Below are positions 1 through 64,000 of a DNA stretch of 64,000 bases, piece by piece (position 1 is the first letter of the stretch; the number at the start of each line of letters is the position of its first letter). Origin of the DNA: Rhizophlyctis rosea. Lineage: Eukaryota; Chytridiomycota; Chytridiomycetes; Rhizophlyctidales; Rhizophlyctidaceae. The stretch lies in the NCBI GenBank assembly GCA_027596075.1, contig JADGJC010000085.1, positions 1 through 64,000 on the forward strand, given 5' to 3'. The notes below the pieces were generated by a model. It searched no databases and was not told the DNA's origin. It saw only the letters and a list, made by a program, of their open reading frames with translations. The position numbers and the translations under genes were made by a program.

Positions 1-1
1 G

Positions 2-148
2 ATATTCTTTGGGGAGTTGTTTGATTGTTCGTGGAAGATTGTGATGCAGCAGCTGAAGGGGGGCTTTTTGGTTGGTGCTGGTGGTGCGCCGTTGGGGCAG
101 GGTGGGGTGGTTGGTGGTGGTGGGGAGGGCGGTGGGAGTGGGGTTTAG
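2..148 (+). CDS. C-terminal end of an unidentified protein (partial)
   Basis: An open frame enters from the left edge and runs 48 codons to a TAG at 146-148. It starts with a mixed hydrophobic/polar stretch (FFGELFDCSWKIVMQQLKGG) and ends in a Gly-rich tail that finishes GEGGGSGV. The codons are G/T-rich, as at the 3' ends of the other exons here, which supports real coding. No domain is recognisable in so short a piece, so no function is given. Confidence 0.5.
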   Translation: MFFGELFDCSWKIVMQQLKGGFLVGAGGAPLGQGGVVGGGGEGGGSGV

Positions 149-1544
149 TGGGAGGGGGTGCTGGGGGGTGAGGGTGGTGTGGTAGGGGTGTATGGAGTGC
201 ATATTTGCACTTGCGCGCGTTTTGCAGAATTTGCTCTTTCTTGCTTTGTAAATATTGATTCTTTGCTTATTGCTTTATATCCACTGTTGTTTTGATAGTG
301 GAATGCGGTTCCCGTTGAATATGTGCCAATCAGCGTGAACAAGACTGTGTTAATTCCACCGCGGCAAATACATTCCCATCACAATGGGGGGTGGCCTCAG
401 CATTTGTGAAATGGATCTCAATTGCACTGATTGCACATTCGACAAACCTGTATGAGATTTTTTCCAGATGGTGGCAAAAAGGAAGGGGAAGAGGGCGACC
501 TCCATTATCGTTCCATTTTGGGCTGTGTGGGCAGTGCATTCGAAGTAGGCCCCTCAAAAAGCACCACATGATTGCATCCGAGTGGGTCTATCGGGTGTTA
601 CTTGTAATGTTCCGTCAGTAGACCGACGATAGTAGACAAAAACCTCCTTGAAGGGTACTGATTGTGCTTCTTCGTCTTCATTTTTTGCTGTTCGCTCATC
701 AAGTAGATGTCCTGACGGTCCAACGTCCGTACGGGGCAAAATAAGCCACATCGAGCGGGGGAATGGTGTAAGACATGGGGGTGAAAACTGGACGAGGTAG
801 TTATCGAGTCGAGAGGAGATGTAACAGATAGGTAAGAAATCCATGGCCGATGTAGTACTTGATTGCGGTTGGGCAAAAAAATCAAGTGATTTTGTTTTCG
901 TACAGTGTAGCACATGTCCGGAATTGGAATCTAGGAAATGTGGGCTGCTGTCTCAATGCGACCAACAACAGCGGCCCAACCCTGACTTGCGGGAACTTCA
1001 TTGGCACGCAAATCAACCAAGGCTTGAATGTTATTCAAACCCTTCAGATGGACTTTAGAGCCCTGATAAGCGCCCATCAGATTCTGCTTCAGTTGCTTGA
1101 ATCCCAATTGCTTGTCAGCAATCATTCAGGGTTGACGCTTAAGCTTGATGGTGTACCGCATCCTAGGTCATTATCAAATTGCCATCAAATTGCATTTTTT
1201 AGGAGCAGTATGGGGCGGTACTGTCAATCCATACTTTATCGGACTCGGCACCCCTTGACGTTGCTTTTGTTTTTCTTTCCAATTTTCATTCATTGCTGTG
1301 GTGGAATGGTTCCCTTGGGGACGCTGGCCACAACAAACTTGCCAGCAATCGCTTATTTCCATTTATGGTGTATGGAAAATTCACTCAGATTTGTGCAAGG
1401 TATTATCAGTGCATGTATCATGGCTTATATGAGCCTGTTATTGAATAAGCGGATATGGTCCATGAGCGAGTATTCACTTCAGTAGGGTTGTTTGGTCGCT
1501 TAGAGACTTGGTAAAAATAGAAAAGGTAGATGTCGTGAATAGCT

Positions 1545-1680
1545 AGGTGATACCGCGCGAATCGAACAGCCGACTAGGTTGGGTTCATGTAGTTGATGTG
1601 CGCGAACTCACTGGGCCAAACAGACCCTGTTGCACGGAGTTGATGCGCACTAACCCACTAGGCCAAACAGACCCTGTTGG
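1545..1680 (-). repeat. tRNA-like tandem duplication (possible SINE fragment)
   Basis: Two 42-nt copies, 1591-1632 and 1638-1679, differ at 5 positions and are 47 nt apart. Read on the minus strand each carries a box-A-like core (TTTGGCCTAGTGGGTTAG in the outer copy), and at 1557-1568 the same strand has a box-B-like core (TGTTCGATTCGC). The expected T-stem does not pair and no full cloverleaf can be drawn. The best reading is a degenerate tRNA-derived element with an internal duplication, not a working tRNA gene. Confidence 0.4.
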
Positions 1681-3144
1681 GAACTTGGAAGGTAAGAGGA
1701 ATCCATTGGGGGAATCACTGTGCCACATATACCGGTATAGCGACAGCGCCACAAATGTTTACGTAAGCGGTAGGTTGCCTTTTTTCCGTTTTTTCTTTTG
1801 GCTGGGTTCGGTACTGGACGGCTGAAGGGGCTGGAGCACCAATCTATCCGAACATGACGTGAAGGTCGTTGGTTGTCGTTCTCCTGGTGGCATACCAAAT
1901 AAATGGTACCCATTTGGGTAGCGACTGCTGAGACAGATCCAGGTGACTTTCGCATTCCACCCATTGGCCCAGACCCAACTTTTCGTTTTTTCTACCAACT
2001 TTTTTTTTCGACCTGAAATGAAATGCGGAATGGAGGAGGATCGGAAATGAGGGTGGACGGTGTGATGAAAGTTGGGGATGTGTTTGTTGTGGATGTGTCG
2101 CACAGCCTTTCTTTCATCATGGTGGATGTGGTGGTGGGAGGGTACTGTGCGCAAAGTGGCTTTGAGTGGCAAGGTGATTGCGCTGTTTACTTAGTGAAAC
2201 TGTGCCACTAAAAATCTACACCCACCAGCCTAGTACACGATCGCGTGTGTTACACCAAGCACCCGGAACCGCCGCGGCCACCCGCCTGGATCACTCCTGC
2301 GCATGATCTATCACACCCACCTTGTGTTACACATCTGTGGGACCGGCAATTGCGAATGGTCACTGTGCTCACTGATTACAAAGGGGCAAAGTCATCGGAT
2401 GTCTGCAATGCAGCATGCTGTGCGGGGGAACACTGGAACTCAAAAGGTGCACACCGCAACACACAATCCTGCTCATCCTGCTCCGAATTCTTTTCTCGTT
2501 GTCTTGTTGTCTTGCAAAAACAGTGTGTCTCCCCTCCCATTCTCCCGCCAAGCAAAGTTCAAAAACTCAGAAAGAGCCTCTTCCCCTTTTACAGCGTTTC
2601 GACACTTTGTGCTTGGCTCCCTCTCTTTCTGCTTCAGACTCAAGTTGCTATTCATTGCTAGACTTGCTTTGATCCTGGTTGACGTTTAGAACAGCAATAC
2701 CCCGCACCTCGTAGCACTGTTTACTTTGCTGTCCGCATACACATACAATCGGCAAACTATAGCACACGAATAAGCGCAATAACTGTTCTGGGTCTCATTT
2801 TGCAAAGCTAAAAACTACAGCTGCCGATTTTCTGCAAACCAGAAGCAACATAGCAACCTCATTGAGACACAGTCATTCAAAAGCCGCATTCGGGAATTTG
2901 CGAAAAAGGTGCGTTGGTGGTGGCAGTCGACGTCGCGTTAATTTACGAGAGTACATGGAATGTGATCTGTGCGGCTTCGGATGGCGTGGATGGCGTTATT
3001 GATCGGGCCACATAGAAGGTCGATGGCAGCCTCCCAATTCATTTGTTTACTACGTCAGACACTTAGATATGATTAGACGGGATTGACTGGTGGATGGCCG
3101 GCTAGGTCACTCAACGCAGAGTCACTCAACAGAACATCCCTCCA

Positions 3145-3150
3145 TATATT
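3145..3150 (+). promoter_or_regulatory. TATA-like element upstream of the BTG/Tob gene
   Basis: TATATT lies in an AT-rich patch (3142-3156) about 166 nt before the chosen ATG at 3316, with a C/A-rich stretch typical of leaders in this window between them. Support is positional only. Confidence 0.25.
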
Positions 3151-3315
3151 CCCTATAGATTGACGGTCGTCCCTTTCCTTCACCAATTCACAACGGACCT
3201 CACCACCTCATCACGCAAACCAACCAACCATCCACCCAACCCGCATCAACTCACATACAAAGGACACGAGCACACAAACCCACGTCGTCCCTTCCACCCC
3301 CTCCCACCCGCCACT

Positions 3316-3987
3316 ATGTACACCGAAGTTACAACATCCTCAACCTTCCTCTCAAAATACCTTCCCCACAAATCAACACCCCCCGACAAACTCTCCCTCT
3401 TCCGCACCCACTTAACCGACATCCTCTCCCAAAAATTCGCCCAACACTGGTACCCCTCAAACCCCTCGCGAGGCAACGCCTTCCGCTCCATATCCTGCCA
3501 AATAGGGCGTATGGACCCCCTCGTCGTCGAAGCCGCCAACCGTGCAGGAATGAGTGAGGGAGACCTGTTCTTCCCAAACGACTTGGTACTATGGACCGAC
3601 CCCTTCTGCGTAAGCTTCAAAGTAGGAGACCACGGACAGGTCGTCACAGTTTGGGAAGATAAATCCGGTGCTGCTGAATCCTCCGACTCCCACAAACCCC
3701 TCACATACCTCCCCCCGACAACAACCTCACCCTACCAAGTCCCCACCCCACCACCAGAGAAGCAAGCGTCCCTTCTCGCGTCCCAACTCGCCACACAAAC
3801 AATCACGTCTCCCACACCCGCACCAGGGTTTTACCACCACACCCGTGCGCCGCGTAGTCCGAGCATGAGGAGCACTAGCAGTGTTATGAGCCAGGGAAGC
3901 AGTGCGGGGAGTTCGACGGGGACGTGGAGTCCGCCGCCTAGTCCGCCCCAGCGGGCGGGGTTTAGGAGTGTTTTGGTGGCTAATTAG
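3316..3987 (+). CDS. BTG/Tob family antiproliferative protein
   Basis: This single-exon gene encodes 223 aa. The N-terminal half (about residues 10-115) matches the BTG domain: a helix-rich start, then HWYPSNPSRGNAFRSI (box-A-like), MDPLVVEAANRAGMS, and LVLWTDPFCVSFKVGD (box-B-like), in the same order as animal BTG1/Tob1. BTG/Tob proteins are known to bind the Caf1/CCR4-NOT deadenylase and promote mRNA deadenylation, so the same role is inferred here. The C-terminal half is a Pro/Ser/Thr-rich disordered tail ending GFRSVLVAN. The ATG at 3316 was chosen because it precedes the domain closely and the upstream in-frame sequence looks like leader. Coding-strand composition goes from C-rich at the 5' end to G-rich at the 3' end. 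Confidence 0.88.
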   Translation: MYTEVTTSSTFLSKYLPHKSTPPDKLSLFRTHLTDILSQKFAQHWYPSNPSRGNAFRSISCQIGRMDPLVVEAANRAGMSEGDLFFPNDLVLWTDPFCVSFKVGDHGQVVTVWEDKSGAAESSDSHKPLTYLPPTTTSPYQVPTPPPEKQASLLASQLATQTITSPTPAPGFYHHTRAPRSPSMRSTSSVMSQGSSAGSSTGTWSPPPSPPQRAGFRSVLVAN

Positions 3988-4809
3988 GGGGCTGGCGGAA
4001 GTGCGGGGTTGCAGGATTTGGTTTGGTAATTTGTGTGAGACGGGGTTCAACGGTGCCGGGGTCGTCTATGATGAAACGTTCTTTATCTCTCCTCCTATTT
4101 CGAATTCCCTCCCACCGACGTCTGCGACGGCCGGTGCAACGTGTTCTAATGTTATACCTTTACATTATCTTTCTTCATTCCACCTCCTTCCCTAGTAGAT
4201 ATCACTAATTATCACCAGTGCGTTTATGTAAATAGATCTTTGTTGGAGGGGTGGAGTGGAGGGATTTTTTCTATGATGATGAATCTGGGGAATTTGAGGG
4301 GAGGGGACGGGGGACTACGTTGGGTGATGGGTTAGATGAAGTGTAAAGAGCGTCAGATTTCTAGTCTTGTTTTTAATCTTGTGTGTAATTGTTCCTTTCC
4401 ACGTTTTCGTTTCTGTCAAAATTTGTACATGATGCTCATTGTTTTGTTCCGCACATTTTGTCTTCACTATCGTGAAATTTTTGTTTCCTGGCTTTGTGGT
4501 GTAGTTACTTATGAGCCGCCATTAATCACTATTCTTATGGAACAAATATGCGAAGAATCCATCCATCTGCGAGGTGTAATGAGAGGTGCCGCATCAAAGC
4601 TACTGCAGCCGATTGGAACAATGGAAATGGTCAGTGATAAGAATATAGTCTTCTAGAGTCATCCATCCCCATGACAGTCATAGGTACAGCCGCGCGGTCC
4701 TGAACATCATATCAGAAACCATACCCCATGTACACTGACCACTCATTCAAGAATCTCAATCCGTTTCTTTTATGTTGGCTCGCATGCATGGAACCAGTAC
4801 GAACTCAAC
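3988..4809. other. Intergenic region downstream of BTG/Tob
   Basis: Contains the AT-rich 3' flank of the BTG/Tob gene, including several TGTAAAT/TTTTT motifs that could serve 3' end formation. No coding exon is supported. Confidence 0.4.
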
Positions 4810-5967
4810 TCATGAATTATATAACCCATTGGCGACACCAGCATGAAACAAGACAGCCTGTTGGAAATGCTCCATCCAAACATTAGCGTGCGGGAACTGT
4901 TCCCTAAACAGAGTCGGAACATGTCCCCTTGGTCGGATGGGAGGTAAGTCCACTTCCATATCCGCTTGGACGACGCCGATGTTGTCAAAGAGGCAAGTTT
5001 TCAACTTTGGTTCGGAAGGAAAAGATTATCGTTAGGTTTGAGCATGCAAAAAAAAAACCCCCCCTTTTTTGTGGTAGTTGAGTTACAACCTGGCCATCAA
5101 TGCTGACAACACTGAAGTCGAATTGAGTAAATGCGTCATGTAGCATTCTTGTGGTCGTGAATCCATTTCGCATGTCATACGCTGGGTGCTGGGTTGTGCC
5201 GATTCGAGGTTTATGACATAGGATGGCTTCGTTGTCATTAAGGAGGTAGTTGCTGGGGTTTCTGAACTTTGTTGAAAATTGCATCAGAGAAGGGAAGGGA
5301 TTTTGATCTTCCGCTCATTCGCTCTCGAATAAATGTCAAAAAGCACAGATTCAGACCTACGGACCCATTCTCTGGCGAACGCTGGTGATAAAATTTGACA
5401 GCACACCAGGAAGTCTTCACTTTGGTCGCCGGAGAAGATACATTGTTGATCACACCTTAAACATAAGAGGCGTTGGGCATCTTCAAGATGAGGAATCAAG
5501 TTGTTCGCTTCTCCCTCTGCTGACGCTTGCACCTCCACGTCCTCCGCCTTCTCTTCCCACTCCTTCTCATCTTCCTGCACCTCCGTCTTTACATTACCTG
5601 TCTCATGAAATGGATCTCGCCCTCCATCTCTAGCACCTTCATCGCTAAGTTCAGTACCCTCAGACATGCGCCTTCTCTTCCTCTCCCCACCGATTCCACC
5701 ATCCTCCCCCCCATACCCCTCCAACCCCTCCACCCTCCTCACCATCCTCCAATCCGCCCGTGCCTGCTCCCCAGCATCAACATCATCCCCAAACCCCATC
5801 TCGCCACACAAATATATGAAATGATCATGACGCTTATGATCGGCGTAAAGCTCCGCCTCGTACGTCATCGGCGTACCATCAAGGGCACATTTGAGGAGAA
5901 GTTGGAACGGGGCGGACGTGAGATGGGGGAAAATGGTTTTAACATGAGTGTTAGGAGAGTGTGGGAG
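4810..5967 (-). CDS. Unidentified multi-exon protein (minus strand, approximate limits)
   Basis: I do not recognise a family. Three coherent blocks read in order on the minus strand. The first, about 5967-5284, contains FPHLTSAPFQLLLKCALDG, a long acidic/basic stretch with ERKRRRMSEG, and CLRCDQQCIFSGDQSEDFL. The second, about 5240-5085, contains HKPRIGTTQHPAYDMRNGF and FTQFDFSVVSIDGQ. The third, about 5004-4810, has NIGVVQADMEVDLPP and ends GVANGLYNS before TGA. They lie in different frames, so introns or frameshifts must separate them, and I could not fix the junctions. A homopolymer block (A10-C7-T6, 5048-5070) lies in the presumed last intron. The start codon is not determined. Confidence 0.35.
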
Positions 5968-7032
5968 GGGCGTTGTATGTGGGGTAAATGGAGGAGGCGG
6001 CGTTTGCGGGTGCTATTGACGATTAGGGGGTGGGTGAGCGTCGTTTTTTGTGGCATTGAAGGATTGTACTCAATCAAGGTGTGCGCGCAGCCGCCGGGGG
6101 AAGGGGTTGATGACACGCAATGAAAGACACATCCTAACGAGCGGCCCGAGACATTCGACCGCTTGCAAGGAACAGCCCCCAGATTTCCAAGATTGGCGTT
6201 CGACACCCTCAAAACCGTTCCATGATGGAGATCGTCGGGGCATGTTTGTCGCAAACTCCCAGTAAAAACTGCACGGCCACGAAAGGATGGCCCGGCTGCT
6301 TTATTTCGACCAGGAAGATCTCAACATTTTCTGAGCCGCTTCTTGATCCTCCATCAGGACAAAGGAAATGATCGTAATTGATTCACATCTTGATCACCGG
6401 ACCCCTGCAAGATTCACATTACCACCCATCAAATACCTAAAGTTGTTGAGAGGAAGACCTTGACGCATCTCTTGGAATGGTGATGGAGAATGTATCACTG
6501 CTTGCCAGTTGGATTGATGTTGGCAGAAGTGTTTGTTCAACGCACCGCCGGTCTACACACAGATCGGACAGCACATCTGCCATCAACCGAAGAGCATGCG
6601 GCACGCGTTCGAAAAAGGGGCAATTGGGTGACCCTCGTGTTACGAATCTTATGAGCTGAAAAGTTTGCACTTGCGAACGGAGGTCCCCAAAGGTGATACA
6701 ATTTACACAAAGGACCGCGCGTGCACCAACGAACGACAAAGCAACGTCGACGGTGCTTCTCTCATCTCAAATCCTCGACCTCAGAATTTGCACGTGCCAG
6801 TGGAACGGCTTTGAAGCAGAATGAGATCCTACTGTTTGATGTGCGATGCCTCATAACGTGGTCAATCAACCATGGACATACTCGGCGACCGCACTCTCCG
6901 GCACCCAAGCCCCCCACATTTCAAAAACTTAGTAACCTTCACAGTTTGACGCAGAGGACACAAATACGCATCCATGTGCCGGGTCCCCCGCGATTTCTCT
7001 GTCCCCGACCCATCTCATCCCACCACCTAACC
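5968..7032. other. Intergenic region
   Basis: Both strands hold only short frames without domains. The stretch from about 6880 to 7032 is C-rich and is probably the 5' leader and promoter of the secreted protein that starts at 7033. Confidence 0.35.
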
Positions 7033-9038
7033 ATGACGCGCCTCATCTTCTCCCTCGCTACCGTCACCCTCTTCGCCCTTCGGGGCGCCGCGGCCGGCAC
7101 TCCCATCGAAACCGTCCTGACCAATGAACCCGCTGCCAAATCCGAGCTACTCGTCAAGGCGTATCCGTTCCCTGACTTGGATGTAAGGGAGTACAACCCT
7201 TTCCTTCTGTCCAGCGAGACGTCTGCATACCCTGTTGGCAGCGCTTGTAACAACATCTCCGATGGTAAGTGCGAAGATTGTTGATATGTTGGAGGGATGC
7301 AATGTGCATGGTTTTCAATACTGTTGCCTTTAGGTCAGATCTGCGCTGACCGTCCCGCCTACGGTTCCGGTCTCCACTACCTCGCCAATGCCGTCAAGGG
7401 CACCAAATTCCCCTTCCCCATCTACATCTCGCACACCGGTAATACAATCATGCTGCATTTCGCTAAAAACTTGGAGCGGTTTATTGACCAAAGTACATTC
7501 AATCACACACAGACCGTGGACCCAACCAAGACTGTGGCGACCTCGCCGAACTCCCCGAATACAACGAAGGCACCGAATACGCCGACCGCACCGGAAAAGG
7601 TTTCCCCATCCCCCGCTTCTCACCCACCGTCTTCTCCTGGTCCCTCGACGCCAAAACTGGCATCAAACTCGTCAAACACTTCGAACTCAAAAACTCCAAA
7701 GGCGAACAGATCCTCGGTCGTTCCAACTCCCTCAACGACGACACGAACTATGGGTACGCCTGTCGGGGTGATAAACTCGAATTGACACCTGCTGGTATTG
7801 ATTTCGAGGATGTTCACCCTGCGGGGGATGGTATTCATTTTTGGGGGAGTGATGAGTACTCTCCTTCTGTGTTCCTTTTTGATGCGCATGGAGAGGTTAA
7901 GTTGAGGTTGCTTCCGGATGATGTGAAGCTTGAGAATGTTACAACGGCGTCGGCTGGGTACCCTATTTTGAAGAACCTCCCTGGGGTCTTGGTCAACCGT
8001 CGTCAGAACCGTGGGTTTGAGAACTTGGCGGTTTCTCCAGATGGGAAGACTTTGATTGCTATTTTGCAATCTCCTATGGGTGACACCAAGAAGGATGAGA
8101 TCAAGCCTACCAATGTCATTCGTGCCGTCAAGGTATGTACGCCTGAGCTTCATAACATATAAGACTATGCATCTGTTATTCTGATGCGATGTTGTCCGCA
8201 GGTCGACATCTCTGATAAGTTCAAGCCTAAGTACGTCGGCATGTACGCCTTCCTCGCCTCCCTCCCCACCGACTTCACGAAGGGAAAGAAGGTCAAACCT
8301 TCAGACCTCAAGAACGGCGCCGCCCAATACCTCGGCGAAGACGTCGTCCTCCTCCTCGAACGCGCCGACAACGCCGGCATGAAACTCTGGGTCATTGACT
8401 TCCGAACCGCCACAAACCTGAAGGGCACCCCTTACGAATCTACCCTCCAACTCGAATCCACCCGCACCCCTGAAGCAGACTTCAACATCACCATGGCGCA
8501 CCGCACCAAGGTGTTCGAGTCTGATGAAATCGAAGGTGGTGACAAGTACTTCACTAAGGACGAAGGTATCGCCGTCATGTCTCCTACCGTCGTCATGACC
8601 GTCACCGACAACGACTTCGGCCTTGGTCAGGGTGGTCGTTCCCAAGTTGATCTCCTCCACCTTACCGCCAAGCTCCCCTACGTCAACGACGTCAACACCA
8701 AGGGTACGAAATGCAACTTCAAGACCTGTCACGGAGACAAGTGTTACGCCACCCTCTCTGGTCCTGCTAAGCACTACCTCGGCAAGGACGCCTGCGAGCT
8801 CTACGGTGGCAAGCTCGGAAACGTCTTCTCCACTGCCGCTCTCAAGGCTGTCCTCCCTGAAGTCGGTAACATTGCTGTCTGGGTCGATGGTGCTCTTGAC
8901 AAGTGGGGTTACGGGTACTTGTTGAAGAATGGCAAGCTTTACAGAGCTCACCAGAACAACAAGTATGCTGTGTTGTGCGAGGTTCCTCGTCCCGCTTCTT
9001 GTCCCGCCAACACCTACAACAAGGTTACCGCTTTGTAG
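7033..9038 (+). CDS. Secreted esterase-like phytase family protein
   Basis: Four exons, join(7033..7264,7334..7438,7513..8132,8202..9038), give 597 aa; every intron is GT-AG and 69-74 nt long. An N-terminal signal peptide is visible (MTRLIFSLATVTLFALRGAAA). The body has FENLAVSPDGKTLIAILQSP (about residues 258-277) and later TDNDFG, hallmarks of the 'esterase-like activity of phytase' beta-propeller family. Members are secreted, and the inferred role is phosphate-ester or related ester hydrolysis outside the cell. A Cys-rich segment (CNFKTCHGDKC) near the C-terminus suggests disulfides. Codons in exon 4 are strongly biased to C-ending optimal codons, suggesting high expression. The exact substrate cannot be read from the sequence. 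Confidence 0.85.
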
Positions 9039-9653
9039 ATAGCATGTTTGATTACTCTTTCCTCTGATGGTGTAACGAATTTATGAGTTAATGGCCGTAG
9101 TACGTGTCTATGATTAGAAGTTAGATATTGGGCCGCTGCATATAAAACGGCTAGATTTTGCTGCAGTTTGGTATAGTAGATGTACTTAATACGTGAAGTT
9201 TGTAAGTGTTCTGATGAGTTCAGAATTTCGCATTGCATTCAAGCTGTTACATATGTCAAACAGCCGCGTACAGTATTTCTACATCTTGCCGTCTGTTCAT
9301 TTGGACCTTTCTCAAGCTAAACCGCGTGGGTGTCTGCCGCTCAACTTCATTTGGAAGCATTCCACGTCTTTGCCAATCGCCGCTCAGATGAGTTGTACAT
9401 TCCTTCATGCTTGCCCCGCACAAGTTTTCTACTCATCGTTGTGTGCATCAGTGCGTTCCTCATGTGTGTGATATACATTACAAGTTTACAAGACAGGAAA
9501 TCATCATCTCAGATTGCGCATATGTGCTACTCGCTAATCACCGCTAGCCAGAAACCTGCCATCAAAACGTCCTGTCCCTGCAATCATTTGTGATTCTCAA
9601 GTTGTTACCTTGACATTGCGAGGGATGTTTCTTGTAAAGTTAATTTCTTCAAT
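9039..9653. other. Intergenic region before the 5S rRNA gene
   Basis: Holds the AT-rich 3' flank of the secreted protein gene; no coding exon or repeat is recognised. Confidence 0.4.
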
Positions 9654-9771
9654 ATCTACGGCCATACACACCAGAAAGCACTGGATCCCGTCTGATCTCC
9701 GAAGTTAAGCTGGTGATGGCGCTGTCAGTACTGTGGTGGGGGGCCACACGGGAATACTGCGTGCTGTAGTT
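9654..9771 (+). rRNA. 5S ribosomal RNA
   Basis: The stretch of about 118 nt matches eukaryotic 5S rRNA: GAAAGCACTGGATCCCGTCT, then CGAAGTTAAGC and a GGGAATACTGCGTGCTGTAG end. The terminal helix pairs CTACGGC (9656-9662) with GCTGTAG (9763-9769, one G-U pair). A run of six T follows (9770-9775), as a pol III terminator should. It stands alone, with no 18S/28S sequence nearby and no second copy in the window, so 5S genes here are dispersed or outside the main rDNA repeat. Confidence 0.93.
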
Positions 9772-9775
9772 TTTT
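9770..9775 (+). terminator. Pol III T-run terminator of the 5S gene
   Basis: Six T in a row directly follow the 3' strand of the 5S terminal helix. Confidence 0.75.
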
Positions 9776-10691
9776 GATTTTATTCCAGATAATGCTTTTT
9801 GGGCGTGCCGATACCTATTATGGTCTTGCCCAGTTTTTGGAAGCAAAGCTTCTTTGTACACATCTTGATGGAAATTGAGCCCATTAAGTAGTTGTGAGCC
9901 GAGTGGATTCAGCCTACGACTGGGATTATTGCAGTCCCATTTCGATGCTTTCAATAAGAACTGGTTGAGCAGCAGTCCACCCGCCGGCCCGCTCACAACA
10001 CGGTTGGCCGGCTTTCCTTCAAAGATCTCACAAAATGCATTCGAGGCGCACGCACACAGTTGAAACGATTATTCCCACAAACATAGCGCAACATTCAATC
10101 ATTTTGACACCTGGTTTCTTACCAAAATACCACACTGGCCAAACATGATAGCACCCAGAAGTCACATATTCGCTGCCACCTCAACAACCTGTACATGATC
10201 ACCAACGTTGTCAGAATATGGAGCTACAGCACATGGAAGAGTAACTGAGACAGCATATTTCGAGCAAGTGAGTAGGGTGGTAAGCAAATGCTCCATCGTG
10301 TCCATGATCGAGCATAACATGTCCGCTAGGTATCCGAATAGCCCGGTCACCCTGATACATCAAGACCCGAAGTCTGGACAATCAGTGATAAGCAGTAACT
10401 TAGAACTTGGTTGAAGCAAAGGAAACGGAACAGTTTTGATGAGGGTTTCAAGATCCTTACGTAATCGTCGACAGCGCCACAATCGCGTCATGCAAGAAGG
10501 TAACAACACCATTGGCCCATGACATCTCATAGGAAAATTTTTAAAATTTTCAACATGTCTCGTAAAGGGTTGATGGTTGATGTGCAGCATGTATTGAGGC
10601 TCGGCACGTCCAACTCCCATACAGCACATTCATATAGGCATAGCCCATCTGTTCCCAGCATCCCATCAGGCAACACTGCGACTACTCCACC
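9776..10691. other. Intergenic region
   Basis: No coding exon, repeat or RNA gene is recognised between the 5S gene and the GNAT gene. Confidence 0.4.
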
Positions 10692-11342
10692 ATGTCCCTC
10701 GACGAAATATTCACCATCTCCGACCCCCCATCCCACCTCGCCGCACCAGTCCCCTTCAAGCAACTCACAGGCCCACGCGTCATAGTCCGCCCCTACAACC
10801 CCTCAACCGATCTTGAACCCCTCTTCGCAACAACCAATGAATCAACATTCACCTACATGTGGTTCGGCCCCTTCCCCACCCTAACCTCCTTCTCCCACGG
10901 CATCCAAACCCGCACCGCCCTAAAAATGCACACCCACGTTTTCATCGACCGCTCCACATCCCGCACCATAGGCTCGGCATGCTACCACCAAATAAACACC
11001 ACGAACCGAACCGTCGAGATCGGCGCTATATGGGTCGGGGAGGAGTTCCAAGGGCGCGGACTAGCATTAGAGGCTGTAGCCTTGATGGAATGGCAGGCGT
11101 TTCGGCATTGGGGGTTTGTGAGGGTTGAGTGGAAGACGCATCATGATAATTTGAGTAGTCAGGCGCTTGCGGGGAAGGTTGGGATGTTGTTTGAGGGGAA
11201 GTTTAGGAAGCATATGTTCTATAAGGGGGGGTTTAGACATAGTATGTTTTATGCAATAATTGACGACGATTGGGTTGATTTCGAACCCAAGCTGTTGGAG
11301 AAGCTGAGACCGCGGTCTTTGGTAGCGAAAGTCGCTAGATAG
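10692..11342 (+). CDS. GNAT family N-acetyltransferase (RimJ/RimL-like)
   Basis: This single-exon gene encodes 216 aa. The sequence follows the Acetyltransf_3 pattern: an early VIVRPYNPSTDLEPLF, a central strand IGSACYHQINTTNRTVEIGA, then the acetyl-CoA loop IWVGEEFQGRGLALEAV (Q/R-x-x-G-x-A form), and FRHWGFVRVEWKTHHDNLSS, the usual segment for partners of RimJ/RimL type enzymes. Family members acetylate protein N-termini, polyamines or small amines; the substrate cannot be told from sequence. The ATG at 10692 lies directly after a C-rich leader. Composition moves from C-rich to G-rich within the single exon. Confidence 0.88.
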   Translation: MSLDEIFTISDPPSHLAAPVPFKQLTGPRVIVRPYNPSTDLEPLFATTNESTFTYMWFGPFPTLTSFSHGIQTRTALKMHTHVFIDRSTSRTIGSACYHQINTTNRTVEIGAIWVGEEFQGRGLALEAVALMEWQAFRHWGFVRVEWKTHHDNLSSQALAGKVGMLFEGKFRKHMFYKGGFRHSMFYAIIDDDWVDFEPKLLEKLRPRSLVAKVAR

Positions 11343-11796
11343 TTCTCAGATTTGATGTGATAAACAACATAGAGCATCGTTCACTGTGAATAGACACAAC
11401 CAAACACACCAACCCACAACCAATGAACACGAAAAGATAATGTTGTAACGATCATGGAAACCCATACCAGCATGAGTATTATTACAGTGCAAGTAGTAAT
11501 GGTATCAAAGTAAGTGCTAATACAAAAATAATAGGTAATATCAACTAGGTACAATTATAAAGTAACTAATTTGAGCCCAGCTCTAGTTTCATCGAAAATC
11601 CCCTCCTGATTCCTCCGCATCGCAACAACGTCCCCCGAGATTCTTGATGTAATGTAGTGCGAAGACCGGTCCGCGGTTGTGTTGGGGGTGGGGTATGAGG
11701 TCAATAGACTATGATTGTCGTCGTTGCGTGCCTTGTCATGTGTATCCGTTCATCATTAAAAGTGCCCTTCCCATCATTATCAAGCTATCTAATCCT
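11343..11796. other. Convergent intergenic region
   Basis: An AT-rich 3'-3' spacer between the GNAT gene and the minus-strand gene that ends at 11797. Nothing else is recognised. Confidence 0.4.
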
Positions 11797-12477
11797 TCAA
11801 ACCCGTACAGGCACAGCAACCGAAAGCGGCACCGTTCCCCTGAAAGGTCTTGTCGCCCGGCTCTTAACATGATCCAAAGAGTCCTTCCTTGCTATTCTCG
11901 GTGGAGGCATAGACACGGGCGGGTGGGACGCAACGGGGATGACAATTGGGGGCGGTGGTGGTGCGCGGCGGGTGGATTTGCGGGATTTCATGTGTTGGGA
12001 GGTGCAAATTGCGGTAAGGGTAGGTTTAGAGGATGAAGGGCAGGGAGCTGGGGACGCAATAGGCTTTGAGATGACGATCGGGGATGGAGGTGGGGGAAGA
12101 GCGGATTTAGGAGGTGGGCCGGGCAATGCGGGTATAGTGAATGTGCGTGGAGAGGAGTCGCTGGAAGCGGGGCTGGAGGAGGAGGTCGAGGATGGGTATG
12201 GAGCATGGGTAAGCGGTGGAGGAAGCGGTGATGTAGAGACTTGGTTTGCGCTCAGCAATCGTTCGCACTTCTCCAACAACGCAGCAGTGGCCGAATCTAG
12301 CGGCACTTGTGGCCCAAAGGTTGCAGAAATGTTGCCTAATCTGGGTTCAGGCAATGCCATGTCCATTCCAGCGTTTCCTCGGTACGTCAACGTCCAGCCA
12401 TCGGCAGGCCATAGAGGCATCTCTGAGGGGACGGGGCCCTTCAGGATGGGGAAAACGGTTTCGAATACGTGTGGCAT
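11797..12477 (-). CDS. Pro/Ser-rich hypothetical protein
   Basis: This single open frame encodes 226 aa from an ATG at 12477. The first 75 residues look folded (FETVFPILKGPVP, GWTLTYRGNAGMDMALPEP, SATAALLEKCERLLSAN), followed by a long Pro/Ser/Ala-rich disordered region with a basic patch (KSRKSTRRA) and a C-terminus rich in Pro, Val and Arg. No known domain is recognised. The coding strand is C-rich throughout, like exon 5' parts elsewhere, which supports coding, but a low-complexity chance frame cannot be excluded. Confidence 0.5.
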   Translation of the reverse strand: MPHVFETVFPILKGPVPSEMPLWPADGWTLTYRGNAGMDMALPEPRLGNISATFGPQVPLDSATAALLEKCERLLSANQVSTSPLPPPLTHAPYPSSTSSSSPASSDSSPRTFTIPALPGPPPKSALPPPPSPIVISKPIASPAPCPSSSKPTLTAICTSQHMKSRKSTRRAPPPPPIVIPVASHPPVSMPPPRIARKDSLDHVKSRATRPFRGTVPLSVAVPVRV

Positions 12478-14373
12478 TATGAGTCGTAGAATTGGTGATC
12501 CAAAGTAAGATATTAGTGTGCTATTGGTAAACTATTTGCAATAGAGGGCGCTTCGACGATGCGAGGACCCTTATGGTAGATTTTTCTTTGTGTGGGGTAT
12601 ATGAGGGGATTTGTTCGTAAACACGGGTGACAGGGAGACGAGATGGCAAAGGGCTCTTATAATATATTTTTTTTACGACCCCCCACTGACGTTTTGCATC
12701 CACATCGGATGACATCCCCCATATCCAGCCGTGGACAACTGCCTTTCCTCCTCATTGTGGTCATTATGAGCTCTACAAAAGCACTCCTTTCCCAACCACA
12801 AAACTTCAATTTTCTCTCTCAAGGCCGCGGCCAGTGACACAATTTCAATATCGCCACGGCTTCGCTAAACCTTTTGATGACTAAGGACCCAACGGCAATG
12901 TAAATTGAGGGTTGGAGACACCTTCGAGACCTCCATAGTTCCTCCCCTTGAACAGCCGCAAATTGTCATGTCGACCGCATAGAACCCAATTTCCGGTGCT
13001 TGGTACAGCAAAGCCTCGACAATTTAATTACAGTTGCATTTCCGTCCTCCGGCATCACACGACCTTGCACAATTGTCACCTTCACCGCATTCGTTACATG
13101 CAGGTGGTACAAACATCACTTTTTTGCTTTTTCCTACCGTCCACCAACTCCGCCCGTTTCCGGGAATCATTGCCAAGGTCATTGTTGTGCAGTTGTTCTG
13201 TGCGATTCGGACTGGCGGATCGAGGTGTCAGGCGACCAACCTTGAGTGAAATTGCTAGTGACCCAACTGAACAGTCAGCACTACGAAATTCAACGTCATT
13301 ACTCATTACCGAGTCTCCCAAAGGGCAACTTAAGCTCGGATGTCGTGCAGACCGCATTATTTGTACGACTACAAAAACGTGGCATGCATGAACATTTTTC
13401 ATGCGAGGGGAGTTTCTGCCGGCGGAGTGGCTTGTGGGACGCGTTAGGCGCATTTCTGCTGCTGTCAATCTGACTGCATTGGGTAAGATGCGCAGCATTT
13501 CATCAGTCATCAACCGTTGGGATGGGGTTGCGGTCAATGCGGTCAGTGCGGTCAGTGCGGTCTGGACTGTTTGCCCATCCTAATTCCTCCCTGAGTCCCT
13601 TGCTGTCCAGTGTCCATCGTTCTTCTCTAGAATCCCTTCGAACTTGTGTGTCCAGACACAGGCAACTACCTTTGAAAAAAGAATACTCTCAGTGTGATTC
13701 TCCCATCCGTGGCTCAATCCAGCCCACCAAGTAGGAGGCCTTTACCCAGATTGCCGGAGCCCATCAACCATTTCCAGCCAAAGAATCTGCCGGAGGGCAA
13801 AGTGCTCAGGGAGTGGCTGCGCATCGTCCCTTCAGGCGTTGCAAAGAAGATTGGAAGGCAACCGTCCCCTCCCCAAACTAAGTAGATTGTCAAAATCACT
13901 CATGACAAACGTGACAAAGCAATTTGACGTACCCGCCGCCACGTCTGATTTAGGTGTGAAAGTGTAATGAGTGTAAGTGTACGACTTCATTTTCATTACG
14001 CTTGCATGTTCCGCCACCAACAAATTGGTGGGGTGTTCAGCGCGACTTCTGATGTACTTATGCACTTGAGTGTTGGGCTCATCACTGCTCGATGCTCATT
14101 ACCGATGCAGCGATTGCACACCCCCATCCCCAGAAATTCGAAACAATTGATGATTCACAAAAGGCGACCCTCCTGTTACCAACCCCCCACCGATCCCATT
14201 CAAATTGATTTATCAAGATCGTGATCATCTTCAAGTTTGTCAAGAAAGCACACCGTGCCTGAAAGTCTTCAAGATTCAGACCAGAGAAATTATATTTACG
14301 TTATCAAACATATTAAACCCGTCATCTCATAGCTTTCCGACTGCCAGTACGATGGAAGAACGCAAAGTTATGG
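12478..14373. other. Intergenic region
   Basis: Short frames only. At 13537-13563 there is a small tandem run of a TGCGGTCAG-like 9-mer (about four copies). No gene is supported. Confidence 0.4.
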
Positions 14374-15257
14374 CTATGATTTCACCTTTATCACCTTGAC
14401 TATCCGAATGATCTGAATGATCTTCCCATGAGTCGGTGTTGCCGAAGTCTTCCCAATTGTTGTTGTCGTTGCAGCTCGTCGTGTGGTAGTCGACTTGTGA
14501 GTCTTTGAACTCTTCTTCGTGCTAGTCGACTTGTGCGTCTTTCAACTCGTCTTAGTGGTCAAAATCAAAGTTATCTCAAAAAAACCTACCTGAAAACTGC
14601 GGTCCCCTCAGGATCCATCAACAAATTTGTCTCAGCTCGATGCAAACTATGCAACCCAATAATCTCCACCCTCACATTATACTTCCCACTCTTCACCCAC
14701 TTCGGAACCACCACGTCCATCTTCCCCTTCGTCTTCTCCATTGACCGATCCGTGCACCACACTCCATTCGCGTTACTGGCATCCTGCCAGATCTTAACCC
14801 AACAGTTCTTTCCCACCTGAGAAATACACAATACAAGGCCCGTGATCTCCTGGAGCTATGACCTTTTCTTTTTGAGCATTGTTGTGCCATTCGAGGGTTA
14901 GGGTCCTCCTGCGGGGATGGTGCAGGTTGTTGGTGAGATGGTGTTGGCGTTGTTTTTGCCGCAGCGAATGTCCTGTGATGTGGTTGGAATTTGGTTCCTG
15001 TTGCTGACCTGACCCAGATCTTTGCATTGTGACGCTCCCACAGCGCCATTCCAAACGTCAATGAGAACTCACGTCACTCCTAACATCCATAATCGGGTAT
15101 TTCTTCCACCACCCGTCTGCCACATGATGGGCGAACACATTCGTCTGGCTTAGTTCCTTGCACCAAACCGTCAACGAAAACATTCGTCATGTACGTGTGA
15201 GCGTTGACAGCGCGCAACGGCCATAGCCATTGCCAATCCTGCCGAGGCTAACTTCAT
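14374..15257 (-). pseudogene. AA9-like lytic polysaccharide monooxygenase relic
   Basis: On the minus strand a signal peptide (MKLASAGLAMAMAVA) is followed, in a shifted frame, by NAHTYMTNVFVDGLVQG, where His would be residue 1 of a mature LPMO, then by KPDECVRPS. Later blocks are YPIMDVRSD, RCGKNNANTISPTTCTIPAGG, TLTLEWHNN, GDHGPCIVYFS, VGKNCWVKIWQDA and VKSGKYNVRVEIIGLHSL, all in AA9 order. At least four frame breaks separate them: a missing GC after the signal peptide, one before YPIMDVRSD, one base lost at PAGG, and a TC lost after IVYF. The second copper-ligand site reads D-H-G-P where AA9 enzymes have H-x-G-P. A Ser/Thr/Lys-rich linker follows after a possible GT donor at 14589 and carries an in-frame TGA. 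The intact ancestor was a secreted copper enzyme cutting cellulose-like glycans; this copy cannot make it. Confidence 0.78.
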
Positions 15258-16635
15258 GATAATCGGTGGTCAAACTGCCAGGACTACGATGTAATTCGCG
15301 CGCCGCGAATGGTGGTGCGGAAAGGGGGCCCGCAAACCATAACCGTGTTTTATGTGTGATCCAGTCAGGAGCAATCATAATCAATGACGGTTTTAGCGCC
15401 AACTCGGAAATCCGATTCGGGGCCCGCCGTCGATAGTAAATAGCACTTCATTCATTGGTGTTGGTGCAAACTGACACAAACAGGACAGGAATTTATTATG
15501 AGCGCGCTTTGCCCTCGTAATAGAATGTTGATGCATTCCTACCACATAGAGATGCACAGGGGAAGCCGCACACAAGTGTCAAGCAGTTGTGGCAGAAGCA
15601 TGAAAGAGGCTGCAACGAGGCTTAGGGTCCTTTTGGCAAGGTGAACACGCGCCAAGGACCCGCACAGTGACAGGGTCCTTTGATTTTGAACTTGTTCATA
15701 TCGCAAATTCCAAATCACAAGGGTTCTAATTTATTATCAGCGATTTTTATGGTTGCCAAGTGCAATGTACAAATGAACATATATGTACTCAGCAATTCGT
15801 TCCTGACAGCTCATTATAAAATACATTCGCCACTTCAGCCGTCAAACCTTCAAACATTGCTCTATGGTGAGTATCAGGGATGTGGGGTGCCCGAAATTCG
15901 AGGTACAGTGAAGTATTCTGATACCGCGTTGAGGCAAATGTTTACATGTTGAGCAGCTTCGTTGGTGGACACTTCAAATTAAAACGAGGCATCTTTCATT
16001 GTTGAACCATCAGGCGTTGCAAATCATTCCGCTTGAAAACGATGCAGGAAGATAGGTTGCGAATGATTGGACGTGGTTGAACTGGACATGTTATTGCATT
16101 CTGTGTATTAATATCGTTGTCAAGGTTTTGGTGAAGATGTTGGTGTGTGCCCTTTCTGCTCATTTTGAACAGCCCGCAACTTTTGTTTACAAACACTGTG
16201 GCGCAGTCGACGTGACTGGATTGGAATTTGGGGAGTGATCAAAACGCGACTGCTGGGTGGGAGTGACGCACTTCCACATCCTGTCTTGACCGTCTCTCTG
16301 ACGTCTTGCATGATACATTTGGAGGGGTTCGGCGTTTCCAATCCCGTCAGGGAGAATAATATCGATCAAGAACGTCTTCGATGTCTTCCATGCATCTTCG
16401 ACACGGGTTCCGGCAATGGCGTAGACATGGATTCTCAGGAGTCGATAACGGTGGTCAGATTTGCCGCCGTTGCCGCTAAGTGTGGGGTTGCAGACGGATT
16501 GACCTGATTCAATGGACTTGTCAATGTTGAGGTCTCTATCTGGTAAGTAGGAACAGGAATGGGAATATAAATCAGAAGAGCGCACAGCTCCACAAGCGAC
16601 CCCACAGAAGTGCAAACATCAATCAAACCGGAATC
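15258..16635. other. Intergenic region
   Basis: No supported gene, RNA or repeat. It separates the LPMO relic from the divergently placed Reeler gene and probably holds both promoters. Confidence 0.4.
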
Positions 16636-18267
16636 ATGACATTCAAGTCTTCTGCCCTTTTGGGCTTTCTAACAGCCTTTTCGGCCGTCTTTGCACTGCC
16701 AAACGGAGCACCGTAAGTGTTTACCATCCAATATATGAAATCTCCGCTTTCAAAACACAACCTCTAACATTATCCCTCCAGTCGTTGCAGCATCAGCGAA
16801 CAAGCCATCCAAGGCGGACACGGCACAGCATCAGATCCAACCGCCGGCTATTCCCTCACCGTAACACCCTCAACCAAAACCCAAAATGCCTACGACATCA
16901 AAGTCGCCAACTCAGCGGGCAAGACCTCCTTCAACGGCATCCTAATCTACGTCCAAGCCGGCAACGACACCAACACCCATCTCGGCAAATGGATTAACCT
17001 CGATACCACCAACTATCATTTCCAAAGTAGCGTTTGTACTTCGCTGAACGTTGCGGGAGATGCGTCGTCGACTTTTACGCATTCGAATGCGAATGACAAG
17101 GGATTGGATACGACTTTTACGTGGCAGCCTCTTGAGAGTGATTCGGCTGCTGGGCCGCTGATGGTTCATGCTGTTATTGCTACATCGCCTAGTCCTTGGC
17201 AAGTGGTTACTCCTGTGGAGATTCCGGCTGGCGGGACTACCACGGGGACGGGCACGGGCACAAGTGCTGCACCTACTGCGGCTGGTACCCAGACCAGCAA
17301 CACCTCACCCGCCTCGCCAACCGACGTCACCACCACATCGCCCACCAATGCCGCTGCTCCTTCAGCTCCTCCCGCACCTTCAGATTCAGGTACCCCTTCA
17401 ACTCCCACTGCTCCATCAGCCCCCGCTGCTCCTTCAGTCCCCGCCGCATCCCCAGCCGCACCCACTGGCACTGTGCCCAAGTCTCCGACGCGCACCCGAA
17501 CCAACCCGTCCTCCACTGGCACTTCCGGTCGTAGGGGAAGGAACAGAAACAGGAAGAACCGAAACAGGACTGGGAACAGGAATGGAAACGCAACGTCTGC
17601 AACCGGCGCTGCGCCGACAACGACTACTGCTGATGGGACTACCACTGGCGGGACTACGACTGATGGGACCACAGCGGAAGTGCCACCTACCGACGGAACC
17701 ACCACAGCGGGGACCGACGGATCTACCACAAACGGGTCGACCGCAGCTGGAACAGATAATTCAACTGCCGAAACGTCCACGGGAACCACGTCTGACGGAA
17801 CCACTGCAGCCTACACCCCGACCGACGGCACTGCAACCACAGAGGGCACCGCAAGCACTGGTACCACCGACGGCACAACAACGGATGGAACAACCAACGC
17901 CGGCACAACTACTGGCGGGACCACCACAACCGAAGGAACTACCAACGCCGGTACATCCACAGACGGGACCACCACCACAAAACTCACAAATGGAACCACC
18001 AACGCCGGCACCCCAAACACACCTGCAACAGGCGGAACTACTCCAACGGTACCCACCACAAACACGTCCGCCACCAACGGAGTTACCAATAACGGAACTC
18101 GCAACCGCGGTACCCGCAACCGTCAAGGTGACCGCACCGGACGCAATCGGACTGCAGGCAATGCTGCTGCCGGACAAGGTACGACTGCAGTTGCTGCCAG
18201 TGCGGGGCAACGTACTGCGGGACAACGTATCAATGCTGCCGCTAGGGTTAGGAACCGGAGAGCTTAG
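16636..18267 (+). CDS. Secreted Re(e)ler-domain protein with Thr/Gly-rich mucin-like repeats
   Basis: Two exons, join(16636..16712,16782..18267), give 520 aa. A signal peptide (MTFKSSALLGFLTAFSAVFA) precedes a Reeler-like domain (about residues 25-185): RCSISEQAIQGGHGTASDPT, SAGKTSFNGILIYVQAG, a central Cys, THSNANDKGLDTTFTWQP and GPLMVHAVIATSP. The rest is low complexity: a Pro/Ala/Ser stretch, a basic RGRNRNRKNRNR block, many Thr-Asp-Gly-Thr-Thr type repeats and a second Arg/Asn-rich tail ending RVRNRRA. Reeler domains are found in secreted and cell-surface proteins; the Thr-rich part is probably O-glycosylated. No GPI signal is seen. The role is inferred to be a cell-wall or adhesive surface protein. 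The long minus-strand frames across the repeats are shadows. Confidence 0.8.
17620..18105 (+). repeat. Imperfect Thr-Asp-Gly-Thr-Thr coding repeats
   Basis: Roughly 12-18 nt units encode (T)DGTT, NAGTT and EGTT variants in irregular order inside the Reeler gene. The variation between units is mostly synonymous or D/N/E exchange, so the array is old rather than a fresh expansion. Confidence 0.7.
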
Positions 18268-18628
18268 GTCTGTCTCAAATGGCAAGGGAAAGGCTAATTC
18301 GCAGAGAGTTAGTGGCTGGGAGTAGGCAAAATTCAGTTGTTTGTTTGTATATATGTGAATGTGTAAATAGTTTCGATCAGTACTATGTCTTTGTTCAGTT
18401 GTCTTTGTTCAGTTGATGGTAGTCACGCGGGTCCTGCTTTCTTGCTTGTGAAATTGGTGATGGAAGAGATGGGGGTGTGACTATGTGTCCATCCATCAAC
18501 CCATGATGACCATGGTGCCGAGATGAAAGGTGTAAACTCGGTCAGGCACCCCTCAGGCGCTCTCCTTTATGCATGCTCTCTGCTCAATTAAACTTCCGGT
18601 AGTTTAGACATCACCAGATCCTGTTACG
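18268..18628. other. Intergenic region
   Basis: The 3' flank of the Reeler gene and 5' flank of the ankyrin relic; nothing else is recognised. Confidence 0.4.
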
Positions 18629-19915
18629 ATGTGCCCCCTTGCGTGGGACAGTCATGATATTTTCCACGCCACAACTGTGCCACCACAAGGAGTTGGAAGA
18701 CGAAGAGTACTGGTGAAGAGGACAGAAGGCCCCAACACCGAGGCCATTGCACAACCAAAATGGCTAGCCACATATATAGACAACGACAACGACGACAAAT
18801 GGTGTTACGGAGACTGCGTCGCCTATAGACGTGAGGAAGGCGAATACGACAAATACGCCGAGATAAAAGAAGAATGGGTAACCGACCCGCAGTTCGATGT
18901 TGTCAAAGAGTCCGTTCAGTGGGTTAGAGCCAAGAACATCCCTAGAGTGGACAAACTGATGGATCCCGGATCTGGCGAAGAGTGCTTTGTCATTGATCTA
19001 GAAGAGACAGATGAGGATGTAGAATATATGCAGCTTCGATGTTGCGTAAACCATCCGGCAGTCCAGGCAGCTCGGTACTGCGACGCCGGTTTGCTTCCGT
19101 ATTTGATAGAGTGGGGGCTGATCTGACAGTGGGCAATGGGTTCGGATTGTTCCTCGCTGCGGCATATGGGCATGGAGACGCTGCGGAAATATTAATAAAC
19201 GATGCATTCTATACCGACTTTGTTGGGAGCAGTTGGAAGCACGCTCCTCTACTGCAGGCTGGGATTCTATCAGGAAAATTTACGGATCGTGGAACTACTC
19301 AGTAACAAAATATCTTTCGGATAGCTCCGAAGCCAAGAACGCCTTGAATCAATGGAGGTTGCGGTCGCCTGAGGTAATTTGGATATTGTGAAACTCCTTC
19401 ATGGAAACGGGTCTGGGGTAACAACCTCCCCGAACGTGTTGCACGAGATGACTCCGTCGAGTTGATAGACTCTGTGCTCTCCGAAATCCGTGCCGGTTTG
19501 CAGGAAACTGCTGGGCAGGCTTTGAGAGAGGCCGTTAGATTCAATTCCCGAAACCTCCTACCGTACCTCAACCAATACTCCCCCAACCTCCACGCCGGCC
19601 CCAACAAAGAGTACATCTTTTCCACCATCACGACATGAACGCCGTGGTGGAAATTTGCCCTCAAGTTGGATGGGAACAAACTCGACAGTGTCATGCGGAG
19701 GATCCAGCGTGGGCGCCACCGGTTCCAGCGCGGCGGTGTAGTGATCCGCCGGTGGGTGATTATTATTTTGGGAATGGGAAGGATGTGGAGTGGTGGAGGA
19801 GGAGGGGAAGGTGAAGATCACCACGGTGTTGTGTGAGATTGTTGATAGATTGCTAGATTTGGAAATGGTGAAGGTGTTGGTTAAGGTCGGTGCTGATTAG
19901 ATGGCCGGGGATGGG
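18629..19915 (+). pseudogene. Ankyrin-repeat protein relic with frameshifts
   Basis: An ATG at 18629 opens a 165-codon frame (RVLVKRTEGPNTEAIAQPKW, KWCYGDCVAYRREEGEYD, GEECFVIDLEETDEDVEYMQ, ARYCDAGLLPYLIEWG) that stops at 19124. The ankyrin sequence continues in the next frame as GADLTVGNGFGLFLAAAYGH, with the shift in a run of five G at 19114-19118 where six would keep the frame. Later ankyrin-like pieces (DIVELLSNK, GNLDIVKLLHGNGSGV, LLDLEMVKVLVKVGAD) each lie in yet another frame. The intact gene would have been an intracellular ankyrin protein, a family common in chytrids. Sequencing error could explain the first shift but not all of them. Confidence 0.7.
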
Positions 19916-20340
19916 GTGGTAAATTTTTTTGGGCTTGTGAGGAGGTTGATGGAGGGAGCGTTTGAATATGGGCGGGATGGAGTTGCGGGGGATTGTTGAG
20001 GTGTTACGGAATGCGGTTTTTTTTTTTTTTGGCGTGGGGTCCGGTTTCGGGGGCGCGTGTCGTGGTGGGGGGGGGTGTGCCTCTCCCGCCTGCCGGCCTG
20101 CCCCGCGCCGCGGGCCGCCCCCCCCCCCCCCCAGAGGCATTCAGGGATAACTGATGTATAGAGATTTATTGCAAATATGTGAATTTATGCATAGTGCCAA
20201 CCACTCAACATTTTTCTACAATGGTGGCTATGGTGACATCATGCCAGGAATAGCAGGCGTGTCTCCTTCGAACGCGCAAACATGTGGCACAGTCACGGTG
20301 TAACAGATTAACAAACATTTCACGGTTGTTCATCATAACG
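19916..20340. other. Intergenic sequence with a GC-only, low-confidence patch
   Basis: Includes a T12 run at about 20019-20031 and, at 20033-20133, an abnormal stretch made almost only of G and C in long homopolymers. It resembles the sequence beside the N gap at 60166 and is probably an assembly artefact or an unmarked gap. Confidence 0.5.
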
Positions 20341-20468
20341 AGCTGTTGTTTGGCTGACTTGGTAAGTGTCCGGGATTCCTCGATCCAGTAACCCCACCTG
20401 GGGTGGACGGTCGAGGGTTCAATCCCCTCCGGTCCATGAACCAGGAACAACAGCTCCCCATTTTTTTT
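20341..20468 (+). ncRNA. Pol III-like transcription unit (tRNA-like, unidentified)
   Basis: A box-A-like core (TGGCTGACTTGGTAAG, 20351-20366) and a strong box-B core (GGTTCAATCC, 20416-20425, inside a perfect five-pair GAGGG/CCCTC arm) are followed by eight T at 20461-20468. A 10-nt inverted repeat, AGCTGTTGTT (20341-20350) with AACAACAGCT (20447-20456), closes the unit. A CCCC-ACCT-GGGG hairpin lies between the boxes. The 7 nt after the T-arm do not pair with any suitable 5' acceptor strand, so it is not a standard tRNA. It could be a tRNA-derived SINE or a tRNA-like small RNA. Confidence 0.45.
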
Positions 20469-20674
20469 GCACTTTTTCATGTTGACTGTCGGGGCACGTA
20501 TTGCCAACTTGAAACCCACCACCTATTTAAATATCCTGGGCTGGGACCCTAAGCGTTGATTCGCCCAACGACCCACGTGAAAACCTATGCCACTGGGAGA
20601 CTCCCACAGGAGACGACCCTTCCATAACCTCCATCTGTCAACCCCGCGTTCTCCACCACATATGTCAGATCAAG
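20469..20674. other. Intergenic region
   Basis: Short spacer with an AT-rich TATTTAAATA patch (20523-20532) upstream of the ATPase relic; otherwise nothing is recognised. Confidence 0.4.
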
Positions 20675-23600
20675 ATGCCGTGTTGTGACAACTCAGCTGG
20701 CGGCTGGCGCAATAATAGACCAGAACCACCCAGTGCGATTCAAACAAACCCTTCCAACGGCGCCTTGACAAGACCAAAAAGGTGCCAAGGTCGCGTGCTG
20801 ACCAAGTTGACCAGGTTCTCCAAATTCCCCTACCTTCCAACCCCTGCTGCCGCGGCGCCTCTTCTAATTGGGTGGTTGCAACTGTCGTCACCACCGCTGA
20901 CGAGGTTTTCACTATGTCCTCTGGCGGGGGTGTTGGAGAATCCATGGAGGACGTCAAAGGAGGTGGGAACAAAGCAGGGCTGGCTAATTGTTGCAACGAA
21001 ACAAGTTGGACGAATTTGCCAACAGGTTGGCCTTCCTCATGATATATTTATACCTCGTGCATTATGCGATCCACCACCTTTGGACTATTGGAACTTCCCT
21101 GTTTGACACACCTACTGAACGTAGGGAGCGGTAATGCTTGCCATGCGCTTCCAGCTCCAAATCATACCCTCACAAACGGGGCTGCTCTCACGGCAACTTC
21201 CTGTGGTTCGGGTTGTATCAAAGTCATGGCTACGGATGACTGTGCCATGGCTCAAAGAACCAATGGACTCGGCCAACCCCACCGACTACCAGTCTCAACT
21301 CAATACCACTATTTGTGGGAATGGCAGGACTGATCAGGCTAATGGTCGATTCCGATCCACACATGGAGGTCATGAATCAGTTGCAGATGAAATGGTTGCT
21401 GTGTCCTCCCAGCTGAATTCTGATGGTGGCTGCTGCGGTAAGTGCTATTGCCTCCAGATTCCAGCACCACAAATGCTCTTCTTCGATCTGAGGTATTATA
21501 AACAGCACCGAAGCTGGGACTTGATTGTACACAATTGTGCAACTCAACCGTACGCGTTGAGGATGCTAGCAATTCTCCATTGAGAGTGGATGACTTGCCT
21601 TATTGTGGCAATCTGATACAATCAGTTGACGATTGCTGCGTCCCAACTTCAAAAGTGGACAGAGCCGATGATTGCTGCAGCCCCAATCAAATCGGCGCTA
21701 AAGGTTGCTGCCAGAAGTTGAGAGGTGATGATTGCTGTAATCTTCAAACAAGAGTTGATGATTGCTGGAAATCCGAAGCCCGGAGGTGGAGATTGCTGCA
21801 AGAGGAAATTTGAAGATGGACGATTGTTGCAATGTTGGAGGTAGTTCCTCTCAGTTTTCCCTGTGAATTTTGCCAGCTAATGGTATATCAGAGTCCAAAA
21901 CGTTAACCCTCGAACCGATAATCATTGACATGCCAAATGTTCCAGCATCGTGGGCAAAACTTCGACTGAGAGTTCAGGGATTGGTAAAGATATCAACGTT
22001 ACAGGTCATGGTGATAGCGATTTGCCAGGATGATGGCTGATATATCTGGTTTGCAGACCTGCGCATCATGAGAAAAATCCCTAACCAAATCAATTCAAAC
22101 CTCCCCACACATAAAGCCCTTGACCGTCTCCCTCTACAACAACACCGTCGATCTTATGTATAAACCTAATGCCACAATCGTACCAGAGCTCATCGCGTAC
22201 TTAACTGCCAAAACGGGCTTCTCATTTGAGGTCGAACATGCCATCACAGGCAATGTCCTACGATTTGAGCTGCATTCCCCGCGTGTCAAAGTCGACAATA
22301 CCCTTAAAGTTCTGAAAGGCCATTCATGGATCATACACTGCGAACTAATTGAAAGGGACCAACAGCCATTAGCCCCCGTCTCACTAGTGGAATATGATCC
22401 AGACGTAACGGGACCTCGGGACGTACGTGACATGCTGCGAGAGTCGGATATCGATGCCGTCATATGGGACCAATCCAATGGAAAGGAAAACGCATCGAAC
22501 ACGGAAGCACGGTTCTGGCTGAAAAGATTCATTACATCAACCATCTTCTGCGTCCCAATCCTCATCTTCGTCTGGGCTATTCCCCACGTCCCCGCCAACA
22601 TCACCATAATCAAAAGCCTCCACCTCTGGACACTCCTCAACACCCTCTTCGGCGGCATCATCGAAACATATGTTGCAGCGCCAATCCACCGCGCAGCATG
22701 GATCACCCTCATCCGCCAACACAAAGTCGAGATGGACATGCTGGTCTCGCCCAGCACCTCTGTGGCATACATTTACTCCCTTATCGTGACTATCATTTCG
22801 GCACTAGAGACCTTTTATGAGACTGCGGCGTTGCTTGTTACGCTCATTTTGTTGGGGAGATGTGTTACGGTTTATGCGCGGGGAAAGGCATCGGATGCTG
22901 TTCTGGCTTTTGAGGAAGATGCAGGCGAAGACAGCGTTATTGACTAAGATGGAGGATGAGGGAAATCCTATGATGGAGGTGGAGAAGGACATTGATGTTG
23001 CGTTTTTGCATCGTGGTGATGTTGTTCTCGTTAGGCCTGCGTCTAATGTTCCAGCTGATGGTATGCTTTACAATATGATTAGCATACAAAACGAGAAGGT
23101 TGGTACTAAGGCCATATTCTCATCTTGATCATTTCAGGAACCGTTATCTTGGGGAAAACCGAAGTAGACGAATCAATGCTCACCGGTGAAGCTTTACCCG
23201 TACCCAAACTTTCGGGCAGCCAAGTCCTAGGCGGAAGCATCACCACAAGCGGCATCATCGTATTCAAAATCACTCGCACTCCGACCAAAGGCTTCCTCAG
23301 CGGCAACCAAAAGCTAGTAGCAGAAGCACAATCATCCCGTGCCCCAACGCAAGCATTGGCATACCGGATCGCATCGATGTTCACGCCTGTGGTGTTGGTG
23401 CTTGCTAGTCTAACGTTCTTTATCTGGCTCGGACTGGGAGTTTCGGGAAAGGTAGAGCCGCAGTATGGTGCTGGCGTTGATGCCTGTTGTATGCGGTTGC
23501 TGTGATGCTGGTGGCTTGTCCTTGTGCATTGGCTTTAGGTATGTTGACTTTTCATTTTGCGCCTAATTCTCATGAGGTGCGCGAAGAAGTTTACTTTTTA

Positions 23601-24830
23601 CTAATATCAAGTTTTCATCACCTTTACCTACTGTTGTAGTGGTCGCGGCCGGTGTAGCGGCTCGTCGAGGCCTCCTATTCAAAAACGGCACAAGCTTAAA
23701 AGTAGCTTCGACAATCGATACCATAATTTTCGATAAAACCGGCATCCTCACCACAGGCAATTTCTCCTTCATGAAGGAAACCTATGTGCCCGGATGTGAT
23801 GTTCGGAACCTCAAAGCAATGATCCAGGCCTTGGCAAATACCAGCGAGCACTTGCTTGCACGTGCTATTGTTGAGCATTGGAATGTTCGGTAGAGACGCC
23901 CGCATTGGAGGACGTGGAGAGTGTTCCTGGGCTCGGCATCGCAGGCAATGTGGCGGGTTGCAAAGTCAGACTTGGGCAATCAAGTTGGGTTAGTGGTGGG
24001 CCGCCTGTCGCTGAGTTGGAGCACGTGGTGATGGCCAGTATGGTGAGCAGTCCTGAAGCCATGTTCATCACTCTTGCGTTTACAGCAGAGCCGATTTATT
24101 TCTTTCACTTTCATAGTGGTAGCAGCATCCATCAACAGCCAAATGGTGGCATTATAACAGCTTGTGCAATTTGGTCCGAACAAATTGGGCAGCAACGAGC
24201 CAGTGCTCACCATCCGCAGGAATCCAAGTACACGTCTTGAGTGGTGATACACAAGAGAACACATCCAGGCTCTGCAAAACTTTGGGTATGGTTTGATCTT
24301 AACGGAATCAATCATAACCCACCTGGCCATTTCCCAAATTGTCGCATAATGCAGGCATCGACCCAACAAACGCCACAGGTAGCTGCACACCCACCACCAA
24401 ACAAACCCCACATCCAAACCCTCAAACGCACCGGCCGCAAAATCGCTTTCATCGGCGACCGCTCTAACGATGCCCCCGCCCTCGCTGCCGCCTCCCTAAG
24501 CACATCCTTCACCTCCGGCACTGATCTCGCAATCAACGCCGCCGACATCATTGTCCTCCAATCCAGAATGTCCGCTATCATCGATGTGTTACACGTCGCG
24601 AAATAGGCCCCGAGAACCATCATAGCGAATATCGCGTGGAGTTTTTGTGTATAATGTGGCAGCTATATTGTTGGCTTGTGGGGCTTTTGTGGGCGTGGGG
24701 AGTGATGGAGTGAAAAATTCCGGCGGCTTTTGCGGGGTTGGGAGAGATTGTGAGTGTTTTGCCGGTTATTGGTGTTGCGATGGGGTTGAGGTTCATTAAG
24801 TGGCCGGAGTTAGGGCGGGTGATAAAATGA
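20675..24830 (+). pseudogene. Copper/heavy-metal P1B-type ATPase relic (CrpA/Pca1-like)
   Basis: Most blocks of a P1B metal pump occur in order but in broken frames. The N-terminal part has many Cys-Cys pairs (DGGCCGKCYC; four DDCC motifs at 21627-21765), a metal-binding pattern seen in CrpA/Pca1-type pumps. Then come an HMA-like fold (TVSLYNNTVDLMYKPNATIV, 22120), membrane helices, KVEMDMLVSPSTSVAY, LLRKMQAKTALLTKMED, VDESMLTGEALPVPK (23165), VMLVACPCALALG (23500), IIFDKTGILTTGN (23727), SEHLLARAI (23849), VPGLGIAGNVAGCKVRLG and FIGDRSNDAPALA (24450). Key residues are changed: DKTGT is DKTGI, the SEHP motif is SEHL, and GDGxND is GDRSND. Frameshifts occur near 22910, 23480 and 23890, and in-frame stops follow 24605. 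The ancestor pumped Cu or Cd across a membrane; this copy looks dead. Confidence 0.8.
21625..21835 (+). repeat. Asp-Asp-Cys-Cys coding repeats
   Basis: Units encoding (V/A/G)DDCC or GDCC recur about every 33-60 nt (21627, 21666, 21726, 21759 and further ones in shifted frames near 21789 and 21820). They form the N-terminal metal-binding region of the ATPase relic. Confidence 0.6.
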
Positions 24831-25323
24831 AAAGTGATGTGATGTGTTGCAAAAATTCTGTACAGTGTAACGCAAAATCGTTGATGATGATTGCATATCA
24901 CCATTCCGCAGCCTATCAGACCCATCAACATTGTCTCGTAATCTCCACCGCTGTCCATCAGTCCGGTTTCTGCAATTGGGAAAAATGCACCATCACGGTC
25001 GCAACGCTCCCGACACCCCAAAAATAAGCACAAGTCGCAAAAGGTTTTATGACCAACACCAAGGCATGATTTGGGGTGACTTCATTGAGTTTATGAAGCC
25101 ATGTCATCTCCAATTGTTTTCAACCTGAGGCTGTGTCTTGATCACGGCGGCTTTTGTGGCCAGGAAGTCCGGCTACGACTCATGTCTGAAATGTCGATCA
25201 GCCTCACCCTTCACTAATTGAACCGACCGCGACCTTTCGAATCATACATATAGGCTAAGTCTGTCATGCCAAATTTCCAAACAATGATACCCACATCCTA
25301 TGACTTGACACATCAATCCCCCG
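24831..25323. other. Intergenic region
   Basis: No supported gene; it lies between the ATPase relic and the 3' end of the minus-strand F-box-like gene. Confidence 0.4.
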
Positions 25324-27312
25324 TCACGCAGACCCATCCCACCCCACCAAGCTACTCCAAAGCGCAGGATCCCCAGCCCCACTCGAAGATCCCTGCCCAG
25401 CTCCATTCTCCTCCGACCGGACCAAGCTAGCAATACTCATGCAATTCCCATCATTGCTTGCAGTATCATATAGCGTGAAAGGTTCGGGATCAGCCTGGAG
25501 GCCGGACCGCAGAGGGGGTAATCGCCACCATGAAGCATGGTTGTACGGGAACGGGTTCAGATCCTCGAATAAGCTTGGAGCGCCATCAAGGAAGCTTGTA
25601 TGAGTCATAGGGAAAGGTAGGTGCGCCCGTGATGTATCGTCCATTCCATCGAGTGGTGATACCGCGTATAAACACCTCTCAATGGCCAGCACGGCGGATT
25701 TCCTGAAATCTTTTGAGACACTCATCAACTTCACTTCCACAAAACAATCATCATTTTGCACTGCAAAGAACTTACCCCAATGACTCTCCAAATCCCTCAA
25801 ACACTCCACAAAAGCCTCCCTCCACTCCCTCTTCTCCCCCTCCTCCATCCCATCAACCCTCCCCAAAACATGCTCCACAAACATCTCAACAGGACCTTCA
25901 CACCCAAAAGACCCCGCCCGTCTCGTAATCCAATGAACATGCCTCGCACCCAACCGCACACCCTTCTTTACACACTCCTTGAAAATCCCATCCGTATGCC
26001 CGTCCCACCGCCAATTTTGATCAACCGCCCAGACTGTGCCCAGAAATCTGGTGCCCACGTCGTGGATGACGAAGATGGCGTCGAAGCAGTGTTGTATTGC
26101 ACCGGAGGTGGGACTGAAGTGGGTTAACATCCAAGTCCAGCGGGTTTTGTCCATGTTGCGGAGGAAGTCTGGTGGGCCGACTCTATACTCCTTATCTAAT
26201 GCCTGACGAAACGCGCTGTCAATGTCGTCCTGCGTGACGTCTGGGACTTCTTTCTGGAGGGTGGTGAAGAAGTCAGGCAGGAAAAAGACGTTGCGGGAGA
26301 TGTCGCGGTGGAGGTTTTGACGTACTTTTGCGGCGATTTGGGTTGGGTTTAGGTGTTGACGAAGTAAGGGAAGGAAGCGAAGCCAGTTGCCCAGTTTGCC
26401 TCTGAGGTCGTGTTCGATTTTGAGGAGGAGGGTGTCAATCAGGGTAGGTGTGACTTCTAAAGCTCGATCCTTAAAAAGGTACTGGAGCTCAGGTAGGGGA
26501 CGACTTTCGATAAGGGGGAGGAGGGTGTCATCATTGAGTCTGCGGGTACATTCTCGGCAATCGTACCCGACCGCAGATTGGAGCATCAAAAAGAGGGCAT
26601 ATATCTTCGGGTTTGGCGAGACGATAAGGTGACGGATGCCGAACCTATGGTCTTCGTCTCGCAAGGTAGGGTAGTAGTTGTAGGTACGCACAAGTTGAGT
26701 GATTGTTCTCGCTGACTCATCAGAATATATCACCTCACGACGCCCAGATAGACGCAAAAGGGCCCGTTCAAAGTCCCTGTTATCGTTCTTGTGTAGCTCT
26801 AGATTGCCGCCATACTTTAATACGCCGGCATTCAACAAGGCTGCCACCACCTCTGGATGCAATTTTGGGGACGTGCTGGCTGTTCGCACGACGCGTTGGA
26901 CTAGGGCACGGGGTAGGACGGCGCCTTTCTGGAGAAGGAATGTGATGACTTTTACTGGCTGGAGAAGTCTGGGAAAGCTGTCTGTGGCATACAGGAGGGA
27001 AGGACGTGTGCCGAACCGGTATCGAAGAAACCGGGAGCGGGTGTGGGGGTCTTTGCCCAGGTTCCGGAAATGGTGGTTGGTGCGTACAAGGTTTTGGGGA
27101 TAGGAGAGAAACGCGACGATTTCACTCCATATTTCGTCACCTAGTGCCTTTGTCCTGTCGTTCATGTTATCGTTGCCGTTGTTAGCGGTCAATGCAACCA
27201 TGTAACGTGTTTGTATTGAAGATGGAGATTGTGCAGCGTGGGCAAGGGCTGGGCTGGTGAAAAGATCGACCTGATTGACACGCTCTCCAGAATCCAGACC
27301 TCGGATACACAT
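25324..27312 (-). CDS. F-box-like/degenerate-ankyrin protein
   Basis: This single-exon gene encodes 662 aa from ATG 27312; ATGs at 27201 and 27165 are also possible starts, and the last one begins just before the conserved part. An F-box-like motif, LGDEIWSEIVAFLSYPQNLV, is followed by RTNHHFRNLGKDPHTRSRFL. The middle is helical with weak ankyrin-like spacing (VKVITFLLQKGAVLPRALV, HPEVVAALLNAGVLKYGGN). The last 80 residues are Pro/Ser/Gly-rich. F-box proteins bring substrates to SCF ubiquitin ligases; that role is inferred, since the motif is divergent. Large families of this form are common in chytrids. Confidence 0.72.
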   Translation of the reverse strand: MCIRGLDSGERVNQVDLFTSPALAHAAQSPSSIQTRYMVALTANNGNDNMNDRTKALGDEIWSEIVAFLSYPQNLVRTNHHFRNLGKDPHTRSRFLRYRFGTRPSLLYATDSFPRLLQPVKVITFLLQKGAVLPRALVQRVVRTASTSPKLHPEVVAALLNAGVLKYGGNLELHKNDNRDFERALLRLSGRREVIYSDESARTITQLVRTYNYYPTLRDEDHRFGIRHLIVSPNPKIYALFLMLQSAVGYDCRECTRRLNDDTLLPLIESRPLPELQYLFKDRALEVTPTLIDTLLLKIEHDLRGKLGNWLRFLPLLRQHLNPTQIAAKVRQNLHRDISRNVFFLPDFFTTLQKEVPDVTQDDIDSAFRQALDKEYRVGPPDFLRNMDKTRWTWMLTHFSPTSGAIQHCFDAIFVIHDVGTRFLGTVWAVDQNWRWDGHTDGIFKECVKKGVRLGARHVHWITRRAGSFGCEGPVEMFVEHVLGRVDGMEEGEKREWREAFVECLRDLESHWGKFFAVQNDDCFVEVKLMSVSKDFRKSAVLAIERCLYAVSPLDGMDDTSRAHLPFPMTHTSFLDGAPSLFEDLNPFPYNHASWWRLPPLRSGLQADPEPFTLYDTASNDGNCMSIASLVRSEENGAGQGSSSGAGDPALWSSLVGWDGSA

Positions 27313-27612
27313 GGATTGCCTCGTAAGGCACAGTCACACAAAATCACGTGTTACTTCCAAACATGGAAGTTGGGCCACTATTTCCGAGAAGAGTGCACAC
27401 GGCACCCTTCCGCTCAAAGACCCTGGCGCAACATTGAGCGTGGAGTTGTTCAGACAATGGACATCAACGAAGATTAGCATGACACCAAAGTGAGGGAATC
27501 CATGGTCTTTTCTTATGCTTCGATGCACCAAACAAAATATATGACAAAAGTCAATCAATCAACCACACATACCACCGATTGCGCCTCCATCGTCCGGTTT
27601 ATACATGACTAA
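27313..27612. other. Intergenic region
   Basis: About 300 nt between the F-box-like gene start and the 3' end of the thioesterase gene, holding at least the F-box gene promoter. Nothing specific is seen. Confidence 0.35.
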
Positions 27613-28557
27613 CTACTCCGCCTTAGCAACAGCATTATCCTTCACACTCTCCCCAGCACCACCCTCCTTTACAGGCGCCGCCTTCGGAATAACAAACAAC
27701 GCCTTCCCTTCCGCAAACAACGCAGCGCCCTTCCCCAGTAACACTTCCCCAATACTCCTTTCCCCCTCCTCACCCTCCTCACCCACCCCCACCACCCCCT
27801 CCGCATCCCTCGCCTCAGCCCTCAAATAAACCTTCCTCCCCTCCTCCTCAACAACCCACGCAACAAATGCCACGACCCGTCCCGCCTTCATCACATGCCT
27901 ATAGTCGACATTAAGATTAGCAGTGAACCCTCCTCGTTTCTGACTTTCCGGCACGAAACTAAAGAACGCCGACCCCATCAGATCATCAAACATAGTCGCA
28001 ATCAACCCGCCGTGGACTAAGCCTCTATGCCCGCAGATCAGGTCGCCGAGCTTCGCGATGAAGATGACGGCTTTATGTTGTTGGGATGCGAAGACAAGGG
28101 CGTGTTCCAGGCCTCCCGGGCGGTTGAGGAGGGCGCCGCGGAGGAGGTGGGGGGACCAGTCTGAGGGGGTCCGGATGAGGCCGGGGACGGGGGCGATGTG
28201 GAAGGGGAGTTCGGTTGTTGTAGGGAGGGAGCGGAGGTGTTGTGTTAGGGGGAGGGAGGTGAGGTGGGTTAGGAGGTCTGTTGGTGGGGTGTAGGATTGC
28301 CAGGATTCTATTGAGGTTGGGTGGGGTGGGAGTTGGACTGAGGTTGGATCGGGTTTTGGAGGTGTTTGGGATGAGGAGGACGTGGAAAGCATGTTGAGGA
28401 GTGACGGTGGTAGGTAACTTGTGAATTGTAGTAGTTGTTGACTAAGTCTTGTTCGAATGAATCTCGGGATGAGGAATAAGATCGTCACAAAGACGAAAGA
28501 GGAGATGGAGGGAGTCGACGAGTTGGGCGCTGAACGTATAACTTCTGTTGCAGGCAT
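27613..28557 (-). CDS. Hotdog-fold thioesterase superfamily protein
   Basis: A single exon encodes 314 aa from ATG 28557. An N-terminal hydrophobic segment (SSFVFVTILFLIPRFI, about residues 20-35) suggests a membrane anchor or organelle targeting. The hotdog domain in the C-terminal half has the family signature GHRGLVHGGLIATMFDDLMG, with the helix that carries the active-site acid, then GGFTANLNVDYRHVMKAGRV. Such enzymes hydrolyse acyl-CoA thioesters, as THEM4/PaaI-like proteins do. The C-terminal end is Glu/Gly/Lys-rich. A TATATATA motif (28579-28586) lies only about 22 nt before this ATG, so the leader would be very short, or a later Met is used. Confidence 0.8.
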   Translation of the reverse strand: MPATEVIRSAPNSSTPSISSFVFVTILFLIPRFIRTRLSQQLLQFTSYLPPSLLNMLSTSSSSQTPPKPDPTSVQLPPHPTSIESWQSYTPPTDLLTHLTSLPLTQHLRSLPTTTELPFHIAPVPGLIRTPSDWSPHLLRGALLNRPGGLEHALVFASQQHKAVIFIAKLGDLICGHRGLVHGGLIATMFDDLMGSAFFSFVPESQKRGGFTANLNVDYRHVMKAGRVVAFVAWVVEEEGRKVYLRAEARDAEGVVGVGEEGEEGERSIGEVLLGKGAALFAEGKALFVIPKAAPVKEGGAGESVKDNAVAKAE

Positions 28558-29574
28558 GGCTGTCGCGCTCGCGAAAGGTATATATACTCCTGGAGGAAAA
28601 GTGCGCTGTAAAACTTTATGAGGACGATTTGAAAAAGAACGCGGGTGGAAGAGCGGGAATGCGGGTAATATTGTCGTATGAAAGCCCCTCCCTAAAGCTC
28701 GTGCGTTCTTGGAAGAGAGCGTCGTGCGTAAACAAATCACAAAGATGCGCCAATTTGGGTCCTGGGCTGCCACGTATCTCTCGGATGAATCAAAAGCAGT
28801 GAAAAAACAAGGAGCGTTCGTCACTGCCGTCAGGTTCTCGGACACCCGAAGCCCTTGGCCTTTCTTCTGCTCCTTCTCCTTTGGTGGCTGTTGGAAGAAT
28901 GGTCCCACCATGTCCTCCCATCCATGTCAGTCGGTTGAATAATCCCCCGACCCACATCTGTAATCTGCCCAAATATATTTGGTGGCGCTGTGGCGTCGCC
29001 AACCGTGGAAAATTAAAGTCAACAGAAATCCCACGTGGTTGTGGCTAATTCGGATTTTCCGCAATTCCCAATTCAACCGGAATGTGTGATATTTGCGCTG
29101 ATAAATGACATGGTGAAAGCGTTCAAAAGGCGCAATGGCACGAGCAATAATGCAATGGCAATTTGCGAAAGGACATCCACACGTGGAACGACTTCGTAAT
29201 GCAAATGAATGATACCATACTACACAAAGCGAAAATACCTTACACACTACACAGAATGAAATATACCGCAAGAGAAAGCTATATTGCATGAAAAACCGCA
29301 CACACAAAAAAAACAATATACAGAGCATGGTGACGAATCCAAATCGGACCCGTCTATGCACAAAACCAAAAACCGCCAAAAAAGAAAACGAATTTTACAT
29401 CCCGATACTACATCCCAACTCCCACCTAGCTATTCGCAAATGCAACCCCGCCAACCCCCTACTCATGCTTCTCAGAAGACTCGCCGCTCTTATGCTCGCG
29501 TGCCGGCCTATGATCACGAAAAAAGGGAATTTAAAAGTCTTGAAATGAGCGAGGAAGGAAATACCGAAAGATGC
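28558..29574. other. Intergenic region
   Basis: Contains the thioesterase promoter side (TATATATA at 28579-28586 on the minus strand) and the 3' flank of the Gly/Tyr-rich gene. No coding exon is supported. Confidence 0.4.
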
Positions 29575-30211
29575 TTACGCAGCAGCAACATAGCTCTTGC
29601 CACCGTAGCCGTAGCTCTTGTCGTAGTCGTAGCTCTTGCCACCGCCGTAACCGCCGTAGCCGTAGCTCTTGTCGTAGTCGTAGCTCTTGCCGCCGCCGTA
29701 ACCGCCGTAGCCGTAGCTTTTGTCGTAGTCGTAGCCCTTGTGGCCGTAGCCGTAGCCCTTGTCGTAGTCGTAGCTCTGGTGATGGAAGAGGGGGAGGGGA
29801 GGGGGGGAGGAAAGAGGAGGAGATGATGATGAGTATTGGGAGTCGGCAATGCAACAAGTTGTGATAGACTCGGATATATGTTGCCCAATCGTTGTTAACC
29901 ACCCCGAACGCAAAAGGAAAACAAAACAAATGCCTACTTACGTTGGCCTGCGGAGCAAAGTAGTACTTCCCACCATACCCGCCATATCCGCCATACCCGC
30001 CATACCCACGGCCGTAATCATTGCCGTACCCGCCGCCATAACCGCCATACCCAGCCTGCGGAGCAACGTAACTCTTGCCGCCATAGCCGCCGTAGCCCCC
30101 ACCGTACCCGCCGTACCCGCCATAACCGCGGCCGTAGTCGTAGTCGTAGCCGCCGGGAGTCGGGGCCGCGAGGCCGAGAGTTGCGAGGGCGAGGAGAATG
30201 AGGAGTTTCAT
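29575..30211 (-). CDS. Secreted Gly/Tyr-repeat protein
   Basis: Two exons, complement(join(29575..29775,29942..30211)), give 156 aa. A signal peptide (MKLLILLALATLGLAAP) precedes arrays of GYGGYGGGYGGYGG in exon 1. After a 166-nt intron, exon 2 encodes repeats of the form KSYDYDKSYGYGGYGGG (about 60 nt per unit, at least three units). No Cys occurs. Such Gly/Tyr-rich secreted proteins are usually structural or wall-associated and can be cross-linked through Tyr; the function is inferred. The repeat DNA is GC-rich with a strong strand bias, giving long antisense shadow frames. Confidence 0.78.
29595..29785 (-). repeat. Tandem coding repeat (Lys-Ser-Tyr-Asp-Tyr-Asp type)
   Basis: Near-identical units of about 60 nt repeat within exon 2 of the Gly/Tyr-rich gene (copies near 29600-29640, 29641-29702, 29703-29740 and a shorter variant up to 29775). 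Confidence 0.7.
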
Positions 30212-30360
30212 TGTTGGTGTTTTGGTGGTGTTGGTTGGTGGGTTTGTTGGTGTCTTTGAAGGGTTGTGGTAGGTTGTTTGTGAGTGTTTGGGGAGTGAAG
30301 GGGGTTTTTATTGATGTGAGGGAAGCTGGGAAGTTTGAAACGAGAGCGAGGGGATGGCTG

Positions 30361-30370
30361 GCTTTATATA
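30361..30370 (-). promoter_or_regulatory. TATA box of the Gly/Tyr-repeat gene
   Basis: The minus strand reads TATATAAAGC, a good TATA box, about 150 nt upstream of the ATG at 30211. Confidence 0.45.
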
Positions 30371-31511
30371 TGAGTTTGAACTCAATATCGAACGTGCACT
30401 CTTTACACACAAGTATCCGGGCGTCATGTGGTGCAAAAAGGCTGCGTGAGTAATCCGAATGATGAGCCATATGACATCCATCCGTCTGATACCTTCTCCG
30501 CCCCCACCCAGCCAATTTGGACACGCCTAGGCTGCGCATAGCAGTTGTGTTCCATGTGGCACTGCAGGAATGGGGAGGTACCGATGTTCTAAATGCCTGT
30601 GTACGGTGTCTCCGCCCATCCAGCTGGCTAGGCAATCAAGTACATTACAAAGGCACTGTGTATCCCTCACAACGCGTATGCGCAACATGACGCCCGTGTG
30701 GTTTCTGTCCCATTCTTATGCAAATCTCTTGACAGAACGTGGACAGTATTCCAATAGACGTCGGCAAAAACAATCAGTATCGCGGCTTTTGCTCAGTGCC
30801 AAGTCCATAACCCACTTTCGGCAGGTCGTCCTCATCTTCCTGAAGATATGTTTGCATTCCCCCATGCTCCTCATACCAAAGGGAAACGCTATTTAAACAA
30901 CATCATTGCCATTTTAATATTGCTTAATAGAGTAGCAGGCTCACTTCAAACCCACAATGATGCCGTCCATCGGATACTAAACACCACCACCAACATTGTG
31001 AGGGGGATCCAAAATGTCTCTCACCAAACTGATGCGGCGCAGTTGACGCGTCTCAGAAACCTCGCGATGCTGTGACATGATGCCATTGCCACCAAGAACC
31101 GTGGAAAAACAACCCCACTGTCAACAGTGAATCGCCAAATCGCCTATGCCACCCAACATCATAACGCAAGAGACAGTTGGGGGGCGCGGGTCAATATATA
31201 TCACCAAATATCAAAGGCAACACCGTGCAATCAGTATGACTAAGTATTGCTTACCCATCGAAATCGAAGGGTTGGAGGTTGGAAAGTTGATGGGAATGTT
31301 GTGTGCACCCTGACGAAGACCTGATAGACAATGTGCTTCGTTTTTGCACCATCACGAGCACATCCCCTATACGCTTGATTTCCATCTTATTCAACGCAAC
31401 GTGAATATCAAGCGTCTTCCGCTTATAAACACTCTCTGACACTACCCTCCCCCTTTCCCCGTCACCCATAAACACATCCCGAAAACCCCCCGGTACGCCA
31501 CACGAACACAC
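30371..31511. other. Intergenic region
   Basis: No gene is supported. Part of 31251-31571 also has a minus-strand frame with plausible composition (VYKRKTLDIHVALNKMEIKR), so a short minus-strand gene end cannot be fully excluded. Confidence 0.35.
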
Positions 31512-33834
31512 ATGACACCACCACCCCGCCAACCCAACAAGAACTACGCCGAAGACTACTTCGAAAAGCACATTCGTCTAGACCACCACCATCTTGCAGC
31601 TCACAGTCAGAAACATCACTCGTTGGTGTCGACGGAGACGATGCGTCAGGAGCCAAGGACGGAAGTGGAGAAGGGAGGGTGGGGTGGTAGGTCTGTGGTA
31701 TGTTGAAAGAATGATGGGTGCAAGAGGAGAATGCAAATGCCAGAAGGAGGCAATATATTTGATACTTATATTGGGCAATGTTGCCATAGGATTCGAGCAA
31801 CGACTCCTCCACCGCAACCAATCCCACCAACGAGTCGACACACCACCACCAAGCGCTATCAACCTACAGCAATACTCAATCTCCGCCTCACTCCTGCTCG
31901 GATGACACCCGTACGTCGCTTGCAGCAGAAGATCAACACCCCACCACAGACCACTCAACAACAGAAGAGACAGACGAAGGATGGACGTCATGGCTCTCTC
32001 TCTCGCAGCCGGAAGCTGATGTGTCGCCAGACGCGTACGACAGTCCTGGAGCGGTGACGGATACTGTGGAACGTCATGTGGGGAATCAAACTCCTCCAAA
32101 CCCAAAGACACAAACTCCCGCCACCGCAAAAATCATATTCGAAAATCCCACCCCGAAGACTGTCGGTACTCACAACCCCCCAACGTCTTCCTCTTCTTCG
32201 CCGAAAGTACCGACTAAGGCGACACCACCCAAATCCGACATATCGTGGGAGGAAGCGTACGAGCGCGCCCAAGCAATACAAGCCAGGAGAATTGCGGAAC
32301 GGAATGCTGCTGATGCTGCTGTTGCTGCTGCGATTGCAACCGCAACACCCATATCAACATCAGACATTCCCTCACCAGCCGCCTCGCCACCCCCTCCCTT
32401 ACATCAAACCCACCATCACAACCAAACCCCAAAACGCCCAACAACAAACCCATCTTTCCCACCCGCAAAACGCCAGAAATCCCCGCAACCTGCATCAGGG
32501 TCGCCGCCACCGCTTCCACCGCTTGTCACCATCAACACGACCTATAACACCAACCCGCAGAAAAAACGCGAAAGTCCAGCCTACTTCCCCACGAGTTTCG
32601 CGTCGTACTCGTACCCTCCCCCCTCGCCCATGCTCAATGCGGCCACAGGCGGGTTCCCGTCCGCGGGGTGGTCGATGCCCGTGGACGAAGGTGGTGGGCG
32701 GGGGGGGTGGGCGTACGGTACTGAGAGCGGCGATTGGGGTGCTCGTGTGCGGGGTAGGGAGGATGGGAGGGGACGGGGAAGTGGGAGGCAGCCTATGGGG
32801 CGGGGAGAGGAGCAGAGTCGGGTACGGGGTGGTGCGGATTGGCGGAGGGGTGGTGAAGAGGGGGGCGGGTGGGGTGATAGGAAGGTAAGTGGGGAGTGGG
32901 CGGGCAACGGTAGAGATGTCGGTGGTGGGAATGGGTGGAATGGTCGTCAGGGAGGTGAAGGGTGGGGTGGAGGTGAGCGTCACGAGCGTGGAGGGTGGGG
33001 CAACTCGAATGCGGGCAATTCGCGCGATGGTAACGGAAATGGGTGGGCTGGTTCGCATCAACGCGATGGGTGGGGAGCGGGTAAGAGGGGTGAGGGCGAT
33101 ACGTGGGGGCTTGGATGGGGCCGTGAAGGGGATTTGAGGTTGAGAGGGAAGGAAAGGGGGATGGGAAGTGGGGTTGATGCTCAGCAATTTGGAGGAGGAT
33201 GGGATGCGAAAGGTGGTGGAGGTGAGAAGGACGTCGAGAGGGTGTATCAGTTGAAACATGAGGTGAGGAATGTGGCTCGTTCCGTCTTTTTGCACGTTGC
33301 ATGATATAGAATAGTGCGTACATTTCTCACAACAGCTCAATAATTCCCTGCTTTGCTCCCCCAACTACACGCATAATTCCAGATCAGCAAAATCGTCGTG
33401 GACCAACTGTCGGCTTGCAAGGACGCCATGCCGAAGGACAAGTTCAAAGAGACTGCTAAATCGGTGAGTTGTGCGACAAGTTGCATAGAAATAGACAATG
33501 GGGCGGGAAGGAAAAGTGAAAATCATTTAAACAGCTCCTTCCATTGCCCTTCTCTCAACTAAAACTAACACGATCGTTTCCCAATCCCCACCCATCTCCT
33601 CCCTTGACACACCACCCCGCACACACGCACAAACATAAGCTAACCGACTGCCTCCTCCAAAAAGAGCTCCGCCGGCACCCAACCGTACCATTACAGCTCA
33701 GCGCCAGCGCAGTGCAGCATGTGCAGAATCATTTGCGGGAGTATATGCAGCGGAAGGGGATGGTGGTGGAGGGGAAGGGTGTTGGGGGGTGGTTGGGGTT
33801 TTCGAATAAGAGTTTTTGCGAGTGTTGGTTTTGA
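31512..33834 (+). CDS. SRI-domain protein with Gly/Arg/Trp-rich region
   Basis: Proposed exons are join(31512..31686,31854..33262,33383..33463,33640..33834); the last three are well supported, the first is tentative (weak AAG acceptor). The C-terminus spans three exons and reads LKHE-ISKIVVDQLSACKDAMPK-DKFKETAKS-LTDCLLQKELRRHP-HVQNHLREYMQRKG, the pattern of the SRI (Set2-Rpb1 interacting) domain that binds the phosphorylated RNA polymerase II tail. No SET or WW domain is present. Before it lie an acidic S/T-rich part, a helix rich in Ala/Glu/Arg (WEEAYERAQAIQARRIAERN), a Pro-rich basic part and about 200 residues rich in Gly, Arg and Trp, like an RNA-binding RGG/GW region. The inferred role is a transcription-coupled RNA or chromatin factor in the nucleus. 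Confidence 0.72.
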
Positions 33835-34602
33835 GATTTGGGTTGGTTTGCTGTTTTGGCATTAGTGCTTTGTGTAGATTTTTCCGATTGCGTTGTTTTT
33901 GCGGGGTCAGATGAAATGTATAGCTAATCACAATAGCGATGCGATTTCAAGCCAGGATTGTTTTTCGGTGCACTGAGGATGTGATTAGGTTGCTTGTTGG
34001 GATGAAGTGTAGTTGGTGTGCTGGGATGCGGGCTTTAGCGTTGGACTTTGAACACCTCTTTGCATGTTCACGCATTCCGCTATATGCGCTTGCCTTCCAT
34101 GCATCCTTTCGATTGTGGGGGTGCAAAGTGTGCAAGGTGGGAAGTCTTTCATGCTACCAGTAGCCCCCCGATTCGTGGCACAGTCACGATAGTGTGCACT
34201 TCCTTCCAGAGTGCCATCAGCAGTTCGATCACCATTGAGTGATTGGATTCCCGATGTGTCCTGTCACCGCCCTCCGCGGAACTCCGGGAGTGAGGTGGGG
34301 AGACGGGGAGCATCCTGGTTGGGTCGGTGGCCGTGTTGGTTTGTCACCCTCTCATCCTTCCTCCAATTTCCCACGCTCCATCCTCCCACTTTATCCGCTA
34401 GATTCGTGTGGAAACCTACTCGGTATCCGTGAGTGAATTAGTAGTAGTGACCTTCTAGTGGTGGAATACCTTCGAAAGGCCACCTCCCAACCTCAAAATC
34501 ATCAACTCGAAAATAAACTGCACCTCGTCAGTCACAAAACCCAGCACCGGGCATACCCAAAAAAGCCTCTTCCAAGTCGACCTCTCACCCCACCCACCCA
34601 AA
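33835..34602. other. Intergenic region
   Basis: No supported gene; it holds the 3' flank of the SRI gene and promoter of the RING gene. Confidence 0.4.
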
Positions 34603-36553
34603 ATGTCCGACAACGCAAGCACAACAACATCAACAACCACCCCACCCTCCCCAACAACCCCGCAACAACCCACAAACCAACCCCGCCCCCTCTCAACAAC
34701 CTGGCTAATCCTCGACACAATATGGAACCTAACCCGTCTCTCCCTCCTCATATCCTTCATATCCCTCTACGCTCCCTTCTCCTCCTCAACCTCCGCTGCA
34801 GATTGCGACTCTCCCATCCCCGTATTCCTCGTCGGCGCGGCGGTTTTAGTGGCCGTTTATTCCCTCCCGCAAAGTCCGTTGATACATTGGACGGATAGGA
34901 ACCCGTTGTATAAGTACCATCCGGTCGTGAAGTGGGTTAGGAAGTTTTGGAGTGTTTGTTCGCTTGTGGATTGGTGTTGGGCTGTGTCTGGGCAGGTGTG
35001 GACTTTTAGGAGTCAGACTTGGTGAGTTGTGGGAGTGGGATGTGTGTTATGGGTGGGTGGGTGATGGTTGGGGATGAGCGGGATTATTGCGCGGAGCGCA
35101 GAGTTCGCACCATTGTCAGCGAGTTGGCATGATTAGTTGCTGCGCGGAGCGCCTGTTGCCAGCGGAGCTGGCTAGTACGTGCGCGGAGCGCATAGTTGGG
35201 CGCGAAGCGCGTATGTGAGCGTCAGCAAACGGATCAAGAATGAATCAATAATCAAATGTGAATTTGGCTAACGCTTCACATTGATGTTCACTTGTCAACA
35301 GCAGAGCAACAAACCCGCACGTCTACTGGCTAGCCATTACGGAAATAATCATATTCTACATCGGCGTTGTGCTGCCCGTGGTCGTCATCATGGTCCTCTT
35401 TTGCATATACGGCACGGCCTTGTTCACTGGGAGGGGCTTGCGAGGCGCTTTGGAAGGACCAGGAGGGTTAACACCACTGGAGCTTTCAAGGCTGCCGACG
35501 TTCTCGTTCCACATGCCGGATGAGAATGAGGGCAAGCTGGCGGGCGACGAGGAGGCTGGGAGAGGCGACAGGATGGGCGGAGCTGAACATGAACCCGCTG
35601 TTGTGGAGGTTGTTGTGGAGGACGTGAAGGTGGGTTTTGGTGTCTGATTCATGGTATGCACAATGTGTGAGATATCCAGGAGGAGATTTTGGGTTTTTGG
35701 TTTTACCTTGATCGGGTGTGGAGTTGTAGGATGTGGGAAGGGTGATTGCGGTAAACATTGACATGACCTGTGACTGTGTGGATGGAAAGGGTCTTTGATC
35801 AATTTCGACTGATGCACTGCATTCATCAATCTTCACTCCAACCAGAACGACACCTCATCCCCACCTAAACCCTCCACACCCCAACCCCCAACATCCCCAA
35901 CAACACCCCAACCCACAAACTCCAGCACCCAAACCTGCTCCATCTGCTTCTGCGACTACGAGCCCGGCGACCGTCTCCGCGAACTAGCCTGCGGCCACCG
36001 CTTCCACAAAACATGTATAGACCCCTGGCTCCTCCCCGATAAAACTAAAAACGAGCGCGGACATAGGACGTGTCCGCTTTGTGTTAAGGAGGCGATACGG
36101 CCGGAGGATCGGGACCCGAAGTGGGTGAAGATGCAGAAGAGGAGGGAGGCGGAGGAGAGGAGGTTGCGACCTGATATGGAGGCTGCTATTGCTGCTAGTA
36201 GAGAGGAGGCGGAGAAGAGGGTGGGGGAGGAGAAGAAGGAGGGGAAGGAGGGAGAGGGGGAAGGGGAGGGGAAGAAGGAGGAGTTTTTGATGGTTCCAGG
36301 TCTGGAGGGGAGTGAGGATGGTGTTGGGTCTTCTAGTGGGTCGGTGAGGAGTGAGGAAGCGAGACATCCTGGACGGGAGGAGTCGTCGTCATCATCTTCG
36401 TCACATGCTGCTAATCGTACCTCTCAATCTTCCACGCCTTCCATACAATCACATCCATTATCTGATCCCTTGTCGTCGCATGCGGAATCGCCGGATGGGG
36501 CGAAGGGGGGAGATCAGGAGGGGAAGGGGAAGGGTAAACGGCCTGTATCATGA
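34603..36553 (+). CDS. Membrane RING-H2 E3 ubiquitin ligase
   Basis: Three exons, join(34603..35021,35302..35629,35846..36553), give 484 aa. Four hydrophobic segments occur: two in exon 1 ([29 protein letters not shown]), a weaker one there ([14 protein letters not shown]) and one in exon 2 ([19 protein letters not shown]). Exon 3 encodes a RING-H2 finger: [34 protein letters not shown], then CPLC, with the C-x2-C, C-x-H-x2-H and C-x2-C ligands in order. A coiled, Glu/Lys-rich region and a Ser-rich tail follow. RING-H2 proteins of this build transfer ubiquitin at internal membranes, often in quality control or trafficking. Each of the three exons shows the C-rich to G-rich run. Confidence 0.88.
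35022..35301 (+). repeat. Short GCGC-nnn-GCGC palindromes inside the RING gene intron
   Basis: The first intron holds three copies of GCGCGGAGCGC (near 35088, 35139, 35182), one GCGCGAAGCGC (near 35200) and a related GCCAGCGGAGCTGGC (near 35159). All are short hairpin-forming palindromes with a three-base loop, spaced roughly 20-50 nt. No other such cluster was noticed in the window. Confidence 0.6.
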
Positions 36554-37198
36554 GTTGTAGATATATCTATAAGTTGCAATTTTTCGTGTAGTTTGCGTTA
36601 TTCACAGTATTAATTGCATTGTCACAATCTGGCGTGAGGCAGACGGAGCAAAAACGGGGCGGCATGTATCTGTACATATGAAGTTTGTTGTTGAAATATA
36701 CTTGATGATATTCTCTTCTCTCTTTCTGTTGATTTTGTTTGCAGATGTTGGGTTGTGCGGATGTAGCATTGTGAGCTTGATCTGAATGTTACAAACTCTG
36801 ATTAGGGGAACGGGATGTAACGGAACTGTTACACTTGACAATGGTGGTTTAATGCCCAAAAGCCACCAAAAAAAAGAACAATAATGAAGCGATGTGAGGA
36901 ATGTGAGGACTCGACCATCGAATCTCACTGTCAGAAGTGCAAAGATAATAAGCGGGTGAACACCACAGTGCGGTATTGATGAGCAGCAGTACATGCATAA
37001 GTCCCCCTTCCACTTATTTTTGAGATTCGGAAACCCATCGTTTACAAAGCCACTTGGCCCGGCCACAAATGTCACACGGGTAATGCAACGTCCTACAGCC
37101 TCCTCCTCTCACAATTTCATACAAAACTTCCTGTTGAAGCCGACGTCAAAAAAACTCAAGTCCGCAAAAGTGATCGTACCAGATATTCCTAGACAGAC
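36554..37198. other. Intergenic region
   Basis: No supported gene or repeat. Confidence 0.4.
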
Positions 37199-38301
37199 AT
37201 GACCTCCAACCCTCCTCCAGCCCTGTCCAGCACCCACCCCGCCTCGCCACCACCCACAATCAAAGATTCCGAAATACCACCAACTCCAGAAATCCTAGCA
37301 ATGATCGAGCAATCATTAAAGCTCCCACCACCCTTATCCGCAAATGCACCAAACCGCAAAAGACGTCTAGTAATAGGCGCCATCGCCATCCTTGTCTGCA
37401 TCACAGCTCTGATCGTGGGCGTAGTCCTCGGCACGCAACGTAAGAATAACACTTCGGGATAATGGCACTCCGGATGGGTGTCACGTTGAGTCTTGGAACA
37501 ACCAACACTTCGACCACCGGGACCATGACCGGCAGCCGTGTACCACCAACACGCTCATCACCACCCACCTCGACGGGCACCAACCACTGAATCCCAAGGG
37601 ACGCAATTCCAAACGCACTCCAGTAACATCAAATCTATAGCCCATTGGAACCCGGCAAGGAGGGTGAGATGATGCTCCTTTACGGGACGGGACGGATCTC
37701 CACGTGGGGCCGTGGGATGCAAGTGGGTGGAATTTCTTACCCCTCCAATACAGTGACGACCCAAAGCCGTGAAGTATGACGCGGAGCATTGCAACGGTCC
37801 CCATACCTGGGGGTAGGGTGGAGTGTGTTGAAATGGGATGGAGGCCAGGCAGCCGGATGTGGAGGGGGGTGGGAATTGGGTGTTGGGGATTTGAAGTCTG
37901 CGACAGAAGTGACGGGTACGGTCCTGAAGAGTGCGTGGTGGAATGCTACGGTGTTAATTTGTACATGGAGGGACAGGGACTATGTTTTTTTTCGGTGCAT
38001 GTGGATGGACGAGTGGGGGGCGTGGGATGTCGCGGATTTTCCTTCTTCGCTTGTGAAGGAATATTATCTTTTGGTATTGCGCCAGTGAATTGTCTTCATT
38101 GTTAGTCCGAACGGGAAGAATCTATGGAGTGGGCATGGGGATGGGGGAATTTATCCGTGGGATGTTGGGGGTGATGGGACGGGGCGGAAGGTGGTTGATG
38201 GTGCGCATGTGGGTGGGGTGAGGAAGTTGGTTGTTGCGGAGGCTGAGTGGGTTGTGTTTAGGCTTAGTGTGGACGGGGTGATTAGGAGGTAGGCTGTTTA
38301 G
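37199..38301 (+). pseudogene. Single-pass membrane protein with a broken ectodomain
   Basis: The ATG at 37199 opens 87 codons: a Pro-rich cytosolic N-terminus, a basic stop (NRKRR) and one membrane helix (LVIGAIAILVCITALIVGVVLG), followed by KNNTSG and TAA at 37460. A GT donor at 37440 would allow splicing to a Thr/Ser-rich stretch (NTSTTGTMTGSRVPP) that soon stops. Further on, coherent coding-like pieces sit in different frames: SATEVTGTVLKSAWWNATV and WDVADFPSSLVKEYYLL (to 38088), then SPNGKNLWSGHGDGGIYPWD and VRKLVVAEAEWVVFRLSVDG (to 38301). I read this as a decayed type II membrane protein. The ectodomain family is not identified. A short intact protein ending at 37462 is the alternative. 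Confidence 0.4.
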
Positions 38302-38590
38302 CCAGGTTTCTACAGAACGGAGGTGCTTTGGATGGATTCCAACCAGGAAAGCCAACCAATCTTCAATAAAAACCGAAGACAAAGGTTTACACGCTCCCTA
38401 GTATATACAAAAGGTTTGTCAGCGGAGGCAGTTGTATAATTCAAATCAAGCAGAATGTGAGCGCTGCGGTGGAACGATTTGGGTTCGAGTCAAAGCTCGT
38501 TGAGCTCTTTTTTTGTGAGGAACTCTCAATCAAACTCCACCAAGTCTAAATGGAAACTTAGACCTACAGGCTGAATTCAACCACCCCAAT
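38302..38590. other. Intergenic region with a box-B/hairpin/T-run motif
   Basis: At 38481-38520 GGGTTCGAGTC is followed by AGCTC-GTT-GAGCT and a run of seven T. It looks like the 3' half of a pol III unit; no convincing box A or cloverleaf lies upstream. Confidence 0.35.
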
Positions 38591-39200
38591 CTAAAACAAC
38601 GCCCTCCTCACAATCAACTTCTTCACCCCATACCCGCGGTACTCTACACAAAATTCCCAAAACAACCCCATATACAACACACTCCAAACCCAAAACCAAA
38701 CTGGGCTAGTCCACCAAGGCCGCTTATTCCCTCTATAAAGGTACAACGTAGTTTCCTGGAAAAACGTCCCACTACCCCCCTGCTCTTCATCATCCCCACA
38801 ATCAAAACCAGCCAGTGTCACAACCCGCTCCATATGGTTTCTGAAATGCTGCAGGTCCACGCCACACTCCTTGAGTTCAGGTTTCTTGTCGAGGTACGTT
38901 GTGGCAAACTCCGTTGTGAGGGCGTCCATTTGATGTCGGAGTGTGTCGGATTCGAGTGTTTGGGTGGTCCGGATCCGCAGCTTTAGTACTGGTGCTTTGA
39001 TGGACAGGGAAGTGAGTTGAGCTTATTGATTTGGTAAGAAGGAAGGACTTCCTGTCCATAGTACGTACCGCCATACGTCTCCTCCCGTAAGACATCCTCA
39101 ATGTCCTCCCACTCCCTCTCATCATCTCATACACAGTCCCAACAAACCGGTACTCCATCTCCCTTTCTTTCAAATCCTTCACAAATGCAGCAGGATCTCA
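38591..39200 (-). pseudogene. TMEM151-like membrane protein fragment
   Basis: The last exon, complement(38591..38994), encodes APVLKLRIRTTQTLESDTLR, EFATTYLDKKPELKECGVDL, FFQETTLYLYRGNKRPWWTS and PVWFWVWSVLYMGLFWEFCV-EYRGYGVKKLIVR. The arrangement of an R-PWW motif, a hydrophobic helix and an E-Y-R segment resembles the C-terminal third of animal TMEM151. Upstream, past a GTACGT...AAAG intron (39068..38995), DEREWEDIEDVLREETYG lies in a frame that is one base off from KDLKEREMEYRFVGTVYE. The N-terminal two thirds expected for the family are not found. It is either a truncated, frameshifted copy or an incomplete gene model; the family call is tentative. Confidence 0.45.
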
Positions 39201-39423
39201 CTCATCTGACAATTTTGAGACGAATCGTGGAATTTGTCAAACACTGCCACGGTTTCACGAAGGTTCTACAATGTGGGACCGGTGCAATCGGAGATCTCCG
39301 AGGCGACCCACCACCAGATGCATCCTCCAATAAGAGCAGACAACAGGTGGGTGGGAGGATTGGATGGAGGGATGGTGGTGGTCAGGGGTTATATCCCACA
39401 CGGGCGGAAGGGGGTTTTAAACT

Positions 39424-41885
39424 TTGACAACAAGCTATTGTTCCCACCATCTCGAAGTGCATCCGTACTTCTTCGGATCTATTTCATTGGAAAAGACCAT
39501 CAAACCGACAGTGAAGGCAAAGCTCAAATGCTCCCATATATATACACACGACATTGTAAGTGGAAGCCAATTTTGCACTGTCAAATTGTCATCGTTAGAA
39601 CGAGGGCCGGTGGTGGTCAAGCGGGACCAAAAGCTGGGTGGAAGGGGTTTCGCAGCCGTATATGTCGGGACGTATCAGTGGAGACCGGCAGCTGTGAAGC
39701 AGCTGATGCGGGGATTATCAGCTCAATTTGGGGAAGCATCCGAAGCGGAGAGGTTGACGCTTCTACAAGAAGGCGCTCGTCGAGGAGGTTGCGATTCTGT
39801 ATAAACTTCAACCTTCGCCGCTTACAATTGCGGTCTTGGGATATTGCACGTACGAAGGGACCGCATGACTAGTGATGAAGCCTGCCGCGTCGTCACTGTT
39901 TGGAAAGCTATCCTCTCCTTCCTCCATGCTTTGGCACGAGAAGATGACGCTGCTTCGGGACATTGCATTGAGCTCGGTGAGTGCTCTTCAATGGAATGTA
40001 TCTTCGTACCAGTTATCTCACATTTATCTGCAGGTTTACATGCATTCTTGTCAACTGATCCACCGCAACCTGAAACCCGCAAACATCCTCATTGACGAAA
40101 ACGGCCGGGCTCATATTGCGGATGTAGACGGTGCTGCATCCACGGATTCAATCACTCCCCGTCTAACCGCGTACACTCCCGCTTACGCTCCATCCCAACC
40201 TTCTGCATCCTTCACGAACGATATCTACGCATTCGGCAAAGTCTTCGAAGATGTAGCTCCAGGCGATTTGCCATCGCCGTTGGTCAAACTTCGCGATGCC
40301 TGTTTGGAGCAGAAGATTAACTCATCCACGCTTGTAGCAGCATTGTTGAGCATTCATGCGGATTTTACGAAATGGGGTGATGCTGTCCTTACCATTCGGG
40401 TGCGGAGCACCGTTCGAATGACTCTAACCCGTCCCGGTCTGAAGACATACCGCGATCAGATGATTCAGCGAGTTTTCAACCATCAAAAGTAAGCACCAAC
40501 TTACCAGTGCACTGCGCCTCACACTGGAGCTCCACCCCTTGCAATACGAATCAGATATTATACAATTGCCGCCATATCAGTGTCATCCGATCCCCCAAAC
40601 GTGCAACTTGTGCCAGTGAAGACGAGGCCAGTTGCTTCTGCAAACGCCGTGCCAAAAGACCTCCAGCCGAACGACAAGGATCCGATATTGGTAGCTCCCA
40701 CAGTCACACATTAACCGCCTCTTCTTCAATGCGCGAAAATCCAACCATCACCCAATCGACGAATCGTTCTTGTGACCGAGTCAAGTAATGGAGTGTTGGC
40801 TTGAGATTCACGAGAAGGCCCTTCCGTGGAAAGAGTTGGGACAAACTACTGCACACAAGTCCATATCAGTCCGAATGGTAGTCACCTCCTCGCCGTTTAC
40901 GACGACCAGCTCAGAATATACAGTCTCGCAGACAAGGTGCGCCACACTGCAACCAGAAGCAGAGACGACAAACATGATCCCGCTGTGGCCTTTAGCGAGG
41001 ATGGGACACAAGTTTTTATTGCTCCCTGTTGATCAACCTCAGGCCAGTCATGGGACGCCATGTCAGCACGCGCGGAATCGGTGCTTCTCCCCAATGAGAG
41101 CTCATATAAAAGCGTGGAAGCAGCTGCTTGGAATCCAGGGTCTGCCCATGAATCTTCGTGCGGCGCAACGGGCGCAGTCACCAAAAAGCCACCCCGAAGC
41201 GACTGTGCCTACTGCGCCGCGCGAGGAATTCCGGGTGGGTACTGTACATATCATCAGCTTCATGTGGCGCGTGTTTACCTGACGTCGACTCGAGGGCAAG
41301 GAATCCAGTTTTGGACCAAAAGAAGGGGAACTGGAGAAAATGTTTCGATAGTCGTTTCAGTCTTGACCGGAGTGAAGAATTTGGTCCGCCCGCAACAATT
41401 GCCGTTGCTTCGGACGGTACAACAGTTATGAGAATACGGTCGCTCGAGTCTGGAATCAAGGCGATGTGGTCCTTGGTATCTTTTCCCATTCTGCTCCAGT
41501 TCGGGCGGTAGGCGTCAGCAGAAGTCCATTGCATTCAGCTAACGGCTTTAGTAAAAGTCCCTTGTGTGTAGCTTGTGGCGCCCGGCAAAAGCGTCAAAGT
41601 CAGGGACGTTGGAATCAATCGGTTATGCGAGAATTTGATGGACTTTCTAGCGGTAAAAATCAACGACGAGGGATCGTTGTTGCCGGCTTTCTAGATGGGG
41701 AGGTGATGATCTGGGATGTTATGACCGGGGAGCCTATAAACAACCCCAGAATCAATCATCGCGCGTGCGTTAGTTTGGTTGCGGTCGTCACCTATCCCAC
41801 CGGGGTGAGAGGAAAACTGTGCAGGAGTGTGATTGAGATAACACGTTCTCTGGAAAAGCTGATCCATCAATGCAAGGCAGAAATG
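39424..41885 (+). pseudogene. Protein kinase-WD40 relic
   Basis: Kinase blocks occur in order: VVVKRDQKLGGRGFAAVYVG with AAVKQL (glycine loop and Lys, 39610-39700), KALVEEVAILYKLQPSP, MKPAASSLFGKLSSP, then after a GTGAGT...CTGCAG intron LIHRNLKPANILIDENGRAH and IADVDGAAS (40055-40140), and TNDIYAFGKV. The frame breaks near 39770, a TGA sits where GTA-W-LVMKP would have Trp (39866-39868), the HRD Asp is Asn and the DFG motif reads DVDG. So it was a pseudokinase even before decay. Downstream (40800-41885) pieces of WD40 repeats follow in changing frames: QVHISPNGSHLLAVYDDQLR, YENTVARVWNQGDVVLGIFS, VVAGFLDGEVMIWDVMTGEP. The intact gene was probably a TKL-like kinase with a WD40 propeller. Confidence 0.68.
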
Positions 41886-43539
41886 CTCCTGAGATAGAAA
41901 TTAGATCTGTATTATCAATGTATGTGGGTATGTGTAGGCGCATTGTATCGAGTGTTACAGCCGGCACTGGAAGGTTCGAGTGTATCAACATTATATATCT
42001 AATTCGACCAATTTTCGTAAACAGCGTTTTCATGATTTGTTTATATATACAGAATTCAACATGATCTTTGGGAACCCCTTGTATTTTGGAATGCCTTGCA
42101 ACACGGGTGTGCCCTGTCCGGCATCACAGTGGACTTTGCCAGCTGAGAATTGCAAAAAATGTCGCTCGAATTCGCGGAATCCGCAAAAAATGTTCCTGCT
42201 TATCCGATTTTGCAAAGTTGCCCCTGTAGCTAGTATCAAGTTTGGTAAACAAAACAGGGCGCTTCTAAGTGTTGCCACTCAATCGCTCAAGCTACCTCAT
42301 TCAGTACTGCCTTGCTCTTCAGCCTGTAGAGTTCAGGAAGATATGCAAGTGGGAAAAGTGACGATGAATTTAACTAGGTGGGATCGGGCAAATGGTTGTA
42401 GCAGGCGTTAAAGCAGAGGAATGCTTGGAGGGAACCGAGTGAAAACGAAGATCAGCAGCTGTTAGTGCCCTACGCCCACCCATCTGCTGTTGATGCCCTG
42501 AGGCTTATGTAGATCATTGAAGAATACCTTCCATCTATGTATTCGTTCTTCCATCCTTTCAAGATTGGGGTGAACCTGGAAAGCCGAAGGGAAGACCCGC
42601 GCGTCCCCTGCACGAAAATGTTACGAAATTCCAGGGGGAATAACAATGCGCAGTCAACATTGGCCCGACTCGGAGCCTCGGGTCGCGCCGCGCTGCGCCC
42701 AGCCACACCAATCCTCCCCCAAATAAATATTCCTCCTTCCAAAAGAGAACTTGCCTTGTTCTGCCCAATGTTCCACCCTTCATAACGCGTCATAGCTTTC
42801 CTTGATGGAGGATTTGTTCATCCAGCATGCATAAACCACTCCCTTCATCTCGCATCCCTGATCCCTTTGGGTTCCTTGATGCCTCATCGCCAAATTCTGA
42901 GATGCTCCGTGCTCCGACATTGACGGGGGAGGAACTGGTGAAGGGTGGCAAAATGCTGCGTCTATTCGTATCAAGTGTACACACGCTGCTCTCTCCCTGT
43001 GCGCAGAAGCAGAAGGGGGGCTGCCCTTGACAAACGACGGGCGTCTCGTCACTCTCGTGCATCCCATACGAACACGCCTTCGAAGAAATGGATTGATGCA
43101 TGGTGGGTGCCTGCTGAAGGCGGTAGAATCGATGCCAGTCAGTCTTGAACACAGGCTTGCCGAATGCAGGCGATTTCCACTCCGTTATGGAGATTCCATG
43201 AAAGATCAAATGGACAGAGAGCGGCCACCCTTGAGAGCTTGCCTGGCGCGGAACCTCCACATGCTTACAGGACTGTTGACCACATGCGAAGCCTGTCCAC
43301 GGTGGAAGCTATGATAGTATCTCCAGAGTTAATGAAGAGGGAATGATATAAGCTGTCCAAAAGAAGTGGAACCCGCCTCGACCTTGGAAGCGTTTCTTCG
43401 TTTCTTCGTAGAACGGAACGGAATCAACAAAACATTACCTCCCGAGCTAGCATAAACTAGTTCTTCCAACCCGGCTACTAAACCAGGGCCCTACTACACC
43501 CCCTTTCCCACCATCACCCCCACCCCACCACCATCCAAA
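41886..43539. other. Intergenic region
   Basis: Several frames of 60-150 codons exist on both strands but none has a domain, plausible splice structure or the compositional signature. The last 100 nt are a C-rich leader for the transporter gene. Confidence 0.4.
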
Positions 43540-45759
43540 ATGTCCACCCCAACAGACGACACCTCAAACCACAAAAACCTCAACGTAATCCTCATCTCCT
43601 CCTTCGTCGCCTTCGGAGGTTTCCTCTTCGGCTACGACACTGGCCTGATCTCCGGTATCCTGGAAATGCCGGCCTTCAAGAGAGATTTCGCGCTCACGAC
43701 GACGACGCAGAGTATGGTTGTTAGTTTGTTGAGTGTGGGGACGTTTATTGGGGCGCTTGCGAGTGGGATTTGGGCTGATCGGTTTGGGAGGAAGTGGGGG
43801 ATGGTTTATGCTTGTGTTGTTTTTGCGTGAGTAGTTGTTCTTCCTGTGTTTGATAATTTTTTTGGATTGGGAGGAGGTTGGTGGAAGGGAAGGAAGGGGC
43901 CGTGGGGGGCGATATGGGAGTAGGAGAGATGCGATGGAGGGGTTTGTTTTGCTATGTCTGATGTATACTCATATTCTTGTTTCATATCTTCCTTTTTTTG
44001 CCCTTGCATAACACAGCATTGGCGTTGCCATCCAAACCGGTACCCCAGCCCAAGTCGGTGTTCTGACATTTGGCCGTGTCGTCGCTGGTCTTGGTGTAGG
44101 TCTCCTCTCCGACATCGTACCCCTCTACCACTCCGAAGTCGCCCCCAAAGAAATTCGGTAAGTCCGGTCTCACAACAGGCTCCCCCCGTCCCTGCACTTC
44201 ACATTCGCTCCAACCTTCAAAATCAACCTTCTAACAATCCTTCAACAGCGGCTCCCTCGTCGCAACCTACCAACTCACCATCACCATCGGTCTCCTCCTT
44301 GCCTTCGTCGCCAACCAAGTCTGCCAAGGCATCGACAGCGCCGCAGCATACCGCATCCCAATCGGTCTGCAACTCCTCTGGGCCCTCATTCTCGGCGGCG
44401 GTACATCGATGTTGCCCGACTCGCCCCGTGGGTTGATGCGTATCGGCAAGCGGGAGGAAGCCATCCAGGCTTTGAGGAGGTTATACGGCCACGCCGGTGA
44501 CCACGATGAAGTCACTGAACGTCGTGTCATGTCTGAGATTGCTGAGATTCAGGTTCGTTCGGCGGGTGATCGATAGATGGAGTTTTGTAATGTTTCTTCA
44601 TCCGACGGATGATGAATGGGGGTTCTGAACTTCTCATTCTACTCCCCACGCAACCAACAGGAAGGTCTCGACCACGAACTCCTAATCAAAACCGAAAACA
44701 CCTACTCCTCCCTCTGGCGCAAACCCCTCTCCCGCCGCACATGGATCGGCGTCCTCCTCCAAATGTTCCAACAACTCACGGGCGTAAACTTCATCTTCTA
44801 CTACGGAACGAAATTCTTCTCCCAAGCCGGTTTGCAAGGTTTCCAGACGCAGACGATCACGGGTGTGGTGAATATGCTTTCGACTTTGCCGGGGATGTGG
44901 ATGGTGGATAAGTGGGGGAGGAGGAGGTTGATGTTGATTGGGTGCTGGATTATGTTTATTGGGATGGTGAGTTTTTTTTTTTTTTTTGAGGAGGGGGTGT
45001 TTTTGGCGTCTTTTGTTTGGTGTTGTGGGCTGATGATGGTTTCTGGGAAGTGGAAAGTAAACAAGATATGGAGATACGAGGGGGGCGGATACTGATTTGT
45101 GCTTTTGCTCTCTTAACGAAAAAGGTCGTTATTGGAATCATGGGTGAAGTCTCTCCAGTTCAACACGACGCTGAGGGTAACGCTATCCCACCTTCGTCTC
45201 CAACTGGAGGAATTGTCATCACCATCTTCGCTTGTGTCTTCATCACCGGTGTAAGTTGAAATCTCCCTCCCCCCCACGCCTCTCCCCCTTAAAATTTCAT
45301 GCACCATAAGAAAACTCACCCCCACCCCCACCAACCAAAAAACAGTTCGGCTGCTCCTGGGGTCCCGGCGCCTGGGTCATTCCCTCCGAAATCTTCCCCC
45401 TCCCCGTCCGCGCAAAAGGCATCTCCATGGCCACAGCCTCCAACTGGCTCTGGAACTTCATCCTCGGTTTCATCACCCCTTACCTCACCGACCCGGGCTA
45501 CGGCAACCTCGGCACGCGTATCGCTTTCGTGTGGGCTATTCTCGAACTCTGCGGTGGAGCGTACGTTTACTTCTTTGTGCTTGAGACGCGGGGATTGTTG
45601 TTGGAGGAGATTGATGAGATGTTTGAGGCGGGGACGTCGGCGAAGGCGAGTGTTGGGTGGAAGAGTGAGAGGAGGAGGGGGTTGGAGGCGGGTGTTGGGA
45701 GGGAGGAGAGTGTGCAGGATGAGGTGGAGGTTAGTAAGATTGAGAAGGCGCATGTCTAG
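43540..45759 (+). CDS. MFS sugar transporter
   Basis: Six exons, join(43540..43826,44017..44157,44249..44552,44661..44966,45125..45250,45346..45759), give 525 aa, the usual size. Signatures are clear: FGGFLFGYDTGLISGILEMP in helix 1, GIWADRFGRKWG after helix 2, GRVVAGLGVGLLSDIVPLYH-SEVAPKEIRG, PDSPRGLMRIGKREEA before the central loop, QLTGVNFIFYYG, WMVDKWGRRRLM, GPGAWVIPSEIFPLPVRAKG and LETRGLLLEEIDEMF. This is the fungal hexose/sugar-proton symporter type, placed in the plasma membrane. All introns are GT-AG. The intron at 44967-45124 has a 15-nt T run near its start. The substrate is not determined; the family covers glucose, xylose and other sugars. Confidence 0.93.
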
Positions 45760-46411
45760 GAAGAGTGCGAGGTGTAGTAGTGCCCGTGCTGGTTCATGGC
45801 GTGCATTCGGATGTTATTTTTCCGTCCGTAATTTGCTGATAGATTTTACTTTGTTGCCTTGTAATGCTTTCAATACCAGTTAGTTGTCTTAATCAGTCAC
45901 AACATAATCTTGCTGTGAAACGCGTATAGTAGTCACAAGGGATCCGACAATTTCATCACTTAATCTGATCACTTACCGTTATATTTTCATTCCAACCAGC
46001 TGCCCGAGACAATGGATGCTAATGTATCATCACGTCGCAGTAGCTCGTCTCGTCATCAGGGGCGCGTGTTCAAATGGCTGACGTTTTGGCGAAAGGAGCG
46101 TTGTGGAGGCACCTCAAGGAGTGAGGCAGTCATGCTTCATCAGGAATTGCACAATCTTTTGCCCCCAAGCCATACACATGTCCTACATAAGCAATCCTAC
46201 TTCAAATCACCATAATTCTACAGGTTTTCCTTTGCGAAACACGTCATCAGGTATGTCTCCATTTCAACTCAACCGACTTACAAGACCCTCATTCAACTTT
46301 GACCCCATTCGCAACAATCACAACTCGATGTTATTTACATTCGTGCAAGATGAATATTGCATGCTACTGAAACTTCTTCTCCAGCAACTCCTCCACACAA
46401 AATCAAGATAC
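45760..46411. other. Convergent intergenic region
   Basis: A 3'-3' spacer between the sugar transporter and the minus-strand reductase gene; no gene is supported. Confidence 0.4.
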
Positions 46412-47807
46412 TCAAGCCGGAATAATCTTCAACTCCTTCATCTTATCAAACGACTCCTTCCAGGTCTGCCAGGAATCAACCGTGACGTCCCACCCAGCTT
46501 CACGTGCACGCGTCATGTCACCTTCATCGGACCACGAACGACCGGTTGCGAATTCTGTGTGTATCAATACAAACAGGAGAGCAACCCATCAGCATCCGAT
46601 TCTCATTAATCATCGCATGATCATTCCATCCGCTAATAAAGCCCCTTGCCCAACTCACCGCCAAATTTCCAAGTGGCATATTCATAAGCGGAAGCATCTA
46701 AGTTGTGCTTCTTGGCAATGGAGTCCCAGAGATCCTTTTTAGCCGGCATTTCTTTTGAGAGTTGGACTTGACAAGCCATTTGGCCGGCTTTTGGGTCGGG
46801 GATGGTGAAGGCTTCTTTTTCGGAGGGGAGGGGGACACTGAAGTACCTGCCGAAGATTCGAATGAATAGATTGTTTAAAAAGGAAAGTCAACACATGTAA
46901 ACTCACTCTCCAATCTTCGGCCACAAGTCCGACCACCGAACCGTATCCCCGTTATGAATGTTGAAAACAGCACCCCCATCCTTCCCCTTGATCCTCCCCG
47001 AATTCTCCGCACACCATTCCTGGAACTTGGCATTATTCGACGCAGCACTCATATCAACCACATTATTATACATGACGCGGTTGCCCGGGAACTTGAACGG
47101 TTTGCCTTCTTCCTTACAGATGACGGCGTAGAGGGCAAGCGTGACGGCGATGTTCATGAAGTTGCCCTTGGAGACGCCGATGATGTAGTTGGGGCGGGTG
47201 ATGATGTAGGTCCAGGAGTGGGATTGGGAGAAGGTGCGGAGGGCGTCTTCTTGGGCGTAGTAGAAGTTGAGGCCTTTGTGGCGCGGGGCGTCTTCTTTGA
47301 AGGGGTATGGGGCGAGGTATTCATTGCCTTTGTGGACGCCGTAGTACTAGGTGAGGATGTGTGGAATGAGTGATAGGACGATGACTCAAGTCTTGGATGC
47401 TTCGTTAATACAAATGGTGATCATACCTTGTAACCAGTCTGCAACTGAAACACCTGCATCCCCTTCGCCACAGCCGCGATGGCCTCCATAGACTTCTGGA
47501 GCAACTCCAAATTCACATCAGTCAATTCCTTCTCATCCTGTTTTTCGATATACGTGTAATGGAACGCATGCGTAGCCGCTTCGGCACCGGCCTCCCGCAA
47601 CTTTGCCGCGATGTCGTCGACGGAGGATTTGAGGATGTCGATGGAGACGAAGGTCAGGCGGGAGTCGTCGTGTTCGAGTTGTGGGGCGCGGCGGGAGACG
47701 GCGATGCATTTGGAGAAGGTTTGTTTGGAGTGGAGGAGCTCTAGCATTGCGGTGCCGGAGATACCGTTTGCGCCGAAGACGATTGCTACGGGTGTTCTGG
47801 AGGGCAT
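46412..47807 (-). CDS. PRISE-type short-chain reductase (progesterone 5-beta-reductase/iridoid synthase-like)
   Basis: Four exons, complement(join(46412..46554,46659..46846,46907..47346,47427..47807)), give 383 aa, as long as plant and fungal PRISE enzymes. The NAD(P) motif is near the start (AIVFGANGISGTAMLELL), followed by IAVSRR, FVSIDI, the conserved FHYTYIEKQD, QTGYKYYG with the family Lys/Tyr pair region, FYYAQEDALRTFSQ, ITRPNYIIGVSKGNFMN, CKEEGKPFKFPG, FNIHNGDTVRWSDLWP and a C-terminal SWSDEGDMTRAREAGWDV. The family reduces activated C=C bonds of enones using NADPH. The biological substrate in fungi is unknown. Introns are GT-AG, 60-104 nt. The ATG at 47807 gives the motif at the expected distance. 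Confidence 0.88.
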
Positions 47808-48407
47808 TGTTCTTGTGGATTTTGTGTGTTGATTGTTGTTGTGTAATATGGTCGATGCACTGTGTTTTGTTCTGCGATTTTGGTGATCGATGTCAGAGGA
47901 TGGAAGCGAGGAAGGCTGGGGTGCAACATGAGGGCCGATGGGAATATATATGTGGATGGTGAGTCTCAGCAATGAGTCCATCTGAAACGGGGAGACATGG
48001 ATGTTATTAACAATAGCTACTTCCACCGGGACCCTAACCGAAGGGACGCGTTCCTGTCGGGATCAGGATGACGTTGAATCTCCACCGCGACGCGTCAAGT
48101 GTAAACAATCGCACTTGCAATCAATCAGTTGATGAATCACTATTACACACTCCCAGTCTCCCACCTTCTACTGTACAAATGCACTCCATCCTTCTCCTGC
48201 CCTTGTCCTCAATCTCATCCGCCCAAAGTCATCTTACCCGTCGGGCCCGCGAGACAAGCCACAATATGTTGGGGCACTATGAGCACTATGAGCTCAAAAA
48301 TATTACTCATGTCTGTCTACAGAACACATGTCGCACACTGGGTATGAAGTTGCGAACCCCTACATGCACGTCGCGAAGAAACAACTGACTTTCCCACGCT
48401 CCCACAG
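47808..48407. other. Divergent intergenic region
   Basis: Lies between two divergent genes and should hold both promoters. A possible first exon of the F-box/ankyrin gene (ATG at 48329, MSHTGYEVANPYMHVAKKQL) lies near its right end. Confidence 0.4.
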
Positions 48408-49945
48408 CTCTTCCTATTTCGGGCAACAAAAAAGAACTTTTCACCCGCATCCAACAGTACGCAGACAAAAACGAGTGGAAACTAAGGTGGACGTCAGAAG
48501 GCCCCTACATCGTCGAAGAAAAGCCCCCGCAATGGTCCTTCCCTTCTCCAATCCCACTACCCAACCTCCCACCTACTCTCATCCTGAAAATCGCGCGACT
48601 GTCAGACCCCATCACAAGCCGTCTCATACGAAGCGCAAACAAGCGTAACCGCGCGCTCATCAAACCGCACGACTTAGTTCTCGCAGAAATCGGTTGGAGA
48701 CTCCACACACGCGGTCTCCAAAACTGCTACGACTGGGCAATACGCCATTGGCACGAAGACATCATCATCTCCTACGCGTCAGCAGCATCATGCCAATCTC
48801 GACAATACGCGCTCCACACAGCAGCAACCAAAGGCCTCACACCAACAGTTGAAAAACTCCTCCGAAAAGGCGCTTACGTTGACCATCCCACCCTCTCCGA
48901 AGCACAAAGCCACCCCGACATGATACACCCCATCCTGAAAGCCTTCACCGGCATCTACCACATCAACGAACAAGCCCACATAAGCCTCGAAATGAACCAC
49001 CTCCTCATCTCATCCGCAAAACAAGGCCTCACCGAAACCGTACTCCTCCTACTTCGCAAAAACACCCAAATACCACACTTCATCCCAGAACTAGCACTCA
49101 CAGCCGCCTCAGAAGCAGGCCACATCGAAATCGTCATGTACCTCCTGCTATCCCACGCAGACGTCCACTACAACAACGACGAAGCACTCATCAACGCCGC
49201 TACAAAAGGCCACGTCGATATCGTTCAAGTCCTCTTATGTTCAGCGGCGTCCATCCACGCGCAGAACGACTTGGCGCTCATCAGCGCTTCGAAAAGGGGT
49301 CATGTGGATGTCGTCGAAATGCTCCTGGAAAGAGGAGCAAACCCTCACGCACAAGGCGGGCTTGCACTCATCGCCGCCGGAACGTCTGGTCACGTTCGTG
49401 TTGTTGAACTCCTTCTCTCTGAAGGGGCGGACATGGACAGTTACGGCCATGCAACACTCATGGGAGCCGCGACGCGTGGTCATGCGGAGATCGTGAAGTG
49501 GATTCTTAGAGTTGGTGTTGTTTCTCGTGCGGAGGTTGGGGAGGCTTTGACTGCTGCGGCGGGGCAGGGACATGTGGGTGTTGTGGAGGTGTTGTTGGAG
49601 ACGAGGCCTGGGTTTGATGTCAGGCGAAAAGCGTTGTTTGCTGCTGCGCGGGCGGGGTCGTTTGATGTTGGAAGAACTTTGTTGGAATGGACTGAGAGGG
49701 AGGATTGGGCGGGGAGGTTCCTTGTTGGAGCAAGGCGAAAAGATGGTTTTTCGCCTAAGGTAGGAATGGACTTGGTGCCGGTTGGACTGGTCCGTGTAGG
49801 AAGTAGGTATCATTATAAGGATACCGTACTTTCAGCAGAAGGGGTACAAGGAACATTTGCGAAACGCGTTTGTATGCAAAAACAACAAATCCACATCCCT
49901 AAGCATAACCTGTCAATCCAAAGATTCTTATGTACAATGTGGTAA
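48408..49945 (+). CDS. F-box/ankyrin-repeat protein
   Basis: From a CCCACAG acceptor at 48407 an open frame runs to TAA at 49943-49945. An F-box-like motif LPNLPPTLILKIARLSDPIT (48550) is followed by a helical linker (RLIRSANKRNRALIKPHDLV, WAIRHWHEDIII) and at least nine ankyrin repeats, for example EAGHIEIVMYLLLSHADVHY, KRGHVDVVEMLLERGANPHA and TRGHAEIVKWILRVG. The combination suggests an SCF adaptor that selects partners through ankyrin repeats. The start is unresolved: the frame MSHTGYEVANPYMHVAKKQL from ATG 48329 reaches the same region one base out of frame, so either an intron or a frameshift joins them. The last 45 residues after VGARRKDGF are unrelated to ankyrin. Confidence 0.78.
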
Positions 49946-49980
49946 ACTATAACATCATCAAAACCTCACAAAAACTACAC

Positions 49981-51095
49981 TTAAGTACCTCTTTTAAACC
50001 CCAAACAAACAAAAAAGCCCTCAGCAGACTCCGACCGACTCGCAGCCGGTTTCTCATGCTGAACTTTCTCAAACCGTTCCAAAAGCTCGGATCGCAGTTC
50101 TGTGCACAAACTGTGAGCTATATCATTCTCCCAAGCTCCGCCGCCGCAACGATTTCCTACCTTGATCCCCATCTCCCTGCAAAAACTTACAAACCAACAC
50201 ACCCCCCTCTTTCAAAATCTGCGGTAAACTTGCTACGTCTAACGCAGTGCGACAGAGATCGTGCACGCGAGCGACGTCGGCGGTGCGGTTGCCTGTGAAG
50301 GAGTGGGCCATGTCTGAGAGGAGGACGTCGACTACGGGTGTTGGTGGTTGGGAGGAGGGTTCGCCGGAGGAAGCTTCCCCGGAGACGACGGAGACGACTT
50401 GGTTGATTATGTGGGGGTCGCGCATGTCGCCTTGAAGGATGTGGGCGCCGGGGATGGGGTCTATGGGGAGGAGGTCTATGGAGATTATGCGGCCTGGGCC
50501 TGATTGATAATGGGTGTGAGAACCATTCTTCAGGAGGATTCAGAATGAGGTGGATGATTCGTTAGTAATCGTTACCTGTTCTATTTGGACCTAGGACATG
50601 TTTAACCGCCACCTGAAAAGTTTCGAGCAGAAGCATCAGTACGGGCCTCTCAAAGCATGGCCTTCAACCGTGAAAGACTGTTACCAGCCTGTGTCCATCC
50701 GCCCGGTGCCGCACCGAGATCTACCCGTTTCAAAACATCAGCCTTTTCCATTATTCACCCACAGACCAACAATGTGCCACACAAATCATACCTAAAACAA
50801 CAACCCCCTTCCTCAAAATCTTATGCCTTTTCTGAATATGCTCTAGTTTGAATGCAGCTCTAGAGCGGTAATTCTCTACGGCTGCTTGTTTGACGAAGGG
50901 GTCGCTGCTTTGGCGGGCCCACCAGCGTTTTGGACTGCAGGCCGAATGAGTTTGACGATGAACGAACTACGGACAATTTGCAAGCGTGACTTACGAGGTG
51001 ACGGAGGTGCGGATTTGTGAGGTGGGGGGGCAGATGTGTTTAGGGAAGTGGGATGGTGATAGGTGAGGATGTGGTTTTAATAGGTTAGTTGACAT
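49981..51095 (-). CDS. FtsJ/RlmE family rRNA 2'-O-methyltransferase (mitochondrial MRM2-like)
   Basis: Six exons, complement(join(49981..50099,50161..50499,50576..50590,50685..50720,50792..50934,50995..51095)), give 250 aa with every phase consistent. The N-terminus (MSTNLLKPHPHLSPSHFPKH) is rich in Ser/His/Lys and lacks acids, fitting mitochondrial import. Then come RWWARQSSDPFVKQAAVENY-RSRAAFKL (catalytic Lys region), VVLDLGAAPGGWTQA (SAM motif I), GRIISIDLLPIDPIPGAHIL, DVLLSDMAHSFTGNRTAD (catalytic Asp), GGVLVCKFLQG (Lys) and KPAASRSESAEGFFVCLGF (Glu), completing the K-D-K-E tetrad. The family methylates a uridine of the large-subunit rRNA A-loop. The third exon from the 3' end, 50576..50590, is only 15 nt. 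Confidence 0.88.
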
Positions 51096-51427
51096 TGTTC
51101 GTTCGAGAAGATGTTTGGAGTGAGCGGTTTGCATGTTGTGCCGAGAAACGTGGGGTATGGGATGTGGGATTCACGGTTAGGCTGCGGAAGGGGTGGAAGA
51201 GGCTGCCTTACGACACGTAGGTGCGGGTTGTAGAATAGGGAAGTCGAGAAGATGAAACATGTCAAGGGAAGGAATGTCGTAAGTTGCTGACAGGTTATTT
51301 TTAGCCTACTGCGCCACACGCTAGACGGAAGTCGCGTCATGTCAGCAAGCACTTTCAGCATCTGCTTTTGTTCTCCACTCCTTCACAAAGTCTCCCGCAC
51401 ATACCTATCACCAACCTTACCACCCAT
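51096..51427. other. Divergent intergenic region
   Basis: About 330 nt between the methyltransferase start and the permease start, presumably a shared promoter region. No clear TATA box is seen. Confidence 0.4.
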
Positions 51428-53943
51428 ATGGCAGACACGTCGACCAGACAGCCCCACGAAACTACAACTCTACTACCCACGCAAGATGACACGTCCACAA
51501 GCGGCAATGTTCACCGGGAACTAGAAGCCCGTCACCTGCAGATGATAGCTATCGGCGGGACAATAGGTGCGCCTTTCGAAAAAGAGCTGGTTGACTTTTG
51601 GGTGTAGCAAACCTAACGCTATCAATCCAACCTGCACAGGCACCGGACTCTTTGTCGGTTCTGGCGCGACTATCGCAATCGCTGGACCCTTGGTATGGCC
51701 AAAAGTCCGCTGAAGTTGACCGACCTTCCCTTCTCCCAGCCGTAGGCAACGCAACGCCCGACTGACTCATTCCAACAGGGAGCACTAGTCGCATACTCAC
51801 TAGTAGGCGTAATGGTTTTCTTCGTGGTACGGACAGCTGCGTCATACTCATTCCGCTTGAAGGAGAAACCCACACTCACCAGGTTGCAGGACTGGGCGAA
51901 ATGGCGGCGTACATGCCTGTTCCGGGGAGTTTCATAACGTATGCTGGCCTTTTGGTGGATCCAGGTATGTGAGCAACGTTGTGAAACCAAAATACCTACG
52001 AAGCGCGCACTAATAACGCGTCCCCTTCCTCGTGTATAGCACTATCCTTTACCTTGGGATGGAATTGTACGTTGCATTGTTTACATCAGTTCCGTCGTTT
52101 TCCATCTCTCTAAACAACTAATCTTCCGACATTATAGATTGGGCACAATGGGCTGTCTCACTTCGTGAGTCTCCCTTTCACAGGCGCCCTAAACGGCAGA
52201 AGAATCTTATTTTTTTGATCTTCCACAGCATCAGAACTCACCGCACTGAGTATCATCATGTCTTTCTGGACCCCGCAGGTCCCATCTTGGATCTGGTCCG
52301 CCCTAGTACTGGCAATACTACTCGGACTGAACCTCATCGGCGCGAGGGGCTTCGGAGAAGTCGAATATTGGTTGGCGGGTATTAAGGTTGCTGCCATCAT
52401 AGGTATGTGATCAGCTGTGATCTCGCCATGGAGAGTGCCACGTTCCGACTGAGATTCCTCACGATGCAGTGTTTGTTTTGGTCGGCGTGGCGATCGATTT
52501 GGGTTGGATCGGGGGACTCCCGCCGTTTGGGTTTGATCTTTGGAGTATACCGGGAGCACCATTCAAGAATGGTGCGGTGGGGATTTTTGATGTGTTTGTT
52601 GTGGCGTTTTTTAGTTTTGGAGGAACTGGTAAGTCCTCTGCCTTAGAGTACATATTCGCGCGTGATGTAATGCTCATCATTGGCAATGATTGTTCACGCG
52701 CATATGCAGAGCTCGTAGGCATAACGGCAGGCGAAGTCAAAAACCCGCGCGAAAACGTGCCAAAGGCGATTAATCAAACAATTTGGCGTATCCTGTACGT
52801 GGTGTGCACAATTTTTGATGGCTGATCTCAATCCTGTGTCACAGCTTCTAATCTCACATCCACACATCCCCACTCCATCTCACCAAAAACCACAGCCTTT
52901 TCTTCATCTCCACAATCCTCATAATCGGCCTCCTAATCCGAAACGACGACCCTTCCCTCCTCAACTCCGCCGCCACCGACGACATCACCATAGCGCCATT
53001 CACCCTCGTCTTCAAGCGTGCCGGCCTCCGCTCCGCAGCACATCTAATGAACGGCGTGATTTTGTCTGCTGTGTTAAGTGCGGGGAATTCGGCTATGTAC
53101 GCGGCGTCGAGGACGTTGATGGCATTGGGGAAGGAGGGGAGGGCGCCGGCTTGGTTGGGGAGGGTAGATGGGAGGGGGGTGCCGATTGCGAGTTTGGGTG
53201 TCACGGCTGGGGTGGGGTGTTTGGCGTTTTTGGGGAGTTTGTTTGGAGGTGGGTCTTTTTGCTTTTGTATTTGCCATGTCGTGCGAAGGATTGGGCATTG
53301 GATCTGAATTGGGCCGTGTCTGACTTACAAGCATTTATCAGATGGCGTCGTCTTCACCTGGCTTCTTCGGCTCACCGGCATCTCAGGTAAAGCCGCGCTG
53401 CTCTTCGCCGCTACCGTGGCGACAGGACATTCTGACGCATAAACCCCAGGCATACTAACATGGATATCAATCGTCTTCATCCACACGCGATTCCGAGCCG
53501 CGTACCGTGCGCAAGGACAACACCTTGCGGACCTTCCGTATCGAGCTCCTTTCTATCCTTTTGGAGCCTTTGTGGCTATTTTGTTGGCTTTGGCGGTGTT
53601 TTTCGGACAGGTGTGTTTGGCTGGTCCTTCATCACATTCATCTCGTCCAACGTCGTTCGCATGAGTCCTGATGTAACTTCGCTGTTAGGGGTATGCGGCA
53701 ATGGTGAAGGAAGGCGGGAGCTGGAAGGATGTGGTGTTGGTTTATGGTATGTTGACCTGGTAATTCTGTTTGTGGCTGATTATCACTTCGTTTTGACCAT
53801 ATGTTTGTGATGTAGCAGGACTTCCTGTCTTTATAGGACTTTTCGTAGGGTACAAGGTGCGACATCGCACGCGGATGATAGATCCTGTAGATAGTGATTT
53901 TACTAGTCTTAGTGGTGGTGGTGGTAGTGGAATAGGAAGTTGA
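51428..53943 (+). CDS. Amino-acid permease (APC superfamily, GAP1-like)
   Basis: Fourteen exons, join(51428..51566,51640..51692,51779..51826,51883..51964,52040..52066,52138..52164,52229..52402,52470..52628,52710..52794,52896..53248,53342..53386,53450..53610,53689..53746,53819..53943), give 511 aa. All junctions are GT-AG and all phases agree, with no frameshift. Signatures: HLQMIAIGGTIGTGLFVGSG at helix 1, [109 protein letters not shown] and FTWLLRLTGISGILTWISIV-FIHTRFR. The family carries amino acids with protons across the plasma membrane. Two exons of 27 nt each (52040 and 52138) are very short. The C-terminal tail is short and Ser/Gly-rich. Confidence 0.92.
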
Positions 53944-55346
53944 ATTGACTGTTTGATGAGAGAGATGTCGTGTATTGTGGATGGTGAACAGTGCATGGAC
54001 ACCCCATGTGAACAGACATGACGTCACTTGATCACATACAAAAGACCCCGCCGTATTGTCCAAGTACCCTTCCCGCGCCCACAACCTAAGTCTTGAATCA
54101 AGGCCAACAGTTCTTGGCCTGGCGTCCTGCGCTGTGCATCCATCATTGACGGATTACAATAGTAGGCAACAATCAGTATATGAATGGCAGTCAACCCACA
54201 CCATTGTGGCCAAGTTGACGTCGACGTCGTTGGCGACTTGAGAATGCAAGACATATGCTCGGTTGCCGGCGCATGTGTGCTATTATATCTAAAGAACGAA
54301 ATCAGAGAAGCAGGTAGTAACAACACACACATCCAAACGCAGAAAAAACAGAAGCAGCATCCAGCCAAATCTCCCGTCACAGCTGTTCCCAAAAAGGGAG
54401 AAACGTTTTCCATGACAATCAGACCCAGTTTGAACTCCGAAACGTCCCGTTCAGGAGAACCTGAGAAAACATAGTTGCCGTCTTTGACCACGTGAGAGAC
54501 GATGCCGGGAATATATTTACGTCCGGTGCATGTATATGTATATGCGGTTCACTCATACAATTCAGTGTGTACGGAACTTCTCCATCACGTGGTATAACGA
54601 TGCGTACGGGGGATCGGTTTTACTGCATCTTTTTGCTGCCTCACTTACCTGGAAGAGTGAGCGGTCCCCGCCTCGACCCCAAAGTTTCCCTCTGCATTCC
54701 CAGCTAAACCCCCATGCTGGACGAGTGTGCATATTGCCTCCACCCGTTTGCCAGCAACCCATATTTTCCACTGCTGGTCGGTGTGCATATTGCCTCCACC
54801 GATGCCAGCTCCACTAGAGGGCAGTTTAGGGACTTGCGTGGGTCCATCCGTTCTGAACAGGTTGCAGAGTTGTAGTATGGTGCCGTGTGTGCATGCAAAA
54901 GGTTCCGAGTGACATTATGTGAGTTCAAAAACGAAATGCAAGATTGGGAGGAAGATGGGAGAAAGAAGGGAGAAAGATGGGAGAAAGATGCCCAAGCCTG
55001 GGGTGTGATATCGATGGGGATATCAAACCGTAACCCCAACCACGCCACACGCCACACGCCACATCTACATCGCCATCTCATCACCCGGGTGGGTGTCAAA
55101 TGCAATGACCTATATTTGGAATCATTGCCTGCCATCACGCGGGTCCCCCGCCACTCAGTCAAGGGAACACAACTCTGGTGAGGTGTGGTGAAGGTGGTGG
55201 ACTTGAACTGCCTGCCCAACATTCCCTCTCCTCATTCACTCCCCTCCTCCTCACACCTTCCGCCCTCTTCCAACTCCATTTCTGTCCTTTCTCGTCTCAA
55301 ACTCCTTCGCCTCGTCCTAACCCCACCCGCAATTCTAACCTCCAAA
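53944..55346. other. Intergenic region
   Basis: No gene is supported. A 20-nt direct repeat (GTGTGCATATTGCCTCCACC) occurs at 54725-54744 and 54781-54800, a GGGAGAAAGAT run at 54957-54988, and a CACGCCA run near 55043-55063. The C-rich segment from about 55215 is a probable leader for the next gene. Confidence 0.45.
54725..54800 (+). repeat. 20-nt direct repeat, two copies
   Basis: GTGTGCATATTGCCTCCACC is present at 54725-54744 and again at 54781-54800, with a similar GCCAGC following both, so the duplicated unit is about 35 nt of a 56-nt period. Confidence 0.7.
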
Positions 55347-55640
55347 ATGCACCACGAAACCACTCCCACCCCTCCTACCCCTCTCGCTCCCGCCCCTTCC
55401 ACACAAAAACCCTCACCCCAATGCACAGACTGTCCAACCACCCCATGGGAAAGAGCCTGGGCCGCCCTCTTCGGTCCTCATCCCATCTCCCACCACCCCG
55501 CCCAAACATCCACCCACCTCCTTCGCAACCGCCATGTCATGAACCACGTCAAGGCCCACCACGTCAACGGCCACCATGGGGAAACCGTGAATGGAAAGGT
55601 GTATCCCGATAACTTTGGATTCTGGGCTAGCAGTCACTGA
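55347..55640 (+). CDS. Small hypothetical protein
   Basis: A 97-aa frame from an ATG at 55347 after a long C-rich leader. It starts with a Pro/Thr-rich stretch, then CTDCPTTPWERAWAALFGPH, then a His/Asn-rich part (NRHVMNHVKAHHVNGHHGET) and ends NFGFWASSH. No family is recognised. The C-x2-C pair and the many His could bind a metal, but this is speculation. The C-rich composition fits a real exon. Confidence 0.5.
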   Translation: MHHETTPTPPTPLAPAPSTQKPSPQCTDCPTTPWERAWAALFGPHPISHHPAQTSTHLLRNRHVMNHVKAHHVNGHHGETVNGKVYPDNFGFWASSH

Positions 55641-56549
55641 ATTTTGCTCCTTCCAATGAACATTATCCCGATTCGCCCTTTTGTTCTGCACAGTAACGCT
55701 TATCATGTAAGCGTTTCCTCTACAGGATGGTCCTGTGGATGTTTGGGACCTGCCTTCATTGCCCTTTGCTTCCCATTGCTGGCACTGGGTCTGCCTCCGC
55801 AGGAGGGCCTCCAACCTCAACGTTGATTGTACAGTAGTGGTATGAGAACAGAGGGCCCGCTGTAGATATGTGTGTGTGTGCCATTCCGGGCTTTGTACAT
55901 AACAAGTAGCTTATCAAGTTTGGCTGCGTCCTCAGCGTATGTGAATATATGTGCTCTATGTGCTTAGTAAAATCAGATGCAATTGAGAAATACCGTGCTG
56001 TGAAGCAATGTTCGGATGGATTCAAAGTGTTGATATCCACCATTGGGAACAAATCAAATGGAAAGGAGCAGCTGCAGCACGCCACTTGTATATTTACCAC
56101 ATTTGATCAATCAAGCTAAACATGTCGGACCGTGCGGAAAAGTGTCTTTGGCTTACAAGTTTTGCAGACATGCAAACCCCATTTTTGGCATACCGACCAC
56201 TTGACAGCCTTTCATAGCGGATGGGCCATCCTTGCTGAGACGTGTAATCTACATTCTCACAAACGTTCGGCAAGACACGTTAGTATTTTCACACAACTGA
56301 GAAAGTGGCCTGTCTCTGAGGGAAATTGCTGATTTGTTCAGTACATGCAACCGTTTAACGATGGAATGAAAAACAGCGGTTTGGACCCTCCAGCTCTCCA
56401 GATGTTTGGCACCATTTCCAGAACCACCCATGGGCGATTTATGGGCTTTTCGCTCTTACGCATCTTCACCAAAAACTACACAGCTAGCCAGAAAGTCCCA
56501 CGCAAAGCGATGAATCAACCATGGCGTTTCTTTAGAAAATCAGGAAAAC
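55641..56549. other. Intergenic region
   Basis: No supported gene, RNA or repeat. Confidence 0.4.
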
Positions 56550-57976
56550 TCATACAACACCACCCCCTCCCCCCACCTCCTCGCCCCCGCCAAAATCTCC
56601 CTCAAAATCCTTCGGCAAACCCCTATAAAACAAAACCTCCCACACACTCCCCACCCCCCGCCGCCCATCCCCATCAACCGGATACTCCACCACCCGCATA
56701 GAATACCCCACAACACCCCTTACGCAAGGCCAAACCGTTTCCGTCTGCTTCAACACATCCAACTCCCTCACAGTCGGAATCGTCCGCTTCTTATCATTAT
56801 CATCCGGCGACGGGATATTACTCCTCACAGTCAGGTACCGGTCATTCTTGGATAGATGCATGGACCAGATCTCCGAGAGGTGCGGTGTGAGGGTGTGAAG
56901 GATTGTGAGTGTCGTAAGGGAGAGGACGTGAAGTGTGGAGTTGCGTGAGAGGAGGATGAGGTTGAAGCGGGACATGGTTGCGTCTTGGATTGGTATAGGG
57001 ATTTTCTGTGTTGTGTGTGTTTGGAGTGGTGAGAGAGTGTGTAGTCGGATGCGCTATGGTGTTGGGTCGGGTGTAGCGTTGAAGATGGACGGTGCGAGTT
57101 CTTCTGTTGACGTCATTGTTGCCAGGAGGGTCTCGTTTAGCGCGAAATAGGAGGACGTGCCTTCTTCCTCTATTGTGTGTGGGGAGTACGGGTGGAGAAC
57201 TTGGATGCGGTATATATAGCGACCGAGGCGTTTTGTGGGTGTTGACCATGCAATTATGTGTGTCGAGCCGCAGATTGCATGGCAGTGGGTGTGTATTGCA
57301 TCTGGGGAGGGGAGTTTGGTGAGTTGGAGGGAGGTTACGGGGCGGAGGGTGAGTGCGTTGACGTAGTGGATGTGGGAGGAGTCTATAGTGCAGTGCATTG
57401 TTGGGCGGGTGAATGTAGCGTTTGGTTTGTAGAACTTGAATTCATTGTTGCTAGAGTGACCGTATCCATGTGTTAACGGCTGTAAAACTTGGTCCAAAAT
57501 AGGAGGAGGTTGAACAAGATGAAGTCCTTGGGGTGACACCATAAGCTCCCCATTTGGAAGGATAGCTATGGGATGCGGTTTCGGGTATGTCGGATTCAAA
57601 AAATTAAAATGTGCCAGAACAATGTCCATCACTCGGTTCTCATGAACTCTTTTCAAACAAGATGTCCAAGGCTGGCTTTCGCAAGCGGGCACCGCCGTCC
57701 AGTCTGCTGTTCCCGACAAACCCACTTCCGCTGCCAACTCCACCACAAAATAACTACGTCTCTCCAACTTTCCGCACCATACGGGACTGGTAGACACCTT
57801 TCCGAAAATGCGCCATAGAGTTTGGGTTTCCATACCTGTAAGGAGGAGGTATGACTAGTGTCTCTCCATGAACGACAGACCCGTTCGCAGGTCAGAGTCG
57901 TGTCTACATTGAGCAAAGCGAAAATGAGGCTGAGAGTGTCGGGGTTCAGTGACGGATAAGCAATGTGTTGGTGCAT
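56550..57976 (-). CDS. F-box protein, frame interrupted
   Basis: From ATG 57976 the frame begins MHQHIAYPSLNPDTLSLIFA-LLNVDTTLTCERVCRSWRDT, a good F-box, continuing QVWKPKLYGAFSERCLP and SWRDVVILWWSWQRKW. That frame stops at 57653. The rest of the protein (TSCLKRVHENRVMDIVLAHF, KPHPIAILPNGELMVSPQGL, YVNALTLRPVTSLQLTKLP, ALNETLLATMTSTEELAP) lies one base away, the change falling between about 57720 and 57690 with no room for an intron. After an intron ending near 57009 a last block (FNLILLSRNSTLHVLSLTTL, IWSMHLSKNDRYLTVRSNIP) looks like beta-propeller strands. The intact product would be an SCF substrate adaptor. A sequencing indel or a recent mutation explains the break equally well. Confidence 0.6.
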
Positions 57977-58161
57977 CTTGTGGTGAGCACTGGACCGCTG
58001 AGGGTGGAAGTGGCTATGGCAGATTGCCGGCGGATTGCCGGCGAATTGCTTGACCTGCAACAGGAGGAAGGAGAACGCTGGAGGTTGGGTGTGGTCATAT
58101 TAGTTTGATTTGGATTGGGTGCGACGCATTATTTAGAAGCGCGTTTTTGGGTAGCATTGGA

Positions 58162-58280
58162 GTCATAGCTCAGTCGGGTAGTGCGGTGCGTAGATGCAGG
58201 GCCTCCTGTTTCGACAGTCGGAAGCCCCGTGTTCGAAACCACACACAAGGACCCCTCGGACATGGCTCACCTGTTTTTTT
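58162..58280 (+). ncRNA. tRNA-like element with pol III signals
   Basis: A box-A core (ATAGCTCAGTCGGGTAGTGC) at 58165-58186 and a box-B core (TGTTCGAAACC) at about 58230-58240 flank a hairpin (GGGC...CTGT-TTCG-ACAG...GCCC). A T-run (nine T, about 58272-58280) lies 30 nt downstream. The T-stem does not pair well and the acceptor strands match only loosely, so this is a tRNA pseudogene or a tRNA-derived short interspersed element, not a confident tRNA. Confidence 0.45.
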
Positions 58281-59062
58281 TTCCCTTTCTCCCTCAGACC
58301 CCCGTAAACACTTGATCGTCCTGCCATCACCACGCTCTCTTTCTTCTTCGTTCTCTTGTGAAGATAAAATTGAAAATATTCTTGTTCTTTTTTTTCTTCA
58401 TAATGTCGCGTCAGTACCAGGAATAGCCTGAATGAAATGTTGTGGAATACCGACAATAACTCACAGTTCCCTCCAAGTTTCTCGTCGATAAGTACATCAT
58501 GCTTCCCTAGCTGTATAACACCCAAGTCATCACTCCAACCATTTGGGATTTCAACCATGTACATGCTCTGAAACACATAAAGTCATTCGGGTCGTATTCG
58601 AAACCAATTTTTTTGGACGTTGTGGGCCAATATTGACAAAGAGGAGAACAATCGCAAACTTGTGCGCATGTAACTTGATGCCAACGGCGAGTTCCAGGAA
58701 TTGTTGTTGTTATGCATCGGCGGTGCAATTTTCCTTTTTTACAATGTCTCAGGACCAAGTGGACCAAGCCGATCTGTCCAAAGTTTTGAATAGAGTGGTG
58801 CGATGTAATACCTGAAGTAGGTGAGTTAGGTGTGACATCCTGAGGCTTTTGTGACTCGGTTCTTGCTCTGCTGTTTCCGGCATGTTGTGTCCTATTTGCA
58901 TTTGCTGTTTACGCCTGTAATCTTTGATGTATCCTTGGGAGTCTGCAGTTCAAAACTCTTTCTAGGCCATCAACAAGCATAAGGTGTGTTTGGCCATCAC
59001 AGAGGGTACAAATTGGTCAAGTGACTTCAATGTCTTGGCACATTTGATACACGGAACGAAAT
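58281..59062. other. Intergenic region
   Basis: No supported gene. It leads to the 3' end of the LtrA-like gene. Confidence 0.4.
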
Positions 59063-61923
59063 TCATGCGAAGGACTCCCCACCACCCTTTCTCCCCTGCT
59101 TCCCATGAGATCTCTTGTTGGTGTCTGCTTCCACAGGAGCCGCCTCGACATCCTCCACTTTCGTCCTCTTCATCCTTCCAAACCTGTAGCATGACAGTCA
59201 GTATAAACCCGCAAACGCAAAAAGACCCAAACAAAACAAAAACTCACTGCTCAAACAACACAACAAAAACATATACCCCAGCAACTGCCCCAATCATTCC
59301 CATAGCCTTCGCCGTACCCCTCTCACCGGCTGGATCAACACCCCCACTAACACCCCCGTAAACCATCAACCCCGCCCCACACGCACACCGAACCCCCGTC
59401 CTCCACCTCCTCCCCACCCTCTCCCCAGTGCTATCTGCACTCCCATGACACCAACTAATAAAACTCAACCACCACAACACAGCCCCAAATCCACCGATGA
59501 AGAAGTACCGCAGCCAGGGTTCTACCGGGGAAGAGGCGTCGATTTGCGGGTGGACGTAGTCTATGTGGCCTATGCGGAGGATGAGGATTGAGAGGGATCC
59601 GCCAGAGAGGACTAGGGTTGTATGGAGGGGGAGGTGGAGGAGTTGGAAGAGGAAGGCTGTTAGGGGGTTGCGGCGGAGGGCGTGTTTGAACTGTGGTTTT
59701 GAGAGGGAAATGGGGCGATTAGTTTCGAGATTGTACTTGGATGAGTTGACCAGTTCATTTTATTTCTTACCTGTTTCCCACCGTCGATTGCGTAGTATAT
59801 CCATTGAACGCAAATGGTAATGGTAAGTCCTAGGATGGTGGCAGCGTACGTAGCTTCGAACTGATCATCTTTTGATGTCCATAAAATCGATACGACCAGT
59901 TCGCCTTTAATAAAAATCGCAAAATCCATGAGTATCCCCAGCGATGGGAGACCCCCCGCAACAGTGTGACCCGCCGCGAAACAACAAGAAACTCACCCAA
60001 AACAATCATAGTCAACAGCCCAAACCTCTCCCAACAATGCTCAATATTCATCGCCAACCTATACTTCATCCGTCCCGGCGGCGCGGCGTGGGGGGGGCGC
60101 CGGCCGGGGGGCGGCGGGGGCCGCGGGCCCGGCCAGGGCCGGCGGGGGGCCCGCCGGGGGGGGGGNNNNNNNNNNCTCCCCCCTCCAACCCTAACCCCCC
60201 ACCCGAAAACATACGGCACACCCCACCCCACCAAATCCATCACAAGCCCAACCCACCAAATCCACTCCCTCCCCTCCCCCCCTCCCAAAAAACAAACCAC
60301 CACCCACGGGACACTCGCCAACACCACACCCCCCATCCTGACCGCCGCGTACGCCGAAAATGCCGGCATCGAGATGAATACTTTCGAGTAAGAGAGGATG
60401 TAGAGGAGACGGGAGAGGAGGTAGATCATGGCGAAAGGGCGGGCGGTGTTGTGGTGGGGGTCTGGGTCGAAGGCGTGGGAGCAGGTTATGCCTAGACCCG
60501 AGACGAGGAGCATTTGGAGCCAGGCGTGGAGGCGATGCCAGAAGGAGGAGGTTGTGCCGAAGGTGTTTGAGTAGCTGGGGGGATGTTTCGAGAAGGTTGT
60601 GTGTAAGCTGATTTTGCGAATGGGACGGGAATGAGTGAAATGGCAGGATTTGCTTACTTCTGGTTTGATATCCATGTTCTGGATGGGTAAGTCATTGCGT
60701 CAGGAGAAGGATGGTGATTTTAAGTGGACGACAAGAACTTACAGCCATATGGGAGCGAATATCAAAATGACGTGGTTCAATTCCGCTGCATCGATAACGG
60801 ACGCCTCCTTTATAGTATGAGCTGAAACCCGGGAAGATGTCAAACATTGTGATCCCAAACTGGCCTTCATGAAGCACACAGTATCAAACAACTCACAAAC
60901 TTGCTGAATCACACCGACATATACTAAATCCGAGAAAAGCTGTCAACGGTATTTCGTCATTCACACGCTCACTCGTCACACACCAAAAGACACCATTCCT
61001 CACCTCCTCCCACGCAACCTTCCTCGCCTTCCTCTCCCGATAAAACGTATCACCAATAAAGAACTGTCGTGCCGGCGATGGCTTGAGATGTTTATCCAGG
61101 AAGTTCAAATATGGATGATGTGCAGGATGGACGTGGTGGATTTCGTCGTATAGTCTGAGATCTGCTGGGTGTTTGCCGAATTCTTCGTGTGTCTGGAGGG
61201 GAGGTTGGGGGAAGGGGAGCGTGAGAGGGATGATAGGGTATAGGAGTAGGGAGAAGGAAAAGGAGACGTACGAAATGCTCATGTGGCGCGACGTCTGCTT
61301 CTTTTTCTTCGTCGATCTGTACATTTCGTTAGAGTCAACTTTCCTGACATATGAAATGGTTGAAAGATGACCATACTCACAAACAGTGTAGCACCGGAAG
61401 CACCCTGCACAGGCTCGATTTTCCCACCCTCCACCTCCTCCACCTGCGAAGTAGGCGTGACCGGTGTCTTCCTCTCCACACCATCCTCATCACCTCCCTC
61501 ATTCACATCACCCATTCCCTCCCCCTCATCCGGCAGATCCGGACCACCCTCCCCAACATCTCCTTCCTCCCCCCCACCATTCCCATCTTTCTTCCTCGAC
61601 CGTGTTGCAACGCCCTGGTTCCCTCCATGCGGAGTTGATGCCGGCTCATCCTCTGAATCGTCACTGCCGCTACTCCCATCTGACGACTCGTCTCCCCCAA
61701 ACCCCATACCAAACCCAGTGTTATATCCCGCTTTGCGTTTTCGACGTGCTTTCGCTTGGCGTGGCCCGTTGAGGTATCTCACGTTTTGCAATTGATGGAG
61801 GGACTCATATCTGGTAGGCGGTGCTGGCGTTGTCGTCTTCGATGTCGAGAACTCAGTCGCCGATCGATTGTTTGCGGTGTTGGCATTTCCTATGTTGTTT
61901 GATGGGTTTAGACTGTTGACCAT
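59063..61923 (-). CDS. LtrA-like (low temperature requirement A) multi-pass membrane protein
   Basis: Ten exons, complement(join(59063..59183,59248..59690,59771..59904,59997..60574,60658..60678,60743..60807,60901..60939,61004..61192,61272..61316,61381..61923)). Exon 4 from the 3' end is broken by ten N (60166-60175) and flanking GC-only sequence, so the protein is incomplete there. The N-terminus is a 180-residue acidic Ser/Gly/Asp-rich cytosolic domain, not usual for LtrA. Then come FGKHPADLRLYDEIHHVHPA, VAWEELFSDLVYVGVIQQ, NHVILIFAPIWLTWISN, YSNTFGTTSSFWHRLHAWLQ-MLLVSGLGI, MNIEHCWERFGLLTMIVLGE-LVVSIL and several further helices. The last exon gives a basic cytosolic tail (GRMKRTKVEDVEAAPVEADT, KRSHGKQGRKGG). 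Family function is poorly known; the name comes from a bacterial cold-growth gene. Confidence 0.82.
60084..60175. other. Assembly gap with GC-only flank
   Basis: Ten N at 60166-60175 mark a scaffold gap. The 80 nt before it consist almost wholly of G and C and break the LtrA frame; they match neither the gene nor the neighbourhood and are probably artefact. Confidence 0.85.
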
Positions 61924-62647
61924 ATTATCACTCTCCGAAATGAGGTGAAACACTGGTTCTTGGCTTGCTTTCAGGACCTTGAAATTTTGTTTCCAGGAGG
62001 TGCAAGGTTTTGAAGTTGTTCGGTCAGGAACCACTCTTCTCGTCGACCCAATTCCAGGGGAGCAATCCCTCCCATCACCACCAATCTCCACGATGCGGAT
62101 TCATCGATAACGTGTACGTCTCTGGCGCCAGCCTCGTTCGATCCGAATGGGCCGACCATGCATGTCATTACGGAATAAGATTTTTAGAATTTTGTGTGCG
62201 CTTGCTCTTCAGGGTTCAGTTTCTGTGACGTAAATTCGAAGCCACGTGGCGCAGCAGCCAACACCCGGATGATGTCAGCACATGCAAACAAGACGGGTTG
62301 AAAGTTGACAGGTAGCGACCCGTAGGGCTCCCGAAATACCAAGATTCCAGTGCTGGTACCCATGTAAGAGATTGACAAACACCATGTGATGAAGTAGGGT
62401 CGGGTTTGCACTGATTGACAATTCCAACAATCCCAACGACAATCTGTTGACTCCATACAAATCCGTTGAGGCCCTGCATCTACAATGCCGTCCATGTTTT
62501 CAAAATACCCCAGCGCCCTTACCAAAAAAACCCTCAATCTCATGATCACTCATAATCAAAGACAATATATTGGCGTAATATTCGCAACACCCGCCCTGAG
62601 CCCGGTGCAAATTTTACACATTCCCATACCTTCTCTACCATCCATCC
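61924..62647. other. Intergenic region
   Basis: Upstream region of the LtrA-like gene and leader of the next ORF. No gene is supported. Confidence 0.4.
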
Positions 62648-63307
62648 ATGCCATTCCCCAACTTCCCCACCCTCTATATCAAGCTCAACCCCAAAGATGA
62701 CGTCTCCCCCTTCCACTCCTTCACCTACATCCTCCAATCAAACGAAGACCCCTCCGTAGCAGCTTTCGCAATTTGGAACAGACTCGCCGGATTAAACATC
62801 TACCCAACCGGGACGTCCACACGACCCTTCCATCCCAAATCTCTGCTCCGCGAGGAACTTCCGAGCCGTACGTTACATCATGAACTTTGGTGGAACGAGA
62901 GAATGACACTACAGCATTGCTTTATGGTGATGTTGTTCAAGTTTGCGGATTGGAGTGGGTTGATGCGGGTTGTGGATGGGATTCATAGATGTTGCGATGA
63001 GGCTAGGGGTGTGCAGTTCCTGGAGGTTGAACGCACGGGTATTGAGATACCCTTCACAGCTAGACATTCTGGTCGTCGCGGACTTCGGGTAGACAAAGTG
63101 GGGAGAGATAGAGTTGATTGCGGAGGTCGTCAGGCACACGTAGGAGATGGAGCGAGTGGAGACGGTGGAGCAGTGGGTTTGGAGGTGACCGCGAACCCCC
63201 TGCGTACCAAGATGAATGGGGGAGTCAATTCAGGGCTAGATCTGCTTCACGAGATACTTGAATTGAATCAAGTATGCGGATGGGTGGTGATTATCAGCAA
63301 GCCTTAG
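62648..63307 (+). CDS. Unidentified ORF
   Basis: A 219-codon frame from ATG 62648. The first 120 residues look like a folded protein (FPTLYIKLNPKDDVSPFHSF, SVAAFAIWNRLAGLNIYPTG, MTLQHCFMVMLFKFADWSGL), C-rich at first and G-rich later as in other exons. The last part (GRDRVDCGGRQAHVGDGASG) has poor complexity and may be past a missed intron or frameshift. No family is recognised. Confidence 0.45.
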   Translation: MPFPNFPTLYIKLNPKDDVSPFHSFTYILQSNEDPSVAAFAIWNRLAGLNIYPTGTSTRPFHPKSLLREELPSRTLHHELWWNERMTLQHCFMVMLFKFADWSGLMRVVDGIHRCCDEARGVQFLEVERTGIEIPFTARHSGRRGLRVDKVGRDRVDCGGRQAHVGDGASGDGGAVGLEVTANPLRTKMNGGVNSGLDLLHEILELNQVCGWVVIISKP

Positions 63308-64000
63308 TCTATTGACTTACAGAGAGCGTCTACTGGGTCCAGGCAAGCGGTGCAGGTCCTGCGCCTGGACTTAACAACTCGACGCCACAAATTCAGGACA
63401 TTTTCCCATTATTGATCTGTCAGGCCCAGAATCGTTCGGGCAGCCGTATGAGTCAATTCTGTGTACCGCCCGAAGCTGTTCTTCACGAGTGTGTTAGTCA
63501 TCAAAACTCAACAGTCGACGCCTCAACATCACGACAAATTTCTATTGTTGCTGTTTACGCCCAGAAGGGTCCGGCCCAGCAATATGAGTCAGTGTTGGGT
63601 GCCGCCCAGAGCTGATTGTTTTTTGTTCAGCCTAGCTCCCTCGGTCGGTCAGGTGCGGGTACGTATAGCTTATCAGAGGAGTAAAACTTGACAGCCAAAC
63701 ACCCGAATGTAGGAAGCATTCCCCTCAATTTAGGCTGTTGCAATCCGAATGGCCAGTGATAGTGCCGATTACACTGATTATGAGTATCAACTCACCATGG
63801 CGAAACAACCGTATCAAGATGAACACTCCCAGTCCAAGGCATGCCTAATCTGATCCCGAACTGCCTCAAACAGAAATGGGCGACTATTTGTCTTACAAAC
63901 TCAGGAGGGGATATATTAGGCCCTGATAGCCAACATAGTACAACAAAAATCACATACACAATGAAACATTTCCCAACGGATATAACCTGGTATAATACAC
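63308..64000. other. Right-end intergenic region with a diverged duplication
   Basis: Two related segments of about 43 nt share ATATGAGTCA-like, GGTxCCGCCC and AGCTG blocks (about 63433-63479 and 63570-63614). No gene is supported. Confidence 0.4.

Follow-up and report, generated by a model that had tools for sequence, protein, structure and literature searches.

Base composition of coding strands shifts along most exons, and is reset exon by exon, in genes of Rhizophlyctis rosea

Introduction

Does the base composition of a fungal coding strand follow position in the gene or position in the exon? The question is raised by a 64,000-nucleotide stretch of the Rhizophlyctis rosea genome (hereafter the window), whose first-pass annotation described most coding exons as beginning C-rich and G-poor, ending G-rich and C-poor and starting afresh after each intron, a pattern for which it knew of no standard explanation. 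A gene-level form has been published by McLean and Tirosh (2011; PMC3315797), who found genes to be C-biased at their 5' ends and G-biased at their 3' ends in most of the fungi that they studied (one figure covers 64 species). According to the available part of that article, the bias appears at four-fold sites and in flanks together with amino-acid effects (Trp towards the end), AT skew is flat, the correlation with expression is very weak in Candida albicans, and the causes proposed are mutation regimes that go with polymerase phases or an avoidance of C; this part of the article yielded no exon-level analysis. The initial statement was thus nearly right, as a gene-level form with two proposed causes was in print, and the exon-level reset described here contradicts both causes as stated. 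No paper on such a reset was found among the matches listed in the open PMC literature, where the title of McLean and Tirosh turned up, apart from the article itself, in two papers on mitochondrial genomes.

Methods

The window comprises positions 1-64,000 of contig JADGJC010000085.1, from an assembly of 44.1 Mb in 634 contigs. An extra 280 kb was taken from 20 contigs, the window's own contig among them, for a total with the window of 333,532 unmasked bases. Genes were modelled with our own two-strand ab initio gene finder, which used no transcripts and whose coding model has no term for position within the exon. It returned 83 models, of which the 58 scoring above 20 (153 exons, 95 introns) form the set for the main statistics; the other 25, scoring 20 or less, were left out of these statistics and kept for the test of score cut-offs. 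Half-exon tests cover exons of 120 nt or more. Position in the exon and position in the gene were compared in a logistic model of G versus C at 8143 third positions of 26 genes with at least three exons, with confidence intervals (CI) from a bootstrap over genes. Five histone pieces were examined, two of which yielded models (three genes) and three none.

The DNA is eukaryotic and has a fungal look, both in its gene content and in the introns of the models, which are short with GTRAGT-like donors. Pfam matches were obtained for all nine window proteins scanned. Outside the window the longest exon was scanned for 30 of 47 models; 13 of the 30 match at E <=0.001, and 10 of these 13 exceed the curated cut-off. 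One model (L022:6427-8789) has kinase-like and clathrin-heavy-chain-like parts, both recognized by eye, and is probably two fused genes.

Results

Composition along exons of the window

The typical exon, in intron-bearing and intronless genes alike, runs from a C/A-rich start to a G/T-rich end. Among window exons that reach 150 nt, GC skew rises from the first to the last third in 37 of 40, and the pattern is strong and extends beyond the window (58 gene models from 333 kb, the window included). The three exons that do not rise are 5407-5868 and 11797-12477, from weak models with scores of 10 and 3, and the long exon listed last in Table 1. A recount returned exactly the numbers first given for RING exon 1 (31 C and 1 G at 34621-34680, 5 C and 25 G at 34921-34980) and, on the coding strand, for an LtrA exon (25 C and 4 G in its first 50 nt, 9 C and 26 G at 59281-59340). 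The gene models reproduced the exons named in the first-pass annotation, and rising exons (first versus last third) were found in the RING, sugar-transporter, permease, PRISE, BTG, GNAT and SRI genes, for which it had claimed the pattern.

Table 1. Features of the window with coding-strand C and G counts in the first and last thirds of exons
Feature	Positions	Strand	First third	Last third	Remarks
BTG gene, one exon	3316-3987	+	C95/G27	C70/G68	Pfam match
GNAT gene, one exon	10692-11342	+	C98/G25	C26/G73	Pfam match
4HBT thioesterase exon	27614-28557	-	C131/G28	C31/G146	Pfam match
Putative SRI gene (first-pass label)	31512-33834	+			3 of 3 exons rising
RING exon 1	34603-35021	+	C64/G12	C18/G50	Pfam-matched gene
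RING intron 1	35022-35301	+			Site of skew reset
RING exon 2	35302-35629	+	C31/G22	C16/G51	
RING exon 3	35846-36553	+	C102/G35	C53/G76	Second C-rich stretch at about 36400-36460
Sugar transporter	43540-45759	+			4 of 4 exons >=150 nt rising; Pfam match
Putative PRISE gene (first-pass label)	46412-47807	-			3 of 3 exons >=150 nt rising
Amino-acid permease exon	52896-53248	+	C52/G12	C11/G63	Pfam match
LtrA exon	59248-59690	-	C71/G15	C14/G68	Pfam match
Further LtrA exons (60222-60574, 60984-61300, 61381-61923)	60222-61923	-			All rising
Long exon, counter-example	16797-18267	+			Several waves, net rise absent

Several other features of the window were observed. Short palindromes rich in G+C, of the gcgcggagcgc kind, recur at 35080-35210 in RING intron 1, as judged by eye. 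A strong C-to-G wave at 62521-63240, where no gene was called and a 235-aa open frame lies at 62600-63307 (+), is perhaps a missed gene or a relic. The wave at 50641-51241 runs past a minus-strand FtsJ-like model (named by eye) at 50123-50751 and probably marks a missed exon. The sugar-transporter intron at 44967-45345 is, at 379 nt, long for this genome and may conceal a missed exon.

Size and composition of the bias

At third positions of the coding strand, GC skew is about -0.3 to -0.5 at exon starts and about +0.3 to +0.6 at exon ends, a pattern common to first, internal, last and single exons and less marked over the opening 30 nt of the CDS. Exons of 300-700 nt change sign at about their midpoint. 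Four-fold sites of exons in this size class carry C at 0.51-0.58 and G at 0.08-0.10 in the first three tenths, and C at 0.09-0.11 and G at 0.45-0.52 in the last two tenths, with A falling from about 0.26 to 0.10 and T rising from about 0.10 to 0.30. The rise in skew first reported is therefore real, but the shift is one from A+C to G+T and not from C to G alone. The accompanying view was that synonymous codon choice carries most of it; first and second codon positions and amino acids shift as well, with Pro going from 183 to 67 and Trp from 19 to 56 between the first and last quarters of 300-700-nt exons. All eight four-fold boxes respond with any next base, and codons that are not four-fold are also drawn in (Arg AGG 16 to 150, Leu TTG 45 to 165). 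A context-specific cytosine deaminase was rejected as the source, since all boxes and next bases respond.

The amplitude is positive in 57 of the 58 genes and above 0.5 in 46, of the 18 sequence blocks 16 have a positive value and two, L003 and L006, a slightly negative one, and the orientation of the ramp is fixed relative to the RNA in 106 of 124 exons. No motif was seen by eye at the 24 turning points listed, regular periodicity found no support (the autocorrelation has dropped to zero by about 220 nt and is no stronger than -0.06 at 300-390 nt), and the eight exons of 60-120 nt showed no clear pattern.

Exon position, gene position and edges

The bias is carried by position in the exon and not by position in the gene: the logit is 2.60 (CI 2.06-3.23) for the former and -0.13 (CI -0.45 to 0.15) for the latter. 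The reset at introns is seen directly in the spliced CDS, where third-position GC skew jumps by a mean of -0.71 at 85 junctions, as compared with +0.13 at non-junction positions (n=2198; z -15, a value that is inflated because the comparison positions overlap). The jump amounts to -0.96 at the 20 junctions of the window and -0.64 at the 65 elsewhere.

Edges of different kinds are alike. Third-position skew at 5' edges is -0.45 at the CDS start of single-exon genes, -0.49 at that of multi-exon genes and -0.55 after an intron; at 3' edges it is +0.60 and +0.50 at the CDS ends of single-exon and multi-exon genes and +0.43 at splice edges, so that the 16 single-exon models show the bias as strongly as splice edges do. 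An explanation confined to splice sites, or to gene ends, therefore falls short. AT skew moves in the same zones, from +0.20 to +0.29 at 5' edges to -0.35 to -0.39 at 3' edges. Beside splice sites in exons of at least 600 nt the zone is a plateau, some 250 nt long downstream of the 5' edge and some 200 nt long upstream of the 3' edge. Exons of ordinary genes thus bear at their two edges zones of opposite composition, each some 200-250 nt long, A/C-rich at the 5' side and G/T-rich at the 3' side, whether the edge is a splice site or a CDS end. The tails of the bias in introns are short (first eighth +0.35, last -0.30, middle about zero; 17 introns of 220-500 nt), and in gene flanks skew is back to about zero by 200 nt from the CDS. 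Strong G-to-C steps fall in introns, which make up 4.9% of bases, in 20 of 43 cases and in exons in 10.

Controls against chance and artefact

Synonymous permutation within genes reduced the half-exon difference in third-position GC skew from 0.456 to a mean of 0.099 (maximum 0.126 of 200) and, for internal exons alone, from 0.635 to 0.142 (maximum 0.206). Amino-acid content by itself does not explain the skew; only about a fifth of it can be put down to amino-acid order and codon usage by themselves, as the permutation leaves 0.099 of 0.456. Pseudo-exons placed outside gene calls (n=277) had a mean of -0.03 against +0.62 in exons of 300-700 nt (n=51), and the result was stable at score cut-offs of 0, 20, 50 and 80 (83, 58, 46 and 27 genes). 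It would be extraordinary if gene models, amino-acid content or chance had produced the pattern. The models are ab initio and certain long exons may conceal introns, but the coding model is blind to exon position, the result is stable across the cut-offs, the ramp is present in Pfam-supported genes, and both the permutation and pseudo-exon controls and the consistency across sequence blocks speak against an artefact.

RNA folding and pairing

RNA structure between exon ends, one of the candidates raised at first reading, found no support in folding energies or in the pairing of exon arms. Folding energy of 74 exons equals that of synonymous permutations, both local and whole-exon (mean z -0.05 and +0.05). 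Two arms drawn from one exon have no pairing advantage over arms drawn from different exons (excess 1.4 +- 1.8 kcal; 60 exons), and the excess over different-exon arms for pairing across introns is -0.2 +- 1.4 kcal (n=68). Set against whole-exon synonymous permutations, 60-nt windows fold less (mean z +2.5; 87% of 60 exons), because A/C is sorted from G/T, whatever the cause of the sorting. Openness is slightly raised over permuted sequence in the region of the 3' splice site and branch (0.556 versus 0.520, p 7e-5; 95 introns), and the 5' splice site is no more open than permuted sequence (0.413 versus 0.398, p 0.35).

Long exons and exceptional genes

Exons longer than 700 nt can hold several waves, and a reset is therefore possible without a called intron. 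Missed or lost introns were considered at the falling nodes of such exons and rejected, as candidates above the 10th percentile of called introns occur at 8 of 13 falling and 14 of 28 rising nodes, with no difference between the two kinds; two candidates are strong. These two, of 297 nt (second exon of the L005 model at 66) and 73 nt (window 25324-27253), meet falling nodes, and the wave may help to find missed introns.

Certain genes depart from the typical exon, and those of the histone and HSP70 types may be exempt. Three histone genes (H3, H2B and H2A by eye; the histone pieces are among L030, L032 and L037) use C-ending codons throughout and have no ramp. Their six introns also have no G-rich 5' tail (G18:C55 in 180 nt), and codon selection alone may therefore not explain the histone exemption. 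HSP70 is almost without a ramp, with C-ending codons over most of a 1.5-kb exon and some G blocks near the end. Actin shows part of the ramp: within one exon a long C-rich part is followed by some 60 codons rich in G/T and then by a return to C. Some long models, among them L012:7758-9995 (-) and the L004 model at 34, are G/T-rich over most of their length; the long open frame of L012 has no Pfam match, and the one at L004:445-2769 (-) has a weak match below the cut-off.

Discussion

The explanation that we favour, although we give it somewhat less than an even chance, is a strand-asymmetric bias of mutation or repair that is coupled to transcription and splicing and restarted at each exon. 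On this view the start of an exon, be it a transcript start or a 3' splice site, would put the polymerase and its escort into an early state, and they would have passed into a late state ahead of the exon's end at a 5' splice site or at the end of the transcript. Changes would gather on one strand in the early state and on the other in the late one; in genes such as those for histones and HSP70 the bias would be hidden by translational selection for C-ending codons. This reading is preferred because exon position rather than gene position carries the effect, because the edge classes are alike, because all four-fold boxes, Arg AGG, Leu TTG and codon positions one and two respond, as they would to a general pressure, and because the bias leaks a short way into introns and flanks with no signal of folding. 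Against it stand the roughly six-fold C:G asymmetry at four-fold sites, which is large for a mutation bias, the histone exons that have no ramp though such genes should be highly transcribed, the histone introns that have no tail, the waves of long exons that have no called intron, and the slightly more open 3' splice-site region, as selection would give. Selection on pre-mRNA composition, with A/C-richness after starts and 3' splice sites and G/U-richness before 5' splice sites and ends, follows close behind as a possible though less probable cause. It might keep signals open, bind packaging or splicing proteins or set polymerase speed within the exon, and it would agree with the weak folding of 60-nt windows, the open 3' splice-site and branch region and the fixed orientation relative to the RNA. 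That weak folding, however, follows from the sorting under any cause, the 5' splice site is not more open, CDS ends and single-exon genes are as strong as splice edges, the zones, at 200-250 nt, are longer than local accessibility would lead one to expect, AG or GT is not avoided at four-fold sites, and the ramp is absent in histones and nearly absent in HSP70.

Other explanations fare worse. The concentration of strong G-to-C steps in introns and the presence of waves in long exons would suit introns gained or kept preferentially where pre-existing waves fall from G/T to A/C, but this is improbable, as it leaves both the wave itself and its identical phase at the starts and ends of single-exon genes unexplained. 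Specific pairing, as RNA or DNA, between the start and end of an exon or between the exon ends that flank an intron is suggested by the complementary composition of the A/C-rich and G/T-rich arms; with no surplus in own-arm or across-intron pairing, nor in folding over permutations, it is very unlikely. We give slightly less credence still to breaks with resection from open chromatin at promoters, ends and introns, although the polarity fits a break that exposes 3'-ended strands to either side, since the mirrored zone is absent upstream of starts and downstream of stops and skew is about zero beyond 200 nt. Equally doubtful is the gene-level cause of McLean and Tirosh as given in the available part of their article, in which mutation regimes differ among initiation, elongation and termination or C is avoided towards gene ends. 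Gene ends here carry the published signs, but with exon position accounted for gene position adds nothing, skew jumps at junctions and AT skew flips, and the cause as stated is already contradicted; its exon-by-exon version is the explanation favoured above.

Joining these points, we tentatively propose, as one possibility among several, that a splicing-coupled, strand-switching cycle of mutation or repair writes composition exon by exon, such that introns would restore a start-like state, skew would reveal the exon map and the gene-end skew of fungi would be the single-exon case. In this genome at least, the exon takes over from the gene as the unit of a strand bias that had been published but not explained, and explanations built on gene starts and ends are therefore contradicted. 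The bias is strong enough to steer codons and amino acids in most genes examined, with consequences in such genomes for gene finding, for studies of codon usage and for selection tests. Its cause also becomes testable, as mutation and selection predict differently for intron loss, expression and polymorphism.

Comparison with known patterns

Touchon and others reportedly described, in 2004, transcription- and splicing-coupled strand asymmetries of introns. These resemble the present pattern in tying strand skew to transcription and splice sites and differ in that they reportedly concern introns, whereas the main signal here lies in exons, with only short tails in introns. Exonic splice-enhancer trends would be confined to splice edges, unlike the bias described here, which is equal at CDS ends and in the 16 single-exon models. 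Warnecke and others (2008; PMC2374712) described splice-related amino-acid and codon trends near exon ends, the two edges, in the available portion of their report, tending to resemble each other in vertebrates (rho about 0.85) and showing no correlation in Cryptococcus (0.02). Coding composition likewise varies here with distance to the exon edge, but amino-acid trends run in opposite directions at the two splice edges (rho -0.44, with a p of only 0.051). The pattern of McLean and Tirosh, which comes nearest to the present one, is, as far as the accessible part of their article describes it, shared in the C-biased CDS starts and G-biased CDS ends and in its reach to four-fold sites, amino acids and flanks. 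It differs in that it is a change along the gene with AT skew largely constant, whereas in R. rosea gene position has no effect of its own beside exon position and AT skew flips between exon edges. What sets this genome apart from the gene-level pattern is the reset exon by exon.
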